DNA of 64,000 nucleotides from Geodermatophilus poikilotrophus (GTDB lineage Bacteria; Actinomycetota; Actinomycetes; Mycobacteriales; Geodermatophilaceae): the NCBI RefSeq assembly GCF_900111455.1, contig NZ_FOIE01000001.1, positions 186,001 to 250,000 on the forward strand, given 5' to 3'. A program made the translations under genes and the position numbers. Position 1 is the first letter of the stretch. Each line of letters begins with the position of its first letter. Of this stretch, positions 1-64,000 are shown piece after piece. The notes under the pieces are model-generated. The model worked only from the letters and a program-made list of their open reading frames with translations, did no database searches and was not told the origin of the DNA.

Positions 1-323
1 ACCACGGGCCGACGGCGTCCACCCCCGCCGCCCGGCAGATGCGGATGCTCGGGATCGAGCCCCGCGTCCAGGTCGTCACGGAGAGCTTCCTGACCGTCCC
101 GGGGCTGGTCGCCGGCAGTGGCCGCATCGCCCTGCTGCAGGAGCGGCTGGTGCAGCTGCTGCCCCTCGACGCGGGTGTCCGGGCCCTGCCACCTCCGTTC
201 GAGCTCGGGCCGCTGGTCGAGGCCATGTGGTGGCACCCGGTCTACGACCGCGACCCCGAGCACCAGTTCTTCCGGGACCTCGTGCGGCGCGCCGCCCACC
301 AGGCGACCGACCCGCTGCCGTGA
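1..323 (+). CDS. LysR-type transcriptional regulator, C-terminal part
   Basis: The reading frame is open from the left edge (first codon at position 3), so only about the last 106 residues are present. The segment fits the second half of a LysR co-inducer-binding domain: a strand resembling VQVVTESF, then VAGSGRIALLQERL, which matches the usual 'V..G.GIALLP..L' motif before the C-terminal helix. The helix-turn-helix lies outside the window, so the assignment rests on the effector domain alone. It is followed in the same direction by an MFS transporter, with a 26-bp palindrome between them that could be a regulatory site. Confidence 0.6.
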   Translation, partial: HGPTASTPAARQMRMLGIEPRVQVVTESFLTVPGLVAGSGRIALLQERLVQLLPLDAGVRALPPPFELGPLVEAMWWHPVYDRDPEHQFFRDLVRRAAHQATDPLP

Positions 324-356
324 CATCCCGCGGGCATCGACGGGACTGATGATCAG

Positions 357-382
357 CATCAGGGAATCCTCATTCCCTGATG
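357..382. promoter_or_regulatory. 26-bp perfect palindrome before the MFS gene
   Basis: Arms CATCAGGGAAT and ATTCCCTGATG surround a CCTC loop, and a further CTGATG half lies just upstream at 347-352. It sits about 75 bp before the MFS start and 30 bp after the LysR stop. No T-run follows, so an operator is more likely than a terminator, though a hairpin terminator for the LysR gene cannot be excluded. Confidence 0.5.
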
Positions 383-458
383 GGGCGGGATCTGAGCACA
401 CTGCCTCGCCAGTGACGCCGGTCACCGGAACCGGCGCTCGTCCCCACCGGAGCAGCCC

Positions 459-1712
459 GTGTCCGAGCACGTCCTCGACCCCGCCGGGGTCGCCCGCGAG
501 CCCCTCGCCGCGGAGGTGGCCCTCGACCCCGCGACGGGCCGTCCCGCCGGCCGGGCGCAGGCCCTCGTCCTCCTGCTCTCCAGTTGCCTCGCGGTGCTCG
601 GGGCGGTGCTGCTCGCACCGGTGCTCCCGCGCATCCAGGACGCCTTCGCGGGCACTCCCGGTGTCGAGACCCTGACCCCGGTGGTGCTGACCGCACCCGC
701 CCTGGTGATCGGGCTGACCGCGATGGTCGCCGGGCGCATCGTCGACCGGGTCGGCCGCAAGCGGCTGCTGGTCGGGGCGCTCGTCGTCTACGCGCTCGTG
801 GGCACCGCGCCGCTGTGGCTGCCGTCCCTGCAGCTGATCGTGGCCAGCCGCGTGCTCCTCGGCCTCACCGAGGCGGCGATCATGACCTGCTGCACCACGC
901 TGCTCGCCGACTACTTCCACGGCTCGCAGCGGGAGCGCTACTTCGGCCTCCAGGTCGTCTTCACGACCGTCGCCGCCACGCTCTTCTTCGGCCTCGGTGG
1001 CGCACTGGGGGCCCAGGACTGGCGGACGCCGTTCTGGCTCTACGCCGTCAGTCTGCCGCTGGCCCTTCTCGCCGCGAAGTACGTGTGGCAGCCCGCGCCG
1101 CAGGCGCGGGCGCGGGCCACGGAGCTGCCTCCGCTGCCGTGGCGGCAGCTGGCCGCACCGGTCGGCGTGACGTTGCTCGGCGGGCTGGTCTTCTACGTCC
1201 TCATCGTCCAGCTGTCGTTCGTGCTCGACGGCATCGGCGTCGGGTCGACGGCCACGATCGGCGCCGCCAGCGCCATCGCCTCGCTCGGCACCGCGGTCGG
1301 GGCGTTCCTCTTCGGTCGGCTGGCCAGGCTCGGTCCCGCGGTCACTGTGCCGCTGGCCTTCGGGCTGTCCGGGGTGGGGATTGTCGGGCTGGGTCTGGCC
1401 TCCGCCGTCCCGCTCGTCATCGCCTCCGCTGTCGTCACCGGCTTCGGTAACGGCCTGCTGCTGCCCTCCCTGCTGACCTGGGCGCTCGGCTCGCTGGGCT
1501 TCGAGCAGCGCGGCCGCGGGACCGGTGTGTGGACGTCGGCCCTCTTCATCGGTCAGTTCATCTGCCCGCTCGTCGTCCTGGCGCTCAGCGGTGCCATCGG
1601 CGGCCTGGGCTCCGCGCTGGTCGTCGTCGGGACCGTGGCCATCGCCGCAGCCGCCGGTGTGCGTTCCCTCCGGCCGGCGCAGCCGGGTGGGCAGGCTCTG
1701 GCCGCGCACTGA
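459..1712 (+). CDS. MFS transporter (drug/metabolite efflux type)
   Basis: The 417-residue protein has a short polar N-terminus and about 12 hydrophobic segments. After TM2 it has the MFS motif A (GRIVDRVGRKR, about residues 92-102), and further motifs include RVLLGLTEAAIMT in TM4. The length is normal for the 12-TM major facilitator family. The GTG start is chosen because it opens a plausible N-terminus ending shortly before the first membrane span. The protein probably exports or imports a small organic molecule by proton exchange; the substrate cannot be told. It follows a LysR-type gene and a palindrome and ends at a strong hairpin. Confidence 0.85.
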   Translation: MSEHVLDPAGVAREPLAAEVALDPATGRPAGRAQALVLLLSSCLAVLGAVLLAPVLPRIQDAFAGTPGVETLTPVVLTAPALVIGLTAMVAGRIVDRVGRKRLLVGALVVYALVGTAPLWLPSLQLIVASRVLLGLTEAAIMTCCTTLLADYFHGSQRERYFGLQVVFTTVAATLFFGLGGALGAQDWRTPFWLYAVSLPLALLAAKYVWQPAPQARARATELPPLPWRQLAAPVGVTLLGGLVFYVLIVQLSFVLDGIGVGSTATIGAASAIASLGTAVGAFLFGRLARLGPAVTVPLAFGLSGVGIVGLGLASAVPLVIASAVVTGFGNGLLLPSLLTWALGSLGFEQRGRGTGVWTSALFIGQFICPLVVLALSGAIGGLGSALVVVGTVAIAAAAGVRSLRPAQPGGQALAAH

Positions 1713-1719
1713 CCGTGCG

Positions 1720-1758
1720 GACGGCGGCCCCGCCAGGACTCCTCGCGGGGCCGCCGTC
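1720..1758 (+). terminator. Hairpin terminator after the MFS gene
   Basis: Two perfectly complementary 14-base arms (GACGGCGGCCCCGC and GCGGGGCCGCCGTC) are separated by 11 bases and begin 8 bases after the stop codon. There is no U-tract, which is usual for actinobacterial intrinsic terminators. Confidence 0.75.
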
Positions 1759-1773
1759 GTGAGGGCCGGTCGG

Positions 1774-2056
1774 TCAGCGGTCGAGCGTCTCCGGGGAGGT
1801 CCGCTCGCGGCTCGCCGGCAGCGGGGTGGTCGGCACCGCGATGCGCTGGAACTGCTCGGACCACCGGTCTCACCGGCCCACCCGGCGGGCGTGGCCGAGC
1901 ACCCCCGTCCAGCTCCCGGGGACCGGCCACGACCCGCTGCAGGAGGAGGTCGGCCAGCTCCTCCCACGACGCCACGACCGCGCCGGCGCCGGCCTCCCGC
2001 AGCGCCGCAGTGCGCTCCTCGCGGTCCGGCGGCGGGACGAACAGGACGATGCCCAC
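1774..2056 (-). pseudogene. Possible remnant of a degraded gene
   Basis: No intact gene is visible between the MFS terminator and about 2.1 kb. On the minus strand, however, a protein-like stretch at 2056-1936 (containing GIVLFVPPPDREERTAALRE and then WEELADLLLQ) and a plausible C-terminus at about 1850-1774 (WSEQFQRIAVPTTPLP..., ending in a stop) lie in different frames, with a stop between them. They could be two pieces of one frameshifted gene. The family is not recognised and the call is weak. Confidence 0.2.
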
Positions 2057-2134
2057 CGTCGGGCAGCCGGCCCTGGACCGGTCCGGGTCACCGGCGGGCG
2101 AGGCCGACCCGGAGGGGACGGGACACGTCAACAC

Positions 2135-2152
2135 CCCGGCTCGTGAGCCGGG
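2135..2152 (-). terminator. Short GC hairpin downstream of the zinc-ribbon frame
   Basis: Arms CCCGGCTC and GAGCCGGG with a 2-base turn start 8 bases beyond the minus-strand stop at 2160. It is a plausible terminator for the small zinc-ribbon gene. Confidence 0.4.
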
Positions 2153-2159
2153 CGCCCCG

Positions 2160-2345
2160 TCACGGACGCCGGCCAGGGAACCAGTAGGGGAGCTGCAGGT
2201 CCGTCAGGGTGCAGCCGACGTTGCAGTTGAACGACACCGGGTCCTCCCGGACCGCGCCGTCGCGGCCGGTGGTGATCCGCCAGCCGAGGGCCGCCCGGTC
2301 GCCACAGCGGGGGCAGGCCGTCCACGTGGTGCGCTCGTCGTGCGT
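2160..2345 (-). CDS. Small zinc-ribbon protein, start codon uncertain or lost
   Basis: The frame encodes a compact protein of about 61 residues: THDERTTWTACPRCGDRAAL, then a hydrophilic turn, then FNCNVGCTLTDLQL. Cys-X2-Cys and Cys-X3-Cys pairs would bind one zinc ion. The natural beginning looks like the residue before HDER, but that codon is ACG, not ATG or GTG. The only standard start in frame is a GTG at 2561, which would add about 72 low-complexity residues. The gene therefore either uses ACG, has lost its start, or is a decaying remnant like the sequence to its left. Function unknown; stop at 2160-2162. Confidence 0.4.
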   Translation of the reverse strand, partial: THDERTTWTACPRCGDRAALGWRITTGRDGAVREDPVSFNCNVGCTLTDLQLPYWFPGRRP

Positions 2346-2619
2346 GGACGAGGTCCTCGCTCCCGTCCGTCGGCCGCGTGCGACGGCCGACTCCTGTGGA
2401 CGACGACCGAGGCGGCCGGAAGGTGCGCGCCCCGTGCCTACGACCCGGCTGCGGGCCTGTCGACGACGGGCGCCTCCGCGGACGACGCCCGGACCCGGGG
2501 CCGGGGGAGGGACGGGTGCCCGCGGCGGGGGCCTCCGGTCCTGCGCGGCCGCGAGGACCACGTCGTCGCGGCCGCCACGCCGGTGACCACCCGGCGGCCT
2601 CGACCGCGCCGGCGTCTGC
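2346..2619. other. Gene-poor gap
   Basis: I see no credible gene or structured site in this stretch between the zinc-ribbon frame and the acyl-CoA dehydrogenase. The open frames present look like high-GC artefacts rich in Arg, Gly and Pro. Confidence 0.5.
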
Positions 2620-3804
2620 TCAGTAGGACCGGGGGAGCCCCAGCACCTTCGTGGCGACGAACGCCTTGATCATGTTGTTGCTGACCGGCGCCACCTGGTA
2701 CAGCCGGGTCTCCCGGAACTTGCGCTCGACGTCGTACTCGTCGACGAACCCGTTGCCGCCGTGGGTGTCCAGGGCGACGTTGGCCGCGGCCCAGCTGGCC
2801 TCCGAGGCCAGGTGCTTGGCCATGTTGGCCTCCGCGCCGCAGGGCCGGCCCGCGTCGAACAGCCGGGCGGCCTCCCACCGCACCAGGTCCGCGGCGCGGA
2901 CCTTCATGTAGGCGTCGGCCAGGGGGAACTGCACGCCCTGGTTGGCGCCGATCGGGCGGCCGAAGACCTCCCGCTCGGTGGCGTAGGCGACGGCCCGCTC
3001 GACGAACCAGTAGCCGTCACCGATCGCCTCGGCGGCGAGCAGGATGCGCTCGGCGTTCCAGCCGTCGATCACGTACCGGAAACCGGCACCGACCTGGCCG
3101 ATCACGTGGTCGGCCGGGACGCGCACGCCGCGGTAGTGCACCTGGTTGGTGGCGTAGTTGAACATCGTGCGCACCGGCACGACCTCGAGGGTCTCCGGCT
3201 GCTCGGCGCGCACCTGTCGCAGGTCGACGAGGAAGAGGGTCAGCCCACGGGTCCGGTCGGCGTCCTCGCGGCCGGTGCGGGCGAGGACGAGGGCCAGGTC
3301 GGACTCGGCGATGCGGCTGGTCCAGTTCTTGTGCCCGGTGATGACGTACTCGTCGCCGTCGCGGGTCGCGGTGGTGGCGATGGCGGTGGTGTCCGAGCCC
3401 GCGGCGGCCTCGGTGACGGAGAAGGCCTGCAGCCGCAGCTCGCCCCGGGCGATGGGCGGCAGGTAGGCGTCCTTCAGGGCCTCGCTGCCGTGCCGCAGCA
3501 GGGCGCCCATCGTGTACATCTGTGCGTGGCAGGCGGCCGAGTGCCCGCCGGACCGGTTGACCTCCTCCATCACCACGGACGCCTCGGTCACGCCCAGGCC
3601 GCCGCCGCCGTACTCGGGGGGGATGAGGACCGACAGCAGCCCGGACGCGGTCAGGGTGTCGACGAACTCCTGCGGATAGCGGCGGTCGCGGTCGGTCTCG
3701 CGCCAGTACGCGTCCGGGAACCCGGCGCACAGGGCGCGGGTGCGCTCCCGCAGCGCCTCCAGGTCGGCTCCCCGTCCGGCGCGTGGTGGGGTGGTGTCGG
3801 GCAC
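2620..3804 (-). CDS. Acyl-CoA dehydrogenase
   Basis: The 394-residue protein has the standard three-domain acyl-CoA dehydrogenase layout and length. The N-terminal helical domain includes PPEYGGGGLGV (about 61-71). The middle beta domain carries the FAD/substrate signature FSVTEAAAGSDTTAIAT (about 133-149) and the ITGHKNWTS motif. The C-terminal helical domain contains GVQFPLADAYMKVRAADLVRW and DTHGGNGFVDEYDVERKFR. It is a soluble FAD enzyme that forms an alpha,beta-double bond in an acyl-CoA and passes electrons to ETF. Chain-length specificity cannot be read. No beta-oxidation partner lies beside it; the minus-strand MBL hydrolase is 17 bases upstream and may share its transcript. Confidence 0.88.
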   Translation of the reverse strand: MPDTTPPRAGRGADLEALRERTRALCAGFPDAYWRETDRDRRYPQEFVDTLTASGLLSVLIPPEYGGGGLGVTEASVVMEEVNRSGGHSAACHAQMYTMGALLRHGSEALKDAYLPPIARGELRLQAFSVTEAAAGSDTTAIATTATRDGDEYVITGHKNWTSRIAESDLALVLARTGREDADRTRGLTLFLVDLRQVRAEQPETLEVVPVRTMFNYATNQVHYRGVRVPADHVIGQVGAGFRYVIDGWNAERILLAAEAIGDGYWFVERAVAYATEREVFGRPIGANQGVQFPLADAYMKVRAADLVRWEAARLFDAGRPCGAEANMAKHLASEASWAAANVALDTHGGNGFVDEYDVERKFRETRLYQVAPVSNNMIKAFVATKVLGLPRSY

Positions 3805-3821
3805 GGGGGCTCCTTGGCGGG

Positions 3822-4598
3822 TCAGTCCAGCTGGAGGCGGTCGGCGATCCCGGCGGCGGTGAAGGCGGCCACGACGTCCTCGCGGCTCTCGGAGAAGTGC
3901 GCCCAGCTGTCGCAGTGGGCGGCGACCACCCGGCGCGCGCCGAGGACCGTGGCGGCCTCGGCGGCCCGGGCACCGTCGATCGTGAGCAGGGCGCCGTCGA
4001 ACAGCGCGGTGCGGGCGGCGCCGGCGAAGAGCACCGCGGTGTCCACCGGGCCGACGCGCCCGGCGATCTCGCGGACGACGTCGAGCGAGGCGTTGTCGCC
4101 GCTGACGTGGACGGTCGGCAGGCCGGCGGCGGTCAGCACGAAGCCCACGACCTCACCGGTGACCGGCTCGCACCCCTCCGGGCCGTGCAGCGCGGGCGTC
4201 GCGGTCACGGTGACGGTCCCGCCGCCGGGGCGGGGCAGGTCCACGGCGTCCCAGGGGGCGAGCCCCCGCGCCGTCCCGCCGAGGCGCGCTGCCGTGCTGC
4301 GGGTGGTGAGCACGACCGGGACGTCGGTGAGCAGGGCGCGACCGGCGGTGTCGAGGTTGTCGGGGTGCTGGTCGTGGGAGAGCAGGACCGCGTCGAGCGG
4401 ACCCAGGTCGGCCGGGTCGGCGGCGGAGGGGGCGGTCTTGGTCAGCGAGCGGCCGCCGCCGAGCGGGTACTCGCCCGGCGCGTCGAACGTCGGGTCGGTG
4501 AGGAACCGGAGGCCGCCGTACTCGATGAGCGCGGTCGGCCCGCCGAGCACCCGGACGGGCACCTGGGCGGGGGTCGCGGTGGCGTCGGACACGGGCAC
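3822..4598 (-). CDS. MBL-fold metal-dependent hydrolase (UlaG-like)
   Basis: At 258 residues this has the length of the UlaG/YcbL-type beta-lactamase-fold family. It starts with a VRVLGGPTALIEYGGLRFLTDPTFD strand region, then the metal motif LSHDQHPDNLD (about residues 89-99), a downstream ALHGPEGCEP His, the HVSGDNAS Asp, and a late AAHCDSWAHF His. Family members are soluble Zn or Mn hydrolases of diverse substrates (lactones, phosphodiesters, amides), so the reaction cannot be named. It precedes the acyl-CoA dehydrogenase by 17 bases and is probably co-transcribed with it. Confidence 0.85.
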   Translation of the reverse strand: MPVSDATATPAQVPVRVLGGPTALIEYGGLRFLTDPTFDAPGEYPLGGGRSLTKTAPSAADPADLGPLDAVLLSHDQHPDNLDTAGRALLTDVPVVLTTRSTAARLGGTARGLAPWDAVDLPRPGGGTVTVTATPALHGPEGCEPVTGEVVGFVLTAAGLPTVHVSGDNASLDVVREIAGRVGPVDTAVLFAGAARTALFDGALLTIDGARAAEAATVLGARRVVAAHCDSWAHFSESREDVVAAFTAAGIADRLQLD

Positions 4599-4707
4599 CT
4601 CGCAGAGCTGGACGGCAGCGGCTGCGCGCCGACGTCGGGCGCACGACCGCCGACCCTAGGTGCCCGCCGCGGCGCCGTCCTCCCGTCGTCCGGGGCCGGC
4701 CCGGCGG

Positions 4708-5298
4708 TCAGGGCACGCGGCGGCTCCAGGTCGGCTCGACGCGGGCCCACTCGCGGGTCCACCGCCGGTCCCGCAGGCGGTCGAGCAGCCGGCACAGCGC
4801 GGTGTGCAGCAGCACGGCGGCGCCCACGCTGCCCGCCCACCCGGCGCCGACCAGCACGAGCGTGCTCCGCCGCACCTCGGCCGGGGTCATCGGCTCGTCG
4901 GACCGCCGCCCGTCGGCGGTCGTCCACAGCGTCAGGGTGTCCCCGGCACGGGCGGTGGGCCGAGCGGGGACCTCGCCCGTCACCGGCTCCCCGCCGGGGG
5001 AGGTCCACCGGGCCGGCACGGGTACCCGGGTGCGCGGGGAGGCGTCCGCGGGCACCACCGCGTCGGCGGTCACGACGGCGGTGACCCGGGTGCGCTCCTC
5101 GGCCTGCTGCCGAGCCGTGGCAGCCAGGTCGGCGCGGACGGCGCTGCCGACGGCGAGCGCGACCGGCACGGAGGACAGCACGACGAGCAGGACGACGACC
5201 CGCGACACGAACCGCACCGTGTCGCTCGTGCGCTCGAGCGGGCCCGAGCCGAGCCGGAACCGGCGGATGCCGTGGGGGAGGGGACCGGGCAGGGTCAC
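4708..5298 (-). CDS. Two-TM membrane protein of the Rv1733c type
   Basis: This 196-residue protein has a Pro/Arg-rich cytoplasmic N-terminus, a first membrane segment (VSRVVVLLVVLSSVPVALAVGSAV, split here as about residues 28-51), an extracytoplasmic region of about 90 residues rich in Val/Thr/Pro (RTRVTAVVTADAVV...TLTLWTTADGR), and a second membrane segment near residue 150. This layout matches the Rv1733c family of actinobacteria, whose function is unknown. The GTG at 5298 is chosen because GGGGAGG precedes it at a good distance; longer upstream extensions run antisense into the vapBC region. Confidence 0.75.
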   Translation of the reverse strand: MTLPGPLPHGIRRFRLGSGPLERTSDTVRFVSRVVVLLVVLSSVPVALAVGSAVRADLAATARQQAEERTRVTAVVTADAVVPADASPRTRVPVPARWTSPGGEPVTGEVPARPTARAGDTLTLWTTADGRRSDEPMTPAEVRRSTLVLVGAGWAGSVGAAVLLHTALCRLLDRLRDRRWTREWARVEPTWSRRVP

Positions 5299-5398
5299 GG
5301 CACCGCCTCCCCTCCGCGCCGGGCCCCATCGTGCCAGCGGACCGCGCCGTCGTCCCGGCCGGCGCAGCAGGTCGGCACGGCCGGCACGTCCGCGGAAC

Positions 5399-5429
5399 GT
5401 GTATACACATCGCACGTGCGGATATATAT
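5399..5429. promoter_or_regulatory. Tandem palindromes before vapBC
   Basis: Three small perfect palindromes follow each other: GTGTATACAC (5399-5408), CGCACGTGCG (5411-5420) and ATATATAT (5422-5429), with centres 12 and 10 bases apart and ending 8 bases before the vapB GTG. Type II antitoxins with ribbon-helix-helix folds commonly autorepress by binding such repeats. The AT-rich run is also the best -10 candidate. Confidence 0.6.
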
Positions 5430-5437
5430 TGGCGCCC

Positions 5438-5644
5438 GTGACGAAGCGCCTGGTGGAGATCGACGACGCCGACCTCGACGCGGCCCGGGCGGCGCTGTCG
5501 ACCTCGACGATCAAGGAGACCGTCGGCCGGGCGCTGCGCGAGGCGGCCGCCTCCGCCGCCCGCCGGCGCGAGGTGGAGCGGCTGCTCGACGGGTCCTCGG
5601 CCCTCCTCGCCGTCGGGGAGGGCCGGGACCGGGCATGGCGGTAG
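5438..5644 (+). CDS. vapB: VapB-type antitoxin
   Basis: The 68-residue protein begins TKRLVEIDDADLDAARAALS, then TIKETVGRALREA. This is the ribbon-helix-helix DNA-binding fold of actinobacterial VapB2-like antitoxins: one beta strand and two helices. A basic and helical C-terminus should wrap the toxin. It should neutralise the adjacent PIN RNase and repress its own promoter. The GTG start follows an AT-rich promoter. Its last 10 bases overlap the start of vapC, so the two are translationally coupled. Confidence 0.85.
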   Translation: MTKRLVEIDDADLDAARAALSTSTIKETVGRALREAAASAARRREVERLLDGSSALLAVGEGRDRAWR

Positions 5645-6060
5645 TCGCCCGCTACCTGCTCGACACCAGCGCGGCCGCGAGGGTGCCGCACCGGCAGGTG
5701 GCCGACCGCGTCGTCCCCCTGCTGTCCGCCGGGCTGCTCGCCACCTGCGCCGCCCTGGACCTGGAGGCCCTGTACAGCGCCCGGTCCCCGCGGGAGTACC
5801 GGGACGTCCGGACCGACCGCCGGCTCGCCTACGAGTACCTGCCCACCGAGGACGAGGACTGGCAGCGCGCGCTGGCGGTCCAGGCGGCCCTGGCCGAGGC
5901 CGGCCGGTGGCGGGGCGTCGGGCTGGCCGACCTGGTCATCGGTGCGGTGGCCGAGCGGCACCGGGTGACCGTGCTGCACTACGACGGCGACTACGACAGC
6001 GTGGCGGCCGTGACCGGCCAGCGCACCGAGTGGGTCGTCCCGGCCGGATCGGTGCCCTGA
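5635..6060 (+). CDS. vapC: VapC-type PIN-domain ribonuclease toxin
   Basis: The 141-residue protein is a single PIN domain. The acidic metal-binding residues are all visible: D10 in YLLDTS, E44 in LDLEAL, D99 in GLADLVIGAVAE, and D117 in HYDGDYD. The toxin is expected to cleave a specific tRNA or rRNA site when the antitoxin is degraded. The ATG lies inside the end of vapB, the classic antitoxin-first arrangement. Nothing suggests inactivation: length and catalytic set are normal. Confidence 0.9.
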   Translation: MAVVARYLLDTSAAARVPHRQVADRVVPLLSAGLLATCAALDLEALYSARSPREYRDVRTDRRLAYEYLPTEDEDWQRALAVQAALAEAGRWRGVGLADLVIGAVAERHRVTVLHYDGDYDSVAAVTGQRTEWVVPAGSVP

Positions 6061-6121
6061 CGCCGCTCCCGTGGCCCTGCTCCCGGCTGCGGAGCGGCGG
6101 ACGTCCGACGAGGATGGAGCG

Positions 6122-6508
6122 GTGCGACCACAGGTCCGCGACAGCAGCGAGGTCGAGTCCGAGGTGTGGGACGACCCGGTGCGCGGGGACGTCTCCTTCC
6201 GGGTGCTGTTCAGCGCCGACCGGACGCCGACGTCCTCGCTGTACACCGGTCTCACCGAACTGGCCCCCGGCGGCTGGCTGGGTCTGCACCGGCACACCCA
6301 GGCCGAGGTCTACCACCTCGTCGAGGGCAGCGGGGTCGTCGTCCTGGACGGTGTCGAGCACCCCGTGGGAGCGGGGTCGGCGGTGTTCATCCCCGGCGAC
6401 GCCGAGCACGGCATCCGCAACACCGGCGAGGGCGCCCTCCGCTTCGTGTACGCCTTCGCGACCGACGCGATCGACGACGTCGTCTACCGGTTCTCCGCCG
6501 ACGGGTGA
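6122..6508 (+). CDS. Cupin-domain protein
   Basis: This 128-residue single-domain cupin has the metal-binding set G-X-HRHTQAE (H56, H58, E62) and, in the second motif, GDAEHGIRN (H96), so it probably holds Mn, Fe or Zn. The start is placed at the GTG at 6122, preceded by AGGA at 7 bases; an upstream in-frame GTG at 6071 has weaker support. Such small cupins act as isomerases, dioxygenases or ligand sensors and the substrate here is unknown. It lies alone between vapC and a polymerase gene in the same direction. Confidence 0.8.
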   Translation: MRPQVRDSSEVESEVWDDPVRGDVSFRVLFSADRTPTSSLYTGLTELAPGGWLGLHRHTQAEVYHLVEGSGVVVLDGVEHPVGAGSAVFIPGDAEHGIRNTGEGALRFVYAFATDAIDDVVYRFSADG

Positions 6509-6565
6509 CCGACGCCCCGTCGGGGGTGCGCACGACCTGTCGGCCGCGGCGGTGACACTGCGACG

Positions 6566-8224
6566 GTGAACCGCGTCGTCCTGCGCCGGGCTGGGGACGT
6601 CGTGGAGGCACGGGAGCTCGCCGAGGACGGGACGGCGGTCGGGGTCACCCGGCACCGCGCCGGTGAGCTGGCGGCCGTCGTGGCGGACCGGGAGCGGACG
6701 GCGGTCCGCTGGGTGTGGGACGACACCACGCGCTGGTACCCGGCGCTGCTGGACGCCGGCGTCCGCGTCGAGCGCTGCACCGACCTGAGGCTCACCCACG
6801 CGGTGCTGCGGCGCTCGCCGTTCGTCGACCAGCCCCTGCTCGCCGCCGGCGAGACCGCGGACTGGGACGCGCTGCAGCCGGTCACCGCCCCCGACCCCGC
6901 CCTCTTCCCGCTCGACGACCCCGCCGACGCCCTCGACCCGGTCGCCGAGCACGGGCGCCAGCAGGCCGCGCTCGCCGCGTCGACGCACCCCGCGCGCCTG
7001 GCGCTGCTGCTGGCGGCCGAGTCCTCCGGGGCGCTGGTGGCGGCCGAGATGACGCACGCCGGGCTGCCGTGGCGGGCCGACGTGCACGCGCGCCTGCTCA
7101 CCGAGCTGCTGGGTCCGCGGCCGGCGGCCGGCTCCCGCCCGGCGGTCCTGGAGGCGCTGGCCCGGGAGGTGCGCGCCGCGCTGCGCGCGCCGGGCCTGAA
7201 CCCCGACTCGCCCGGCGCGCTGCTCGCGGCGCTGCAGGCCGCGGGGCTGCCGGTGGAGGACACCCGGTCGTGGACGCTGGAGCAGCTCGACCACCCCGTC
7301 GTCCCGCCGCTGCTCGAGTACAAGAGGCTCGCCCGGCTGCTGACCGCCCACGGCTGGGCCTGGCTGGACGCCTGGGTGCGCGACGGCCGGTTCCGGTCGT
7401 GGTTCGTGCCCGGCGGCGTGGTGACCGGGCGGTGGGCGTCCAACGGCGGAGGAGCGCTGTCGGTGCCGACGCAGGTCCGCCCGGCGGCGGTGGCCGACGA
7501 GGGCTGGCGGCTCGTCGTCGCCGACGTCGCCCAGCTGGAGCCGCGGGTGCTCGCCGGCATGAGCGGGGACGACGCGATGGCCGAGGCCGCCGGGGCCGCC
7601 GACCTCTACCAGGGCATGGTGGCCGCCGGCACCGTCGAGACGCGGGCCCAGGCCAAGGTCGCGATCCTCGGCGCGATGTACGGCGCCACCCGGGGCGAGA
7701 GCGGCCGCATCATGCCCCGGCTGGCCCGCCGCTACCCGCGGGCCATCGGGCTGGTCGAGGAGGCCGCCCGGGCGGGGGAGCGCGGCGACGTGGTGCACAC
7801 CCTGCTCGGCCGCGGCTCACCGCGCCCGACCGGCGCCTGGGCGGAACGCGCCGTCGCACTCGGCGAGCCGGCCGAGGTCAGCGGGTCGCGGGAGGAGCGG
7901 GACCGTGCCCGCCGCGCCTGGGGGCGGTTCACCCGCAACTTCGTCGTCCAGGGCACCGGTGCGGAGTGGGCCCTGTGCTGGTTGGCCGACCTGCGCAACC
8001 GGCTGTGGCGGCTCGGCGGCACCGGCCCGCTCGAGCAGCGGCCGCACCTGGTCTTCTTCCTGCACGACGAGGTCGTCGTGCACACGCCCGAGCGCCTCGC
8101 CGACGCGGTCGCCGAGGAGGTGCGAGCCGCGGCCGCCACGGCCGGCCGGCTGCTCTTCGGAGGCTTCCCCGTCGACTTCCCGCTCGACGTCTCGGTCGTC
8201 GCCTCCTGGGCCGACGCCGGCTGA
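6566..8224 (+). CDS. DNA polymerase I-like (family A) protein without a clear exonuclease site
   Basis: The 552-residue protein keeps the family A polymerase palm and fingers. Motif A is ADVAQLEPRVLAG (about 316-328), the O-helix is RAQAKVAILGAMYGATRGE (about 355-373) and motif C is FFLHDEVVV (HDE at 500-502). The first 170 residues are in the position of the 3'-5' exonuclease domain, but I see no Asp-X-Glu catalytic motif there. There is no 5' nuclease domain, so it is far shorter than the 850-900 residue PolA. Actinobacteria often carry this as a second family A protein annotated 'bifunctional 3'-5' exonuclease/DNA polymerase'. A role in repair or damage tolerance is inferred. Confidence 0.85.
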   Translation: MNRVVLRRAGDVVEARELAEDGTAVGVTRHRAGELAAVVADRERTAVRWVWDDTTRWYPALLDAGVRVERCTDLRLTHAVLRRSPFVDQPLLAAGETADWDALQPVTAPDPALFPLDDPADALDPVAEHGRQQAALAASTHPARLALLLAAESSGALVAAEMTHAGLPWRADVHARLLTELLGPRPAAGSRPAVLEALAREVRAALRAPGLNPDSPGALLAALQAAGLPVEDTRSWTLEQLDHPVVPPLLEYKRLARLLTAHGWAWLDAWVRDGRFRSWFVPGGVVTGRWASNGGGALSVPTQVRPAAVADEGWRLVVADVAQLEPRVLAGMSGDDAMAEAAGAADLYQGMVAAGTVETRAQAKVAILGAMYGATRGESGRIMPRLARRYPRAIGLVEEAARAGERGDVVHTLLGRGSPRPTGAWAERAVALGEPAEVSGSREERDRARRAWGRFTRNFVVQGTGAEWALCWLADLRNRLWRLGGTGPLEQRPHLVFFLHDEVVVHTPERLADAVAEEVRAAAATAGRLLFGGFPVDFPLDVSVVASWADAG

Positions 8225-8373
8225 GAGGCGGGCCGGTCCGGCGGCGACGCGCAGCGCGAGCAGCGCGGTTCGGCATCGTCGGACGAGCGCCGTTGCCACC
8301 GTCCCCGGTGGCCTCTCTAGCCTCCCGCCACGCTCCAGACCCCGACGGGGTCGCTGGTTCGAGGAGGAACAGC

Positions 8374-9822
8374 ATGCGAGTGCGATCCCTGACGACAGCC
8401 GTCCTCACGGCGGCCGGCTGCGTGGTGCTGGCCGCGCCGGCGCTGGCGGTGCCCGCACAGCAGGCGCCGCCGCTGGTCACGCAGCACGACCCCGGCCACC
8501 GGGATGCCGGCTCCGAGCCGTGGGTGGCGGCGTGGACCACCGCGCCGCAGGGCGTCTACCCGTTCGGGTACGCGGTGGGGCAGCCGGGGCCCCTGGGTGA
8601 GGTCGTGCCCGGCGTCGAGCAGCCGCTCCTGGAGCACGCCTTCCCCGACGAGCAGGCGCAGGACCAGACCATGCGCATGGTCGTGCACCCGGGCATCGGC
8701 GGCGACGCGTGGCGGGTGGAGCTCAGCAACCGGTTCGGCACGCAGCCGGTGACCTTCGGCCGCGCCACCGCCGCCCTGCAGCAGAGCGGCGCCACCGTCG
8801 TCCCGGGCACCGAGCAGCAGCTCACCTTCGACGGCTCGCCGTCGGTGACCCTGCAGCCGGGCGAGGAGGTGCGCAGCGACGCCGTCCCCATGGAGCTCAG
8901 CGACGCCGACGCCCAGCGGTCGAACGTGGCGGTGAGCCTGCACGTCCGCGGGGCCAGCGGGCCGATGACCTGGCACGCGGCGTCCTTCACCACCTCCTAC
9001 GTCACCGACCCGGGGGCCGGCGACCACACCGGCGACCTCACCGACGAGGCCTTCCCGCACTCCACGACGAGCTGGTTCTACCTGACCGGGCTGGAGGTCC
9101 AGCGCGAGGACGCCGGGACGGTCGTCGCCCTCGGCGACTCCATCACCGACGGGTTCTTCTCCACTCTCAACGGCAACGACCGCTGGCCCGACGTGCTGCA
9201 GCGCCGCCTGCTGGCCGAGGACGACGAGGACGTCCTCTCGGTCGTCAACCAGGGCATCGCCGGCAACATGGTCACCCGGACCGGACGCCTGCCGGGAGGC
9301 TGCACCCCGTGCGACGGGCCCCCGGCCGTCGACCGGCTCGACGAGGACGTGCTCGGCCAGCCCGGCCTGCGCGCCGTCGTCCTGCTGGAGGGCATCAACG
9401 ACCTGGGCGGCGGCGGTGCGACCGCGGCCGAGGTCATCGCCGGCATGGCGGAGATCGCCGACCGGGTGCACGCCGCCGGGATCCCGGTCGTCGGGGCCAC
9501 GCTCACGCCCTCGGGCGGCGCCGAGGACGGCCTGGCGAACTACGGCACGCCCGAGACGGACGCGCAGCGGCGGGCGGTGAACGACTTCATCCGCACCAGC
9601 GGGGTCTTCGACGCCGTGGTCGACTTCGCGGCGGCCACCGAGGACCCGGCCGACCCCAGCCGGCTGCTGCCCGCCTACGACACCAACACGTCGGTGGGCG
9701 GCCCCGGCGACCACCTGCACCCCAACCGGGCCGGGTTCCTCGCCATGGGCGGCGCGTTCGACCTGGCGGAGCTGCGGGAGCTGGCCGCCTCCGCCGCTCC
9801 GCGCGCCATGGCGGCCGGCTGA
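8374..9822 (+). CDS. Secreted SGNH/GDSL-family esterase
   Basis: The 482-residue protein starts with a Sec signal peptide (MRVRSLTTAVLTAAG, hydrophobic core, cleavage near ALAVPA). A beta-rich N-terminal domain of about 220 residues precedes an SGNH hydrolase domain: block I LGDSITDGF (catalytic S256), the GNMVTRTG Gly/Asn block, LEGINDLG (Asn), and block V DHLHPN (D446, H449). Enzymes of this layout deacetylate polysaccharides or cleave esters outside the cell. A strong GAGGAGGA ribosome site precedes the ATG. It is followed by a bidirectional terminator. Confidence 0.9.
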   Translation: MRVRSLTTAVLTAAGCVVLAAPALAVPAQQAPPLVTQHDPGHRDAGSEPWVAAWTTAPQGVYPFGYAVGQPGPLGEVVPGVEQPLLEHAFPDEQAQDQTMRMVVHPGIGGDAWRVELSNRFGTQPVTFGRATAALQQSGATVVPGTEQQLTFDGSPSVTLQPGEEVRSDAVPMELSDADAQRSNVAVSLHVRGASGPMTWHAASFTTSYVTDPGAGDHTGDLTDEAFPHSTTSWFYLTGLEVQREDAGTVVALGDSITDGFFSTLNGNDRWPDVLQRRLLAEDDEDVLSVVNQGIAGNMVTRTGRLPGGCTPCDGPPAVDRLDEDVLGQPGLRAVVLLEGINDLGGGGATAAEVIAGMAEIADRVHAAGIPVVGATLTPSGGAEDGLANYGTPETDAQRRAVNDFIRTSGVFDAVVDFAAATEDPADPSRLLPAYDTNTSVGGPGDHLHPNRAGFLAMGGAFDLAELRELAASAAPRAMAAG

Positions 9823-9862
9823 CGAACGCCGGGGGGTGACCAGGGCAGGACCCGCACCACGG

Positions 9863-9895
9863 GAGGCGGCGTCCCCGGCGAGGGGGCGCCGCCTC
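9863..9895. terminator. Bidirectional hairpin terminator
   Basis: GAGGCGGCG pairs with CGCCGCCTC, and the inner TCCCC pairs with GGGGG around a 5-base loop. It lies between the convergent ends of the esterase gene (9822) and the oxidoreductase gene (9919) and can serve both. Confidence 0.75.
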
Positions 9896-9918
9896 AGCCG
9901 CCTCCGCCGTCCCCCGGC

Positions 9919-10890
9919 CTACGGCCGCGCGGCCAGCGAGACGACCACCTTGCCGCGCAGCTGCCCGGAGCCCGTGTGCTCGAACCCCGACGCCACGTCC
10001 TCCAGCGCCACGACGCGGTCGAGCGGAACGCGCAGGCGGGCCGTGTCGACGAGGTGGGCGAGGTGCGCGAGGTCGACCGGTGACCGCCGGGTCGCGACGG
10101 CGGTCGCTCGCGGCCCGGAGCCCGGGCGCAGCCCCCGGAGCGTGTCGGGGGACAGCGGCCTGGTCGAGACCAGGACGCCGTCGCCGGTCAGCGCCGGTCG
10201 CACCGCGGGGAACCGCAGGGCGCCGGGCGCGTCGAGCACGACGTCCCACGGCCCGCCGCCGGCCAGGACGTCGTCCCGCCGCCGGTCGACGACGACGGAG
10301 GCGCCGAGGTCGCGGACGAAGTCCGCACGGGCGGCGTCGGCGACCGCGGTGACGTGTGCGCCGGCGAGCCGCGCGAGCTGCACGGCGTACGCGCCGATCC
10401 CCCCGGCCGCCCCGACGACCAGGACCCGCGGGGCGGACCGCGCGGAGAGGGCGGCCCGGCCGTGCAGGGCCTGCAGGGCGGTCAACCCGGCGAGCGGGAT
10501 CCCGGCCGCCTGCGGGAGGTCGATCGTGCGAGGTGCCCGGGCGAGGCGGTGCTGGGGGAGGAGGACCAGCTCGGCCATCCCGCCGCCGGCGTGACCGATG
10601 AGGGCCATGACCCGGTCACCGGTGGTGAAGCCGGTCACGGCCGGCCCACAGGCGACGACCTCGCCCGCCAGGTCGAACCCGGGGGCGACACGGCCACCGC
10701 TCAGCGCGCGGAACAGCCGTCCCCCGCGCAGCAACCCGAGGTCGGTGCCGTTGATGCTCGACGCCGCCACCCGGACCAGCACCTGGGTGCCCGCCGGCGC
10801 CGCGGGTGCGGGCACCTCGACGACCCGCGGCGCGACCGACCCTCCGGCGCGGACGAGCCGCACGGCCCGCATCGAGCGGGACCCGGTCAC
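9919..10890 (-). CDS. NADP-dependent quinone oxidoreductase-like MDR enzyme
   Basis: The roughly 320-residue zinc-free medium-chain reductase has an N-terminal GroES-like domain (RVAASSINGTDLGLLRGG), then a Rossmann domain with GAAGGIGAYAVQLARLAG. Catalytic zinc cysteines are absent, as in quinone reductases (QOR/ZTA1 type). The GTG at 10890 overlaps the stop of the upstream gene (GTGA), giving coupling; an ATG at 10872 (MRAVRLVRAGG) is an equally possible start. With the NmrA-like gene it forms a two-gene unit divergent from a MarR regulator, a layout typical of electrophile or quinone stress responses. Confidence 0.85.
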   Translation of the reverse strand: MTGSRSMRAVRLVRAGGSVAPRVVEVPAPAAPAGTQVLVRVAASSINGTDLGLLRGGRLFRALSGGRVAPGFDLAGEVVACGPAVTGFTTGDRVMALIGHAGGGMAELVLLPQHRLARAPRTIDLPQAAGIPLAGLTALQALHGRAALSARSAPRVLVVGAAGGIGAYAVQLARLAGAHVTAVADAARADFVRDLGASVVVDRRRDDVLAGGGPWDVVLDAPGALRFPAVRPALTGDGVLVSTRPLSPDTLRGLRPGSGPRATAVATRRSPVDLAHLAHLVDTARLRVPLDRVVALEDVASGFEHTGSGQLRGKVVVSLAARP

Positions 10891-11510
10891 CGTCCGGCGA
10901 CCAGTGGCGCCTGCTGCACGTAGTCGGGCCGGTCCACGAGGTCGGCGAGGAAGGCGGCGAGGTCGGCCCGCGGGATCGACGTGCGGCGGGGCGAGTGGTG
11001 GGCGGAGTGCTCGACCTGCCCCGTCGGCGGCCCGTCGACCAGGCGCGGAGGCCGCACGAGGGTCCAGTCCAGGCGGCTGTCGGCCCATGTCTGCCACTCC
11101 AGCGCCTTGTCCCGCACGGTCTGTCCACCCAGTCGCTGCACGAGGGCGGAGACGACGCGGTCGCGCCGCGACTTCCGGTCGCCGGGGACGTCGATCCCCG
11201 CTCCGCTGATCCCGACGAAGCGCCGCACCCCCGCCTCCTCCATCGCCGTGACCAGCAGCGGCGCGACCTCGCGGTGGACGGTGCGGTCGCTGCGGCGCGG
11301 ACCGAGCGCCGACACCACCGCGTCGGCACCGCGCACGAGGGCGGCGAGGGCGCCGGCGTCCCGGGCGTCCCCCGCCACCCAGCTCACGGCCTCGGGCCCG
11401 TCCGGCTGCGGAGCCCTGGTCAGCGCGACGACGGTGTGGCCTCGTCGCAGCAGCTCGTCGACCAGCAGGCGGCCGGTCGTCCCCGTCGCCCCGAGTACCG
11501 CCACGCGCAC
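10887..11510 (-). CDS. NAD(P)-binding NmrA/atypical SDR protein
   Basis: The 207-residue protein opens with the nucleotide-binding motif VLGATGTTGRLLVDELL and has the sheet pattern of an atypical short-chain reductase (WVAGDARDAGALAALVRGADAV, FVGISGAG, DWTLVRPPRLVDG). The YxxxK catalytic pair is not present, as usual for NmrA/BVR-like sensors and NADPH-flavin reductases. It is the first gene of the minus-strand unit whose second gene is the quinone oxidoreductase, overlapping by 4 bases, and it diverges from the MarR gene across 52 bases. Confidence 0.85.
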   Translation of the reverse strand: MRVAVLGATGTTGRLLVDELLRRGHTVVALTRAPQPDGPEAVSWVAGDARDAGALAALVRGADAVVSALGPRRSDRTVHREVAPLLVTAMEEAGVRRFVGISGAGIDVPGDRKSRRDRVVSALVQRLGGQTVRDKALEWQTWADSRLDWTLVRPPRLVDGPPTGQVEHSAHHSPRRTSIPRADLAAFLADLVDRPDYVQQAPLVAGR

Positions 11511-11546
11511 GGTGCACCGCCTCTCCCGTCCGCACCCGACCTGTCA

Positions 11547-11561
11547 TGTGTACGGTACACA
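11547..11561. promoter_or_regulatory. MarR operator candidate
   Basis: TGTGTAC-G-GTACACA is a perfect 7+1+7 inverted repeat that ends one base before the marR ATG. A dimeric winged-helix MarR protein would fit it. It lies in the 52-bp divergent gap, so binding could control both directions. Confidence 0.65.
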
Positions 11562-11562
11562 G

Positions 11563-12066
11563 ATGACCCGGCCCGCGTCGGACGACCTGCAGGTGCTCGA
11601 CGAGGCCCTCGTGCGTCTCCGCCGGCTGTGGACGGCGTCGCGGGCGCACGTCGTCGACGACCTCGGCCGTCGCGTGGAGATGTCCAGCGTGCTCGTGGTG
11701 GAGGCCTGCGCCCGAGCGGAGTCCGCCCTCGCCGAGGTGACGGTCGGCGACGTGGCCGCGTTCCTCGACGTCGAAGCGTCCACCGCGAGCCGCATGGTGG
11801 AGCGGGCGACGGCGGCGGGGCTGGTCCTCCGCACGCCCTCTCGGGTTGACGGGCGCCGAGCCGCGCTCCGCCTGACCGACAGCGGGCGCGGCCTGCGCGC
11901 GCGGGCGACCGCCGCCCGCCTCGGCTGGTTGGGCGCGGTGGTGGCGCAGTGGCCCCCCGAGGACGTGCACGTCCTCGCCTCCGTGCTCACCCGCTTCGCC
12001 GACGCGGTCGCCGCGACACCGCCGCCCGCAGGGGCCGAGCAGGGGCCGCCGCGGCGACCGCACTGA
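11563..12066 (+). CDS. MarR-family transcriptional regulator
   Basis: The 167-residue protein has a central winged helix ([30 protein letters not shown], given here as the region about residues 62-92; wing at [19 protein letters not shown]). This matches MarR repressors that sense phenolics or redox compounds. The ATG directly follows a perfect palindrome with no room for a ribosome site, so the mRNA may be leaderless. It is divergent from the NmrA-like and quinone reductase pair, its likely targets. Confidence 0.85.
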
Positions 12067-12086
12067 CGGTGTCGGGCCGCCTCGCG

Positions 12087-12440
12087 CTACTGCTCGACGT
12101 CCATCCGGGCCACCAGGTCGCCCGCGAAGGTGTAGACGTGGCGGACGTCGCCGACCGCGAGGAGGGTGCCGCCCCGGTCGCGGAACACCTGGTGCACGCC
12201 CACCTCGACCGTGCCGTCCGGGCGCTCGCGGATCCCGGTCGGCTCCACCTTGGCGCGGATCTCGGCCCACTGGCGCGCCCAGTAGCGGCGGACGGCGTCG
12301 TGCCCGACGACCCGGCCACCCTCCCAGCCGTTGGGCCAGTCGACGTCCGCGGCCATGGCGGCCAGCACCGTGTCGATGTCCCGCGCGTTGAAGGCCCGGT
12401 ACAGCGCGCGCAGGGACTCCTCGCGGTCCGGTGCGGTCAT
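12087..12440 (-). CDS. SnoaL/NTF2-like protein
   Basis: The 117-residue single-domain alpha+beta barrel protein contains [21 protein letters not shown], then [23 protein letters not shown], and later [24 protein letters not shown]. This is the typical nuclear-transport-factor-2 fold pattern of SnoaL-like proteins. Members bind or isomerise small molecules; no specific activity can be assigned. It is convergent with marR (20 bases between stops) and lies upstream of, and divergent from, a sigma factor that carries a related domain. Confidence 0.8.
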
Positions 12441-12752
12441 GGTGGTGGTCCTCCTGACCCGACGTCGGGGTGTGGCAGGACACCGTGGCACGACTCGTCG
12501 CCGCGGGCACCGGGCCGTACCCACCCGTGGATCCGTCGAGCCACGTCGTGCCCGACCCGGGCCAGCCCGCGGCAGGTCCCGCCGGCGCCGGCACCGCGAG
12601 CGTCCACGAGGGGGCGGCGAGCCGCCGGCGGGGGTGCCCCGGGACGCTGCCGCACCGGGCGCCCCCTCCGTGGCGCCGCGGCACGGGAAGCGCTGACTTC
12701 CGCCGCCGGAGGTCTCCACGGAGAGGACCGACGAGTCGATGGGGAGCGGACG

Positions 12753-13757
12753 GTGACGGAGCAGCACCTGGCGGCGGCGAGGGCGGGTGACCCGGCGGCG
12801 TTCGGGCGGCTGGTCGAGCCGGTGCTGGGGGAGTTGCGGGCCCACTGCTACCGGATGCTCGGGTCGACCCACGACGCCGAGGACGCCGTCCAGGAGACCC
12901 TGACCCGGGCCTGGCGGGCTCTGGACCGCTACGAGGACCGTGGCCAGGTGCGGGCCTGGCTGTACCGGATCGCCACCAACCGGTGCCTGACCACCATCGA
13001 GCGGCGCAGCCGGCGGGAACTGCCGGCCGACCTCCGGCCGGGCGGCCCGTCGGCCGAGGACGTGGCGTGGCTGGAGCCCCACCCGGACGACCCGGCGCAG
13101 CCCGGCGACCCGGCAGCGCGCGTCGTGGCACGCGAGCAGCTGGAGCTGGCGTTCGTCGCGGCCCTGCAGCACCTGCCGGGCCGGCAGCGGGCGGTGCTGC
13201 TGCTGCGCGAGGTGCTCGGCTTCTCCGCGGGCGAGGTCGCGGGCCAGCTGCAGACCACGGTGCCGGCGGTGAACAGCGCGTTGCAGCGGGCACGGGCGGC
13301 CGTCGACGCCCGCACGCCGGAGGTGACGCAGCAGCGGACCCTGGCGGCCGCCGGCGACGAGGCGGTGCGGGAGCTGGCGCGGCGCTACGCGGCCGCGTGG
13401 GAGGCGGGCGACGTCGAGACCCTCGTGGCGATGCTGACCGAGGACGCCACGTACTCGATGCCGCCACTGCCGACCTGGTACCGCGGCCGCGCCGGGATCG
13501 GGACCTTCCTCCGCGAGGCCACGACGGACCGGCGGTGGCGCTTCCTGCCCGCGCGGGCCAACGGCCAGCTGGCGTTCGGCACCTACGCCTGGGACTCCGT
13601 CCAGCACGCGTTCCTGCCGTTGGGGTTGGACCTGCTCGCGCTGCGCCTCACGGGCTCGGGTGTCCGGATCAGCGAGGTGGTGTCCTTCCTCGACGCGGAG
13701 TTCACGGCGTTCGACCTCCCGCCGCGGCTGACGGCGGCCGAGGGGCCCGCGCGATGA
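12753..13757 (+). CDS. ECF-type sigma factor with C-terminal SnoaL domain (SigG-like)
   Basis: The 334-residue protein has sigma region 2 ([20 protein letters not shown], then [16 protein letters not shown], about residues 34-75) and region 4 ([23 protein letters not shown], then [13 protein letters not shown], about 144-190). A SnoaL-like domain of about 130 residues follows ([33 protein letters not shown]). This is the ECF41/SigG-type architecture, in which the fused domain tunes the sigma factor in place of a separate anti-sigma protein. The GTG start follows GGGGAG. Neighbouring free SnoaL proteins on both sides are typical effectors or targets of this group. Confidence 0.88.
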
Positions 13758-13828
13758 GTCCGCGCTCCGGCCGGGGTTGTAGGGGCGGCAGGAGCTCGCC
13801 GAGCTCACCCCGACCCGAGGAGGACCCC

Positions 13829-14272
13829 GTGACCGAGGACGAGGCGCGGATCAGGACGCTGGTGGAGCGGTGGGTGGAGGCGGTGCACGCCGGGGACCTC
13901 GACGGCGTGCTCGCCGACCACACCCGGGACATCGTGATGTTCGACGTCCCCCCGCCACGCGAGGGTGTACGGGGCATCGACGCCTACCGTGCCACCTGGC
14001 CGGACTTCTTCGCCTGGCAGCGGCAGGGCGCCTGCTTCGAGCTCACCTCGCTGGAGGTGACCGCCGGTGCCGACGTCGCCTTCGCCCTCGCCCTGCTCCG
14101 CTGCGGCGAGCCGCAGGAGCTGCAGCGCGACCCGGACCTGCGCCTGCGCCTGACACTGGGCCTCCGCAAGCAGGACGGTCGCTGGGTGGTCAACCACGAG
14201 CACCACTCCTTCCCCGACACGAGCGCCGACGTCGACCCCGCGGCAGCCGGGACGACCGGGTCGCGTCCGTAG
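13829..14272 (+). CDS. SnoaL/SgcJ-like protein
   Basis: The 147-residue NTF2-fold protein begins DEARIRTLVERWVEAVHAGD with DIVMFDVPPPREGVRGIDAYR and a late WVVNHEHHSFPD region. It has the pattern of YybH/SgcJ-type ketosteroid-isomerase-like proteins. The GTG start follows CCGAGGAGGA. It lies 71 bases after the ECF41-like sigma gene and is likely co-transcribed with it or driven by it. Function unknown; such genes next to sigma factors have been seen with oxidative or solvent stress. Confidence 0.8.
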   Translation: MTEDEARIRTLVERWVEAVHAGDLDGVLADHTRDIVMFDVPPPREGVRGIDAYRATWPDFFAWQRQGACFELTSLEVTAGADVAFALALLRCGEPQELQRDPDLRLRLTLGLRKQDGRWVVNHEHHSFPDTSADVDPAAAGTTGSRP

Positions 14273-14365
14273 CCGGCCCGGTCGCCCCGGGCCCGGCTCC
14301 GGAGCATCCCCGGGACACGCCGCCCGCGTGGCCCGGCAACCCCCTGCTCCTGGAAGGCGACCGTG

Positions 14366-14395
14366 CCCGGCCCGGCCCGGCCCGGCCCGGCCCGG
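14366..14395. repeat. CCCGG pentanucleotide tandem repeat (6 copies)
   Basis: Six perfect tandem CCCGG units lie in the non-coding gap between the SnoaL-like gene and the first dehydrogenase. They are long enough to be slippage-prone. No protein is read through them in a credible frame. Confidence 0.8.
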
Positions 14396-14552
14396 ACCGG
14401 CAGGGCGGGCCGGACGACTGCTGACCGTGCGACCCCTGACCGGACGCCGGCGCCGAACCCGTGAGCGGTGCGGTGGCGGGGCTCCGTTCCGCCCGGCCGG
14501 TCCCCCTGGGCCTAGGCTCGCGCCCTCGGCCGGCCCGACGAGAGGGACGTTG

Positions 14553-15728
14553 ATGGGGACGACGGCAGCGCGGTCGATCGGCGTGGGGGTCATCGGCTTC
14601 GGGTGGATGGGCCGGGTGCACGCCCAGGCCCACGCCCGGCTCCGGCACCACTTCCCGCACCTGGGTCTGGTCCCGGAGCTGGTCGCGGTCGCCGACGACG
14701 TCCCCGGCCGGGCCGAGGCGGCCGCCGCGCAGTTCGGGTTCGCCTCCGCGACGGCGGACTGGCGCGAGCTGCTCACCGACCCGCGGGTCGAACTCGTGTC
14801 GGTCACCGCCCCCAACTGGCTGCACCGGGAGATCGGCGTGGCCGTGGCCGAGGCCGGCCGGCACCTGTGGATCGAGAAGCCCGTGGGCCTCACCGCGGAC
14901 GACGCCCGCGCGGTGGCCGGCGCCGTCGCCGCGGCCGGCGTGCAGGGCACCGTGGGCTTCAACTACCGGCACGCGCCCGCCGTCGCCCTGGCCCGCCGCT
15001 TGGTCGCAGAGGACGCGATCGGCCGCGTCACGCACGCCCGGTTCGCCTTCCTCAGCGACTACGCCGCCGCCCCCGAGGGCGCCCTGACCTGGCGCTACGA
15101 GCGGGCGCGGGGCGGCAGCGGCGTCCTGGGGGACCTCGCCTCGCACGCCGTCGACCTCGTCCGCTTCGTCCTGCACGGCGAGATCACCTCCGTGCTGGCC
15201 GACACCGCGGTCTTCGTCCCCGAACGACTGCGCCCGACCGGCGCGACGTCCGGGCACGCCGTCGCGGCCGGCGGCGTGCCCGGGCCGGTGGAGAACGACG
15301 ACCACGTCTCCGCGCTGATGCGCCTGTCGACCGGTGCCCGGGTGGTGCTCGAGGCCAGCCGGGTGGCCGTGGGGGAGCAGAACGCCTACGGCTTCGAGGT
15401 GCACGGGACGGCGGGGCGCCTGGCGTGGGACTTCCGCCGGATGGGCGAACTCCAGCTCAGCCGCGGACCGGCCGCGCAGGACCAGCCGGTCGCCACCGTG
15501 CTGGTCGGGCCGGGAGCCGGGGAGTACGCCGCCTTCCAGCCCGGTGCCGGGATCGCGATGGGCTACGACGACCTCAAGGTGGTGGAGCTGCGCGACCTGC
15601 TCGCCTCGGTCGTGGCGGGTCGCCCTGTCGGCGTGGGCCTGGACGACGCCGTCCGCGCGGCGGTCACCCTCGACGCCCTCGCGGCCTCCTCGGCGAGTGG
15701 CAGCCGCGTCGAGGTCCCGGTCGGCTGA
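14553..15728 (+). CDS. Gfo/Idh/MocA-family NAD(P)-dependent dehydrogenase
   Basis: The 391-residue enzyme has an N-terminal Rossmann domain (VGVIGFGWMGRVHAQAHAR), the EKPVGLT catalytic Lys motif (about residues 112-118), GFNYRHAPAV, and a C-terminal alpha/beta domain with GGSGVLGDLASHAVDLVRF supplying the Asp/His pair. It probably oxidises a cyclitol or sugar hydroxyl. The substrate is not determined; its position just before an inositol/sugar-type ABC importer suggests an imported polyol. It is one of six paralogs of this family in the window. Confidence 0.88.
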   Translation: MGTTAARSIGVGVIGFGWMGRVHAQAHARLRHHFPHLGLVPELVAVADDVPGRAEAAAAQFGFASATADWRELLTDPRVELVSVTAPNWLHREIGVAVAEAGRHLWIEKPVGLTADDARAVAGAVAAAGVQGTVGFNYRHAPAVALARRLVAEDAIGRVTHARFAFLSDYAAAPEGALTWRYERARGGSGVLGDLASHAVDLVRFVLHGEITSVLADTAVFVPERLRPTGATSGHAVAAGGVPGPVENDDHVSALMRLSTGARVVLEASRVAVGEQNAYGFEVHGTAGRLAWDFRRMGELQLSRGPAAQDQPVATVLVGPGAGEYAAFQPGAGIAMGYDDLKVVELRDLLASVVAGRPVGVGLDDAVRAAVTLDALAASSASGSRVEVPVG

Positions 15729-15795
15729 GCCGCACGCCGCGGCCGTGGAGCGGTGCCCGGGCACAGGAGGAGGCGAGTGGACCCTTGACGCCTCT

Positions 15796-15825
15796 AGTGA
15801 GCCATGCCACATTCAGCATGTCACT
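15796..15825. promoter_or_regulatory. Imperfect inverted repeat before the ABC operon
   Basis: AGTGA-gc-CATGC, an 8-base spacer, then GCATG-TCACT form 5+5 base arms with a two-base bulge on the left side. It directly abuts the TATGTC operator at 15825 and follows a TTGACG hexamer at 15785-15790. It may bind a second regulator. Confidence 0.4.
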
Positions 15826-15838
15826 ATGTCCAGACATA
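15825..15838. promoter_or_regulatory. TATGTC-CA-GACATA operator, candidate GntR site
   Basis: A perfect 6+2+6 inverted repeat lies 84 bases before the ABC substrate-binding gene. The 10 bases TCACTATGTC (15821-15830) match one arm of the site before the tautomerase gene (33448-33477), and the GACATA half recurs before iolC (50332-50337). The size and symmetry suit a GntR dimer. Confidence 0.6.
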
Positions 15839-15921
15839 AGGACGACGCCGCGGGGGTCGTCGACCGGGCTCTGGGCAGGCCGCAGCCGCCAGCACGGCGG
15901 CCCACCCGACGGGAGTCATGC

Positions 15922-16902
15922 ATGAGGAGCACTCGCAGGTCGCTGCAGGCGGTGGTGGCGGTCAGCGCCGCCACCGTGACGCTGGCTGCGTGCAGCAGTG
16001 AGGGCGGTGCCCAGAACCAAGGCGGTGGGGGCGCTGCCGAGGGCGAGAGCTTCACCGTCGCGATGGTCACCCACGAGGCCCCGGGTGACACGTTCTGGGA
16101 CAAGATCCGCGCCGGCGCCGAGGCGGCCGCCTCGAACCACAACATCACGCTCAACTACTCGAACAACCAGGACGCCGGCGAGCAGTCGACGCTCATCCAG
16201 AACGCGATCGACCAGGGCGTGGACGGGCTGGCGACCACGCTGCCGACTCCCGACGCCGTCGGCCCGAACGTGCAGAAGGCGGTCGACGCCGGCATCCCGA
16301 CGGTCGCGTTCAACGCAGGGATCAACGACTACACGAACTACGGCGTCTCGATGTACTTCGGCTCGGACGAGGACCTGGCCGGCCAGACCGTCGGCACGAA
16401 GCTCGCCGCGGAGAGCCCCGGCCACACCGTGTGCGTCATCCAGGAGCAGGGCCAGGTCCAGCTCGAGGCCCGCTGCGCGGGTGTGGCGAAGACCCAGCCC
16501 GACACCGAGGTGCTCTACGTCAACGGCCGCGACCTGCCGGCGGTGCAGCAGACCATCGGGGCCAAGCTGCAGGAGGACCCCTCCATCACCAACGTGGTGG
16601 CGCTCGGCGCGGACATCGCGCTGGCCGCCCAGCAGGCCAAGACCGACGCAGGCAGCCAGGCCAACGTCGCGACCTTCGACCTCAACGCCGACGTGGCCCA
16701 GCAGATCGAGAGTGGCGGCATCCTGTTCTCGGTCGACCAGCAGCCCTACGTCCAGGGCTACATGGCCGTGACGTCGCTCTGGCTGAACCTCACCAACGGG
16801 AACGACATCGGCGGCGGTGGTCCGGTGCTGACCGGTCCGTCCGTCGTCGACGAGACCAACATCGGCCCGATCGTCGAGTACGCCCAGAACAACACCCGGT
16901 AG
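15922..16902 (+). CDS. Sugar/cyclitol ABC transporter substrate-binding lipoprotein
   Basis: The 326-residue exported lipoprotein has a signal sequence ending in the lipobox LAAC (Cys at about residue 24), a Gly/Gln-rich linker, and a periplasmic-binding-protein-1 (ribose/galactose type) fold: FTVAMVTHEAPGDTFWDKIRAG, later QNAIDQGVDGLATTLP, and VDQQPYVQGYMAVTSLWL. It delivers the solute to the permease and ATPase encoded just downstream. In this context myo-inositol or a related polyol is the likely ligand, but that is inferred from neighbours. A putative GntR operator precedes it. Confidence 0.88.
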   Translation: MRSTRRSLQAVVAVSAATVTLAACSSEGGAQNQGGGGAAEGESFTVAMVTHEAPGDTFWDKIRAGAEAAASNHNITLNYSNNQDAGEQSTLIQNAIDQGVDGLATTLPTPDAVGPNVQKAVDAGIPTVAFNAGINDYTNYGVSMYFGSDEDLAGQTVGTKLAAESPGHTVCVIQEQGQVQLEARCAGVAKTQPDTEVLYVNGRDLPAVQQTIGAKLQEDPSITNVVALGADIALAAQQAKTDAGSQANVATFDLNADVAQQIESGGILFSVDQQPYVQGYMAVTSLWLNLTNGNDIGGGGPVLTGPSVVDETNIGPIVEYAQNNTR

Positions 16903-16961
16903 CCCGCTCGGGGGAGCCGGGGGAACCCGGCTCCCCCTCCCGCCCAGCCCTGGAGCAAGTC

Positions 16962-18023
16962 ATGAGCTCATCCGTGGCGGCGAAGCCGTCCACCGCACCC
17001 CCGGCCGCGCCTGCGGGCCGCGCCGAACGATCCCTGGTCTCCCGCGTCCTCGGCCGTCCCGAGATCGGTGCGCTGGCCGCGGCGATCGTGATCTTCGCCT
17101 TCTTCTTCGCCGTCGCGGAGCCGTTCCGGACCCTGCCGGCGCTGGCGACCGTCCTCTATGCGTCCTCGACGATCGGCATCGTCGCGGTCGGCGTGGCGCT
17201 GCTGATGATCGGTGGCGAGTTCGACCTGTCCGCCGGTGTCGCGGTGACCACGGCGGCACTGGCGTCGGCGATGATCTGCTACCAGTTCAGCCTGAACATG
17301 TGGGTCGGCGTGGTGGTGAGCCTGCTCATCGCGCTGGCGGTCGGCTGCCTCAACGGCTACCTGGTGATGAGGACGGGGATCCCCAGCTTCCTGATCACGC
17401 TGTCCACCTTCTTCATCCTGCAGGGCATCAACCTGGGCGTCACCAAGCTGGTCACCGGCACGGTCGCGACGCCGAACACCAGCGCCATCGACGGGTTCGC
17501 GTCGGCGAAGGCGGTCTTCGCCAGCGACATCGACCTGGGGTTCATCACGCTGAAGGTCACGGTGCTGTGGTGGTTGCTGTTCGTGGCCGTCGGCACCTGG
17601 CTGCTGCTGCGCACCCGCACCGGCAACTGGATCACCGCGGTCGGCGGCAACCAGGCCAGCGCCCGCGCGGTCGGTGTGCCGGTCCGCGCGACCAAGATCG
17701 GCCTGTTCATGGGCGTGTCGTTCCTGGCCTGGTTCCTGGGCATGCACCTGCTGTTCAACTTCAGCACCGTGCAGGCCGGCCTGGGCGTCGGCAACGAGTT
17801 CATCTACATCATCGCCGCGGTCGTCGGTGGCGCCCTGCTGACCGGTGGCTACGGCTCGGCCGTGGGCTCGGCGCTCGGCGCCTTCATCTTCGGCATGACC
17901 ACCCAGGGCATCGTCTACGCCGGCTGGGACCCCAACTGGTTCCGCGCCTTCCTGGGCGTGATGTTGCTGCTGGCCGTGCTGGTCAACCTGTACATCAAGA
18001 ACTACGCCGCCCAGAGGAGATGA
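16962..18023 (+). CDS. Sugar/cyclitol ABC transporter permease
   Basis: The 353-residue integral membrane protein of the RbsC/FrcC type has about 8-10 hydrophobic spans. Conserved motifs are [55 protein letters not shown] (the coupling helix contacting the ATPase) and [15 protein letters not shown]. It lies 59 bases after the binding-protein gene and one base before the ATPase GTG, so the three form an operon. Ribosome site TGGAG precedes the ATG. Confidence 0.9.
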
Positions 18024-18024
18024 C

Positions 18025-18840
18025 GTGACCGACACCATCGCCGAACACGCTGCGCACGACCTGAAGGCCGGCACGCCGCTGGTCGAGATGGAGGGCGTCG
18101 GCAAGAGCTACGGCGCCATCCGCGCTCTCGAGGGGATCAACCTGACGGTCAACGCCGGGGAGGTCGCCTGCGTGCTGGGGGACAACGGTGCCGGCAAGTC
18201 GACCCTCATCAAGATCATCTCCGGGCTGCACGGGCACACCGAGGGGACGTTGCGGGTCGACGGCCAGGAGCGCAAGTTCTCCTCACCGCGCGAGTCCCTG
18301 GACGCCGGGATCGCCACCGTGTACCAGGACCTGGCGGTGGTGGGCCTGATGGAGGTGTGGCGGAACTTCTTCCTCGGCTCGGAGATCCGCAAGGGCAAGT
18401 ACCCGATGGCGCCGCTGGACATCAAGGCGATGCGGGAGGTCGCCGACGCCGAGCTGCAGAAGATGGGCATCGTCGTCAAGGACATCAACCAGCCGATCGG
18501 CACGCTGTCCGGCGGGCAGCGGCAGTGCGTGGCCATCGCCCGGGCGGTCTACTTCGGCGCGCGGGTGCTGATCCTCGACGAGCCGACCGCGGCGCTGGGG
18601 GTGAAGCAGTCCGGCGTGGTGCTGAAGTACACCGCCGCGGCCCGCGACGCCGGCCTCGGGGTCGTCTTCATCACCCACAACCCGCACCACGCCTACCTGG
18701 TGGGCGACCACTTCATCATCCTCAAGCTGGGCCGTCGGGTGCTCGACAAGAAGCGCTCGGAGGTCAGCCTCGAGGAGCTCACCACCGAGATGGCCGGCGG
18801 CCAGGAGCTCGCGGAGCTCTCGCACGAGCTGAAGCGCTGA
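18025..18840 (+). CDS. Sugar/cyclitol ABC transporter ATP-binding protein
   Basis: The 271-residue single-domain ATPase has Walker [10 protein letters not shown] (about 53-61), Q-loop TVYQDLAVV, signature LSGGQRQ, Walker [13 protein letters not shown] and the H-loop FITHNPHHA. Unlike RbsA/MglA it has only one nucleotide domain, like FrcA, so the working transporter should hold a homodimer of it. It starts one base after the permease stop and ends at a hairpin terminator. Confidence 0.9.
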
Positions 18841-18856
18841 TCACCGGCTCCGCCGA

Positions 18857-18878
18857 GCCGGGCCCCTGGGGACCCGGC
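18857..18878 (+). terminator. Hairpin terminator of the ABC operon
   Basis: GCCGGG pairs with CCCGGC, and the inner CCC pairs with GGG, starting 17 bases after the ATPase stop. A run of ten C residues lies a little further on at 18915-18924. Confidence 0.6.
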
Positions 18879-19048
18879 CCGGCGTATCCGTGTCCGTGTC
18901 TCGATGTCCCGCTGCCCCCCCCCCGTGACGATGTGGGGCCGTGGCGACACCCGGGCGTCGGCCGCCTGTCGCCACCGCCGCGCCGTGATCGTCGTGAGGG
19001 AGGAGCCGCCCGCAGCACCCGGGGCGGTGTCGGCTGTCCCAGGTCGCA

Positions 19049-20236
19049 TCAGTGGCCGCTGGTGTGCCGCTCGGCCTGGGCGGTCAGCTCGGCGTCCAGG
19101 GCCTCGGGTGACCAGTCCTCCTGCAGCGCCCGCCAGGCCAGCTCGGCCTGCGTCTCGGGGGCCAGGCCGCCGATCGGCTGGTCGCGGTCGAGGTTCGTGG
19201 GGAAGGCGTAGCCCTCGGCGGAGGCGGCGACGACGTTGCGCAGCGTGCGCTCCTCGGCGCCGGCCGCCTTGCGAGCGCGCAGCACCGGGTGGAGCGCGCG
19301 GCACATCGCCGCGCGGTCGACGGTCTCCATCGCCCGCCCGAACGCCGAGGAGACCTGCAGCAGGTTGGCCATGCGGCGCACGTCGGCCGACCGGTTGGTG
19401 CCCGCGCCGTGGAACAGCGCCGGGTTGAAGAAGGCGGCGTCGCCCTTCCGCAGCGGCAGCTGGACGAAGTGGGCGTCGAAGTAGGCGGTGAACTCCGGTT
19501 GGTGGAAGGCGACGTAGCCGGGGGCGTACTTCTGGGAGTGCGGCAGGTACATCGTCGGCCCGGTCTCCACCGGCATGTCGCAGTGCGCCACCGCTCCCTG
19601 CAGCGTCATCACCGGCGAGAGCCGGTGCACGTGGGCGGGGTAGGCCAGGGCCTGCTCCTCGGACATGAAGCCCAGGTGGTAGTCGCGGTGGGCCACCTGC
19701 GCCTGCCCGCCGGGGTTGACCACGTTCACCTGGCTGGTGACCTGGTAGCCGCGGCCCAGCCACGCCTCCGAGACCAGCGCGAGGACGTCGTTGCCGTAGT
19801 AGGCGGCGAAGGCCTCGGGGTCGCGGACGGCGAACTTGTCCAGCGCACCCCACACCCGGTCGTTGGCGCCAGGCGTGGCGAAGTGGTCACCGCCGACGAC
19901 GCCGGCCGCCTTCTGCTCGTCGATCATCGCCTGGAAGACGGCGGTGGCCCGGTCGACGACGCCGGTGTCGGGGAAGGCGCCGGCGAAGACGACGATCCCC
20001 GGCCCGTCGGCGAGCGCGCGGGCCAGCTCGGCCTGGACGTCCCGGCGTCCCGCGGGGGTGGCGACGGAGTCGCGCAGGCGGGAGCCGTAGACGAGGACGT
20101 TCCCCCGGACCTCGTCGGCGCAGGGGTACTCGGCCAGGTCGGTGGTCGTCTCGACGACCGCGCGGAAGTCCTCCAGGCGGCAGTCGTCCGCGGTGAACCA
20201 GCCGGGAGCGGTGCGGGCGGTGACCGGTGCGGTCAT
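19049..20236 (-). CDS. Phytanoyl-CoA dioxygenase (PhyH)-family Fe(II)/2-oxoglutarate oxygenase
   Basis: The 395-residue protein has the facial-triad iron ligands of the PhyH family: H183 and D185 in AHRDYHLGF and H276 in FFNPALFHGAGTNRS, with R282 as the likely 2-oxoglutarate anchor. Members hydroxylate or oxidatively dealkylate small organic molecules using O2 and 2-oxoglutarate. The substrate is unknown, but such genes recur in polyol and inositol clusters. It lies 103 bases after the aldo/keto reductase on the same strand and converges with the ABC operon. Confidence 0.82.
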   Translation of the reverse strand: MTAPVTARTAPGWFTADDCRLEDFRAVVETTTDLAEYPCADEVRGNVLVYGSRLRDSVATPAGRRDVQAELARALADGPGIVVFAGAFPDTGVVDRATAVFQAMIDEQKAAGVVGGDHFATPGANDRVWGALDKFAVRDPEAFAAYYGNDVLALVSEAWLGRGYQVTSQVNVVNPGGQAQVAHRDYHLGFMSEEQALAYPAHVHRLSPVMTLQGAVAHCDMPVETGPTMYLPHSQKYAPGYVAFHQPEFTAYFDAHFVQLPLRKGDAAFFNPALFHGAGTNRSADVRRMANLLQVSSAFGRAMETVDRAAMCRALHPVLRARKAAGAEERTLRNVVAASAEGYAFPTNLDRDQPIGGLAPETQAELAWRALQEDWSPEALDAELTAQAERHTSGH

Positions 20237-20339
20237 GACGGGGGTCCTTCCGTACGGGGTCGGGTGCCGTCGAGCCTGACCGGCCGGAGCAGGGCCCACA
20301 AGGCCGCCGATCCCTCAAGGAGCCCTCAGCCGACGGGCC

Positions 20340-21176
20340 TCAGAACTCCTCCCAGACGTCCGGGTACTGGCCGTTGACCCGCGTCCCGTCGGCCAGCGTG
20401 GCGATGCCCGCCAGGTCCTCGTCGGTGAGCTCGAAGCCGTAGACGTCGAGGTTCTCGACCAGCCGGCCGCGGGACGACGCCTTGGGGAAGGTCACCAGGC
20501 CCTGCTGCACGTGCCAGCGCAGCACCACCTGGGCCGGCGTCCGGCCGTGCCGTGCGCCGATCTCGGCGAGCACCGGCTGCGCCAGCAGCTCGCCGCCGTT
20601 GGCCAGCGGCGACCAGGACTCGGTCACGATGCCGCGCCGCGCGTCGTCGGCCCGCTGCTCCGGCTGCGGGTCCCGGGGGTGGCACTCGATCTGGTTGACC
20701 GCCGGCACGGTCGAGCTCTCGGCCGCGAGCCGGTCGAGGTGCTCGGGCAGGAAGTTCGAGACGCCGATGGCGCGGGTGAGCCCCTCGGCGAGCAGCTCCT
20801 CCATCGCCCGCCAGGACTCCGCGTACCGGTCGAGCCGGGGGAGCGGCCAGTGGATGAGGTAGAGGTCGACGGAGTCGAGGCCCAGCCTGTCCAGGCTCGC
20901 GCGCAGCGCCTCCCTGGCCGAGTCGTACCCCTGGTCGCGGCCGCGCAGCTTGGTGGAGACGAACACCTCCTCCCGCGGCAGGCCCGAGTCGGCGATGCCC
21001 TGGCCGACGCCGCGCTCGTTCTCGTAGCTGGCGGCGGTGTCGACGAAGCGGTACCCGACCTCGAGGGCCTCCCGGACGATGCGCCGGGTCTCCTCGTCGG
21101 GGAGCCGGGCAGTGCCCAGGCCCAGCTGCGGCATGGCGACACCGTTGTCGAGCAGGACGGAGGGGACAGCGCTCAT
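20340..21176 (-). CDS. Aldo/keto reductase
   Basis: The 278-residue (beta/alpha)8 NADPH enzyme carries the catalytic tetrad: Asp in FVDTAASYENE, Tyr in the same motif, Lys in VSTKLRG, and His in YLIHWPLP. The cofactor-binding end is TFPKASSRGRLVENLDVYGF, of the 2,5-diketogluconate-reductase type. It reduces or oxidises a sugar or polyol carbonyl; the exact substrate is not readable. It is divergent from the LacI gene at 21249, which may control it and the dioxygenase. Confidence 0.88.
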   Translation of the reverse strand: MSAVPSVLLDNGVAMPQLGLGTARLPDEETRRIVREALEVGYRFVDTAASYENERGVGQGIADSGLPREEVFVSTKLRGRDQGYDSAREALRASLDRLGLDSVDLYLIHWPLPRLDRYAESWRAMEELLAEGLTRAIGVSNFLPEHLDRLAAESSTVPAVNQIECHPRDPQPEQRADDARRGIVTESWSPLANGGELLAQPVLAEIGARHGRTPAQVVLRWHVQQGLVTFPKASSRGRLVENLDVYGFELTDEDLAGIATLADGTRVNGQYPDVWEEF

Positions 21177-21218
21177 CCCCCCAGCCTGGTGAGCGCCCCG
21201 CTGCCGGGCAACCCCGGC

Positions 21219-21239
21219 GACCCGTCAGGGACCCGTCAG
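21219..21239. promoter_or_regulatory. Direct repeat in the divergent AKR/LacI promoter
   Basis: GACCCGTCAG occurs twice, one base apart, in the 72-bp gap between the aldo/keto reductase and LacI starts, ending 9 bases before the LacI GTG. Direct rather than inverted repeats are unusual for LacI, so its role is uncertain. Confidence 0.35.
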
Positions 21240-21248
21240 ACTGCCCGC

Positions 21249-22292
21249 GTGGCGCACCCGTACCCGATCCGCGTGATCGCCCGCCAGGCAGGGCTCTCCG
21301 AGGCGACCGTCGACCGCGTCCTCAACCGGCGCGGCGGCGTGCGGCAGAGCACGGTCGACGAGGTGCACCGGGCCATCGCCGACCTGCACCGGCAGCGCTC
21401 CCAGGTGCGCCTGACCGGGCGGACGTTCTTCCTCGACCTGGTCGTCGACGCGCCGGAGCGGTTCTCCGCCGCGGTGCGGGCGGCCCTGGAGTCGCAGCTG
21501 CCGCTGGTGCGGCCGGCGACGTTCCGGGCGCGGTTCCACCTCGCCGACGCCCCGCCGGTGCCGGACCTGGTCGCCACCCTCGACGGCATCGCCCGGCGCG
21601 GGTCGCAGGGCGTCGTCCTCAAGGCCCCCGACTCCCCGCTCGTCGTCGCGGCGGTCGAGCGGCTGGCCGAGGCCGGGATCCCCGTGGTCACGCTGGTCAC
21701 CGACCTGCCCACCAGCCGCCGCGTCGCCTACGTCGGCCTGGACAACCGCGCCGCCGGCGCGACCGCGGCGTACCTGCTCGACCAGTGGCTCGGCGAGGAC
21801 GGCGGTGCGGTGCTGGTCACCCGGGGGACCGGCTCGTTCCGGGGCGAGGACGACCGGGAGATGGGCTTCCGCGCCACCGTGCGGACGGCGCGGCCCGGGC
21901 GCCGCCAGGTCGACCTGGTGGACGCGACCGGGGAGGACGACGTGCTGCGCGGGCTGGTCCGGGACGCGCTCGAGGCGGACCCGGGCATCGCGGCGGTCTA
22001 CTCGATGTACGCCGCCGGCGGGAACGACGCGACCGTCGCCGCCTTCGCCGACGCCGGGCGGACCTGCCGGGCGTTCGTGGCCCACGACCTGGACGCCGAG
22101 AACCTCGCGCTGCTGCGGGCCGGACGGCTGTCCGCGGTGCTGCACCACGACCTCGCGCTCGACCTGCGCCGCGCCTGCCACGTGGTGATGCAGGTCCACG
22201 GCGCGCTGCCGGGCACCCCGCGGTCCTGGCACTCGGGCGTCCAGGTCGTCACCCCGTACAACGTCCCGGTCGAGGTGCTGAGGGGCTCTTGA
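21249..22292 (+). CDS. LacI-family transcriptional regulator with sugar-binding domain
   Basis: The 347-residue protein has an N-terminal LacI headpiece (IRVIARQAGLSEATVDRVLN, residues about 6-25) and a type 1 periplasmic-binding effector domain (VVLKAPDSPLVVAAVERLAEAG, then AGATAAYLLDQWL). The headpiece reads ATVDRVLN instead of the usual ATVSRVLN, a form seen in LacI-like regulators beside inositol genes. It is followed by two dehydrogenase genes and is divergent from the aldo/keto reductase, so it likely responds to a polyol or sugar. Confidence 0.85.
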   Translation: MAHPYPIRVIARQAGLSEATVDRVLNRRGGVRQSTVDEVHRAIADLHRQRSQVRLTGRTFFLDLVVDAPERFSAAVRAALESQLPLVRPATFRARFHLADAPPVPDLVATLDGIARRGSQGVVLKAPDSPLVVAAVERLAEAGIPVVTLVTDLPTSRRVAYVGLDNRAAGATAAYLLDQWLGEDGGAVLVTRGTGSFRGEDDREMGFRATVRTARPGRRQVDLVDATGEDDVLRGLVRDALEADPGIAAVYSMYAAGGNDATVAAFADAGRTCRAFVAHDLDAENLALLRAGRLSAVLHHDLALDLRRACHVVMQVHGALPGTPRSWHSGVQVVTPYNVPVEVLRGS

Positions 22293-22386
22293 GGGCTTCC
22301 CGTCGTTGACCTGCGCGTTGCCGAGCCCGGAACCTGGACCGGTGCGGCACCGCGGACCGGGCCGCGACGGAGTCGAGGAGGGCGCC

Positions 22387-23394
22387 GTGGGGCTGGACGT
22401 CGGGGTCATCGGGGTCGGCATGATCGGCCAGGAGCACATCCGTAGGCTCGACGGCGGCCCCCGGGGCAGCCGCGTGGTGGCGGTGGCCGACGCGGACGCC
22501 GAGCGCGCCGCGACCGTGGCCGCGCAGCTGCCCGCCGCGAAGGCCCTGCCCAGCGGCGAGGAGCTGATCGTCTCGGACGCGGTCGACGCGGTGGTGGTCA
22601 CCTCCTGGGGGCCGACGCACGAGCCGTACGTGCTGGCCTGCATCGCCGCCGGCAAGCCGGTGTTCTGCGAGAAACCGCTGGCGACCACGCAGGAGGCGTG
22701 CCGGCGGATCGTCGACGCCGAGGTCGCGGCGGGTCGCCGGCTGGTGCAGGTGGGCTTCAACCGGCGCTACGACCCCGCGCACCGGGCGCTCAAGCTGGCC
22801 GTGGACGGCGGTGCGATCGGCGCCCCGCTGCTGGCGCACTGCGCCCACCGCAACGCGTCCGTGCCTGCGCACTACACGCGGGACATGTCGATCGCCGACA
22901 CCGCCATCCACGAGATCGACGAGCTGCGCTGGCTGTTCGGTCAGGAGATCGTCGCCGCGCAGGTCTTCACCCCCCGCAGGAGCAGCCGCGGGGGCGAGCT
23001 GCAGGACCCGCTGCTCGTGCTCTTCGAGCTGGCCGACGGCGTCCTCGCCGACGTCGAGGTGTCGGTCAACGTCCACTACGGCTACGAGATCCGCTGCGAG
23101 GTGTCGGGGGAGACCGGCACCGTCGAGCTGGCCGACTCCGCTCCGGTGCGCCTGCGCCGCGAGGGCGCCGTCGCCGGTCTGGTCCCGGCCGACTGGCGGG
23201 AGCGGTTCGCCCTGTCCTACGACGTCGAGCTGCGCGAGTGGGTCGACACCGTCGTCGCCGGGAGTCCGCCGCAGGGCCCCGGCGCCTGGGACGGCTACGC
23301 CGCACAGGTCGTGTCCGACGCGGCGCTGCAGTCGCTGCACTCCGGCGGCCGGGTGGCGGTCGAGCTCCCCGCGCGCCCCGAGCTGTACCGGTGA
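22387..23394 (+). CDS. Inositol 2-dehydrogenase-like (Gfo/Idh/MocA)
   Basis: The 335-residue enzyme has GVIGVGMIGQEHIRRL, CEKPLATTQE (Lys of EKP), QVGFNRRYDP, and the IADTAIHEIDELRWLF catalytic Asp/His segment. The HCAHRNASVPAHYT region matches that of the core-operon paralog at 43.4 kb closely, so it is probably an inositol dehydrogenase (myo- or another stereoisomer). GTG start with GAGGAGGGCG upstream. Its stop overlaps the GTG of the next dehydrogenase by 4 bases. Confidence 0.86.
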   Translation: MGLDVGVIGVGMIGQEHIRRLDGGPRGSRVVAVADADAERAATVAAQLPAAKALPSGEELIVSDAVDAVVVTSWGPTHEPYVLACIAAGKPVFCEKPLATTQEACRRIVDAEVAAGRRLVQVGFNRRYDPAHRALKLAVDGGAIGAPLLAHCAHRNASVPAHYTRDMSIADTAIHEIDELRWLFGQEIVAAQVFTPRRSSRGGELQDPLLVLFELADGVLADVEVSVNVHYGYEIRCEVSGETGTVELADSAPVRLRREGAVAGLVPADWRERFALSYDVELREWVDTVVAGSPPQGPGAWDGYAAQVVSDAALQSLHSGGRVAVELPARPELYR

Positions 23395-24428
23395 CGACGG
23401 ACCCCGCCGAGCCCCTGCGGATCGGGGTCCTGGGCGCCGCCCGCATCGCCGAGCGGGGCATCGCCGTCCCCGCCCGGGACACCGGCAGCCGGCTGGTGGC
23501 GGTCGCCGCCCGGGACCCGGAGCGGGCCGAGGCGTTCGCCCGGGCGCACGGCGTCGAGCGCGTGCTGCCCACCTACGCGGACGTCCTCGCCGACCCGGAC
23601 GTCGAGGTCGTCTACGACCCGCTGCCGAACGCGCTGCACGGTCCGTGGAACCTGGCCGCCGTCGCGGCCGGCAAGCACGTGCTGTCGGAGAAGCCGTTCG
23701 CCTCGAACGCGGAGGAGGCCGCCGAGGTCCGGGACGCGGCGCGGGCTGCGGGCGTCACGGTCATGGAGGGGTTCCACCACCTCTACCACCCGGTGGTGCG
23801 CCGGCTCCTCGACCTGGTGGACGCCGGCGAGCTGGGGGACGTCGTCCACGTCGAGGCGACGATCGCCATGCCCCCGCCGGACGACGGGGACCCGCGCTGG
23901 TCGCTCGAGCTCGGCGGCGGCGCCCTCATGGACCTCGGCTGCTACGGCCTGCACGCGCTGCGCAGCCTGGCGCCGTGGACGGGGGGTGGACCGGAGCCGG
24001 ACGCCGCCCGGGCCGGCGAGCGGGCGGGTGCCCCCGGCGTGGACGAGTGGCTCGACGCCGAGCTGCACTTCCCGTCCGGCGCCACCGCCGCCGTGCGCTG
24101 CAGCATGGTGCACCCGGACCGGGACTTCTCGCTGCGGGTCGTCGGCACCCGCGGGGAGGTGACGGCGCCGGCGTTCGTCGAGCCGAACCGGGACGACCGC
24201 CTCCTGGTGCGCACACCGGCGGGGGAGCGCACCGAGCACCTGGGCACCCGGACGTCGTACACCTACCAGCTGGAGGCGTTGGTCGAAGCACTGCGGCACG
24301 GGTCCCCGGTCCCCACCGGCGCGGACGACGCGGTCGCGACCATGACGCTGATCGACCGGTGCTACCGGCTCGCCGGGCTGCCGCCCCGGCCGCGGTTGCG
24401 GCACGAGCCGCACCGGGCCGGGGCCTGA
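23391..24428 (+). CDS. Gfo/Idh/MocA-family dehydrogenase (trans-dihydrodiol/xylose dehydrogenase-like)
   Basis: The 345-residue protein has the Rossmann motif IGVLGAARIAERGIAVPAR and the SEKPFASNAEEA catalytic Lys. The second domain contains VMEGFHHLYHPVVRRLLDLV and LGGGALMDLGCYGLHALR. This is the group containing dimeric dihydrodiol dehydrogenase and xylose or glucose-fructose oxidoreductase-like enzymes, distinct from the inositol dehydrogenase paralogs. Translation is coupled to the previous gene (GTGA overlap). It converges with the isomerase gene with 7 bases between stops. Confidence 0.85.
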   Translation: MTTDPAEPLRIGVLGAARIAERGIAVPARDTGSRLVAVAARDPERAEAFARAHGVERVLPTYADVLADPDVEVVYDPLPNALHGPWNLAAVAAGKHVLSEKPFASNAEEAAEVRDAARAAGVTVMEGFHHLYHPVVRRLLDLVDAGELGDVVHVEATIAMPPPDDGDPRWSLELGGGALMDLGCYGLHALRSLAPWTGGGPEPDAARAGERAGAPGVDEWLDAELHFPSGATAAVRCSMVHPDRDFSLRVVGTRGEVTAPAFVEPNRDDRLLVRTPAGERTEHLGTRTSYTYQLEALVEALRHGSPVPTGADDAVATMTLIDRCYRLAGLPPRPRLRHEPHRAGA

Positions 24429-24435
24429 CCCGGCG

Positions 24436-25434
24436 CTACAGCTTCGCGGCCGCGGCGCGCAGGTTCTCGGCGGCCAGCGCCAGGCCCTCCAGGCGGTCGT
24501 AGGCGGCGTCCTCGTGCTCGATGTTGACCGCCATGTCGGGGTCGACCTCGGCCAGCGCGCGGAGGAACTCGGTCCAGTAGTCGACGTCGTGGCCGACGCC
24601 CACGGCCACGAACCGCCAGCCCGGGTTCTCCGGCCAGGCGGTGCACCAGAACCCGTAGCCGGTGGGCACCTTTCCCGGGGCGTCGGCCGGGACCCGCCCG
24701 AACGAGGTGTCGAGCACCCCGCGGATGTCGACCCCGGGGGTGATCATCGCGTCCTTGGCCGCGGCGTGGAACACCAGCGGGCCGAGGTCGCGGATGCAGG
24801 CCACGACGTCCATGCCCTGCCACATCAGGTGCGAGGGGTCCATCTCGGCGCCGATGTTGGTGGCGCCGATGGTGTCGACCAGCCTGCGCAGGGTCACCGG
24901 CGAGAAGACCAGGTTGTGCGGGTGCATCTCGATGGCCACCCGGACGTCGGAGGCGCGGGCGAGGGCGTCGATCTCCGTCCAGAACTCGGCCGCGACGCCC
25001 CACTGGTAGTCCAGGACGTCCAGGTAGACGCCGTCCCACGGGTTGACCACCCAGGACGGGTACCTGGCGTCGGGGTCCGACCCGGGCGTGCCCGACATCG
25101 TCACCACGTGCCTCACCCCGAGCAGGCCGGCCAGCTCGATGGTGCGGCGCAGGTCCTCGGCGTGCTTCGGGCCGACGCCGGGCAGCGGGTTCAGCGGGTT
25201 GCCGTTGCAGTTGAGCCCGGTCAGCTCCATCCCGCGGGAGGAGAAGGTCTCCAGGTAGTCCCGACGGGCCTGCTCGGACGCCAGCAGCAGGTCGACGTGG
25301 CAGTGCGGGGACGGGATGAAGCCGCCGGTGTTGACCTCGACGGAGGTCAGGCCGTCGGCCTGCAGCACGTCGAGGGCCTCGGCCAGGGGGCGGTCGTGCA
25401 GGCATGCGGTGTAGGCGCCGAGCTTCAGTGGCAT
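24436..25434 (-). CDS. Sugar phosphate isomerase/epimerase-family TIM barrel
   Basis: The 332-residue AP-endonuclease-2-like TIM barrel has metal-binding acidic and His residues in FIPSPHCHVD, VAIEMHPHNLVF, GAEMDPSHLMWQ and LVFHAAAKDAM. Enzymes of this fold are inosose dehydratases/isomerases, xylose isomerase-like, or 3-keto-sugar epimerases. It lies 17 bases after the adjoining dehydrogenase gene on the minus strand and is surely co-transcribed with it, so the pair probably oxidises a sugar or cyclitol and then isomerises or dehydrates it. A LacI-type operator heads the unit. Confidence 0.86.
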   Translation of the reverse strand: MPLKLGAYTACLHDRPLAEALDVLQADGLTSVEVNTGGFIPSPHCHVDLLLASEQARRDYLETFSSRGMELTGLNCNGNPLNPLPGVGPKHAEDLRRTIELAGLLGVRHVVTMSGTPGSDPDARYPSWVVNPWDGVYLDVLDYQWGVAAEFWTEIDALARASDVRVAIEMHPHNLVFSPVTLRRLVDTIGATNIGAEMDPSHLMWQGMDVVACIRDLGPLVFHAAAKDAMITPGVDIRGVLDTSFGRVPADAPGKVPTGYGFWCTAWPENPGWRFVAVGVGHDVDYWTEFLRALAEVDPDMAVNIEHEDAAYDRLEGLALAAENLRAAAAKL

Positions 25435-25451
25435 CGGGGATCGGCCTCCGG

Positions 25452-26651
25452 TCAGTGGGTCGGGATGGCTGCGGGGATCTGGATGGCGGCGCCGCCGGAC
25501 TGCGCGGACTGCACGACGGCCTGGACGATCTGCATCGTGTGCAGCCCGTCGGCGAAGGTGGCGTTCGGCGGCAGCGGGTCGGGCGTGCCGACGATCTGGT
25601 CGAGGAACGCGCGGCACTGGTAGACGAACATCTCGGCGTTGCCGCCGCCGACGCCCGGGGCCTGCATCGGGTACCCGCCGGCGAAGTAGGGCATCTGCGG
25701 GCCGACGACGACCTGCCGCGCGCCGCGGGTGCGGGCCTCGGGCTGGCGGTCGTCGACGAGGTACTCCGAGGGCCGGTGCCAGTCGAAGGACGCCCGTCCA
25801 TCCAACCCGTGGACGTCGAAGGCCAGCCCGTTGGGCATGCCGAAGGCGGTGCGCGACACCGAGAAGGACGCCGACAGGCCGGACTCGAAGCGGGCCGAGA
25901 ACACGGCGGTGTCCTCGTTCTCGACCTCGCCCATCTCCTCGCCCACCGGAGCGGCGTCGTGGCCCACCACGGCGCCGAGGGGGAGCGGCCGCTTGGCGAT
26001 GTGCGTGGTCAGCACCGCCCCGGACACCGACACGACCGGTCCGCAGAGGAACTGGCCGACGTCGATGACGTGGGCGCCGATGTCGCCGAGGGCACCGCTG
26101 CCGGGTCCGCCCCTGTACCGCCAGGTGAGCGGGCCGCGCGGGTCGCAGGCGTAGTCGCACCAGTAGCGGCCGTCGAACAGGGTCAGCTCGCCCAGCTCGC
26201 GGTTGCGCACGTGGTCGCGGATCGCGGCGATGGCGGGGGAGCGGCGGTACGTGTAGCCGACGGCGGTCACCACGTCGGCTCGCTCCTCCGCCGCCACCAT
26301 GGCCCGCGCGTCCTCCAGCGAGCCGGCCAACGGCTTCTCGCACAGCACGTGCTTGCCGGCGGCGATGGCCGCCTCGGCGATCGGCCGGTGCAGGGAGTTG
26401 CCGACGACGATGCTGACGGCGTCGATCGAGCGGTCCTCGACGACCTCCTCCCAGCTGGACACCGCCTTCTCGAAGCCGTAGCGGCGGGCCGCGTCGCGGG
26501 CCAGCTGCTCGTTGGCGTCGGCGACGGCCGCCAGCCGGACCGGCGGGAGCCCCTCCCCGAAGACGGTGTCCACCTGGCGGTACCCGGCGGCGTGGCTGCG
26601 GCCGGCCATCCCGGCCCCGATCACCGCCACGGACAGTGGTCGCTGCGGCAT
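25452..26651 (-). CDS. Gfo/Idh/MocA-family dehydrogenase, LacI-controlled
   Basis: The 399-residue protein has VAVIGAGMAGRSHAAGYR, LCEKPLAGSLEDA, GYTYRRSPAIAA and GSGALGDIGAHVIDVGQFL, the last supplying the catalytic His/Asp. The length and the YRGGPGSGALGDIG segment resemble levoglucosan dehydrogenase and 3-keto-glycoside oxidoreductases more than plain inositol dehydrogenase. It heads a two-gene unit with the isomerase and is divergent from a LacI regulator; an operator-like palindrome lies between them. Confidence 0.86.
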   Translation of the reverse strand: MPQRPLSVAVIGAGMAGRSHAAGYRQVDTVFGEGLPPVRLAAVADANEQLARDAARRYGFEKAVSSWEEVVEDRSIDAVSIVVGNSLHRPIAEAAIAAGKHVLCEKPLAGSLEDARAMVAAEERADVVTAVGYTYRRSPAIAAIRDHVRNRELGELTLFDGRYWCDYACDPRGPLTWRYRGGPGSGALGDIGAHVIDVGQFLCGPVVSVSGAVLTTHIAKRPLPLGAVVGHDAAPVGEEMGEVENEDTAVFSARFESGLSASFSVSRTAFGMPNGLAFDVHGLDGRASFDWHRPSEYLVDDRQPEARTRGARQVVVGPQMPYFAGGYPMQAPGVGGGNAEMFVYQCRAFLDQIVGTPDPLPPNATFADGLHTMQIVQAVVQSAQSGGAAIQIPAAIPTH

Positions 26652-26756
26652 GGCTGTTCTCCCCTCATCGGGTGGACGCCGGCCCGTGCGGTGCGGACGG
26701 CGGGTCTCGCGGACGTGGCACGCTCCCGCGGGGGAGACAGCCGGGCCCTGACGTCT

Positions 26757-26770
26757 TTAAAACGCTTTAA
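26757..26770. promoter_or_regulatory. LacI operator candidate 1
   Basis: TTAAAACGCTTTAA is a CG-centred palindrome with a single mismatched pair, the classic LacI/CcpA/PurR-type operator shape. It lies between the divergent dehydrogenase (start 26651) and LacI (start 26827) genes. A nearly identical site lies before the P450 gene. Confidence 0.75.
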
Positions 26771-26826
26771 GATGACGCCGATCACAGCAGGGTGCCGTGG
26801 TCGTGTCAAGGGAGGAGGTGGTCGTC

Positions 26827-27843
26827 GTGAGCGCGGAGGGCTCGCTGCGTCGTCCCCGCCTGCAGGACGTCGCCGCCGAGGCGGGGGTCTCGCCGGCGAC
26901 GGCGTCGCTCGTGCTGCGCGGCGTCGCGGGCCCCAGCAGCGCCACCCGCGAGCGCGTGCTCATCGCCGCCGGCCGGCTCGGGTACCGGCCCGACCGCGCG
27001 GCGAGCCTGCTGGCCCGCCGGCGCAGCAGGGTCATCGGCGTCCTGATGGACGTCCGCAGCAGCTTCCACGCCCAGCTCGTCGAGGACGTCCACGAGGCGG
27101 CCGAGGAGCACGGGTACGACCTGGTGCTCAGCACGGTGACCCGCACCCGCGACGAGGGGCGGGCGATCGAGACGCTGCTCGACTCACGCTGCGAGGCGCT
27201 GGTCCTGCTCGGCCCGGAGGCCCCCGCCTCACGGCTGGGCGTGCTGGACCGGCAGCTGCCCGTGGTGGCCGTCGGCCGCCCGGTGCCCTCGGCCGGTGTC
27301 GACGTCGTCCGGGTCGCCGACGAGGAGGGGGTCGCCCAGGCCGTCGACCACCTCGTCGGCCTCGGGCACCGCCGCATCGCCCACGTCGACGGCGGGCCCG
27401 GGGTCATCGCCGCCGGCCGGCGACGCGGCTACCAGCGCGCCATGCGCCGGCACCGGCTCGGATCCCACGTGCAGGTCGTGGCGGGTGACTCCGGCGAGGC
27501 GTCCGGAGCGCGGGCGGCGCGGACGCTGTTCGCGTCGGAGACGCCCCCGACCGCGGTCGTGACGTACAACGACGCCTCCGCCGTCGGCCTGCTCGACGCG
27601 CTGCTGCGCGGCGGCGTCGACGTCCCGGGCCAGGTGTCGGTGGTGGGCTACGACGACAGCCCGCTCTCGCGGCTCGCGCACGTCGACCTGACCACCGTCA
27701 GCCAGGAGTCCCGGGAGCAGATGCGGCACGCCGTCGCCGCGGTGGTCGAGCGGCTCGACGGCGGCCGCACCGGGCACCGCGAGGTCGTCGTCCCCCCGCG
27801 GCTGGTCGTGCGGGGGACGACGGCTCCACCGCCCGGGGACTGA
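26827..27843 (+). CDS. LacI-family transcriptional regulator
   Basis: The 338-residue protein has the headpiece LQDVAAEAGVSPATASLVLR (about residues 10-29) with the hinge AASLLARRRSRVIGVLMD, and a type 1 periplasmic-binding effector domain (QAVDHLVGLGHRRIAHVDGG; VSVVGYDDSPLSRLAHVDLT). GTG at 26827 is chosen because GGGAGGAGG lies 8 bases before it. Matching operators on both sides of the gene suggest it represses itself, the divergent dehydrogenase-isomerase pair and the downstream P450. Confidence 0.88.
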   Translation: MSAEGSLRRPRLQDVAAEAGVSPATASLVLRGVAGPSSATRERVLIAAGRLGYRPDRAASLLARRRSRVIGVLMDVRSSFHAQLVEDVHEAAEEHGYDLVLSTVTRTRDEGRAIETLLDSRCEALVLLGPEAPASRLGVLDRQLPVVAVGRPVPSAGVDVVRVADEEGVAQAVDHLVGLGHRRIAHVDGGPGVIAAGRRRGYQRAMRRHRLGSHVQVVAGDSGEASGARAARTLFASETPPTAVVTYNDASAVGLLDALLRGGVDVPGQVSVVGYDDSPLSRLAHVDLTTVSQESREQMRHAVAAVVERLDGGRTGHREVVVPPRLVVRGTTAPPPGD

Positions 27844-27906
27844 CCCGGCAGGCCGCGGGCTCCGTCCCGACGACCGGTTGACAGTGGCGTGGGTCACCGG
27901 CGAGTC

Positions 27907-27920
27907 TTGAAGCGCTTTAA
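27907..27920. promoter_or_regulatory. LacI operator candidate 2, before the P450 gene
   Basis: TTGAAGCGCTTTAA shares the CG-centred symmetry and the whole right half GCTTTAA with the site at 26757. It ends 23 bases before the P450 ATG, placing it across or just after the likely promoter, where a repressor would block transcription. Confidence 0.75.
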
Positions 27921-27943
27921 ACCCCCCGACCGTGGAGACCCCC

Positions 27944-30214
27944 ATGGCCCAAACCGCCACCGCTCCCGCCACCGAGATCGACTACAACCCGTTCGCGCCG
28001 GACTTCTACACGTCCGACCCGTTCGGGACGTACCGGCGGATGCGGGACGAGGCGCCCGTCTACTGGAGCGAGCGCTGGGGCTGGTACGCCCTGACCCGCT
28101 TCGACGACGTGCGGGCAGCGGCGCTCGACGCGGACACGTTCCGCAGCTTCGAGGGCATGGACATCGACGACAGCCGGCTGGAGCAGGTCCCGCCGGGGTC
28201 CATCGGCAGCATGGACAACCCGCGGCACGACCAGGTGCGCTCGGTGGTGCAGCCGTACTTCCTGCCGCGCCGGATCGCCCAGCTCGAGGACGGCGTCCGG
28301 GCGGTGGTGCGCGAACTCGTCGCGTCGTGGCGCGACCGGGGCGCGCTCGGCCGGGGCACGGTGGACGTCGCCCAGGAGCTGGCCTGGCCCATGCCCTTCG
28401 ACGTCTTCTTCCACCTCATGGGCCTGCCGAGCCGGCACGACCCGGACCCGCTCGAGCGGGCGCGGCGCGATCAGCTAGAGCACTGGACCCACGAGCTCAA
28501 GGACCGGGTGCCCGGCACCCCCCACCTGACCGAGGTGGCGCGGGCCGCGACGGCCGGCGTCCAGCAGTTCTTCATCGACCTGCTCGACGAGCGCCGCCGC
28601 TGCGGGCGGGACGACCTCGTCACGGAGTTCGTGAACGCCGACATCGACGGGGTGCCGTTCGTGGGCGAGCGGGTCACGACGGAGTCCGAGGTCAGCGGCC
28701 TGATGATGATCCTCTTCCTCGGCGGGGTGGAGTCCACCGCCGGGCTGACCGGCACGCTGTTCGAGCAGCTGGCCGAGAACCCCGACCAGCGGGCGCTGCT
28801 GCAGGCCGACCCGTCGCTGATCCCGGCCGCGGTGGAGGAGGCCATGCGCCTCACCACGCCGCTGCAGCTCACCGCCCGCACGACCTCGCGCGAGGTCACC
28901 CTGCACGGGGTGACGATGCCCGCCGGGAGCCGCGTCGTCCTCATCCCCGGCGCGGCCAACCGCGACGAGCGCCAGTTCCCCGACCCGGACACCTTCGACA
29001 TCACCAGGCCCCGGGGCCGCCACCTCGGCTTCGGCGAGGGCGTGCACGGGTGCCTGGGCGCGCCGCTGGCCCGTCTGGAGGCGCGGATCGCCCTGGAGGA
29101 GGCCCTGCCGGTGCTGGGGGACTACGAGCTTGCCGGCCCGCCGACCTTCTACCCGAGCTCGCCCAACATGTACGTCTGGAGGAACCTCCCGGTCACGTTC
29201 GGCGCGCCGGCCCGCCGGCCGCACGTCGAGGCCGTCCACCACCGGACGACGACCGTCACCCTCGCCACCTCCGAGTTCGAGGCCGAGGCGCGGGTGGCCG
29301 CCAAGGAGGAGGTGGCCGACGGCGTCGTCGCCCTGACCCTGCGCGAGGCCGGCGGCCGCCCGCTGCCCGCCTGGGAGCCGGGCGCGCACGTCGACCTCGT
29401 CCTCGACGGGGCACCCACCCGGCAGTACTCGCTGTGCGGCGGTGCCGCCGACCACTCGGAGTACCGCCTGGGCATCCTGCGCGACGCGGACGGCCGCGGC
29501 AGCTCACGGTTCGTGCACGACCGGCTGGCCGTCGGCGATCCGGTGCGGGTGCGCGGCCCGCGGAACAACTTCCCGCTGGTCGGCTCGCCGCGGTACCTGT
29601 TCATCGCCGGTGGCATCGGCATCACACCGGTCCTGCCGATGATCCGGGCGGCGGAGGCCGCGGGCGCCGACTGGCGACTGGTGTACGGCGGCCGGCAGCG
29701 GGCGTCCATGGCCTTCCTCGACGAGCTCGCGCCGTACGGCGACCGGGTGTCGGTCCGCCCGCAGGACGAGACCGGGCTGCTCGACCTCGACGGCCCGCTG
29801 GGGACGCCCCAGCCGGACACGCTCGTCTACTGCTGCGGCCCCGAGCCGCTGCTGGCGGCGGTCGAGCAGCGCTGCACCGGCTGGCCGCGGGGGGCGCTGC
29901 ACGTCGAGCGGTTCGCGCCCCGGCCCCAGGGCGAGCCGGCGCGGGCCGAGGCGTTCGAGGTCGTGCTGCAGCAGAGCGGGCTCACCCTGACCGTCCCGCC
30001 GGACCGGTCGATCCTGTCGGTCGTCGAGGAGGCGGGGGTCGGCGTCCTGTCCTCGTGCGCCGAGGGCACCTGCGGCACCTGCGAGACCGCCGTCCTCGAC
30101 GGCGTCCCCGACCACCGCGACTCCGTCCTCAGCGACGAGGAGCGGCAGGCGGACGACTGCATGATGATCTGCGTCTCCCGCGCCCGGGGCGACCGGCTGG
30201 TCCTCGACCTCTGA
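27944..30214 (+). CDS. Self-sufficient cytochrome P450 fused to FMN/[2Fe-2S] reductase (CYP116B-like, class VII)
   Basis: The 756-residue protein is a three-part fusion. The P450 domain (1 to about 395) has EEAMR (ExxR), GGVESTAG in the I-helix (E263-S264 where Glu/Asp-Thr is usual) and the heme loop FGEGVHGCLGAPLARLE with C370. A phthalate-dioxygenase-reductase-like FMN/NAD domain follows (about 430-650; RQYSLCGG, FIAGGIGITPVLPM, YCCGPEPLL). The C-terminal [2Fe-2S] ferredoxin has C705, C710, C713 and C743. It needs no separate redox partner. ATG at 27944 follows GGAG at 6 bases; a GTG at 27932 is an alternative. It is controlled by a LacI-type operator beside sugar or cyclitol genes, so an O-demethylase or hydroxylase role is inferred. 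Confidence 0.9.
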   Translation: MAQTATAPATEIDYNPFAPDFYTSDPFGTYRRMRDEAPVYWSERWGWYALTRFDDVRAAALDADTFRSFEGMDIDDSRLEQVPPGSIGSMDNPRHDQVRSVVQPYFLPRRIAQLEDGVRAVVRELVASWRDRGALGRGTVDVAQELAWPMPFDVFFHLMGLPSRHDPDPLERARRDQLEHWTHELKDRVPGTPHLTEVARAATAGVQQFFIDLLDERRRCGRDDLVTEFVNADIDGVPFVGERVTTESEVSGLMMILFLGGVESTAGLTGTLFEQLAENPDQRALLQADPSLIPAAVEEAMRLTTPLQLTARTTSREVTLHGVTMPAGSRVVLIPGAANRDERQFPDPDTFDITRPRGRHLGFGEGVHGCLGAPLARLEARIALEEALPVLGDYELAGPPTFYPSSPNMYVWRNLPVTFGAPARRPHVEAVHHRTTTVTLATSEFEAEARVAAKEEVADGVVALTLREAGGRPLPAWEPGAHVDLVLDGAPTRQYSLCGGAADHSEYRLGILRDADGRGSSRFVHDRLAVGDPVRVRGPRNNFPLVGSPRYLFIAGGIGITPVLPMIRAAEAAGADWRLVYGGRQRASMAFLDELAPYGDRVSVRPQDETGLLDLDGPLGTPQPDTLVYCCGPEPLLAAVEQRCTGWPRGALHVERFAPRPQGEPARAEAFEVVLQQSGLTLTVPPDRSILSVVEEAGVGVLSSCAEGTCGTCETAVLDGVPDHRDSVLSDEERQADDCMMICVSRARGDRLVLDL

Positions 30215-30356
30215 ACGGGGGTGCCTGCCCTCCCGGCAGTTGACCATGGGGTCGTGGCCGGCCCGGTCGGCGTGCCTGCGCGTGCCGCCGGCGACGACCC
30301 CGTGATCGACACCGAGGGGCGCGAGCGGGCCCCGGGACGCGGCCGGGGGCGGGACC

Positions 30357-31358
30357 TCAACGGGGCGGGGCGGTGGTGCTCCGGACGACGAGCCGGGGCG
30401 GGACCACGAGCTCGCGCTGCTCGACGGGGACCCCGTCCAGCCGGTCGAGGGCGCGCCGGACGGCCAGCGTGGTCAGCCGCTCGACGTCCTGGGCGACGGA
30501 CGTGAGGTCGACCGAGGAGAGCCGCGCGAGACGGCTGTCGTCGTAGCCGGCCACGCTCACCTCACCGGGCACCGAGCGGCCCGCACGCCGCAGCACGTCC
30601 AGCAGGCCCACGGCACACCGGTCGTTGAAGACCGTGACCGCACCGGGCAGGGGGCCGGCCAGGAGGGCGCGCGCCGCGGCGGCGCCCTCCTCCTCGGTGA
30701 GCCCGCCGGGCACGACCCGCGGCTCGAGACCGTGCCTGCGCACCGCCCTCCGGTAGCCCCGCCGTCGCTCGGCCGCCCCGGGCGCCCGGCCGCCGTCGAC
30801 GTGCACGACGTCGCGGTGCCCGAGCGCCACCAGGTGGTCCACCGCCAGGTGCATGCCCTCGTCGTCGGCGGTCCGGACGACGTCGACCGCGGCGGACCGC
30901 ACGGACCGGGCGACGACCACCACGGGCAGGCGGGTGGCGAGGTCGGTCAGGTGCGCGGTGGGCGACGAGGGCCCGAGCAGCACCAGCGCCTCGCAGCGGT
31001 CCCGCAGCAGGCTGTCGACCGCTCGCTGCTCGCCGCGTCCCGGCGTGACGGCGCTCAGCGCCAGCTCGTACCCGGCCTTCTCGGCGGCGTCGTAGAGCCC
31101 GGCCAGCAGGTCGCCGTGGAAGGCGTGCTGGACACCGAACACCACGCCGAGCAGCCGGCTGCGCGAGCTGCGCAGCAGGCGGGCGCGGGTGTCGGGGCGG
31201 TAGCCGATCTCCTCGGCGGCGCGGCGCACCCGCTCGCGGGTCGCGGTGCTGGCGCCGGGGGCGTCCCGCATGACGATCGAGACGAGCGCCGTGGAGACCC
31301 CGGCGCGGGCCGCGACGTCGGCCAGGGTCGGCCGCCGGTCGGAGCTCGTCGAGGGCAC
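30357..31358 (-). CDS. LacI-family transcriptional regulator
   Basis: The 333-residue protein has the headpiece LADVAARAGVSTALVSIVMR and hinge RARLLRSSRSRLLGVVFGV, with an effector domain containing LAVDHLVALGHRDVVHVDGG and VSVAGYDDSRLARLSSVDLT. It is clearly paralogous to the LacI at 26.8 kb. The GTG at 31358 begins VPSTSSDRRPTLADVA; longer starts would run through the operator. Two perfect CTAGAACGTTCTAG palindromes lie in the divergent gap to the next dehydrogenase gene, its likely target. Confidence 0.88.
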   Translation of the reverse strand: MPSTSSDRRPTLADVAARAGVSTALVSIVMRDAPGASTATRERVRRAAEEIGYRPDTRARLLRSSRSRLLGVVFGVQHAFHGDLLAGLYDAAEKAGYELALSAVTPGRGEQRAVDSLLRDRCEALVLLGPSSPTAHLTDLATRLPVVVVARSVRSAAVDVVRTADDEGMHLAVDHLVALGHRDVVHVDGGRAPGAAERRRGYRRAVRRHGLEPRVVPGGLTEEEGAAAARALLAGPLPGAVTVFNDRCAVGLLDVLRRAGRSVPGEVSVAGYDDSRLARLSSVDLTSVAQDVERLTTLAVRRALDRLDGVPVEQRELVVPPRLVVRSTTAPPR

Positions 31359-31378
31359 CGGGCGAGCGTAGTCAGCTC

Positions 31379-31396
31379 CCCTAGAACGTTCTAGGG
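31379..31396. promoter_or_regulatory. LacI operator A (18-bp perfect palindrome)
   Basis: CCCTAGAACGTTCTAGGG lies 20 bases before the LacI start codon. Its 14-base core is repeated exactly at 31443-31456; the centres are 62 bases apart, close to six helical turns. Confidence 0.85.
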
Positions 31397-31442
31397 CGAT
31401 CCCCTTGACGGGGTAGGGGTCGGCCGTCACGCTGACTGCGTC

Positions 31443-31456
31443 CTAGAACGTTCTAG
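31443..31456. promoter_or_regulatory. LacI operator B
   Basis: CTAGAACGTTCTAG, identical to the core of operator A, ends 13 bases before the dehydrogenase ATG and follows a TTGACG hexamer at 31405-31410. A tetrameric LacI could bridge both sites. Confidence 0.85.
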
Positions 31457-31469
31457 ATGAGGAGTCGAG

Positions 31470-32480
31470 ATGGCGAGCGAGACCGTGGGCGTGGCCCTGA
31501 TCGGGTCGGGCCGGATGGGGGCCTTCCACGCGGAGACGCTCGCCCTGCGGCTCCCGCACGCGCGACTGGCCGCCGTGGCCGACCCCGCACCGGGTGCCGC
31601 CGAGCGGCTGACCAGTGCGCTCGGTGCCGGCCGGGCGTACACCGACGTGGCGCAGCTGTGGGCCGACCCAGACGTCGACGCGGTCGTCATCGCCGCGCCG
31701 GCCCGGTCGCACGCCGACCTGGTGGTGGCCGCCGCGGCGGCGGGTCGGCACGTGTTCTGCGAGAAGCCGATGGCCGTCACGCTGCCGGACGCCGACCGCG
31801 CCATCGACGCCGCCCGCGGCGCGGGTGTGGTCCTGCAGGTCGGGTTCAACCGGCGGTTCGCCGCCGACTGGCGCGCGGCCCGGGCGCTGCTGGAGGCCGG
31901 CACCCTGGGGACCCCGCGCCTGCTGCGGTCGCTCACCCGCGACCCCGGGGGTTTCGACCCCGCCCGGGTCCTGCCGGACACGATCTTCCTCGAGACGCTG
32001 ATCCACGACTTCGACACGCTGCGCTTCCTGAACCCCGGCGCCGAGGCCGTGGAGGTCTCCGCCACCGCGGACGCGCTCGTGGAGCCGGCGTGGCGGGACC
32101 GCGGGCTGCTCGACACGGCGGTCGTCACCGTGCGGTTCGACAACGGGGCCATGGCGGTCGCCGAGGCGTGCTTCGAGGCCGCCTACGGCTACGACGTCCG
32201 CGGGGAGGTGCTCGGCTCCGGCGGCATGGCGACGATGGGCGACGGCCGGCGCAGCGGGATGGCCTTCTCCGGGCCGGCCGGGCGACTGGTCGAGACCGTC
32301 CGCGGTGACCAGGAGCTCTTCCCGGGTGCTTACACCGCCGAGCTGGGCGCGTTCGTCGAGGCCGTTCGCACCGGGTCGCCGGCGCCGGTGACCGGCGAGG
32401 ACGCCCGCGCGGCACTGGCGATCGCGCTGGCCGCGGCGGAGTCGGTGCGCACCGGCCGTCCCGTGCGGGTGGAGAAGTGA
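31470..32480 (+). CDS. Inositol 2-dehydrogenase-like (Gfo/Idh/MocA)
   Basis: The 336-residue protein has VALIGSGRMGAFHAETLA, FCEKPMAVTLPDADRAI, QVGFNRRFAADWRAARALLE, and the second-domain LETLIHDFDTLRFL with catalytic Asp/His. This pattern is that of inositol 2-dehydrogenases (IolG) acting on myo- or scyllo-inositol. It is the first gene of a two-gene unit under twin LacI operators, and its stop overlaps the GTG of the isomerase gene (4 bases). Confidence 0.88.
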   Translation: MASETVGVALIGSGRMGAFHAETLALRLPHARLAAVADPAPGAAERLTSALGAGRAYTDVAQLWADPDVDAVVIAAPARSHADLVVAAAAAGRHVFCEKPMAVTLPDADRAIDAARGAGVVLQVGFNRRFAADWRAARALLEAGTLGTPRLLRSLTRDPGGFDPARVLPDTIFLETLIHDFDTLRFLNPGAEAVEVSATADALVEPAWRDRGLLDTAVVTVRFDNGAMAVAEACFEAAYGYDVRGEVLGSGGMATMGDGRRSGMAFSGPAGRLVETVRGDQELFPGAYTAELGAFVEAVRTGSPAPVTGEDARAALAIALAAAESVRTGRPVRVEK

Positions 32481-33253
32481 CCGCGTACCGGCTGGCCGCC
32501 TCGGCCGAGATGCTCTTCCTCGACCTGCCGTTCGCCGAGCGCGTCCGGCGGATCGCCGACGCCGGCCTCGAGGTCGAGATCTGGGACTGGACGACCAAGG
32601 ACGTCGACGAGCTGGTGGCGACCGGCGCGACCTTCTCCTCGATGACCGGCTACGTCACCGGCACCCTGGCGGACCCCGCCGGCGCCGAGGAGCTGCTGCG
32701 CACCGCCGAGCAGTCCCTCGCCGTCGCCGAGCGGCTGGACTGCCCGCGGCTGAACGTCCACGGGACCGGGCTGGACGGCCGGGGGCTGCCGGTGGTGCCC
32801 ACCGAGGTCGTGACCCCGGCGATGTGGCTGACCGCCGCGCGCACGCTGGAGCGTCTGGCCGCACTGGGGGAGCGGGCCGGGCGGGTCTTCACCCTGGAGA
32901 ACCTCAACACCGCCGTCGACCACCCGGGCACGCCGTTCGCCCGTGCCGCCGACACGATCGCGCTGGTGGAGGCGGTCGGCAGCGCGCACCTGCGGCTCAA
33001 CCTCGACCTCTACCACGCGCAGATCGGTGAGGGGAACCTCGTCCAGCTGGTGGAGCGGGCGCTGCCGCTGGTGGGGGAGATCCAGGTCGCCGACGTCCCG
33101 GGCCGGTGCGAGCCGGGCACGGGGGAGATCTCCCACCCGGCGATCGCGGCCGCCCTCGACCGGCTCGGTTATCCCGGCGTCGTCGCGCTGGAGGGCTGGG
33201 CCTCCGGCGACCCGGCGCAGGCCCTCGAGAGCTTCCGCACCGCCTACTCCTGA
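32477..33253 (+). CDS. Hydroxypyruvate isomerase-like TIM barrel
   Basis: The 258-residue protein has the hydroxypyruvate isomerase (Hyi/OtnI) pattern: FLDLPFAERVRRIADAGLEVEIWDW, LNVHGTG, VFTLENLNTAVDHPG (metal Glu), LRLNLDLYHAQIGEGNLVQL (metal Asp/His), VQVADVPGRCEPGTGEISHP (here IQVADVPGR) and VALEGWASGD. It could isomerise hydroxypyruvate or an inosose-derived keto acid. It is translationally coupled to the preceding dehydrogenase and shares the same LacI control. Confidence 0.88.
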   Translation: MTAYRLAASAEMLFLDLPFAERVRRIADAGLEVEIWDWTTKDVDELVATGATFSSMTGYVTGTLADPAGAEELLRTAEQSLAVAERLDCPRLNVHGTGLDGRGLPVVPTEVVTPAMWLTAARTLERLAALGERAGRVFTLENLNTAVDHPGTPFARAADTIALVEAVGSAHLRLNLDLYHAQIGEGNLVQLVERALPLVGEIQVADVPGRCEPGTGEISHPAIAAALDRLGYPGVVALEGWASGDPAQALESFRTAYS

Positions 33254-33447
33254 CCGCCCCCTGGGCACCGCACCGCGCGACGACCACGCCGCGGGGACCG
33301 CCGTCGCGGTGGTCGGCCACGACCTGATCGAGAGGAGGAGCGGACCCCCGTCCGCGCGGGCGAGGCACGGGGCCCGACTGCGTGTGCACCGGTCGTCGGT
33401 CCCCGGCGACCGGCCCTCGGCGTGCCCGCGAGATCCCCGCCACCTCT

Positions 33448-33477
33448 TCACTACGTCCTGATGTCCTGACATAGTGA
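33448..33477. promoter_or_regulatory. Extended GntR-type operator before the tautomerase gene
   Basis: Arms TCACTACGTC and GACATAGTGA (one mismatch) surround CTGATGTCCT, with a second inner palindrome ATGTC-CT-GACAT (33461-33472). The outer arm matches TCACTATGTC before the ABC importer. It ends 48 bases before the start codon. Confidence 0.65.
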
Positions 33478-33525
33478 GGTGACCGATGCCACGTCGGTGC
33501 CGCGTCGCCACTGGAGGGGTCCGCC

Positions 33526-33918
33526 ATGCCGCTCGTCCGCATCGACGTCACCGAGGGACGGCGCACCCCCGAGGAGCTGCGCCGCCTGGCGGACGCCGTC
33601 CAGGAGGTCGTGCTCGACGTCTTCGCCGCGCCGCCGCGGGACCGGTACCAGGTGATCACCGAGCACCGTCCCGGTCAGATCATCTGCGAGGACACGGGGC
33701 TGGGCATCGAGCGCACCGACGACCTCGTGGTCCTGCAGGTCTTCCAGCAGGGGCGCTCGGAGGAGCAGAAGCGGGCCCTCTACGCCGGCCTGGCGCAGCG
33801 GCTCGAGGAGGCCGCCGACCTGTCGCCCAGCGACCTCGTCGTCTCCGTCGCCTCGAACACCCGTGAGGACTGGTCCTTCGGCCTGGGGCGCGCCCAGTTC
33901 CTCGAGGGCGACCTCTGA
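33526..33918 (+). CDS. Tautomerase-superfamily protein, malonate semialdehyde decarboxylase-like
   Basis: The 130-residue protein begins Met-Pro, exposing the catalytic N-terminal proline of the superfamily. DRYQVITEHRPG, EDTGLGIER, GRSEEQKRALY and DWSFGLGRAQFL follow the order and spacing I remember for malonate semialdehyde decarboxylase (MSAD). Counting Pro as 1, D38 and R76 match MSAD Asp37 and Arg75, but the position of its Arg73 looks like Gln. The reaction may therefore be decarboxylation or a related hydration or tautomerisation. Malonate semialdehyde is an intermediate of the inositol pathway encoded nearby, and a shared operator precedes the gene. Confidence 0.8.
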   Translation: MPLVRIDVTEGRRTPEELRRLADAVQEVVLDVFAAPPRDRYQVITEHRPGQIICEDTGLGIERTDDLVVLQVFQQGRSEEQKRALYAGLAQRLEEAADLSPSDLVVSVASNTREDWSFGLGRAQFLEGDL

Positions 33919-33979
33919 GGGAGGACCCCGTCCTCCGCACCGCTCGCAGGCTCGCGGCGAGCCCCTGGACGGGGCCGCC
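33916..33979. repeat. Stop-codon-spanning hairpin repeat, copy 1
   Basis: The element begins with the tautomerase TGA and reads TGAGGGAGGACCCCGTCC, an inner GCTCGC...GCGAGC stem, then GGACGGGGCCGCC. Outer arms CCCCGTCC and GGACGGGG pair perfectly. Further copies lie at 51622 and 61237. It sits between convergent genes and probably terminates both. Confidence 0.8.
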
Positions 33980-34033
33980 CTTCCCTGTCACCGCCGTTCC
34001 GTCCCCGGAGGAGCACTGTCCGCACGGCCGACG

Positions 34034-35317
34034 TCAGGCGTCCTCCCCGGGCGGGCGCCCGGAGAGGGGCCCGCTGCCGTGTCCGGTCGGCGCCTGGCGG
34101 GCGATGCGCAACCGCTGTCCCGCCGTCAGGGCGGCCCGCCGGGCCCGGGAGGAGCCGGGGGCAGGTCGCTGCGCCGGCGCACCGTCGACCGCGCCGAACT
34201 CGTCCAGCACCCGGTCGATGGTCGCCAGCAGGGTCGAGTTGACCTCCCAGAGGCCGGAGTGGCTGCGCGGGTCGCCGATCAGCAGGTCCTGCATCAGCGC
34301 CCGGCCACTGCGGAGCGCACCGAGCGCCCCGGCCAGCCGGTTCCGCTCGACGCCCTCGGCGTCCCGGGCCCCGGCGACGATCACCCGGCCGAACTCGCGG
34401 ACCACGGTGCCCATGCGTTCGAGGAGGCTCGCGACGGTGCGCCGGACGATGTCGGCGTACGCGGCGTCCTCCCGGACACCGGTCTGCTCCCGGGTGGCGT
34501 CGTCGATGGCCCGGAACAGGGTGCGCAGCGACACCGAGGCGTGCTCCAGGGCGTCCAGGCCCGCCCGCGTCCCCCCGCCGACCGGCGGGACCCGCAGCGC
34601 CCGGACGTTGAGCCGGCGGCTCTCCTCGGCGTGGGCCAGCGCGCGGTCGACCCGCGGCGCGTGCCGGTTGAGCCGACGAGCGTCCTCCAGCCAGCGCGTC
34701 GACTGCTCGGGGGTCACGCGACCGGCGCGCAGGGCCGATGCCGCGTCGTGCAGGAGGCAGGCGATCTCGTCGGCGAACCGCTCCAGCGCCTGCGTCGCGT
34801 ACCGGGTCTGCACCGCCGGCGGGAAGACCACGTTGACCAGCACGCCGACGGCCGCCCCGATGAGCGTCTCGACGACGCGGCCGGCGCCGACGTCCTCCGC
34901 GCCCGACGCGCCCAGCACGAGCATGGCGCTGATCGGCACCTCCACCAGGTGCGGACCCAGCCGGAGCAGCTGACCGGCCAGGATCGACGCGGCGACCAGC
35001 GCTCCGAGGCTCCACCAGGTGAGCCCGACGACGCTGGCGAACAGCACCGCCAGGGCCACCCCGGACACGACGCTCAGCACCCGCTGGACGCCGTTGAGGA
35101 GGGTGCTGCTGAGGGTCGCCTGGACCACGAGCAGGGCGGTGAGCGCGGCGATCAGGGGCGGCGGGGTGTGCAGCCCCACGACCTGTGCGACCAGGAACGC
35201 GGCGACGGTCGCCCCCGTCATGCGGGCTGCGCGGAAGGCGGCCGAGCGGCCCCGTCCCCGCACCAGGAGGGCCAACGCGGCGGCGTGGCCCCTGACCCAC
35301 CGTCGCCATGCGGTCAC
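34034..35317 (-). CDS. FUSC-family (aromatic acid exporter-like) membrane protein
   Basis: The 427-residue protein has an N-terminal membrane domain of about six spans (AARMTGATVAAFLVAQVVGL, LIAALTALLVVQATL, VLSVVSGVALAVLFASVVGL, ISAMLVLGASG, IGAAVGVLVNVVFPP), followed by a long helical cytoplasmic domain of about 230 residues. This is the half-size FUSC/YccS-ArAE architecture, thought to export aromatic or other organic acids by proton exchange. GTG start at 35317. The ligand is unknown. It lies downstream of the iolC pseudogene on the same strand. Confidence 0.8.
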   Translation of the reverse strand: MTAWRRWVRGHAAALALLVRGRGRSAAFRAARMTGATVAAFLVAQVVGLHTPPPLIAALTALLVVQATLSSTLLNGVQRVLSVVSGVALAVLFASVVGLTWWSLGALVAASILAGQLLRLGPHLVEVPISAMLVLGASGAEDVGAGRVVETLIGAAVGVLVNVVFPPAVQTRYATQALERFADEIACLLHDAASALRAGRVTPEQSTRWLEDARRLNRHAPRVDRALAHAEESRRLNVRALRVPPVGGGTRAGLDALEHASVSLRTLFRAIDDATREQTGVREDAAYADIVRRTVASLLERMGTVVREFGRVIVAGARDAEGVERNRLAGALGALRSGRALMQDLLIGDPRSHSGLWEVNSTLLATIDRVLDEFGAVDGAPAQRPAPGSSRARRAALTAGQRLRIARQAPTGHGSGPLSGRPPGEDA

Positions 35318-35394
35318 CGCGTCATCCTCGCCCGTCTGCGGGGTCCCGGCCGCCCGGCTCGCCGCGGGAAGAGCGCACCGCACGGGCCCCGGGG

Positions 35395-35804
35395 GACTGC
35401 ACCGTGACCGCGCCTCGTAGACCGCCTCCACGTCCAGGCTTCCCGACGGACCTGGAGCTCCGGTGCCCCGGGCCGGCGGTGGGAGCACAGCGGGAAGTCG
35501 TCGAGCGGGAAGACCTCGCAGGACGTCACCGGTGTCGGATGCTCGGGATCGACGACGACGTAGCGGTCGTCGAGGCCCAGCTCGCCGAGGGTCCGCCGCA
35601 CGAACCGGCCGAACCATCGTCACCGACTCCGCTGATCAGGGCCGCTGGATGCCCCAGCCGGGCCGCGGCGACCGCCACGTCGGCCGCGCTGCCGCCGAGG
35701 GACTCCCCGAACGTCTCGACGTCCTCCAGCCCCGCGCCGATCTGGCGGGGACGAGTGTCGACCCCACAGCGCGTCAGCGCCAGGACGCCTACGGCCTCCA
35801 CCAT
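35395..35804 (-). pseudogene. Truncated, frameshifted second copy of iolC (5-dehydro-2-deoxygluconokinase)
   Basis: The N-terminal third of a PfkB-type kinase matches the intact iolC at 49.3-50.2 kb: GLEDVETFGESLGGSAADVA aligns with GLEDVETFGKFLGGSAANVA, then LGHPAALISGVGDD with LGHATALVTGVGDD. After GDD one base is missing (around 35614), and the homology continues in another frame as FGRFVRRTLGELGLDDRYVV, then HPTPVTSCEVFPLDDFPL. A second shift near 35440 precedes LDVEAVYEA. The catalytic C-terminal two thirds are gone. It lies directly downstream of the sugar porter gene, as the last gene of that unit. Confidence 0.85.
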
Positions 35805-35887
35805 GGTCTTCTCCGCGCCTCGGTCCCGCGCTGGTGGAAGGGGACCCGACCCCCGCTGTCGATCCGCGCCCGGGGCCTCAGGCAGCC

Positions 35888-35921
35888 CGCGCCACCCCGG
35901 GTACCGACCTGGGGTGGCGCG
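35888..35921 (-). terminator. Hairpin terminator after the sugar porter
   Basis: Arms CGCGCCACCCC and GGGGTGGCGCG (11 bases, perfect) with a 12-base loop begin 20 bases downstream of the porter stop codon at 35942. It separates the porter from the iolC remnant. Confidence 0.7.
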
Positions 35922-35941
35922 AGCGGTAGCGGTCCGAACGC

Positions 35942-37417
35942 TCACCCGCCGCGGACACCGGCCGGGGCCTCGTGCACGAAGTGCCCTGCGTCGTGCGTCC
36001 GGAAGTTGTCCTCGAGTTCCTCCAGGGAGCGGCCGCGGGTCTCGGGGGCGAACTTGGTCACGAAGACGATCGAACCGGTGTTGATGAGCGCGAACAGACC
36101 GAAGGTCAGCGTCGCTCCGAGCGTGGCCACCAACGGCGGGAAGGCGAAGGAGATCGCCGCATTGACGGTCCACAGCACGAAGACCGCGATACCCATGGCG
36201 AAGCCCCGGATGGTCATCGGGAAGATCTCCGAGAGCAGCAACCAGACCAACGTGCCGATGAACGTCTGCACGAAGAAGACGACCAGGAGCATCGCGGCCA
36301 GGATGAGGTAGCTGCGGAAACTGGACTCGGGGAGCAGGAACGAGAAAGCGAGGACCGCGTGCCCGGCCGCTACCCCGATGAAGCCGGTGATGATGAGCGG
36401 CCTGCGGTTGATGAAGCCGAGCAGGATGATCCCGATGACCGTTCCGATGATCGCGATGACGCCGACGGTGACGGTCAGGATCAGGCTGGCGCTCGCCCCG
36501 AGGCCGGTGGACTCCAGGATCGTCGGGGCGTAGTAGTTCACGGTGTTGATGCCGGTCGCCTGCTGCACGGTGGCGAGGCCGCAGCCGATCCAGAGGATCC
36601 GGCGCATCCACGGGTAGGCGCGCAGGTCACGCATCGCCGCGCCCTTGTCCTCGCCGACGTCGCGACGGGCGTGCTCGGCGACGATGTTGTACTCCTCGGC
36701 GGCCTCTGCCGGGGGCCGGCTCAGGTTCAGGACCCGCCGGGTGTCGTCGAGCCGGTTCCGGACCGCGTACCAGCGTGGCGAGTCGGGCAGGAAGAACAGG
36801 CCGATGAACAGGGCGACCGCGGGGATGGTGGCGATGCCGAGCATCCATCGCCAGACGTTCGGGTCGTCGATGATCGCGTCGAGGATGGCGTTGGTCGCGA
36901 AGGCGAGGAACTGCCCGGTCACGATCATGAGCTCGTTGATCGTGACCATGCGGCCCCGCGCGTCCACGGGCGCCATCTCGGCGAGGTAGAGCGGGACGAC
37001 CGCTGCCGCGGCTCCCACGCCGAAGCCGAGGAGGATCCGGCCGGCCACCATGATCGGGACGTTCGGGGCGACGGCCGTGATCGCGGCTCCGACGAGGAAG
37101 AGGACGGCGCAGACGAAGAGTGCACCGCGCCGGCCCAGTGCATCGGCCAGTTTGCCCCCCAGGAGCGCACCGAAGGCCGCCCCGGGGAAGAGCAGCGAGC
37201 TGACCACGACCGCCTCGCTGAGCGGCGTGAGGTTCAGGTCCTCGCCCATGTAGAGCAGGGCACCTGAGATGACCCCGGTGTCGTAGCCGAACAGAAGACC
37301 GCCGAGCGTGGATATCACGGTCAGCTTGACGAGGAACCGGTTGTTCGCTTTCGACCGCCCGGCTCCACCCGTTGCCTTCACGGAATGGCCGCCTCCATGA
37401 CCGTGACTCGCCACCAT
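35942..37417 (-). CDS. MFS sugar porter (IolT/XylE-like, probable inositol or sugar:H+ symporter)
   Basis: The 491-residue protein has 12 predicted spans and the sugar-porter signatures GYDTGVISGALLYM (TM1), GKLADALGRRGAL, GRILLGFGVGAAAAVVPLYLAEMAP as separate TM4-TM5 motifs, PDSPRW at the central loop, QQATGINTVNYYAP (TM7, sugar-binding Gln/Asn), FINRRPL, and PETRGRSLEELE. This is the family of IolT1/IolT2 inositol importers of actinobacteria. The ATG at 37417 (MVASHGHG) is chosen because GAAGGAAGG lies 6 bases before it; an ATG at 37447 lacks such a site. It follows DeoR and LacI genes and precedes the iolC remnant, so inositol is the favoured solute. Confidence 0.88.
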   Translation of the reverse strand: MVASHGHGGGHSVKATGGAGRSKANNRFLVKLTVISTLGGLLFGYDTGVISGALLYMGEDLNLTPLSEAVVVSSLLFPGAAFGALLGGKLADALGRRGALFVCAVLFLVGAAITAVAPNVPIMVAGRILLGFGVGAAAAVVPLYLAEMAPVDARGRMVTINELMIVTGQFLAFATNAILDAIIDDPNVWRWMLGIATIPAVALFIGLFFLPDSPRWYAVRNRLDDTRRVLNLSRPPAEAAEEYNIVAEHARRDVGEDKGAAMRDLRAYPWMRRILWIGCGLATVQQATGINTVNYYAPTILESTGLGASASLILTVTVGVIAIIGTVIGIILLGFINRRPLIITGFIGVAAGHAVLAFSFLLPESSFRSYLILAAMLLVVFFVQTFIGTLVWLLLSEIFPMTIRGFAMGIAVFVLWTVNAAISFAFPPLVATLGATLTFGLFALINTGSIVFVTKFAPETRGRSLEELEDNFRTHDAGHFVHEAPAGVRGG

Positions 37418-37657
37418 CGCGCCTTCCTTCGACATCTGGCCGCTCATTGGGCCCTGGGCCTCGAGGGCGAACGGAGCGGACGTCGTGACGCCGGCCCCTC
37501 ACCCAGGTGGTGTCGAGGACGCTAAGCGCGGGTGGTGAGCGTCACAACGGGCGCTTGCGTTCGACATTGCACATTTGGTGTTCGGTGCAGAACACGGGAG
37601 CAAGCGGTCGGCACGAGGATCGGGACCTCGCTGAACAGGAGTCGCACGCAGGAAGGC

Positions 37658-38440
37658 TCACCCGTCCACGACGTGCGGGACCACACCCACCCGACGCAGG
37701 GCGCTGCTCAGTTCCCCCGGTGGTGGCCGATCGGCGACCACCGTCGTCAGTCGGTCGAGCGGCGCGATCCGCGCGGGCGCCGAGGTGCGGAACGCCCCCC
37801 GGGTCACCACCAGGACCACTTCGTCGGCGATGTCCATGAGCTGCCGCTGGACGCTTGCCTCAGCGGGAGACGCGGCGTACAGGCCACGGGCGTCGATCCC
37901 GCACGGGGTGAGGAAGAACGTCCGGACCCGCAGCTGGGCGGTGGCAGCTTCCGTCGTGGGGCCGACGAACGCGTGTCGGCCGGCCAGGAGTTCGCCGCCC
38001 AGAGCGACCACCCGCTCGAGCCTCCCGGTGGAGAGGCACTGCAACACGGGCAGGGAGTGGCTGATGACACACCCGCTGAAGGTCTCCGGAAGCGCGCGGG
38101 CCACCGCGTGCCCCGTGGGCCCGGCGTCGATGGCGATGGTGTCGGTCTCACCGACGAGGCCGACGGCGTGTGCGGCCACTCGCTCCCGGGCCGGCGCCTG
38201 GTCGTCCTCGGGAAAGGCGGAGATCCGCAGGGCGCCGGGGGTGAGGCTGGCTCCGCCGTGGACGAGGCGGACGTCGCCGTTGTCCTCGAGCGCGTGCAGG
38301 TCCCTGCGGATGGTCATCTGGGAGACGCCGAGCTTGCGGGCGAGATCGACGACGGAGAGGAAGCCGGCCGACTGGAGGTTCGAGACGATCCACGCCCGAC
38401 GCTCGGCCGCCGCCTCGTAGCGCAGGCTCGGAGCAGTCAC
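37658..38440 (-). CDS. DeoR/GlpR-family transcriptional regulator
   Basis: The 260-residue protein has the N-terminal winged helix (AERRAWIVSNLQSAGFLSVVDLARKLGVSQMTIRRDLHALEDNGDVRLVHGG region, residues about 12-64) with the DeoR signature, and a DeoRC sensor domain (DTIAIDAGPTGHAVARAL; VVALGGELLAGRHAFVGP) that binds phosphorylated sugars. IolR of Bacillus belongs to this family. Its ATG overlaps the end of the LacI gene (ATGA), so both regulators are made together, just upstream of the sugar porter they may control. Confidence 0.88.
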   Translation of the reverse strand: MTAPSLRYEAAAERRAWIVSNLQSAGFLSVVDLARKLGVSQMTIRRDLHALEDNGDVRLVHGGASLTPGALRISAFPEDDQAPARERVAAHAVGLVGETDTIAIDAGPTGHAVARALPETFSGCVISHSLPVLQCLSTGRLERVVALGGELLAGRHAFVGPTTEAATAQLRVRTFFLTPCGIDARGLYAASPAEASVQRQLMDIADEVVLVVTRGAFRTSAPARIAPLDRLTTVVADRPPPGELSSALRRVGVVPHVVDG

Positions 38441-39444
38441 GGGGCCGGGTCCTGCCCGGTGTCCGGGGCCACGCGGGCCGGCCCGGTACTGGACCGGACG
38501 ACGAGCTCGGCCGAGAGCTCCCGCGGACTGGCCAGGCCCGCGTCGCGGCCCCGCACGAGGTCCAGCAACAGCTCGACGGCAGCGGTCCCTGCCATGGCGG
38601 CCGGGATCCGCACGGTGGTCAACCGGGGCGTCACCATCTCGGCGAGCTCGGTGTCGTCGAAGCCGACGACGCTGATGTCCGAGGGCACACCGATCCCGCG
38701 GTCGGAGAGCCGGTTGACCACGCCCACCGCGATCTCGTCGTTGTACGCGACGACAGCCGTCACCGACGCTGCGAGGACCAGGTCGGCAGCGCGCACACCG
38801 GCCTGGAACCGCGCCGCGAAGGGACCGAGTTCCGACGCCTCCATGCCCAACCGGCTGCAGGCGTCACGGAATCCGCGCAGCCGGACGTCGTTGGCGTAGC
38901 CGTCGGGGCCGGCCAGGTAGACGACGGTGCGGTGTCCGAGTGCGTGCAGGTGCTCGACGGCGTGACCGGTCGCCTCGTAGAGGTTCGTGAGCACGGCCGG
39001 GATGCCGTCGAGGAGGCGGTTGAGCATGACGATCGGCGTCATGTCGGCGAGTGCCAGCAGGGCGTCGTCCGGCATCCGCGGCGACACGAGCAGCAGCCCG
39101 TCCACCTGCTGCGCCAGGGCTCGTGCCGACGCCTCCTCGTCGTGCACGACCTCGTCGGACCCGGCGACGAAGAGGGCGTAGCCCTCCCGGCGCGCCTGCC
39201 GGTCGACCGCCTTGGTGACGACGGCGGAGAAGGAGTTCGAGACGTCCGGGACGACGATGCCCAGGTTGCAGGTCCGCCCCCGCGCGAGCGCACTGGCTGC
39301 CGGGTGGGGGGCGTAGTGGAGCTCCTCGGCCGCCGTCATGACGCGGCGCCGAGTCTCGTCAGCGACCGCTCGAGGCTGGGTGAACACCCGGGACACCGTC
39401 GCCGTCGACACACCGGCCCGGGCCGCGACCTTGCGGATGGACAT
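38437..39444 (-). CDS. LacI-family transcriptional regulator
   Basis: The 335-residue protein has the headpiece IRKVAARAGVSTATVSRVFT with hinge ASALARGRTCNLGIVVPDVS, and a PurR/LacI-type effector domain (LLLVSPRMPDDALLALADM, HLHALGHRTVVYLAGP, SVVGFDDTELAEMVTPRLTT). Ribosome site AGGAGG precedes the ATG. A CTGCAAGCGTTTACAG palindrome lies 28 bases upstream, so it likely represses its own promoter and thereby the DeoR gene and perhaps the porter. Confidence 0.88.
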   Translation of the reverse strand: MSIRKVAARAGVSTATVSRVFTQPRAVADETRRRVMTAAEELHYAPHPAASALARGRTCNLGIVVPDVSNSFSAVVTKAVDRQARREGYALFVAGSDEVVHDEEASARALAQQVDGLLLVSPRMPDDALLALADMTPIVMLNRLLDGIPAVLTNLYEATGHAVEHLHALGHRTVVYLAGPDGYANDVRLRGFRDACSRLGMEASELGPFAARFQAGVRAADLVLAASVTAVVAYNDEIAVGVVNRLSDRGIGVPSDISVVGFDDTELAEMVTPRLTTVRIPAAMAGTAAVELLLDLVRGRDAGLASPRELSAELVVRSSTGPARVAPDTGQDPAP

Positions 39445-39471
39445 GGCGCCTCCTTGTGCGTGTAACACAGT

Positions 39472-39487
39472 CTGCAAGCGTTTACAG
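39472..39487. promoter_or_regulatory. LacI operator candidate before the LacI-DeoR pair
   Basis: CTGCAAGCGTTTACAG is a CG-centred imperfect palindrome (TGnAAnCGnTTnCA core), typical of LacI-family sites. A related GCAAGCG sequence (minus-strand reading of 37552-37558, within AACGGGCGCTTGCGTT) lies before the porter. Confidence 0.6.
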
Positions 39488-39670
39488 TCACAGTCAAGTG
39501 GTGGCGCGGCCCATCGTGGCGAGCCGGGGCGCAGCTGGAGGGCGGCCGCCTGAGGCTCCGGCGTCCACACGCGGCGCCTCACCCGACACACCCTGCGCAG
39601 GAGAAGGAAGACGGGCACCGCACCGATCAGTGGCTTCGACGATCCGGTGTGCAGCCGCCGCGTCGATCGG

Positions 39671-39925
39671 ATGGAGCGGGCTCACCAGCTCTGTCCGATC
39701 CTCGGACAGTCTCGGGAGTTCGAGGTCCTGTGGGCCACGCTCGCCAGCGGGAACCACGACTGGCTGGGGGTCCGGCGGAACGGCGAACCCCTCGTGGGAC
39801 GTCTGTGGCCGTCCGACGTCGTCCCCGACGATGCCTCGGCGGAGGGTCGGCCGAGGAGCGATCGGTCGTCAGGTGCTCTCCGCGACCGCTCTCCCTGCCT
39901 CGGTCACGGGCTTCGCGCGCTGTAG
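39671..39925 (+). pseudogene. Fragment of an unknown gene, copy 1 of an inverted pair
   Basis: An 84-codon frame from ATG encodes CPILGQSREFEVLWATLASG, then NHDWLGVRRNGEPLVGRLWP. The central 40 residues closely match a minus-strand copy at 40.35-40.64 kb, while the C-terminus degenerates into Arg/Ser-rich sequence. It may be a short gene or a decayed one. I do not recognise the family. Confidence 0.4.
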
Positions 39926-40344
39926 GGGCATCGGGCGACCGGGCGGATGCCCCGACCGGTGTCCGGCCCTCCATGCCGGCGGCCGGTGGTAGCGGGCTCG
40001 ACCAGCTGCCCTGTACCCGCGCCGGTCCGTGCGGCGCCGAGCAGCAGGCGTCGGCACGTCGTCAGTAGGAACGGGCCCTCGACCCCGGCCAGGTGTCCTG
40101 ACCCACCTCGTTCCGTGCTCGCCATCGGTGCCTTGACGGGCTGACGACGAGCGAGCAGGACCCCCGTGCGGTCGTAACGGCGTGGTGGTGGCACTGGGGC
40201 TGTGCCGTCGACCAGCGCCCAGTGCCCAGTGCTGTTCCGTTCGGTCACACGCGCCGGGGGAGGGGACGGACAACGAGGCGCTCCTCCACCGACCGGCGGG
40301 TCAGCACCAGCCGTACCTCCCACACCCCCGAGAGCGCCGCGGAG
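39926..40344. other. Gene-poor gap between two inverted gene fragments
   Basis: No convincing gene is present. Open frames occur on both strands, but their composition (Arg, Gly, Pro, Ser) and lack of ribosome sites suggest artefacts or decayed sequence. The surroundings look like an old integration or deletion site. Confidence 0.4.
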
Positions 40345-40640
40345 TGACCGGATCGCCGGCCACCATCCGATCGAGCGCCTCCCGGGCAGCCTCGGGGCTC
40401 CGGCAGGCCTCCCATCGCGGGGTGCTGCAGCGGGCTGAGGAAGTCGACGCGGTGGACATCCTCGTGTGGTCCGCTGGGGCGGCCGGCTCCGCCGGCATGA
40501 CGGTGGACGAGCGCGGTCGTCCGAGGACGTGCTCCCCGTTCCCGCCGGACAGCCGGCCAGTCGTGGTTCCCGGTCGCGAGCTCGGCCCAGAGCGCCTCGG
40601 GCTCCCTGCACTGCCCGAGGATCGGGTGGTGCGCCTGGCT
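40345..40640 (-). pseudogene. Frameshifted gene, copy 2 of an inverted pair
   Basis: The minus strand encodes HHPILGQCREPEALWAELAT, then GNHDWPAVRR; one extra G then shifts the frame. In the shifted frame it continues GEHVLGRPRSSTVMPAEP and later CRSPEAAREALDRMVAGDP before a stop. The first 30 residues match the plus-strand fragment at 39.67 kb (nucleotides about 80 percent identical over some 90 bases by eye). Function unknown. Confidence 0.55.
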
Positions 40641-40845
40641 CCTCGCTCGTGGGCAGGGCTCGAGCCGTGGGCTGTCAGACCAGTACGGCCTCTCGGCACT
40701 CCGTTCGAGCCACTGGGTGTCGACTCGGATGACGGGCGACCGAGGCGCGCGGTGCGTCCAGATGGGAGGACGTGCCCCGGTCGTCGGAACGAGGAAGACC
40801 CCTGCGCTCGCGACAGCAACCAACTGGCTCCCCCAGGGCAGGGCA

Positions 40846-40882
40846 GCCGGCGCCGGCGGAGACGGGTCTCGCCGGCGCCGGC
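40846..40882 (-). terminator. Terminator of the inositol operon
   Basis: GCCGGCGCCGGCG pairs with CGCCGGCGCCGGC, and an inner AGA pairs with TCT after a one-base bulge, closing a 4-base loop. It begins 16 bases past the mmsA stop codon and is one of the strongest hairpins in the window. Confidence 0.75.
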
Positions 40883-40897
40883 CGGTCCCGGTGGCCG

Positions 40898-42391
40898 TCA
40901 GGCGTTCTGCGGGAACCCCAGGTTCAGGCCGCCGTGGCTGGGGTCCAGCCAGCGGCTGGTGATAACCTTGCCGCGGGTGAAGAAGTGCACGCCCTCGGCG
41001 CCGTGCGCGTGGGTGTCGCCGAAGAGGCTGTTCTTCCAGCCGCCGAAGGAGTAGTAGGCCATCGGCACCGGGATCGGCACGTTGATGCCGATCATCCCGA
41101 CCTGCACCTCGTGCTGGAAGCGCCGGGCGGCGCCGCCGTCGTTGGTGAAGATCGCGGTGCCGTTGCCGTACTCGTTGCTGTTGATCAGCTCGACGGCGTG
41201 CTCGTAGGTGTCCACCCGCAGCACCGACAGCACGGGGCCGAAGATCTCGTCGGTGTAGACGCTCATCGCCGGCTCGACGTGGTCGACCAGGGTCGGGCCG
41301 AGCCAGAACCCGTCCTCGCCGCCCTCGGGCTGCACCTGGCGGCCGTCGACGACGAGCTTGGCGCCCTCCTTCTCGCCGGCCTCCACGTAGGACTCGACCC
41401 GGTCCCGGTGCCGCTTGCTGATCAGCGGGCCCATGTCGCAGCCCTTGCGGCCGTCGCCGGTGCGCAGGGTGTGGGTGCGCTCGGCGATCCGGGCGACCAG
41501 GTCGTCGCCCACCCCGCCGACGGCGATCACGGCACTGATCGCCATGCAGCGCTCGCCGGCCGAGCCGAACCCGGAGTTCACCGCCGCGTCGGCGGCCAGG
41601 TCCAGGTCGGCGTCGGGCAGCACGACCATGTGGTTCTTCGCCCCACCCAGGGCCTGCACCCGCTTGCCGTGCCGGGTGCCGGTCTCGTAGACGTACTGGG
41701 CGATCGCGGTGGACCCGACGAAGGACACCGACTGGATGTCGGGGTGCTCGAGCAGCCGGTCGACGGCGACCTTGTCGCCGTGGACGACGTTGAACACGCC
41801 GGCGGGCAGCCCGGCCTCCTTCCACAGCTCGGCGATCCACAGCGACGCCGAGGGGTCCTGCTCGCTGGGCTTGAGGACGACGGTGTTGCCGGTGGCGATC
41901 GCGATGGGGAAGAACCACATCGGCACCATCGCCGGGAAGTTGAACGGGCTGATGATCGCCACCGGCCCCAACGGCTGGCGCACCGAGTGCACGTCGACGT
42001 TCGTCGAGGCGTTCTCGGTGAAGCCGCCGCGGACCAGCGAGGGCACGCCGCAGGCGTACTCCACGACCTCCTGGCCGCGGGAGACCTCACCCAGGGCGTC
42101 GTCGAGGACCTTGCCGTGCTCGGCGGTGATGATCGCCGCCAGCTCGGGCTTGCGGGCGTTGAGCAGCTCGCGGAAGCGGAAGAGCACCGCGGTGCGCTTG
42201 GCCAGCGAGGTGTCGCGCCAGCCCGGGAAGGCCGCCGAGGCGGCGGCCACCGCGGCGTCGACCTCCTCGGTCGAGGCGAGCGGAACCTCGCCGATGACCT
42301 CGCCGGTCGCCGAGTCGGTCACGTCTCCGGTGCGGCCACTGGCGCCCTCGCGGCGGGCGCCCTCGATCCAGTGCGGGATGTGCGTGGGCAT
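40898..42391 (-). CDS. mmsA: CoA-acylating (methyl)malonate-semialdehyde dehydrogenase
   Basis: The 497-residue aldehyde dehydrogenase has FNFPAMVPMWFFPIA for substrate entry, the nucleotide motif SFVGSTAIA, the catalytic Cys C282 in GSAGERCMAIS, and QALGGAKNH where other dehydrogenases have the deacylating Glu. Loss of that Glu is the hallmark of CoA-dependent MmsA/IolA enzymes. It converts malonate semialdehyde from inositol breakdown to acetyl-CoA, CO2 and NADH (and methylmalonate semialdehyde to propionyl-CoA). It is the last gene of the operon, 28 bases after the iolH-like gene, and is followed by a strong terminator. Confidence 0.93.
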   Translation of the reverse strand: MPTHIPHWIEGARREGASGRTGDVTDSATGEVIGEVPLASTEEVDAAVAAASAAFPGWRDTSLAKRTAVLFRFRELLNARKPELAAIITAEHGKVLDDALGEVSRGQEVVEYACGVPSLVRGGFTENASTNVDVHSVRQPLGPVAIISPFNFPAMVPMWFFPIAIATGNTVVLKPSEQDPSASLWIAELWKEAGLPAGVFNVVHGDKVAVDRLLEHPDIQSVSFVGSTAIAQYVYETGTRHGKRVQALGGAKNHMVVLPDADLDLAADAAVNSGFGSAGERCMAISAVIAVGGVGDDLVARIAERTHTLRTGDGRKGCDMGPLISKRHRDRVESYVEAGEKEGAKLVVDGRQVQPEGGEDGFWLGPTLVDHVEPAMSVYTDEIFGPVLSVLRVDTYEHAVELINSNEYGNGTAIFTNDGGAARRFQHEVQVGMIGINVPIPVPMAYYSFGGWKNSLFGDTHAHGAEGVHFFTRGKVITSRWLDPSHGGLNLGFPQNA

Positions 42392-42419
42392 GACTGCCTC
42401 TCTGGGGGTCGGTCCGCCG

Positions 42420-43376
42420 TCAGGGAGCGGTGTCGTCGGGGAGCGGGGTCTGCGGGAAGTTCGGCCGGGAGGTGCCGGCGTCGGGCCCGGCCGCGTCGGC
42501 GTCCGGGAGCGTCCCCGCGGGGAAGTGCTTGCCGACCAGCCCGCGGATCGCGTCGAGCATGCGGGTGCCGGACTCGCGGGCCTGGTCGTCCCAGCCGAAG
42601 ACGCAGGTGGTGAGGACGCCGTCGAAGCCGATCCCCGCCAGCGCCGCGAAGGCCTCGTCGGCGTCCACGTCGCCGCGCCCGAGCTCCATGTGCTGGTGGA
42701 CGCGGGTGGTGTTGCCCGGCGGGTTGGTGATGTAGCGCAGCCCGTCCGAGGCCCGGTGGTCCATCGAGTCGGCCACGTGCACGTGGGTGAGCAGCTCGCC
42801 GGCGTTCGCGATGATCCCCGGCGCGTCGTCGCCCTGGTGGAACGTGTGCGGCATGCAGTACAGGAAGGACACGCACGGCGAGTCGATGCCGCGGATCATG
42901 TCGAGCGACGGGAGGCCGAGCTCGATGAAGTCGTCCGGGTGCGGCTCGAGGGCCAGCTTGACGCCCTCGCGCTCGAAGACCGGCAGCAGCTCCTCCATCG
43001 ACCGCCAGAACATGGCCTCGGCGAGCTCGGGCGCCTCGGGCCGGCCGTTGAACTCCGAGTTCATCGTGTCCACGCCGAGCTCGACGCAGATCTCGATCGC
43101 CCGCCTCCAGTAGCGGACGGCGGCCTGCCGCTCCACCTCGCCGGGGCCGGACCAGCGCATCACCGGCAGCAGCGACGTGACGCCCACGCCGGCGTCGGAC
43201 AGCTTCGACCGGAACGCCCGCACCGTGGCGGTGTCCACCCGCGGGTGCTTGAAGAACGGGATGAAGTCCTCGCGGGGCGAGAGCTCGATCCACTCGTAGC
43301 CCATGCCGGCCACCACGTCGGGCAGCTCCAGCAGGGGGACGGTGCGCAGCATCTGCGGGTCCAGGGCGATCCTCAT
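42420..43376 (-). CDS. iolH: IolH-like sugar phosphate isomerase/epimerase
   Basis: The 318-residue TIM barrel starts [20 protein letters not shown] and contains [36 protein letters not shown] (metal Glu), [13 protein letters not shown] and [10 protein letters not shown]. The N-terminus and the FFKHPR segment are those of IolH, a protein of actinobacterial and Bacillus inositol operons whose exact step is still debated (probably an inosose or keto-acid isomerase). Its ATG overlaps the stop of the dehydrogenase gene (ATGA). Confidence 0.85.
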
Positions 43377-44461
43377 GACGGCGTGCCCTCTCGCGACGCC
43401 AGCCGGACCTCGGTCCGCTGCCCGCTGCGCAGCGCCTCGACGCCGGCCGCGCACACGGCCTGGGCGGCGTAGCCGTCCCACGCCCCGGGGCCGTCGACCT
43501 CACCGCGGCGGGCGGCGTCCACCCACCGCTGCAGCTCGATGTCGTAGGCCCGGCCGAACCGCTGCCGGAAGTCCGGCGCGATGCCGGTCGACCGGGCGGC
43601 GCCCGACGACCCGCCGGACGTGCGCACCAGGCCGGCGTCGAGGCCGATCATCGCGCTGCCGTCCTCGCCGACGACCTCGGTGCGCACCTCGTAGCCGACG
43701 CCGGTGCTCACGAAGCACTCGACGTCCACCATGCGGCCGCTGGTGGTCTCGAACAGCACCAGCAGGGGGTCGGACTGGCCGGCGACGGCGTGCCGGGTCG
43801 TCTTCGGGCGCAGCACGGTGACCGCGGCGATCTCCTCGTCGAGGAGGAACCGGGCGACGTCGACCTCGTGCACCACCGAGTCGTTGACCATCATCTCGCT
43901 GGTGAAGTGCGGCGGGACGGCGGCGTTGCGGTGCGCGCAGTGCACCAGCAGCGGCTCGCCCAGCCCGCCGGCGTCGATCAGCGCCTTGAGCTCGGCGTAC
44001 TCGGGGTCGAAGCGGCGCATGAACCCGACCTGGACCAGCCGCCGCCCGGTGCGCGCGGCGTACTCGTCGTCGGCCCGCACCACGGCCAGGGAGCTGTCGG
44101 CCTCCATGGTCAGCGGCTTCTCGCACAGCACCGGCTTGCCCCGCTCGATGCAGGCCAGCACCTGCTCCTCGTGGAACTGGCCGGGCGTGGCGATCAGGAC
44201 GGCGTCGACGTCGTCGTCGGCGATCGCGGCCAGCGGGTCGCCGATCACCCGGCAACCGGGCACGGTGGCGGCCACCTGCTCGGCCTTCTCGGCGAAGGCG
44301 TCGCTGACCGCGACGACCTGGGCGCCGGAGATGCGGCTGTAGAGGCGGGCGACGTGGTCGGCGCCCATCATCCCGACGCCGAGGACGGCGACCTGCAGCT
44401 CGCGGGCGGGGACGTCGGCCAGGTCCGGGAGCGCCCCGGCACGGGTCTCGGCGGTGGTCAT
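43373..44461 (-). CDS. iolG: Inositol 2-dehydrogenase
   Basis: The 362-residue Gfo/Idh/MocA enzyme has [19 protein letters not shown] (Rossmann), [17 protein letters not shown] (EKP Lys), [30 protein letters not shown] and [15 protein letters not shown] (catalytic Asp/His). This is the first step of the pathway, NAD-dependent oxidation of myo-inositol to 2-keto-myo-inositol (inosose). Position inside the core iol operon makes this paralog the primary IolG. It overlaps the iolE stop at its start and the iolH start at its end. Confidence 0.9.
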
Positions 44462-45450
44462 GCCCGGTCCTCCTCTGCGCTCGTGGTCTTCGGGGCGCCG
44501 ATCTGCAGCGACGGCAGCTGACAGCCGGCGATGTGCCGGTGGGTGCGCTGGGCGATCGGGAAGGGCTGGTCCGGCGGGCACGGGTACATGTCCTGCTCGA
44601 CGATCGCGAAGACGTCCAACCCGTGCGCCTCGATCGCCTCGAACAGCGGCGGGTAGGCCGGGACCCCGGTCGGCGGCTCCACCATCGCGCCCATCCGCAC
44701 CGCCTCGGGCCAGACGATGTCCTCGTCCAGGATGCGGTCGATGAGGACCGGGTCGACCTGCTTGAGGTGCAGGTAGCCGATCCGCTCCGGGTACTTGTTG
44801 ATCAGCTCCAGGTTGTCGCCGCGGTAGTAGCTGACGTGCCCGGTGTCCAGGCACAGCGGCACGTACTGCGGGTCGGTGTCGGCGAGGAACCGCTCGATGT
44901 CACGCTGCCAGCCGACGTGGCTCTCGGCGTGCGGGTGGTAGGCGATGGTGAGCCCGTACTCGTCCCGGATCGCGCGGGCCAGCCGGTCCACACCCGTGGT
45001 CTTCGCCTGCCACTGGTCGGCCGTGAGCTCGCGGGACTCGACGTCCGCACCGGTCTTCTGGTCGCGGAAGGTGTCGGGGATGACCACCACGTGGGTGCCG
45101 CCCATCGCCTGGGTCAGCGCCGCGACGTCCTTCACCTGGCCCCACACCGCGTCCCAGGAGTCTGGCCGGTGCAGGTGCTCGAACACGGTGCCGGCCGACA
45201 CCTGCAGCCCCCGCGCCGCGAGCTCGTCGGACAGCTGCGCCGGGTCGGTGGGCAGGTAGCCGTAGGGGCCCAGCTCGATCCACTCGAACCCGCAGGCGCT
45301 GACCTCGTCGAGGAACCGCTGCCACGGCACCTGTTCGGGGTCGTCGGGGAACCAGACGCCCCACGAGTCGGGGGCCGACCCGACGCGGATCCGGGCCCGG
45401 CCCGGCTCGGCGGCGGCCCGGGCGGGGGCCGCGGGGTGCTGCGCGGTCAT
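44458..45450 (-). CDS. iolE: Inosose dehydratase (IolE-like TIM barrel)
   Basis: The 330-residue protein begins, after a short Ala-rich lead, [20 protein letters not shown], then [29 protein letters not shown] (metal), [16 protein letters not shown] (metal Asp/His) and [10 protein letters not shown]. This matches the IolE-type proteins of actinobacterial inositol operons, which dehydrate inosose to 3D-(3,5/4)-trihydroxycyclohexane-1,2-dione using a divalent metal. It lies between iolD and iolG, the expected place. An IolI-type isomerase role is the main alternative. Confidence 0.85.
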
Positions 45451-45481
45451 CTGTTGTCTCCTCCGTGGGCGGGCGTGCGGA

Positions 45482-47431
45482 TCAGGACTGCGGGGTGTCG
45501 CGCTCGGACGGCGCGAGGTAGGCGGGCCGCTGCACGGCCTTCCAGCGGTCGTAGACCGCGCGGGCCTCCTGGGTGCTGGACAGCGTGGAGACCTCGCTGA
45601 CCGGCACGTCCCACCAGGACTCGCTGGAGGGGGCGTCGATCAGCGGGTCGGTCTCGACGTGCACGACCGTCGTCCGGTCGCTGGCCTTGGCCTTGCGCAG
45701 CGCCGCCTCGAAGCTCGACCCGTCCTGGGCGACCAGGACGTCGACGCCGAGGCTCGCGGCGTTGGCGGCGAGGTCCACCGGCAGCACGTCGCCGTCGAGC
45801 CGGCCGGACTGCGAGCGGTAGCGGTAGCGGGTGCCGAACCGCTGCGACCCCAGCTGTTCCGACAGCGCGCCGATCGAGGCGAAGCCGTGGTTCTGCACCA
45901 GGACGACGACGATCTTGACGCCCTCCTGGACCGCGGTGACCAGCTCCGTCGGCATCATCAGGTAGGACCCGTCGCCGATCATCACGAAGACGTCCCGGTC
46001 GGGGCTGGCCATCCGGATGCCGATGCCGCCGGGGATCTCGTACCCCATGGTCGAGTAGCCGTACTCGACGTGGTAGCCCTTGCGGTCGCGGACCCGCCAC
46101 ATCTTGTGCAGGTCACCGGGCATCGACCCGGCGGCGCAGACGACGACGTCCCGCGGCGCGGAGATCTCGTTGACCATGCCGATGACCTCGTTCTGGGTCA
46201 GCCGGCCGCCCTCCCCGGCGCTCGGGGTCCCGGGGTGGTAGGCGGCCTCGACGGTGGCCTCCCACTGCGCGGCGAGCTCGGCGGTGCGCTCCCGGTAGGC
46301 GTCGTCGACCGACCAGCCGGCCAGCGCGTCGGTCAGCGCGGCCAGCGTCTCGCGGGCGTCGGCCTGCACGCCCACCCCGGCGTGCTTGACCGCGTCCATC
46401 GAGCCGATGTTGACGTTGACGAACCGCACGTCGGGGTCGTTGAACGCGGTGTGCGACGCGGTGGTGAAGTCCTGGTAGCGGGTGCCGATCCCGATGACGA
46501 CGTCGGCCTCGCGGGCCAGGGCGTTGGCCGCCGTCGTCCCGGTGGAGCCGATCGCCCCCACCGACTGCGGGTGGTCGTAGGGCAGCGCGCCCTTGCCGGC
46601 CTGGGTCTGCCCGACCGGGATGCCGGTGGCCGAGACGAAGGCGTCCAGCGCCTCGGTGGCCTGCGAGTAGATGACGCCGCCGCCGGCGACGACCAGCGGG
46701 CGCCGGGCCGAGCGGATCACCTCGACGGCGCGCTGCAGGGCGGCCGGCTCGGGCAGCGGCCGGCCCACGTGCCAGGTGCGCTCGGCGAACAGCTCGACCG
46801 GCCAGTCGAACGCCTCGGCCTGCACGTCCTGCGGGAAGCAGAGGGTGACCGCGCCGGTCTCGGCCGGGTCGGTGAGCACCCGCATGGCGCCGAGCAGGGC
46901 GCCGGGCAGCTGCTCGGGCCGCCAGATGCGGTCGAAGTAGCGCGACACCGGCCGGAAGGCGTCGTTGACGGTGACGTCGCCGCTGTCCGGCCGTTCCAGC
47001 TCCTGCAGCAGCGGGCCGGCCGAGCGGGTGGCGAAGGTGTCGGCCGGCAGCAGCAGCACCGGCAGCCGGTTGATCGTGGCCAGCGCCGCGCCGGTGAGCG
47101 TGTTGGTCGAGCCGGGGCCCACGCTGGTGGAGACCGCCCAGGTCTGCAGCCGGTCCTTGGCGCGGGCGTAGGCGACGGCGGTGTGCACGACGGCCTGCTC
47201 GTTGCGGCCCAGCACGTAGGGGAGGGCGCCGGGCTCGTCGATCTCGGCCTGCAGCAGGGCCTGGCCGAGCCCGGCGACGTTGCCGTGCCCGAAGATGCCG
47301 AAGCAGCCGGCGAACAGCCGCTGCCGCTGCCCGTCGCGCTCGGTGTGCTGCTGCGCCAGGAAGCGCACGACGGCCTGGGACACGGTCAGCCGCACGGTGT
47401 CGGTCCGTGCCGGTGGCGGATAGTCGCTCAC
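45482..47431 (-). CDS. iolD: 3D-(3,5/4)-trihydroxycyclohexane-1,2-dione hydrolase
   Basis: The 649-residue thiamin diphosphate enzyme has the usual three domains. The first contains the catalytic Glu E78 in GRNEQAVVHTAVAYARA and VSTSVGPGSTNTLTGAA; the middle domain has PLVVAGGGVIYSQA; the last has the ThDP/Mg motif GDGSYLMMPTELVTAV from residue 486 and the Asn in VVVLVQNHGFASIG. It opens the cyclohexane ring to give 5-deoxy-glucuronate. The GTG start overlaps the end of iolB by 4 bases. Length is normal for IolD. Confidence 0.93.
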   Translation of the reverse strand: MSDYPPPARTDTVRLTVSQAVVRFLAQQHTERDGQRQRLFAGCFGIFGHGNVAGLGQALLQAEIDEPGALPYVLGRNEQAVVHTAVAYARAKDRLQTWAVSTSVGPGSTNTLTGAALATINRLPVLLLPADTFATRSAGPLLQELERPDSGDVTVNDAFRPVSRYFDRIWRPEQLPGALLGAMRVLTDPAETGAVTLCFPQDVQAEAFDWPVELFAERTWHVGRPLPEPAALQRAVEVIRSARRPLVVAGGGVIYSQATEALDAFVSATGIPVGQTQAGKGALPYDHPQSVGAIGSTGTTAANALAREADVVIGIGTRYQDFTTASHTAFNDPDVRFVNVNIGSMDAVKHAGVGVQADARETLAALTDALAGWSVDDAYRERTAELAAQWEATVEAAYHPGTPSAGEGGRLTQNEVIGMVNEISAPRDVVVCAAGSMPGDLHKMWRVRDRKGYHVEYGYSTMGYEIPGGIGIRMASPDRDVFVMIGDGSYLMMPTELVTAVQEGVKIVVVLVQNHGFASIGALSEQLGSQRFGTRYRYRSQSGRLDGDVLPVDLAANAASLGVDVLVAQDGSSFEAALRKAKASDRTTVVHVETDPLIDAPSSESWWDVPVSEVSTLSSTQEARAVYDRWKAVQRPAYLAPSERDTPQS

Positions 47432-48339
47432 GGTCGGGGGGCTCCGTTCTGGTCGGTGCCGGCGGGGGAGTGCAGGGGGAGGCGGGGGTCGACGTCCTCG
47501 TCGGCCCAGGTGCCGCGGATCCAGGTGTGCGCGGGGTCGTCGACGATCCGCCAGGCGCGCTCGTCGCCGGGGCCGGCCATGACGTTGAGGTAGTAGAGGT
47601 CGTGGCCCGGAGCGGCGATGGACGGCCCGTGCCAGCCGTGCGGGATGAGCACGACGTCGCGGTCCCGGACCTCGGCGAGCACGTCGATCGGCCGCTCGGC
47701 AGTCCCGTAGACCCGCTGGTAGGCCAGGCCGGGCTGTCCCTGCGGGCCCGGGGCGACCTCGAAGTAGTAGATCTCCTCGAGCTCGCTCTCCACCTCGGAG
47801 GTCTCGTCGTGCTTGTGCGGGGGATAGGAGGACCAGTTGCCGCCGGGCGTGATGACCTCGCAGGCGATGACCGCGTCGGCCTCGAACACGTCGGCGGTGG
47901 CGAAGTTGTTCACCTGCCGGCTGCACCGGCCGGCGCCCCGCAGCTCGACGGGGACGTCCGACGCAGGGCCGTAGCGCACCGGCAGGCGACGGGAGGCCCG
48001 CGCGCCGCACAGCGCGAACCGCCCGCCGTTGCGGCTGGCGAGCTCGGCGGTGACGCCGAGCGGGAGGTAGGCGAAGTCGGTCGGCCCGGCGAACACGCCG
48101 CTGCGCCCAGCGAGGGTGAGCACCTCGCCGTCGCACTCGACGACCAGCCCACCCGAGAGCGGGACGACGAGGACCTCGTCCGCGCCGGTGTCCAGGGTGT
48201 GCGAGCCGCCGGCGGGCAGCTCCAGCACCCGCAGGCTGGAGTGTCCCCAGCCGGCGGACTCAGGGGTCACCTCGAGGGCGTACGGGCCGGAGGCTGCGCT
48301 GCCGGCAGGCAGGTGCTGCGACGCGGTGGTCGCGGTCAT
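47428..48339 (-). CDS. iolB: 5-deoxy-glucuronate isomerase
   Basis: The 303-residue bicupin matches IolB: N-terminal half with GWGHSSLRVLELPAGGSHTL, second cupin with GNWSSYPPHKHDE (metal His), EEIYYFEV, QRVYGTAE, DVVLIPHGWHGPSIAAPGHDLYYLNVMAG read in separate motifs, and a C-terminal DPAHTWIRGTW. It isomerises 5-deoxy-glucuronate to 5-dehydro-2-deoxy-D-gluconate, the substrate of IolC. Ribosome site GGAGGA lies just upstream. It sits 14 bases after the aldolase gene. Confidence 0.93.
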   Translation of the reverse strand: MTATTASQHLPAGSAASGPYALEVTPESAGWGHSSLRVLELPAGGSHTLDTGADEVLVVPLSGGLVVECDGEVLTLAGRSGVFAGPTDFAYLPLGVTAELASRNGGRFALCGARASRRLPVRYGPASDVPVELRGAGRCSRQVNNFATADVFEADAVIACEVITPGGNWSSYPPHKHDETSEVESELEEIYYFEVAPGPQGQPGLAYQRVYGTAERPIDVLAEVRDRDVVLIPHGWHGPSIAAPGHDLYYLNVMAGPGDERAWRIVDDPAHTWIRGTWADEDVDPRLPLHSPAGTDQNGAPRP

Positions 48340-48353
48340 CGGAGGAGGGCCCT

Positions 48354-49292
48354 TCAGTGCACGAGGGAGACGGCGGTGTCGACCGCGGAGGCGACGTCGT
48401 CGTCCGGCGGGTACAGCAGCGTGCGGCCGACGACCAGGCCGCGCACGGACGGCAGCGCGAGGGCGTCGCGCCAGGCGGCGTAGGTCTCCTCGGGCCGGCG
48501 GGAGGGGTCCCCGCCGAGGAGCAGCGTGGGCAGGGTGGTGGCGTCCATGACCCGCTCCATCTCGGCGACGACCGGGAGCTTCATCCAGGTGTAGGCCGAG
48601 GTGGCCCCGAGCCCCTGGGTGATGTGCACCGACTTGATGACCGCGTCGGGGCTGAGGTCGTTGGTGACCCGGCCGTCGACCCGCCGGGACAGGAACGGCT
48701 CCAGCATCACCACCACGCCGGCCCGGGCCAGCTCGGTGACCGCCCGGCCGGAGGTCTCCAGCATCCGCACCGTGCCGGGGTCGTCGAGGTCGATCCGGTT
48801 GAGCATCTTCGCCGCGTCGAAGCGGGCCTCCACCACGCCGGCGACGTCGTAGCCGGTCATCCGGTCGTCGAGCTCGAAGCTGGCTCCGGCCAGGCCGCCG
48901 CGGTTCATGGAGGCGACCACGACCTTGTCCTCGAGCGCGCCGAGCAGCAGCAGGTCCTCGGCGATGTCGGCGGTGGCCAGGAGGCCGTCCACGCCGGGGC
49001 GGGCCAGCGCCGTCCGCAGCCGGTCGAGCATGTCGGTGCGGCTGTTCATCGCCGCCGGCCGCCCCTGGGCCGACAGCGCGCCGCGGGCCGGGTGGTCGGC
49101 GGCCACGAGCATGAGTCGGCCGTCCTCGGGGAGGAAGGCCGGCCGCCGGCGGCGTGCGGCCAGCGCCCGGCGGATGGCCTGCGGGTCCCGGCTGCGGACC
49201 TCGGTGACCTCGGCGTAGGTGGTGCACACCGGCCGGGACCCGCGGGTGGCGGGTGCGGGGGCCTCGGTGGGGGACAGGACGGTGTCAGACAC
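48354..49292 (-). CDS. Cgl0159-type (beta/alpha)8 aldolase of inositol breakdown
   Basis: The 312-residue class I aldolase-like barrel has FLPEDGRLMLVAADHPARGA, MLDRLRTALARPGVDGLLAT, VVVASMNRGGLAGASFELDD and LPTLLLGGDPSRRP, with a Lys in YTWMKLPV that could form the Schiff base. The family is found between iolC and iolB in actinobacterial operons. By position it should split 2-deoxy-5-keto-gluconate 6-phosphate into dihydroxyacetone phosphate and malonate semialdehyde, the IolJ step; no other aldolase is in the operon. The GTG start overlaps the iolC stop by 8 bases. Confidence 0.82.
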   Translation of the reverse strand: MSDTVLSPTEAPAPATRGSRPVCTTYAEVTEVRSRDPQAIRRALAARRRRPAFLPEDGRLMLVAADHPARGALSAQGRPAAMNSRTDMLDRLRTALARPGVDGLLATADIAEDLLLLGALEDKVVVASMNRGGLAGASFELDDRMTGYDVAGVVEARFDAAKMLNRIDLDDPGTVRMLETSGRAVTELARAGVVVMLEPFLSRRVDGRVTNDLSPDAVIKSVHITQGLGATSAYTWMKLPVVAEMERVMDATTLPTLLLGGDPSRRPEETYAAWRDALALPSVRGLVVGRTLLYPPDDDVASAVDTAVSLVH

Positions 49293-50247
49293 GGGTGCCC
49301 TCCAGGGACGCGGTGACGTGCTGCTCGATCTCGGCGGAGGTGGGCATCGCGGTGGAGCACTCCAGCCGGGAGGCGACGATGGCGCCGGCGGCGTTGGCGT
49401 TGCGCAGCACCTGCTCGAGGGGGAGCCCGGTGAGCAGGCCGTGGACCAGCGAGCCGCCGAACGCGTCACCGGCCCCGAGCCCGTTGACCACCTCGACCGG
49501 TGTGGGCGGGACGACGACCCGCTCGCTGCGGGTCTTGCCGAGGACGCCGCGCGGGCCCTGCTTCACGATCGCCAGCTCGACCCCGGCGGCGAGCAGGGCG
49601 TCGGCCGCCCGGTCCGGCTCGGTCTCCCCGACGGCGACCTCGCACTCCTCGCGGTTGCCCACGGCGACGGTCACGTGCGGGAGGGCCGCGCGCACCTGCG
49701 CCGTGGCCTCCTCCTGCGAGGTCCAGAACATCGGCCGGTAGTCCAGGTCGAGCACGGTGTGCCGGCGCCGTCCCCGCGCCTCCCAGGCCGCGTGGTGCGC
49801 CGACCGGCTGGGCTCCTCGGACAGGCCGGTGACCGTCGCCCAGAAGAGCTCCGCGCCGCCGATCGCGTCGAGGTCCAGGTCCTCCGGCCGCAGCTGGAGG
49901 TCCGGGGCCTTGGGGCGGCGGTAGAAGTACAGCGGGAACTCGTCGGGCGGGAAGATCTCGCAGAAGGTGACCGGCGTGGGGTGGGCCGGGTCGACCGCCA
50001 CGAGCCGGTCGTCGACGCCGAGGTCGCGGAGCGCCCGCCGGACGAACCGACCGAACGGGTCGTCCCCGACCCCGGTCACGAGCGCGGTGGCGTGGCCGAG
50101 CCGGGCCGCGGCGACCGCCACGTTCGCCGCACTGCCACCGAGGAACTTCCCGAACGTCTCGACGTCCTCCAGGCCGACCCCGACCTGCAGGGGGTAGACG
50201 TCCACCCCACTGCGGCCCATCACGACCACCTCGAAGCTGTCTGTCAC
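49285..50247 (-). CDS. iolC: 5-dehydro-2-deoxygluconokinase
   Basis: The 320-residue PfkB/ribokinase-family protein has the N-terminal signature FGKFLGGSAANVAVAAARLG (residues 32-51), the HPTPVTFCEIFPPDEFPLYF lid region, VGNREECEVAVG, and the catalytic C-terminal motif VNGLGAGDAFGGSLVHGLL with D261 as base. It phosphorylates 5-dehydro-2-deoxygluconate at C6. The GTG at 50247 (TDSFEVVVMGRSGVDVYP) is preferred over a longer start. First gene of the operon and divergent from the GntR regulator, with operator-like sites between. A broken duplicate lies at 35.4-35.8 kb. Confidence 0.93.
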   Translation of the reverse strand: MTDSFEVVVMGRSGVDVYPLQVGVGLEDVETFGKFLGGSAANVAVAAARLGHATALVTGVGDDPFGRFVRRALRDLGVDDRLVAVDPAHPTPVTFCEIFPPDEFPLYFYRRPKAPDLQLRPEDLDLDAIGGAELFWATVTGLSEEPSRSAHHAAWEARGRRRHTVLDLDYRPMFWTSQEEATAQVRAALPHVTVAVGNREECEVAVGETEPDRAADALLAAGVELAIVKQGPRGVLGKTRSERVVVPPTPVEVVNGLGAGDAFGGSLVHGLLTGLPLEQVLRNANAAGAIVASRLECSTAMPTSAEIEQHVTASLEGTRV

Positions 50248-50323
50248 GGTGCTCCGTCCCCTCGCCCGTCGACGTCCGCCTGCCTCTGGGACTGTGCTCC
50301 GGGCCACACCGACGTGTCAAGAC

Positions 50324-50337
50324 TTTGTTAGGACATA
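50324..50337. promoter_or_regulatory. GntR operator candidate before iolC
   Basis: TTTGTT-AG-GACATA keeps one perfect half (GACATA) of the 6+2+6 site seen before the ABC importer; the other half differs at two positions. It lies 77 bases before the iolC start on the divergent iolC/GntR gap. Confidence 0.55.
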
Positions 50338-50386
50338 AAGGCAATAAGACGTCCGGTGGTCGGTTGCCCCGAAGTGATGAGGACGA

Positions 50387-50398
50387 CAGGACGTCCTG
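50387..50398. promoter_or_regulatory. Palindrome before the GntR gene
   Basis: CAGGACGTCCTG is a perfect 12-base palindrome 72 bases before the GntR GTG. The half ACGTCCTGA also appears at 33453-33461 inside the tautomerase operator, so it may be an autoregulatory site. Confidence 0.5.
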
Positions 50399-50470
50399 AG
50401 GTGCGATCATGTACCGGCGGGGCCGGGTTCCCGGTCAGGCCCGCGCGGTGCCCGCAGCCGAGGAGGCCCT

Positions 50471-51199
50471 GTGCTGACGTTCGACATCGACCGCTCCAGC
50501 CCCACGCCGCTGTACTTCCAGCTGGCCCAGGCGATCGAGGGGGCGATCGCCGGCGGCGAGCTGCCGGCCGGGTCCCGCTTGGAGAACGAGATCCTGCTGG
50601 CCCAGCGTTACGGGCTGTCGCGGCCGACGGTGCGCCGGGCGGTGCAGGAGCTGGTCGACAAGGGGCTGCTGGTCCGCAAGCGCGGGGTCGGCACCCAGGT
50701 GATCCAGCCGCACGTGCGCCGGTCGGTCGAGCTCACCAGCCTCTACGACGACCTCGCGCGAGGCGGCGAGGCACCGACGACCGAGGTCCTGTCGCTGGAG
50801 CGGGTGCCGGCGCCGGCCGACATCGCCGAGGAGCTCGACCTGCCGGAGGGGGACGAGATCGTCGTCGTGCGCCGGCTGCGGCGCTCCCACGGAGAGCCAC
50901 TGGCGCTGCTGACCAACCACCTCCCGGGCCGGTTCGAGCCGACGGTCCAGGACCTCACCGAGCGCGGGCTGTACCAGTACCTGCGGTCCCAGGGGGTGCA
51001 CCTGCGGGTCGCCCACCAGCGGATCGGCGCGCGGCAGGCCCGCACGGACGAGGCCCGGCTGCTGGAGGAGCCGCCGCGTTCGGCCCTGCTGACGATGCAG
51101 CGGACCGCGTTCGACGACCAGGGTGTGGCCGTGGAGCTGGGCCGGCACGTCTACCGCGCGTCCCGCTACGACTTCGAGACGACGCTCGTCGGTCGCTGA
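50471..51199 (+). CDS. GntR-family regulator with UTRA domain (HutC type), probable inositol repressor
   Basis: The 242-residue protein has the GntR winged helix (PLYFQLAQAIEGAIAGGELPAGSRLENEILLAQRYGLSRPTVRRAVQELVDKG in residues about 12-64) with the wing RKRGVGTQV, and a C-terminal UTRA ligand-binding domain (VVVRRLRRSHGEPLALLTNHLP, then QRIGARQARTDEARLLE, and YRASRYDFET at the end). Ribosome site GAGGAGG precedes the GTG. Divergent from iolC, it is the obvious local controller, probably releasing DNA when it binds an inositol metabolite. Confidence 0.9.
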   Translation: MLTFDIDRSSPTPLYFQLAQAIEGAIAGGELPAGSRLENEILLAQRYGLSRPTVRRAVQELVDKGLLVRKRGVGTQVIQPHVRRSVELTSLYDDLARGGEAPTTEVLSLERVPAPADIAEELDLPEGDEIVVVRRLRRSHGEPLALLTNHLPGRFEPTVQDLTERGLYQYLRSQGVHLRVAHQRIGARQARTDEARLLEEPPRSALLTMQRTAFDDQGVAVELGRHVYRASRYDFETTLVGR

Positions 51200-51329
51200 C
51201 CCACCCGGGCCGCGCGTCTGGGTCTTCGGCATGACCTGCCTCACCATGCAGCGCCGGCAGCTGGTGGCGTCGGCCACATCTGCTCACTCGCGGTGGGGAC
51301 ACTCACAGTGTCTGGGCGAGATATGCCAA

Positions 51330-51343
51330 GTCGTCAGGACGAC
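51330..51343. promoter_or_regulatory. GTCGTC-AG-GACGAC palindrome
   Basis: A perfect 6+2+6 inverted repeat with the same GTC-NN-GAC core geometry as the sites before iolC and the ABC importer, 41 bases before a small hypothetical gene. A weaker ATGTC-GG-GACAC follows at 51349-51360. Confidence 0.35.
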
Positions 51344-51384
51344 CATGGATGTCGGGACACCGACCGACACCCGAGGAGATCGTC

Positions 51385-51624
51385 ATGCAGGGCACCGCCT
51401 TCGCCATCGCCGCCACCACGCCCGACCTGGGGTGGGTGGACTCGCTGCGCCGTCGCCGGGCCGAGCGCCGCGCCCGCCGCGCTCTCGAGCGCGAGCTCGC
51501 CGACTACGCCACCGCCAGCGCGCGCGACGACCTCGCCGCCCTGATCGCCGGCCACGGGGTCGCCGACAGCGAGGCCGCCGACGTCCTCGTCCGCCAGGCT
51601 CGCCGCGACCTCTTCCGCGCCTGA
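51385..51624 (+). CDS. Small hypothetical protein
   Basis: This 79-residue soluble protein begins MQGTAFAIAATTPDLGWVDS, followed by an Arg-rich helix (LRRRRAERRARRALERELAD) and then LAALIAGHGVADSEAADVLVRQAR. It looks helical with no membrane segment. Ribosome site CCGAGGAG precedes the ATG at a good distance, and the frame ends exactly at the start of the hairpin repeat. No function is recognised. Confidence 0.7.
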   Translation: MQGTAFAIAATTPDLGWVDSLRRRRAERRARRALERELADYATASARDDLAALIAGHGVADSEAADVLVRQARRDLFRA

Positions 51625-51685
51625 GGGAGGACCCCGTCCTCCTCGCCCTTCGCAAGCTCAGGGCGGGGCCCTGGACGGGGCCGTC
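51622..51685. repeat. Stop-codon-spanning hairpin repeat, copy 2
   Basis: Begins with the TGA of the small gene: TGAGGGAGGACCCCGTCC, then an inner CGCCCT...AGGGCG stem, then GGACGGGGCCGTC. The inner stem differs in sequence from copy 1 but still pairs. It fills the gap between two convergent small genes. Confidence 0.8.
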
Positions 51686-51689
51686 GTGC

Positions 51690-51950
51690 TCAGCTGAAGG
51701 GGTTCTCGCCGGCCTCGATGCGTGCGGCGAACTCCTGCAGCGCCGCCGTGTCGGGGGTCCCGCCGGCGTTCCGGATGGCCGCGTCGAGCGCGGCGAGGAC
51801 CTCGTCCGCCGGCCGGCCGGCCATGTCGTCGCCGATGTCGGCCAGCGTGGGGGCGATCCGCTCGCTGAGCAGCTCGGCCCGCCGGCGCACCAGCGGCTGC
51901 AGCAGGTGGAGGAGCTCCGACTGGAGTCCCTCCCTCGGTCGACGCGCCAC
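51690..51950 (-). CDS. Small hypothetical helical protein
   Basis: This 86-residue protein (GTG at 51950, with GAGGAG about 8 bases upstream) reads ARRPREGLQSELLHLLQPLV, then ELLSERIAPTLADIGDD and LAALDAAIRNAGGTPD, ending AGENPFS. It is amphipathic and helical, with no cysteines or membrane segment. The sequence is protein-like in composition, but I recognise no family. It converges on the hairpin repeat. Confidence 0.65.
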   Translation of the reverse strand: MARRPREGLQSELLHLLQPLVRRRAELLSERIAPTLADIGDDMAGRPADEVLAALDAAIRNAGGTPDTAALQEFAARIEAGENPFS

Positions 51951-52519
51951 GTCGGGACTCCTCAGCACACGGGGGAGCTCGCCGGACAGGACCCGTGGAG
52001 GACGCGGCAGCGAGCCGCCGCCAGTGGACACCGGCTCGTGCGACCGGAGCAACCCCGCCGTACCCGCCCCCCGCGATCAGCGGCTGTCAGCCGGTCGGCG
52101 CCGCCGAGCCGTGTGCCGGCAGCTGCACGCCGTCCCGCCCCACCGTGTCGTTGCCGCGAGCACCCCGCCCGCGCCGGGGCCGGCACCCGTACCCGGGGAG
52201 TCGGCCGGCCCCCGCGCCGGCGTGGACCGGTTGCTCGGCGGCGACGTGCACCAGCTCCGGAACGGCGGTGGGCAGCCGGCGGCGCAGGCCGATGAGTCCC
52301 CGGTGCAGGAGGAGCGTCGGCTCCCCGAGCCGTGAGGGGCTGCGCGGGAGTGAGGGAAGGGCGGCCGGACCTCGTCGTCCTCGCCCGGCCGGTCTCCTCG
52401 ACCCCGGTGGAGGCGCGCTCATCGCGTCGCTCACCCGGCCGGGCACCCGGTTCCCCTAGTCGGCTCCGTCCGACCCGGATCCGATCGGCCAGGCGCGCTC
52501 CCCCCGGCGCGGTAGTCCG
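51951..52519. other. Gene-poor gap upstream of cydA
   Basis: About 570 bases without a convincing gene. A minus-strand frame at 52446-52087 contains a protein-like patch (LGEPTLLLHRGLIGLRRRLP) but lacks a ribosome site and is otherwise Arg/Pro/Gly-rich. The region presumably holds the promoters of cydA and of the gene at 51950. Confidence 0.4.
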
Positions 52520-52534
52520 ACCGTTATCCACAAC
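52520..52534. promoter_or_regulatory. ACCGTTATCC-type motif before cydA
   Basis: ACCGTTATCCACAAC differs at two positions from ACCGTTATCCCTAAC at 58553-58567, just beyond cydC. It lies 139 bases before the cydA ATG. It contains TTATCCACA, identical to a DnaA box, but stands alone. Confidence 0.35.
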
Positions 52535-52672
52535 ATCCAGCGCTCGTGGGGCCGGGCGACCTGCAGCGGGGCCACCTGCGTGCCACGCTGGTGCCGCCCG
52601 GAGCCGTGACCTCCCGCGCCAGCCACGCGCCACTCCCTCGGTCACCGGTGTCCGTTCCTGGGGCAGGTGCGC

Positions 52673-54097
52673 ATGGACGTGGTGGAGCTCTCCCGGTTCC
52701 AGTTCGCCTCGACGAGCATCTTCCACTTCTTCTTCGTCTCGCTCACCGTCGGGCTGGCCTTCCTCATCGCGGTGATGGAGACCTTCGCCTTCGTCCGCAG
52801 CGACCGCCGCGAGCTCTACGGGAAGATGACCAACTTCTTCGGTCACCTCTTCCTCATCAACTTCGCCGTCGGCGTGGTGACCGGCATCGTGCAGGAGTTC
52901 CAGTTCGGGATGAACTGGAGCGAGTACTCCTACTTCGTCGGCAACATCTTCGGCGTCCCGCTCGCGCTCGAGGTGCTGATGGCCTTCTTCCTCGAGAGCA
53001 CGTTCATCGGGCTGTGGTGGTTCGGCAAGGACCGGCTCAAGCCCTGGATGCGGCTGGGGGCCATCTGGCTGGTCGCCGTCGGCACCCAGATCAGCGCCTT
53101 CTGGATCGTGCTGGCCAACGCCTGGATGCACCACCCGGTCGGCTACGAGGTCGTGGACGGGCAGGCGCGGCTCACCGACTTCGGCGCCGTCGTCTTCAAC
53201 TACAAGGCCTGGCTGTACTTCGCCCACGTGCAGGGCAGCGCGTGGGTGATCGCCGGCTTCTTCGTGCTCGGCATCAGCGCCTTCCACCTGCTGCGCCGCC
53301 AGGACACCGACGTGTTCGCGAGGTCGCTGCGGATCGGGCTGGTCTTCGCCGCGGTGGGCACGGTCTTCTCCGTGGTCAGCGGCCACACCGAGGCCCAGGT
53401 CGCCCGCGAGGACCAGCCGATGAAGTTCGCGGCCATGGAGGCGCAGTGGGAGACCTCGGAGTCGCCGGCGCCGTGGTCGCTGGTCGCGCTCATCGACCAG
53501 GAGGCCCGGGAGAACACGGTCAGCCTGGAGATCCCCTACGTCGGGTCGATCCTCGCCTACAACAGCCTCGAGGGCCGCTACGACGGGATCAACCAGATCG
53601 AGGAGCAGTACGACGAGGCCTACGGCGAGGGCGACTACACCCCGCCGGTGGCCTGGGTGTACTGGTCCTTCCGGATCATGGTCGCCATCGGCTCGCTGCT
53701 GCTGGCCACGGCGTTCCTCGGCCTGTTCCTCTGGTGGCGACGACGAGGCGAGCTCGACCGCACCCGCTGGTTCCTCCGCGTCCTGGTGCTGCTCATCCCG
53801 CTGCCCTGGATCGCGAACTTCACCGGGTGGATGGTCACCGAGATGGGCCGCCAGCCCTTCATGGTCTACGGCCTGCTCACCGTCGAGGAAGGGGTCAGCG
53901 CCAACTCCTTCGGCGAGGTGCTCACCGGCCTGGTGGGGCTGTGGATCGTCTACCTCGCCCTCATCGGCCTCGACGTCTACCTGCTCACCGTGACCGCGCG
54001 GGCCGGCATCCACCGCACGCCCGAGGCGCAGCTGATCGCCGCGCCGGCGCCCAGCTACGAGGGGTCCGGCTTCCAGGGCTACGAGCGGAAGGGCTGA
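52673..54097 (+). CDS. cydA: Cytochrome bd ubiquinol/menaquinol oxidase subunit I
   Basis: The 474-residue membrane protein begins with LSRFQFASTSIFHFFFVSLT, whose His ligates heme b. Other hallmarks are GVPLALEVLMAFFLESTFIG (the conserved Glu of the proton path), AFWIVLANAWMHHPVG, VSGHTEAQVAREDQPMKFAA, and GWMVTEMGRQPF. It is shorter than the Escherichia protein, consistent with the short Q-loop type common in Gram-positive bacteria. It reduces O2 at the membrane with high affinity. First gene of cydABDC; the start is the ATG at 52673 (a GTG two codons earlier is possible). Confidence 0.95.
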   Translation: MDVVELSRFQFASTSIFHFFFVSLTVGLAFLIAVMETFAFVRSDRRELYGKMTNFFGHLFLINFAVGVVTGIVQEFQFGMNWSEYSYFVGNIFGVPLALEVLMAFFLESTFIGLWWFGKDRLKPWMRLGAIWLVAVGTQISAFWIVLANAWMHHPVGYEVVDGQARLTDFGAVVFNYKAWLYFAHVQGSAWVIAGFFVLGISAFHLLRRQDTDVFARSLRIGLVFAAVGTVFSVVSGHTEAQVAREDQPMKFAAMEAQWETSESPAPWSLVALIDQEARENTVSLEIPYVGSILAYNSLEGRYDGINQIEEQYDEAYGEGDYTPPVAWVYWSFRIMVAIGSLLLATAFLGLFLWWRRRGELDRTRWFLRVLVLLIPLPWIANFTGWMVTEMGRQPFMVYGLLTVEEGVSANSFGEVLTGLVGLWIVYLALIGLDVYLLTVTARAGIHRTPEAQLIAAPAPSYEGSGFQGYERKG

Positions 54098-54099
54098 CG

Positions 54100-55134
54100 G
54101 TGGACCTCGTCACGCTGTGGTTCTGGCTCATCGCGCTGACGTTCACCCTCTACTTCTTCCTCGAGGGCTTCGACTTCGGCGTGGACATCCTGCGGCCCAC
54201 GCTGGCGCGGAACGAGGCGGAGGAGCGGGCCCTGACCGGCACCATCGGCCCGTTCTGGGACGGCAACGAGGTGTGGATCATCGCCGCGGCCGGCCTGATG
54301 TTCTCCACCTTCCCGATCTGGTACGGCGCGGTCTTCAGCGGCCTGTACCCGGTCTTCGTGGCGATCCTGCTGGCCCTGCTGCTGCGCGGGGTGTCCTTCG
54401 AGTACCGCAACCAGGTCGACCAGCAGCGGTGGCGGGACTTCTGGGACTGGATGTCCTTCCTCGGCAGCGTCGTCCCCTCGTTCCTCTGGGGCGTCGTGAT
54501 GGCCAAGATCATCGAAGGGCTGGCGGTCGACGAGGACTCCCGGGTGGTCAGCCCGTTCACCGACCTGTTCTCGCCGTTCGCGCTGGTCGGCGGGTGCGCC
54601 ACGCTGCTGCTGTTCGTGCTGCACGGCGCGAACTTCCTGCTGCTGCGGCTGCACCAGGACACCCCGCTGCACGCCCGGGCCCGCCGGGCGGCGCTCGGGT
54701 GGGGGGCGCTGGCGACCGTGGCCATCCTGGCCTTCGTCGTGATGGGCTACGTGACCGAGGGCCTGTTCGAGGACTTCGGCGTGCTGCCCTGGCTCTTCCC
54801 GGTGGCGGCGTTCCTGACGCTGGCCAGCATCTGGCTGGCGCTGACGCTGCGCCGCGACACCCTCGCGTTCACGATGAGCGGCCTGACGATCCTGTTCGCC
54901 ACGGTGACGGTGTTCATCGCCCTGTTCACCCGCGGCGTGGTGCTGCCCTCCACGCTGGACCCGGCGTTCAGCCTGACGCTGCAGGAGTCGGCCAGCCAGC
55001 ACTACACCCTGGTGCTGATGACCTGGGTGGGCGCGATCTTCCTGCCGCTGATCATCGGCTACCAGATCTGGAACTACTACGTCTTCCGGGAGCGCGTGCG
55101 GCCCGACGAGGGTGCCCTCGACCGGGGGTACTGA
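54100..55134 (+). CDS. cydB: Cytochrome bd oxidase subunit II
   Basis: The 344-residue membrane protein has the CydB opening TLYFFLEGFDFGVDILRPTL and GPFWDGNEVWIIAAAG, followed by about nine hydrophobic spans and the end motif LVLMTWVGAIFLPLIIGYQIWNYYVF in the last span. It pairs with CydA. The GTG follows the cydA stop by two bases, and its TGA overlaps the ATG of cydD (TGATG), so the genes are translationally linked. Confidence 0.95.
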   Translation: MDLVTLWFWLIALTFTLYFFLEGFDFGVDILRPTLARNEAEERALTGTIGPFWDGNEVWIIAAAGLMFSTFPIWYGAVFSGLYPVFVAILLALLLRGVSFEYRNQVDQQRWRDFWDWMSFLGSVVPSFLWGVVMAKIIEGLAVDEDSRVVSPFTDLFSPFALVGGCATLLLFVLHGANFLLLRLHQDTPLHARARRAALGWGALATVAILAFVVMGYVTEGLFEDFGVLPWLFPVAAFLTLASIWLALTLRRDTLAFTMSGLTILFATVTVFIALFTRGVVLPSTLDPAFSLTLQESASQHYTLVLMTWVGAIFLPLIIGYQIWNYYVFRERVRPDEGALDRGY

Positions 55135-56822
55135 TGGCCCCTCGCCCGGCGGCGCGCGGCCCCGTGGCGCGGGTGCTGGCCCGGCCCGGACCCCGCCGGC
55201 TGGCGCTGGCCTGCGCCGCCCTGGCCGGGCTCACCGCCGTCCTGCTCGTCGTGCAGTGGGCGCTGGTCGCCGCCGTCGTCAGCGCGGTGTTCGCCGGGCG
55301 GGCCACCCCCGGCGACCTGCTCGGCGCCCTCGCCGAAGCCCTGGCCGCATGGCTGGCGCGGGCCGGCCTGCTGGCCCTGCGGGAGCTGCTGGCGGCACGC
55401 ACGTCGGCGCGGACCCGGCACGAGGTCCGCAGCGAGCTGGTGGGCAAGGTCCTGCGGCTGGGCCCGGCGCTGATGGCGGGGGAGCAGGCCGGGGAGCTGG
55501 TCACGACGGCCACGGAGGGGGTCGGCAAGCTCGACGGCCTCGTGGCGCGCCTGCTGCCCGGCGCGGTGTGGGCCGCGGTGCTCCCGCCGCTGCTGGCCGG
55601 CACCGTGCTGGTCCTGGACCCGCCGAGCGGCGCGCTGCTGCTGGCCACCGGGCCGCTGCTGGTGTTCTTCCTCTGGCTGGTCGGCACCCTGGCGGCGCGC
55701 TCGGCGCGCGAGCAGTGGACGACGCTGGGGCAGCTCGGGGCCGTGCTCGTCGACACCGTGCGGGTGCTGCCCACCCTCGTCGCCTACGGCCGGGCCGGTC
55801 GGAGCCGGCGCTGGCTCGCCGACGTCGGGGAGGCGCACCGCGCGGCCACCATGCGGGTGCTGCGCACGGCCTTCCTGTCCGGCTTCGTGCTGGAGTTCGG
55901 CGCGGTGCTGTGCACCGCCCTGGTCGCCGTCACCGTGGGCGTGCGCCTCTTCTCCGGCGACCTCGAGCTGCAGCTCGCCCTGCTCGTGCTCCTGCTGACC
56001 CCCGAGTTCTTCGCCCCGCTGCGCGCGCTGGGCGCCGACCGGCACGCCGCCCTGGAGGGCCGCCCCGCCGCCGAGCGGGTCCTCGCCCTGCTCGACCTGC
56101 CCGAACCGGACCGCGGCACCGCCGCCGTGGGCCCCGGCGTCCCGCACGTCCGGCTCAGCGGGGTGACCCTGCGGCACGAGGGCCACGAGGTGCTCACCGG
56201 CGTCGACCTGGACCTGCCGCCCGGCTCGCGGACCGCGCTCGTCGGGCCCAGCGGCGCGGGCAAGTCCAGCGTGCTGCGGCTGCTCCTCGGCTTCGCCGGC
56301 CCCGACGAGGGCTCCGTGCTCGTCGACGGCGTCCCGCTCGCGGCCCTGGACCCGGACGCCTGGCGGGCGCGGGTCGCCCACGTGCCGGAACGGCCCTGGC
56401 TGCTCCCGGGCTCGGTCTGCGAGAACGTGCGGCTGGGCCGGCCCGGCGCCACCGTCGCCGAGGTGGAGACGGCGCTGGCGCGGGCCCACCTCCTCGACGT
56501 CGTCCGGCGGCTGCCGCAGGGCCTGGACACGCCGCTGGGGGAGGACGGCGCCCGGCTGTCCGGCGGGGAGCGGCTGCGCCTCGCGCTGGCCCGCGCGTTC
56601 GTCAAGGACGCCGCCGTCCTGCTGCTGGACGAGCCGACCGCCCAGCTGGACCCGGACAGCGAGGCCGAGGTGCTCGCCGCGCTCGACGCCCTGGCGCGCG
56701 GGCGGACCGTCCTCACCGTCACCCACCGCGCGGCTCCGCTGGCCCTGCACGACCGGGTCGTCCCGCTCGAGGACGGCCGCACCGCACCGGCCCCCGTGCC
56801 CGGTCCGGCGGCCGTGCGGTGA
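55134..56822 (+). CDS. cydD: ABC exporter subunit CydD (thiol exporter for bd oxidase assembly)
   Basis: The 562-residue protein has an N-terminal six-span exporter domain (ACAALAGLTAVLLVVQWALV onward) and a C-terminal ATPase with Walker A GPSGAGKSS (about residues 373-381), signature LSGGERLR, Walker B AVLLLDEPTAQLD and H-loop TVTHRAAP. With CydC it forms a heterodimer that exports reduced thiols (cysteine/glutathione in Escherichia; mycothiol or cysteine is possible here) needed for heme bd assembly. Start and stop overlap neighbours. Confidence 0.93.
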   Translation: MAPRPAARGPVARVLARPGPRRLALACAALAGLTAVLLVVQWALVAAVVSAVFAGRATPGDLLGALAEALAAWLARAGLLALRELLAARTSARTRHEVRSELVGKVLRLGPALMAGEQAGELVTTATEGVGKLDGLVARLLPGAVWAAVLPPLLAGTVLVLDPPSGALLLATGPLLVFFLWLVGTLAARSAREQWTTLGQLGAVLVDTVRVLPTLVAYGRAGRSRRWLADVGEAHRAATMRVLRTAFLSGFVLEFGAVLCTALVAVTVGVRLFSGDLELQLALLVLLLTPEFFAPLRALGADRHAALEGRPAAERVLALLDLPEPDRGTAAVGPGVPHVRLSGVTLRHEGHEVLTGVDLDLPPGSRTALVGPSGAGKSSVLRLLLGFAGPDEGSVLVDGVPLAALDPDAWRARVAHVPERPWLLPGSVCENVRLGRPGATVAEVETALARAHLLDVVRRLPQGLDTPLGEDGARLSGGERLRLALARAFVKDAAVLLLDEPTAQLDPDSEAEVLAALDALARGRTVLTVTHRAAPLALHDRVVPLEDGRTAPAPVPGPAAVR

Positions 56823-58510
56823 GGGACGTCCTCCGGCGGCTGCCGCCGGCGCGGACGGCGCTGGCCGTCGCGCTCGGTGCCCTCACCGTGCTCACCGGAG
56901 CGGCCCTGCTGGCGACCTCCGGCGCGCTGATCAGCGGCGCGGCCCAGCGCCCCGCGACGCTGCTGGTGCTCATGCCGCTCATCACCGGCGTCCGGTTGTT
57001 CGGCATCTCCCGCGCCGCCCTGCGCTACGCCGAGCGGCTGGTCTCCCACGACCTGACCCTGCGCCTGGTCGCGCGGGTGCGGGCCGACCTGCTGGCCCGG
57101 CTCGTCCCGCTGGCCCCCGCCGCGCTCACCGGCGCCCGGGGCGGGGACCTGCTGGCCCGGGTCCGCGCCGACGTCGACGAGCTGCAGGGGGTGTTCCTCC
57201 GGCTCGTCGCGCCCACCGCCGTCGCCGTGGTCGCCGGCGGTGCGGCGGTGGCCCTGACCGCGCTGGTGTCCCCGCCGCTGGCCGCCGTCCTGGCGGGCGC
57301 GCTGCTGGTGCTGGGGGTGCTCGTGCCGGCGGCCGGGCTGGTGGCGGGACGGCGCGCCGCGGTGGCCGCGGGCGAGGCCGACGCCGCCTTCGGCAGCGAC
57401 GTGCTGGACCTGCTGCGCGGGCTGGCCGACGCCGCCGGCGGGGACGGCGGCGCCCGGGCGCGGACCGTCCTGGAGGACTCCCTGCGACGCCAGGAGGCCG
57501 CCGAGCTGGCGTCCGCGCGCCTGCTCGCCGTCACGACCGTGCTGCGCGAGGCGGTGCCGGCGGTCGGCGTGGGAGCGGCCATGTGGCTGGTCGGGTGGGA
57601 CGTCGCCACCGGCGCGACGAACCCGGTGCTGCTGGCCGCGACCGCCCTCGGGGTGCTCGGCTCCTTCGAGGCCGTGGGCGGCCTCGGCGCCGCCTGGAGC
57701 GCCGCCGGCGGCATCCGGGCGGCGGCCGGCCGCGTCCGGGCGCTGGGGGAGCAGCGGCCGGCGGTGACCGACCCCGCCGCGCCGCTGCCCCCGCCGACCG
57801 GCTCGGCCCTGCGGCTGGAGTCGGTCACGCTGGTCCACGCCGGGGGCCGGCCCGCGCCGGCGGAGCTCGACCTCGCGGTGGCGGAGGGGGAGAAGGTCGC
57901 CCTCACCGGACCCAGCGGCGCCGGCAAGAGCAGCGTCCTCGCGCTGCTGCTGCGTGCCCTGGACCCGGACCGCGGCCGGGTCACGCTCGGGGGCGTGGAC
58001 CTGCGCCGGCTCACCCTCGCCGACGTCCGCGCGCGCTCGGCCTGGGCGCCGCAGACCCCGCAGCTGCTCGGCGGCACGCTCGCCGGGAACCTCCGCCTCG
58101 CCCGCGACGACGCGAGCGAGGCGGAGCTGCGCGCCGTGCTGGCCGACGTCGGCCTGACCGGCCTGCTGGGGACCGTCGGCCTGGACGGCTGGGTCGGGGA
58201 GTCCGGCGAGCGCCTCTCGGCGGGGGAGCGGGCCCGGGTCGGCGTCGCACGCGCCCTGCTGAGCCCGGCGCCGGTCCTGCTGCTCGACGAGCCGACCGCC
58301 CACCTCGACGGCGCCACCACGGCCCGGCTGCTCGACCTGCTGGCCGCCGACGACCGCACGGTCGTGCTCGTCACCCACCAGACGGCCGACCTCGACCGGC
58401 GCTGGCGGGTGGTGGAGCTCGCCGCGCCGGCGGGGGGCGCGGCGACCGCCACGGCGCCCGTGCCCCGGCCGGTCCCGGCGGCGCGCTCCCTCGGGGCACC
58501 CGCCTGCTGA
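56819..58510 (+). CDS. cydC: ABC exporter subunit CydC
   Basis: The 563-residue partner of CydD starts with GTG overlapping the cydD stop (GTGA). The membrane domain includes LATSGALISGAAQRPATLLV and the CydC-typical RLFGISRAALRYAERLVSHD coupling region. The ATPase domain has GPSGAGKSS, signature LSAGERAR (Ala for the second Gly), Walker B VLLLDEPTAHLD and H-loop LVTHQTAD. The altered signature may make one ATP site of the heterodimer asymmetric. Last gene of the operon. Confidence 0.93.
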   Translation: MRDVLRRLPPARTALAVALGALTVLTGAALLATSGALISGAAQRPATLLVLMPLITGVRLFGISRAALRYAERLVSHDLTLRLVARVRADLLARLVPLAPAALTGARGGDLLARVRADVDELQGVFLRLVAPTAVAVVAGGAAVALTALVSPPLAAVLAGALLVLGVLVPAAGLVAGRRAAVAAGEADAAFGSDVLDLLRGLADAAGGDGGARARTVLEDSLRRQEAAELASARLLAVTTVLREAVPAVGVGAAMWLVGWDVATGATNPVLLAATALGVLGSFEAVGGLGAAWSAAGGIRAAAGRVRALGEQRPAVTDPAAPLPPPTGSALRLESVTLVHAGGRPAPAELDLAVAEGEKVALTGPSGAGKSSVLALLLRALDPDRGRVTLGGVDLRRLTLADVRARSAWAPQTPQLLGGTLAGNLRLARDDASEAELRAVLADVGLTGLLGTVGLDGWVGESGERLSAGERARVGVARALLSPAPVLLLDEPTAHLDGATTARLLDLLAADDRTVVLVTHQTADLDRRWRVVELAAPAGGAATATAPVPRPVPAARSLGAPAC

Positions 58511-58552
58511 CCCGCCCCGCCGATCGCGCGACCTCGGCCGGCGCTTCGGACT

Positions 58553-58567
58553 ACCGTTATCCCTAAC
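58553..58567. promoter_or_regulatory. ACCGTTATCC-type motif after cydC
   Basis: ACCGTTATCCCTAAC, near-identical to the site before cydA. The adjoining CGGACTAC (58547-58554) is the reverse complement of GTAGTCCG at 52512-52519 next to the first site. It lies between convergent genes, so its role is unclear. Confidence 0.3.
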
Positions 58568-58614
58568 TGGACGGCGACCGGCCGGACGAGGGACCGCGAC
58601 GGCGAGGGGAGGAG

Positions 58615-58818
58615 TCAGGCCGGCGCGCGGCGGGCGCACTCCCGACAGGGCGACGCCGACCCCAGCCCGCGCCGCCCCGACCAGCTGCCCTGGACGACGG
58701 CGACCGGGGTCCCGCAGACGGCCACCCACGGCGGCGGCCCGTCGGCGGCCTCGCGGGGGACGGCGTGCGCGAGCCCGCTCTCCTGGTCCCGGCCGGCCGC
58801 GTGCTGGGAGCTCGTCAC
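58615..58818 (-). CDS. Small zinc-binding protein
   Basis: This 67-residue protein starts with GTG (TSSQHAAGRDQESGLAHAVP) and contains WVAVCGTPVAVVQGSWSG and SPCRECARRAPA. One isolated Cys plus a Cys-X2-Cys pair and nearby His residues suggest a small zinc-binding fold. It is soluble and basic at the end. It converges with cydC and is divergent from the DUF1918 gene. Function is unknown; composition and cysteine spacing argue that it is real. Confidence 0.65.
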   Translation of the reverse strand: MTSSQHAAGRDQESGLAHAVPREAADGPPPWVAVCGTPVAVVQGSWSGRRGLGSASPCRECARRAPA

Positions 58819-58942
58819 GACACCAGCATGGGCTCCGGCCGGACGGGAGAGGCGACGGGCCCGGGTCCCTTGATCGGTCCGGGCCCCGGAGGCAGGCTGT
58901 GACCCACAGCACACAGACGGGGGCAGCCGCCAGGAGGTCGTC

Positions 58943-59143
58943 GTGCAAGCACGCGTCGGGGACCGGATCGTCGTCCGGTCCACCCACCAGGGAGAAGCCG
59001 AGCGCACCGGCAGGGTGCTCGAGGTCAGGGGAGAGAGCGGAGGGCCGCCGTACGTCGTCCGGTGGGACCCCGACGGGCACACCGGCGTCTTCCACCCGGC
59101 CGCGGGCACCTGCGCCGTCGTCCCCGAGCCGGCGAACGGCTGA
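58943..59143 (+). CDS. DUF1918 small protein
   Basis: This 66-residue protein (GTG start) reads MQARVGDRIVVRSTHQGEAE, then RTGRVLEVRGESGGPPYVVR, and WDPDGHTGVFHPAAGTCAVV. It has the SH3-like barrel pattern of DUF1918, with the GD.I.V......R.G.I.E.....G.PPY.VRW..GH......PG family sequence. It is common in actinobacteria as a single copy or in pairs. Function unknown. It lies 5 bases before the EF-G2-like GTG and may be co-transcribed with it. Confidence 0.85.
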   Translation: MQARVGDRIVVRSTHQGEAERTGRVLEVRGESGGPPYVVRWDPDGHTGVFHPAAGTCAVVPEPANG

Positions 59144-59148
59144 GCGGC

Positions 59149-61239
59149 GTGGGCAAGGAGACCGTCGCCGCACCGGGCCCGCGGTCGGCCGAGAAGGTAC
59201 GCAACGTGGCCCTGGTGGGCCACGCGGCCGCGGGCAAGACCACCCTCGCCGAGGCGCTGCTGGTCGCCACCGGCGCGCTCCCCCGGGCCGGGCGGGTCGA
59301 GGACGGCACCACCTGCCTGGACAGCGAGGAGGTGGAGGCCCGCCAGCAGCGCTCGGTGTCGCTGGGCGTGGCCACCGTCGAGCACGCCGGGCACCGCATC
59401 ACCCTGCTGGACACCCCCGGCTCGCCGGACTTCGTCGGCGAGCTGCGGGCCGGGCTGCGCGCGGCCGACGCCGCGCTGTTCGTCGTCTCCGCCGTCGGCG
59501 GCGTCGACGCCACCACCGTCCAGCTGTGGGAGGAGTGCGCGGCGGTCGGCATGCCGCGCGCCGTCGTGGTCACCCAACTGGACCGCCCCCGCGCCGACGT
59601 CGACGACGCCGTCCGCTCCTGCCGCACGATGCTCGGGGACGGCGTCCTCCCGCTGCACCTGCTGCAGCGCGGACCGGACGGCGCGGTCACCGGGCTGGTC
59701 TCCCTGCTGGAGCCGCACCCGGACGCCGAGCTGGGGGGAGCGGGCGAGCAGGACGCCGAGCAGCTCCGCGCCGAGCTGATCGAGGGGATCATCGGCGAGA
59801 GCGAGGACGAGACCCTCATGGACCGCTACCTCGGCGGCGAGGAGCTCTCCGTCGCCGACCTGGTCGCGGACCTGGAGACCGCGGTGGCCCGCGGCCACTT
59901 CCACCCGGTCCTGTGCGTGTCCCCGCTGACCGGCGTCGGCGTCGCCGAGCTGCTCGACCTGCTCGTCTCGGCGTTCCCCTGCCCGGTGGAGCACGGCTGC
60001 CCGCCGGTCACCCGCCCCGACGGCTCCCCGGCGTCCCCGCTGTCGTGCGACCCCGACGGCCCGCTGGTCGCCGAGGTCATCAAGACGACGACCGACCCCT
60101 ACCTCGGCCGCGTCTCGCTGGTGCGGGTCTTCTCCGGCACCCTGCGCCCGGACACCCCGGTGCACGTCTCCGGGCACGGCCTGGCCGACCGCGGCCACCC
60201 CGACCACGACGCCGACGAGCGGATCGGCGCGATCTCCTGCCCGCTGGGGGCGACGCTGCGCCCGGTCGCCGCCTGCCCGGCCGGGGACATCTGCGCGGTC
60301 GCCCGGCTCACCAGCGCCGAGACCGGCGACACCCTCTCCTCGCCCGACGACCCGCGGCTGGTGCCGCCCTGGGACCTGCCCACCCCGCAGCTCCCGGTCG
60401 CCGTGGAGGCGGCGTCCCGGGCCGACGAGGACCGGCTGGCCACGGCGCTGTCCCGGCTGGTCGCCGAGGACCCGACCGTCCGCCTGGAACGGCGTGCCGA
60501 CACCGGTCAGCTGCTGCTGTGGTGCGTCGGCGACGCGCACGCCGAGGTGCTGCTGGAACGGCTGCGCACCCGGCACGGCGTCGCGGTCGCCACGGTGCCG
60601 GTTCGGGTGCCCATGGTGGAGACCCTCGCCGGGGCGGTGCGGGTCACCGGCCGGCACGTCAAGCAGTCCGGTGGGCACGGCCAGTACGCCGTCGTCGTTG
60701 TCGAGGCCGAGCCCGGCCCGCCCGGTTCGGGCATCGTCTTCGAGCAGCGCATCGTCGGCGGCACCGTGCCCAGCCAGTTCCACGGCAGCGTGGAGAAGGG
60801 CATCCGGGCCCAGGCCGAGCGCGGGATCGCCGGCGACCGGCCGATCGTCGACGTGCACGTGACCCTCGTCGACGGCAAGGCGCACTCGGTGGACTCCTCC
60901 GACGCCGCCTTCCAGGCCGCCGGCGCGCTGGCGCTGCGCGAGGCGGCCGCGGCCGCCGGCACCCGGGTGCTGGAGCCGTGGTGCGAGGTGCAGGTGGCGG
61001 TGCCGGGGGAGTACGTCGGTGCGGTGATGAGCGACCTGTCCGGACGGCGGGCGCGGGTCACCGGCAGCGACGCCGACCCCGAGCGCGACCGGACGACGGT
61101 GCGCGCCGAGGTCCCCGAGGTCGAGCTGCTCGGCTACGCCGGGGCGCTGCGCTCGGTCTCCCACGGCACCGGCAGCTTCTCCCGCCGCCCGCTGGGCCAC
61201 GAGCCGGCGCCCGCGTCGCTGACCGCCGTCCCCGCCTGA
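59149..61239 (+). CDS. Elongation factor G-like GTPase (EF-G2 type)
   Basis: The 696-residue translation-factor paralog has G1 GHAAAGKTT, G3 DTPGSPDF, and domains II-V of EF-G (VFSGTLRPDTPVHVSGHG; VKQSGGHGQYAVVVVE; GSVEKGIRAQAERG; VPGEYVGAVMSDLSGRRARV). The G4 motif reads TQLD instead of NKxD, and the effector region is divergent. Such proteins resemble mycobacterial FusA2, which bind GTP but do not replace the main EF-G. A ribosome-associated stress or growth role is inferred. GTG start 5 bases after the DUF1918 stop; ends at repeat copy 3. Confidence 0.88.
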   Translation: MGKETVAAPGPRSAEKVRNVALVGHAAAGKTTLAEALLVATGALPRAGRVEDGTTCLDSEEVEARQQRSVSLGVATVEHAGHRITLLDTPGSPDFVGELRAGLRAADAALFVVSAVGGVDATTVQLWEECAAVGMPRAVVVTQLDRPRADVDDAVRSCRTMLGDGVLPLHLLQRGPDGAVTGLVSLLEPHPDAELGGAGEQDAEQLRAELIEGIIGESEDETLMDRYLGGEELSVADLVADLETAVARGHFHPVLCVSPLTGVGVAELLDLLVSAFPCPVEHGCPPVTRPDGSPASPLSCDPDGPLVAEVIKTTTDPYLGRVSLVRVFSGTLRPDTPVHVSGHGLADRGHPDHDADERIGAISCPLGATLRPVAACPAGDICAVARLTSAETGDTLSSPDDPRLVPPWDLPTPQLPVAVEAASRADEDRLATALSRLVAEDPTVRLERRADTGQLLLWCVGDAHAEVLLERLRTRHGVAVATVPVRVPMVETLAGAVRVTGRHVKQSGGHGQYAVVVVEAEPGPPGSGIVFEQRIVGGTVPSQFHGSVEKGIRAQAERGIAGDRPIVDVHVTLVDGKAHSVDSSDAAFQAAGALALREAAAAAGTRVLEPWCEVQVAVPGEYVGAVMSDLSGRRARVTGSDADPERDRTTVRAEVPEVELLGYAGALRSVSHGTGSFSRRPLGHEPAPASLTAVPA

Positions 61240-61301
61240 GGGAGGACCACCCTCCTCTCCACGCCTCGCAGGCCCGGCGCGGGCCCTGGCGGGTGGCCGT
61301 T
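61237..61301. repeat. Stop-codon-spanning hairpin repeat, copy 3
   Basis: Starts with the EF-G2 TGA: TGAGGGAGGACCACCCTCC, then GCCTCGCAGGCCCGGCGCGG, then GGCGGGTGGCCGTT. Both outer arms differ from copies 1 and 2 but changed together, so pairing is kept (CCACCC with GGGTGG). It probably terminates the EF-G2 transcript; the rest of the gap to pgsA (61302-61520) shows no gene. Confidence 0.75.
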
Positions 61302-61520
61302 GCAGGACCTCACCTGGCTCGCGCCGAGCCCCGGGACGGGCCGGCGGCACCCCGGGGACGGGGCCGCGGCGGGGCCTGCCGGGCGCCGCCCTCCGGGGGC
61401 TCGCGCAGGCCCCGGGACGCCTCCCGGCGGGTACGGGTCGGGCTCCCGGTGCGCCGCCCCGGGGAGCGTCGGCGCGGGACACTAGCCTCGGGGGCCGGTG
61501 ACCAGGGGTGCGGAGGTGTC

Positions 61521-62192
61521 GTGACGTCGTCCAACGGGCCGTCGGCCGACGCCTCGGCCCGGCCGGGGGCCGGCGGGGTGGGGGGCTCCGGCACCGTGGC
61601 CGACCGCAACCTGCTGCCCGACCGGGTGTGGACGCTGCCGAACGGGCTGTCGGTGGTGCGGCTGCTCGGGGTCCCGCTGTTCCTGTGGCTGCTGCTGGGG
61701 CCGGAGGCCGACGGCTGGGCCGTGGTCGTGCTCATGGTCGCCGGGGCCACCGACTGGGCCGACGGCAAGCTGGCGCGCAGCCTCGGGCAGTCCAGCCGGC
61801 TGGGAGCCCTGCTCGACCCGGCCGCCGACCGCCTGTACATCGTCGCCACGCTGATCGCCTTCGTGCTGCGCGACGTCGTCCCGCTGTGGCTGGTCGCCGC
61901 CCTGGTGGGGCGCGAGCTGGTGCTGGGTCTGGCGCTGCTGGTGCTGCGCGCCCACGGCTACCCGCCGCTGCAGGTGCACTACCTGGGCAAGGCGGCGACC
62001 TTCATCCTGCTCTACGCCTTCCCGCTGCTGCTCCTGGCCGACGGCGACGGGCCGGTCGCGGCCGTCGTGGCGCCCGTCGCGTGGGCGCTGACCGTCTGGG
62101 GCAGCGCCCTCTACCTCCTCGCCGGCGTCCTCTACGTCGTCCAGGTCGTCGGGCTGGTCCGCGCCGAGCGGGCCGGCGGGAGCCCGCCGTGA
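61521..62192 (+). CDS. CDP-alcohol phosphatidyltransferase (PgsA-like)
   Basis: The 223-residue integral membrane protein carries the family signature split as GATDWADGKLARSLGQSS and GALLDPAADR, giving the D..DG..AR........G...D...D pattern that binds the metal and CDP-diacylglycerol. It has a Gly/Ser-rich N-terminus of about 30 residues and about six spans. It makes phosphatidylglycerol-phosphate, cardiolipin or a related lipid. Context (two DUF881 genes and a small basic protein) matches the Mycobacterium pgsA2 locus. Its stop overlaps the next GTG. Confidence 0.88.
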   Translation: MTSSNGPSADASARPGAGGVGGSGTVADRNLLPDRVWTLPNGLSVVRLLGVPLFLWLLLGPEADGWAVVVLMVAGATDWADGKLARSLGQSSRLGALLDPAADRLYIVATLIAFVLRDVVPLWLVAALVGRELVLGLALLVLRAHGYPPLQVHYLGKAATFILLYAFPLLLLADGDGPVAAVVAPVAWALTVWGSALYLLAGVLYVVQVVGLVRAERAGGSPP

Positions 62193-63109
62193 CCACCCTG
62201 CAGCGCGGCGGCGGGCCGCGCTCGCTGGGCGCCTCGCTGCTCGACCAGGTGCTCGCCGAGACCCTCGACCCGGCCTACGCCCAGGCCGCGCGGGCCCGCG
62301 CGGCGCGCGCCGCGGGGGAGGAGGTCCCGCGGTCCCGGCGGCGCCAGGGACAGCTCGCCGTCGCCGCGGTCCTGGCCGTCGCCGGTGTGCTGGCCGCGGT
62401 CACCTACGACCAGGCCGCAGCCGGCGCCCAGGGCCGCGAGGAGGTGCGCATGGCGCTGGTCGCCGAGATCGAGGGGGAGTCGGCGACCACCGACCGGCTC
62501 GCCGCGGACCTGGAGACGCTGCGCGGGCAGGTCACCGGCGCCCGGGACGACGCGCTGGCCGCCACCGCCGTCGGGCAGCGGGCACTCGACCGGCTGGCCG
62601 GCGCGGAGCTCGCCGCCGCGGTGGTCCCGGTCAGCGGCCCCGGCCTGCTGGTCACCCTCGCCGACGCCGGACCCGACGCCGACGCCGATCCGGTCGGCGG
62701 GACGGCGGAGGCCGACCCCCGCGGCCAGGTCCGCGACGGAGACCTGCAGCTGGTGGTCAACGCGCTGTGGGCGTCCGGCGCCGAGGCGGTGAGCATCAAC
62801 GGCCAGCGGCTGGGCCCGACGACGGCGATCCGCTTCGCCGGCGAGGCGGTCCTCGTCGACTTCCGGCCGGTCACCAACCCCTATCTGGTCAGCGCGGTCG
62901 GTGACCCGGGGTCGCTGCGCGGCCGGTTCCTGGCCAGCCCCGAGGTCAACGCCCTCGCCGTCATCTCCGACACCTACGGACTGCGCTTCGAGTTCGCCCA
63001 GGAGGACGAGCTGTCCCTTCCCGCCGGGAGCCTCCCCGAGCTCCGATCCGCCGTCCCGGTGTCCGCGGTGCCGCCTGCACCGGCTCCCGAGACCGCGCCG
63101 GGGGGCTGA
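62189..63109 (+). CDS. DUF881 membrane-anchored protein
   Basis: The 306-residue protein has a cytoplasmic N-terminus of about 50 residues, one membrane anchor (LAVAAVLAVAGVLAAVTYDQ), a coiled coil (LVAEIEGESATTDRLAADLETLRGQ segment) and a C-terminal DUF881 domain (VSGPGLLVTLADAG, LQLVVNALWASGAEAVSING, RLGPTTAIRFAGEAVLVDF as separate motifs). The family is conserved in Gram-positives near division and cell-wall genes; function is not settled. Overlaps pgsA by 4 bases. Confidence 0.88.
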   Translation: MTTLQRGGGPRSLGASLLDQVLAETLDPAYAQAARARAARAAGEEVPRSRRRQGQLAVAAVLAVAGVLAAVTYDQAAAGAQGREEVRMALVAEIEGESATTDRLAADLETLRGQVTGARDDALAATAVGQRALDRLAGAELAAAVVPVSGPGLLVTLADAGPDADADPVGGTAEADPRGQVRDGDLQLVVNALWASGAEAVSINGQRLGPTTAIRFAGEAVLVDFRPVTNPYLVSAVGDPGSLRGRFLASPEVNALAVISDTYGLRFEFAQEDELSLPAGSLPELRSAVPVSAVPPAPAPETAPGG

Positions 63110-63111
63110 CC

Positions 63112-63444
63112 GTGATCCCGATCCTCGGCCTGGCCGCCGGCATCCTGCTCGGGCTGGTGTTCGACCCCACCGTGCCGCTGTGGCTGCAGCCCTACCTGCC
63201 GATCGCCGTGGTCGCCGCCCTCGACGCCGTCTTCGGCGGCTTCCGCGCCCGGCTCGACGGGATCTTCGACGCCAAGGTGTTCGTCATCTCGTTCGTGTCC
63301 AACGTGGTGGTGGCCGCGCTGGTGGTGTTCCTCGGCGACCAGCTCGGCGTGGGCGCGCAGCTGTCCACGGCCGTGGTCGTGGTCCTGGGCATCCGCATCT
63401 TCGGCAACGCCGCGGCCATCCGCCGGCACGTGTTCCGGGCATGA
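63112..63444 (+). CDS. Small basic family membrane protein (DUF1290/Sbp)
   Basis: The 110-residue protein has three membrane segments: LGLAAGILLGLVFDPTVPLW, IAVVAALDAVFGGFRARLDG and FVISFVSNVVVAALVVFLGD, followed by VVLGIRIFGNAAAIRRHVF. The FDxKVFxxSFxxN sequence and final IRRxxF are typical of the small basic protein always found between two DUF881 genes in actinobacteria. Function unknown. GTG start two bases after the previous stop; its TGA overlaps the next ATG. Confidence 0.9.
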   Translation: MIPILGLAAGILLGLVFDPTVPLWLQPYLPIAVVAALDAVFGGFRARLDGIFDAKVFVISFVSNVVVAALVVFLGDQLGVGAQLSTAVVVVLGIRIFGNAAAIRRHVFRA

Positions 63445-64000
63445 GCGGGCCGCAGCGCCCGGCGCCCGGGCCCGGTGAGCGGCCGGAGGACGACGTCCAC
63501 CCCGGCGACGACGCGCCCGACCTCGACGCGCCGGACCGCGACGCGCCGGACCGCGACGCGCCGGACCGCGACGCGCTCGACCGCGATGCCCCTGACCGCG
63601 GTGCCCCTGACCGCGGTGCCCCCGGAGCCGGCGCGGACGCCGACCCGCCGGCGTCGGAGCCGCCGGCCCCGGCGGCGGCTGCGCCGCGGCGGCGCGGGCG
63701 CGACCCGCTGGCCGCGGCGCTGATCGGCGTCCTCACCCTGCTGCTCGGCTTCGCCTTCGCCGTCCAGGTGCGCACCACGGGGACGGGGGAGGACTACTCG
63801 ACCCTCCGCGAGGAGGACCTGGTCCGCATCCTCGACGACCTCGACGCCCGTGAGGACCGGCTGCGCGAGCAGATCGCCGACCAGCGCGCGGCCCTGCGGG
63901 AGCTGAACAGCTCCGACAGCCAGTCCGAGGCCGCGCTGCAGGAGGCGCGAGAGCGGGCCGAGGCGCTCGGCATCCTCAACGGCACCGTCGCCGCCCAGGG
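63441..64000 (+). CDS. DUF881 protein, second copy (cut by window edge)
   Basis: The N-terminal 186 residues are present and the frame is still open at the edge. A long acidic N-terminus with five-residue DAPDR repeats (about residues 29-60) precedes a Pro/Ala stretch, a single membrane anchor (LAAALIGVLTLLLGFAFAVQ) and a long coiled coil (LDDLDAREDRLREQIADQRA onward). The DUF881 domain proper should follow outside the window. ATG overlaps the stop of the small basic protein gene. Confidence 0.85.
   Translation, partial: MSGPQRPAPGPGERPEDDVHPGDDAPDLDAPDRDAPDRDAPDRDALDRDAPDRGAPDRGAPGAGADADPPASEPPAPAAAAPRRRGRDPLAAALIGVLTLLLGFAFAVQVRTTGTGEDYSTLREEDLVRILDDLDAREDRLREQIADQRAALRELNSSDSQSEAALQEARERAEALGILNGTVAAQ
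63524..63625 (+). repeat. 15-bp in-frame tandem repeat (DAPDR)
   Basis: About seven imperfect copies of a 15-base unit (near CGCGACGCGCCGGAC) encode the DAPDR pentapeptide, drifting to DALDR and GAPDR. Being a multiple of three, copy number can change without breaking the frame of the DUF881 gene. Confidence 0.85.

Follow-up and report, generated by a model that had tools for sequence, protein, structure and literature searches.

Plants are rich in methylated inositols, pinitol among them. Pinitol is named in PMC12573493 among the root-exudate compounds that rise in drought. Among the matches listed from the open-access literature, no soil-bacterial route that opens the methyl ether of methyl-inositols was found. 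Several described systems resemble parts of the locus discussed here. Class VII self-sufficient P450s (CYP116B; for example P450RhF and CYP116B46) combine a P450, a PDR-type FMN/NAD reductase and a [2Fe-2S] ferredoxin, in that order. The iol pathway of myo-/D-chiro-inositol catabolism has, to our knowledge, no P450 component. The catabolism of rhizopine (3-O-methyl-scyllo-inosamine) is a further comparison; we take its MocDEF not to be P450-based and liken it to the present enzyme by description only. The mocDEF genes are named as catabolic genes in PMC10107442, where the title of a 1998 paper by Bahar et al. proposes an oxygenase-ferredoxin complex feeding the inositol pathway. In marine bacteria, according to PMC10033563, a P450 demethylates 6-O-methyl-D-galactose with release of formaldehyde, and the product enters the standard pathway; there, ferredoxin and ferredoxin reductase are proteins distinct from the P450, and the system lies near a gene for a zinc alcohol dehydrogenase. 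Finally, the levoglucosan pathway (LgdA-LgdB1-LgdC) uses enzymes of the Gfo and TIM-barrel superfamilies (PMC10066097); the main text of that paper never uses the word P450.

The window analysed here is the whole stretch of 64,000 nucleotides from Geodermatophilus poikilotrophus (contig NZ_FOIE01000001.1), and it holds a predicted self-sufficient P450 within an inositol locus. We consider a role of this P450 in cyclitol catabolism very likely, and O-demethylation its likely reaction. As with 6-O-methyl-D-galactose, a methyl ether would be removed from a polyol carbon source; unlike that system, the redox partners are fused to the P450 and the locus is an inositol locus. On balance we favor the reading that the ordinary inositol pathway is extended here by an accessory module for methyl-cyclitols, with the fusion as its entry oxygenase; the fusion would demethylate a methyl-inositol of the pinitol type and release formaldehyde.

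The fusion gene lies at 27944..30214 on the + strand and encodes 756 residues. Pfam places the domains p450, NAD_binding_1 and Fer2 in that order, corresponding to a P450 domain that extends to about residue 424, a PDR/VanB-type FMN-NAD reductase and a plant-type [2Fe-2S] ferredoxin; the single-chain architecture is thus of the class VII type. The heme motif FGEGVHGCLG contains C370, the ExxR motif is EAMR at 299, the reductase has RQYS at 493 and GGIGITP at 556, and the ferredoxin cysteines C-X4-C-X2-C-X29-C are C705, C710, C713 and C743. An earlier sequence-only reading of the window had described this fusion with the same cysteines, and the open reading frame, motifs and Pfam domains all agree with it. 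Its assignment to class VII in the sense of CYP116B has to be withdrawn. Members of CYP116 share at least about 40% P450-domain identity, whereas the P450 domain here is only 28-33% identical to each of seven other P450-PDR fusions (which we take to be CYP116-type, in part from their architecture). Two unrelated P450s encoded elsewhere in this genome give no lower a value, 32% each. In a tree of P450 domains, 16 orthologues form one clade with 100/100 support, apart from the seven fusions, which themselves form no single group. The full-length protein has 6kbh and 6laa, presumably CYP116B enzymes, as its best PDB matches; with the P450 domain alone, neither is among its 11 PDB matches at E<=1e-50. 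We therefore reject CYP116 or CYP116B membership of the P450 domain. A fold search with this domain recovers the general P450 fold only; the absence of CYP116B entries from its best 50 matches excludes nothing.

The P450 also differs from class VII enzymes in that it and the reductase are separate genes in several relatives. The reductase is fused to the P450 or next in line in 25 of 31 loci; in the reductase tree 13 of 30 inner branches are open, and at this poor resolution fused and separate forms are intermingled. Before the C helix, the P450 has a polar stretch, (E/D)G(M/I)D(I/L)D, whose two Asp residues are invariant in 21/21 orthologues and which, judged from sequence, would suit a polyol. 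Genome-wide, 14 P450 matches are obtained, some of them two per gene.

Upstream of the fusion, a family scan identifies a LacI-family regulator at 26797..27843 (+ strand, start at 26797 or 26827), and LacI relatives adjoin the P450 in most loci. A palindrome search gives two predicted LacI-type operators: TTAAAACGCTTTAA at 26757..26770, between the divergent Gfo-TIM unit and the LacI gene, and TTGAAGCGCTTTAA at 27907..27920, in front of the P450 and about 23 bases downstream of a TTGACA element. They are identical at 12 of 14 core bases, in line with the near-identical pair reported earlier. Two such palindromes are more than chance: the window contains two matches to the 16-base palindrome with up to three mismatches, and two matches were seen in 0/100 dinucleotide shuffles. 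In the 4.83-Mb genome, exact matches to TTRAARCGCTTYAA are limited to these two sites (the reversed control pattern gives 0), and the pattern is confined to the P450 locus in all six genomes searched. Among 33 P450-bearing loci of relatives, 25 contain an operator-like site with up to three mismatches, and in 17 the P450 is immediately preceded by a related site; the eight with no operator are L053, L055, L091, L095, L101, L102, L106 and L112 (L numbers are our locus handles). Two more LacI-family regulators are present in the window, one at 30357..31430 (- strand, family scan), and one at 21251..22292 (+ strand, assigned by reading its sequence), upstream of two Gfo genes.

The partners that the sequence-only reading gave for the P450 can all be found: besides the LacI gene, there is a Gfo/Idh/MocA dehydrogenase at 25452..26651 (- strand) and a TIM-barrel protein at 24436..25434 (- strand; Pfam AP_endonuc_2, isomerase/epimerase-like). 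Several other genes can be added to that picture. Divergent from the 30357 regulator, an iolG-like, putative inositol dehydrogenase (31470..32480, + strand; TIGR04380 297 bits, cut-off 355; best PDB match 3ezy) overlaps by 4 bases a Hyi-type TIM-barrel protein, a putative isomerase (32477..33253, + strand). A predicted importer consists of a CUT2 sugar-binding lipoprotein (15922..16902), an ABC permease (BPD_transp_2; 16962..18023) and an ABC ATPase (18025..18840), all on the + strand, the latter two from the family scan. The best PDB match of the lipoprotein is 4ru1 (321 bits), described as a verified myo-inositol transporter, and the importer is probably of the inositol-binding type. A PhyH-type Fe(II)/2-oxoglutarate oxygenase, the second oxygenase in the block (19049..20299, - strand, family scan), heads the P450 operon in Actinomycetospora. 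The core inositol operon occupies 40898..50307 on the - strand, with iolA at 40898, a TIM barrel at 42420, iolE at 44458, iolD at 45482 and iolC at 49285. By family models, iolD, iolC and iolA (MMSDH) score above cut-off and iolE reaches 138 of 290 bits; core iol enzymes thus lie beside the P450 in the window, as they do in relatives.

The remaining genes of the block include an aldo-keto reductase (20340..21176, - strand; nearest the DkgA model, 293 bits, cut-off 425) and further Gfo/Idh/MocA dehydrogenases on the + strand. One of these, at 22393..23394, is nearest the inositol 2-/D-chiro-inositol 1-dehydrogenase model (NF052679, 390 bits, cut-off 540; scanned as 22306-23394), a third is found by family scan at 23388..24428, and a fourth, upstream of the importer at 14328..15728, belongs with the 25452 enzyme in the levoglucosan/scyllo-inositol dehydrogenase group.

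For linkage in relatives, 31 P450 loci were gathered with two short peptide patterns, so that relatives with neither pattern are missed. In L051 and L052 no more than 14 bases separate neighbors in the series P450, reductase, iolG-like gene and Hyi-type gene; L071, which belongs to a different family of the order, has the iolG-like, Hyi-type, P450 and reductase genes in succession with gaps of 8-11 bases. At least one of iolA, iolC and iolD (at least 60%) lies within 10 kb in 18/31 loci (L086 left out), and these 18 come from Geodermatophilaceae, Pseudonocardiaceae, Intrasporangiaceae and a Frankineae MAG; the importer ATPase or binding protein (at least 50%) is present in 20/31. The earlier placement of the P450 with cyclitol catabolism is borne out by this recurrence, across families, of linkage to iol, importer, iolG-like and Hyi-type genes. 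Finding the P450 elsewhere without linked genes had been named as evidence to the contrary; linkage recurs, the exceptions seen being L095 and L101, where there is no core iol gene at 60% or more within 10 kb of the P450. The Hyi-type gene is missing from 15 of the 31 loci, including the long loci L093, L095, L101, L108, L109, L113 and L114, so the iolG-like and Hyi-type enzymes are not universal partners.

Within the genus, the same 12 of 26 genomes hold the P450 orthologue (at least 63%), the iolG-like gene and the importer binding protein (at least 66%). The Hyi-type gene is found in 11 of these 12 and in 0/14 others; in the twelfth, the contig stops inside the iolG-like gene. All 12 have iolD, against 8/14 others, and in nine it is at most 20 kb from the P450. 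Unlike the window, the eight iolD-positive genomes that lack the P450 keep iolA, C, D and E, and in the 20 kb around iolD they give no match to the P450, reductase, 31470 iolG-like gene, Hyi-type gene or importer. On the iolD tree of the genus, P450 presence needs only three changes, and thus the co-occurrence rests on few events. A phylum-wide draw of 396 genomes gave no orthologue at E<=1e-100 except the window's own, and an order-wide draw gave one at E<=1e-110 in 12 of 397 genomes.

The same loci can be used to weigh a different substrate. The P450 could O-demethylate a methylated sugar or glycoside, after which the 25452 and 24436 proteins would act like LgdA and LgdB1 on a 3-keto intermediate, the iol genes being merely neighbors. 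Both the 25452 and 14328 dehydrogenases are nearest the levoglucosan dehydrogenase (LgdA) model NF052479 and structure 6a3f (248 and 263 bits, respectively), PMC10066097 describes TIM-barrel eliminases as partners of such Gfo enzymes in the pathway for levoglucosan, and the operator is common to the Gfo-TIM unit and the P450. However, with 280 bits each, both fall far short of the NF052479 cut-off of 650, and they also match scyllo-inositol dehydrogenase 5ya8 (216 and 227 bits). The 25452 gene, regarded as the key partner in the sequence-only reading, is listed in only 7/31 loci and is missing from the tightest operons (L051, L052 and L071), and the 24436 gene is listed in 15/31. What recurs around the P450 is iol genes and an importer of the inositol type, which favors inositol over the glycoside alternative; we rank the latter second, as unlikely. 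Thus, of the earlier interpretation, the cyclitol linkage and the inositol side of the proposed substrates stand, but CYP116B, the key role of the 25452 dehydrogenase and the glycoside are not supported.

Linkage fixes the substrate class better than the reaction, and so the P450 might act on the inositol ring itself or on another cyclitol ether or amine, such as a rhizopine-like methylated aminocyclitol or a cyclitol glycoside, rather than on a methyl-inositol. The complex proposed for rhizopine in the Bahar et al. title (in PMC10107442) would be a parallel. In the block proteins scanned, which are part of the open reading frames, there is no aminotransferase or ammonia-lyase, and we find this reading improbable. 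That the P450 is a passenger oxidizing an unrelated hydrophobic compound, as its nearest solved structures among the fold matches listed (acting on steroids, lipids and macrolides) and the many P450 matches of the genome might suggest, is very improbable, because near-abutting operons with iolG-like and Hyi-type genes, recurrence in several families and an operator found only at this locus in the genome make a chance neighborhood unlikely.

Demethylation of a methyl-inositol remains the preferred reading: O-demethylation best explains an oxygenase heading an inositol pathway. Since a similar arrangement recurs in relatives from several families, the P450 most likely demethylates a plant sugar-alcohol, for example pinitol, although pinitol as the actual substrate is a guess. 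The importer would take up a mono-O-methyl inositol, at best guess D-pinitol (3-O-methyl-D-chiro-inositol), with ononitol or sequoyitol possible, and the substrate or its metabolite would release LacI from both operators. Electrons would pass from NAD(P)H through the reductase and [2Fe-2S] domains to the heme. The P450 would hydroxylate the methyl group, and the resulting hemiacetal would break down to formaldehyde and free inositol. The iolG-like dehydrogenase, in this genus with the chiro-type 22393 enzyme, would oxidize the inositol to an inosose, which the Hyi-type TIM barrel may isomerize to 2-inosose for consumption by IolE, IolD, IolC and IolA.

A bolder and tentative proposal, which we hold somewhat less probable than not, is that this P450 family outside CYP116, with its VanB-like reductase fused or neighboring, is the O-demethylase still missing from bacterial use of plant methyl-inositols. 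Together with LacI, the importer, the iolG-like dehydrogenase and the Hyi-type isomerase, the P450 and its reductase would make up a portable module. Several actinobacterial families, and perhaps Chloroflexi, would carry this module next to their iol operon, and the PhyH oxygenase would be a second demethylase for another methyl position. The one-chain enzyme of the window would extend the P450-reductase-ferredoxin proteins by a lineage with a P450 from outside CYP116, and the P450 block could serve as a genomic marker for possible methyl-inositol use. With a one-chain enzyme, recurrent partners and a clean operator, the question is directly testable.

The formaldehyde would go to the cell's general mycothiol-dependent route. 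A scan of 16 unmatched neighbor open reading frames in relatives identified no formaldehyde-handling protein. Within 20 kb of the P450, no mycothiol-dependent enzyme is encoded in genomes G000, G048, G035 and G111, and in G052 it is 21 kb off; for six genomes reached via their loci, the contig numbers in this search were unmatched to the P450 loci. The enzyme itself scores above cut-off in 11 of 12 genomes. In L093, a zinc alcohol dehydrogenase with no substrate assigned lies upstream.

We rate the system around the P450 fusion (27944-30214, forward strand) as an inositol pathway with a candidate oxidative demethylation module at its front. In the window, which has a G+C content of 74.6%, Pfam domains and motif positions bear out the sequence-only reading of a 756-residue protein with a heme ligand, reductase motifs and ferredoxin cysteines, and the LacI gene (26797-27843), the Gfo/Idh/MocA dehydrogenase (25452-26651) and a TIM barrel (TIM 24436; 24436-25434) lie where that reading placed them. 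The block is larger than this unit. Around it are a CUT2 importer (binding protein at 15922-16902, with permease and ATPase), three further Gfo dehydrogenases (14328, 22393 and 23388), an aldo-keto reductase, a PhyH oxygenase (19049-20299, with HRD at 204 and HGAGTNR at 297 of its sequence), a second LacI gene (30357), an iolG-like dehydrogenase and a Hyi-type TIM barrel (31470-33253, the two genes overlapping by 4 bases) and the core iol operon (40898-50307; iolA, iolE, iolD and iolC). The top PDB match of the binding protein is 4ru1 (321 bits across 295 residues); this is ACEI_1806 of Acidothermus, termed a verified myo-inositol transporter in an excerpt of a mycobacterial proteomics paper (PMC10747050).

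A scan of an 84,980-species contig collection returned 31 loci. The named genera are Geodermatophilus, Blastococcus, Modestobacter, Actinomycetospora, Pseudonocardia, Nocardioides, Marmoricola, Nostocoides and Phycicoccus; the metagenome-assembled genomes (MAGs) are another Nocardioidaceae, a Frankineae, a Frankiales and two Chloroflexi, the last two possibly misbinned because their contigs are short. The reductase is fused to the P450 or directly follows it in 25 of the 31 loci, and precedes it in locus L112. At least one of iolA, iolC and iolD is found at 60% identity or more in 18 loci; 19 were flagged, and L086, which lies 18 kb from iolD, was set aside because its matches are short kinase pieces. 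Of the 13 loci without a counted iol gene, seven span at most 11.1 kb (L091, L102, L104, L105, L106, L107 and L112), three carry the larger block (L087, L094 and L099), and L095 and L101 have no iolA, iolC or iolD at 60% or more within 10 kb. Twenty loci contain the importer's ATPase or its binding protein at 50% or more; the Hyi-type gene occurs in 16, TIM 24436 in 15 and Gfo 25452 in seven. L101 (12282-17211, Nocardioides bruguierae) offers a different context, one of sugar acids: the fusion's neighbours there are a class II aldolase, a GntP-type transporter and a kinase of the SBD_N/NBD_C (DUF1537) type. In L112 (3501-11083, a Chloroflexi MAG), a P450 fragment, a reductase and an orthologous P450 stand in a row, and a further P450 has two LacI genes and an ABC importer for sugars beside it.

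Within the family, near full-length matches to the fusion at 72% or more are found in 12 of 112 genomes, with at most nine candidates scored per genome, and in additional genomes the P450 is a gene of its own (65-67%). The next gene after the separate P450 is the reductase in L051, L052 and L054; in L050, L053 and L055 the iolG-like gene takes its place. L051 and L052 have the order P450, reductase, iolG-like, Hyi-type, with spacing from 14 bases down to overlaps. In L071, from a different family of the same order, PhyH, iolG-like, Hyi-type, P450, reductase, LacI and TIM genes come in this order on one strand, spaced 8-11 bases apart from iolG-like through reductase and 101-117 elsewhere. In Actinomycetospora (L092, L100 and L110; intergenic gaps checked in L100 alone), PhyH, iolG-like (36%), iolE-like (32%), Hyi-type and fusion genes follow an operator in one direction. 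PhyH accompanies the P450 block and is the first gene of this Actinomycetospora operon; it is possibly a second demethylase. Across different Geodermatophilus genomes, two P450 subfamilies, about 65% identical, share one slot of one locus (L048 8828-10033 and L049 9898-11133 versus 27947-29215 in the window), which looks like an in-place swap.

Among 26 genomes of the genus, iolD is present in 20 and the P450 orthologue in 12 (at most nine candidates scored per genome), all 12 with iolD (Fisher p = 0.017, counting related genomes as independent). The same 12 have the iolG-like gene and a binding protein at 66% or more, the latter seen at 43-45% in four others. The Hyi-type gene is found in 11 of the 12, the contig of the twelfth stopping inside the iolG-like gene; PhyH is in 10 of the 12 and in none of the other 14. 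These numbers overstate the case because the genomes are related: P450 presence is explained by only three changes on the iolD tree. Recurrence across families carries more independent weight for the linkage than the genus counts. Eight genomes have iolD and lack the P450. They show matches to iolA, C, D and E, and the 20 kb around their iolD has no match to the P450, the reductase, the iolG-like gene (31470), the Hyi-type gene or the importer; in one of them, G053, a relative of TIM 24436 adjoins iolA.

The two palindromes proposed as operators (26757 and 27907) stand out, as none of 100 shuffles of the window gave two matches. The exact pattern TTRAARCGCTTYAA occurs in the whole genome only at these sites, and in five relatives at one or two places each, every one at the P450 locus; the reversed control pattern has 0 matches in all six genomes. 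With up to three mismatches, TTGAAGCGCTTCAA gives 44 matches in 746 kb of loci versus 4 in one Markov draw. Such a site is present in 25 of the 33 P450-bearing loci of that scan and absent at this threshold from eight. It lies directly before the P450 in 17 (in Geodermatophilus, Blastococcus, Nostocoides, Phycicoccus, Pseudonocardia and the MAG locus L054), and in other loci it separates LacI from the TIM or PhyH unit. Upstream of the operator-type site, 10 of 12 Geodermatophilaceae fusions have a TTGACA element and the remaining two TTGACG. The simplest reading of these patterns is that the P450 block would be under a local LacI repressor. A distinct palindrome, TAGAACGTTCTA, separates the second LacI gene from the iolG-like gene (31420-31475), so the iolG-like/Hyi-type pair may answer to a second regulator.

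Searched against the PDB, the full fusion has 6kbh and 6laa at the top; both are missing from the 11 matches of the P450 domain alone at E<=1e-50, for which the nearest entries are 8fbc and 6gmf. The P450 domain shares 28-33% identity with those of seven other P450-reductase fusions, and the value for each of two unrelated P450s encoded in the window's own genome is 32%. The reductase domain is 45-52% identical to those of the same seven fusions, mostly 50-66% to stand-alone reductases of the family and 76% to one in genome G048 (locus L056). In the P450 tree, 16 orthologues, fused and separate forms alike, make up one clade (support 100/100). The P450-domain identities and the separate clade place the P450 outside CYP116; judged by these comparisons, the architecture is class VII-like, and the fusion with the reductase may have arisen separately. 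The AlphaFold model of the P450 has an ordinary P450 fold (pLDDT 82.7). Naming ORFs from their first residues, the stand-alone reductases of L027 and L028 each adjoin a VanA-like Rieske oxygenase, and that of L056 (9286-10278) adjoins an ORF resembling dihydropteroate synthase; a Rieske-like ORF and a gene resembling mycothiol-dependent formaldehyde dehydrogenase are in the vicinity.

P450s open methyl ethers via hydroxylation of the methyl carbon. What the analysis shows directly is the genes, their order, the operator and the conservation; from these we infer that the substrate is a methyl-inositol, whose methyl carbon the P450 would hydroxylate, opening the ether. Pinitol is favoured because its demethylation gives D-chiro-inositol. 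To enter the core pathway, this cyclitol must first be acted on by a dehydrogenase and an inosose isomerase (in Bacillus, IolG and IolI), activities that could come from the iolG-like/Hyi-type pair together with the chiro-type Gfo (390 bits; model cut-off 540). The P450 contains the motif (E/D)G(M/I)D(I/L)D, whose two Asp are conserved without exception across 21 of 21 orthologues; nine other P450s aligned do not have it. Its place before the C helix suggests that it lines the pocket, and it would suit hydroxyl groups of the substrate. Among the matches listed from one open-access literature collection, none ties a P450 to inositol catabolism or pinitol demethylation. One of the two nearest published ideas is a proposal that a ferredoxin oxygenase acts in rhizopine catabolism. 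The other is P450 demethylation of methyl-galactose; 6-O-methyl-galactose yields galactose and formaldehyde in equal amounts, according to an excerpt of PMC10033563. Formaldehyde from the proposed reaction would pass to S-(hydroxymethyl)mycothiol dehydrogenase, an enzyme that passes the cut-off of its family in 11 of the 12 genomes examined. In the window's own genome (G000), G048, G035 and G111, the 20 kb around the P450 do not include its gene, and in G052 the distance is 21 kb.
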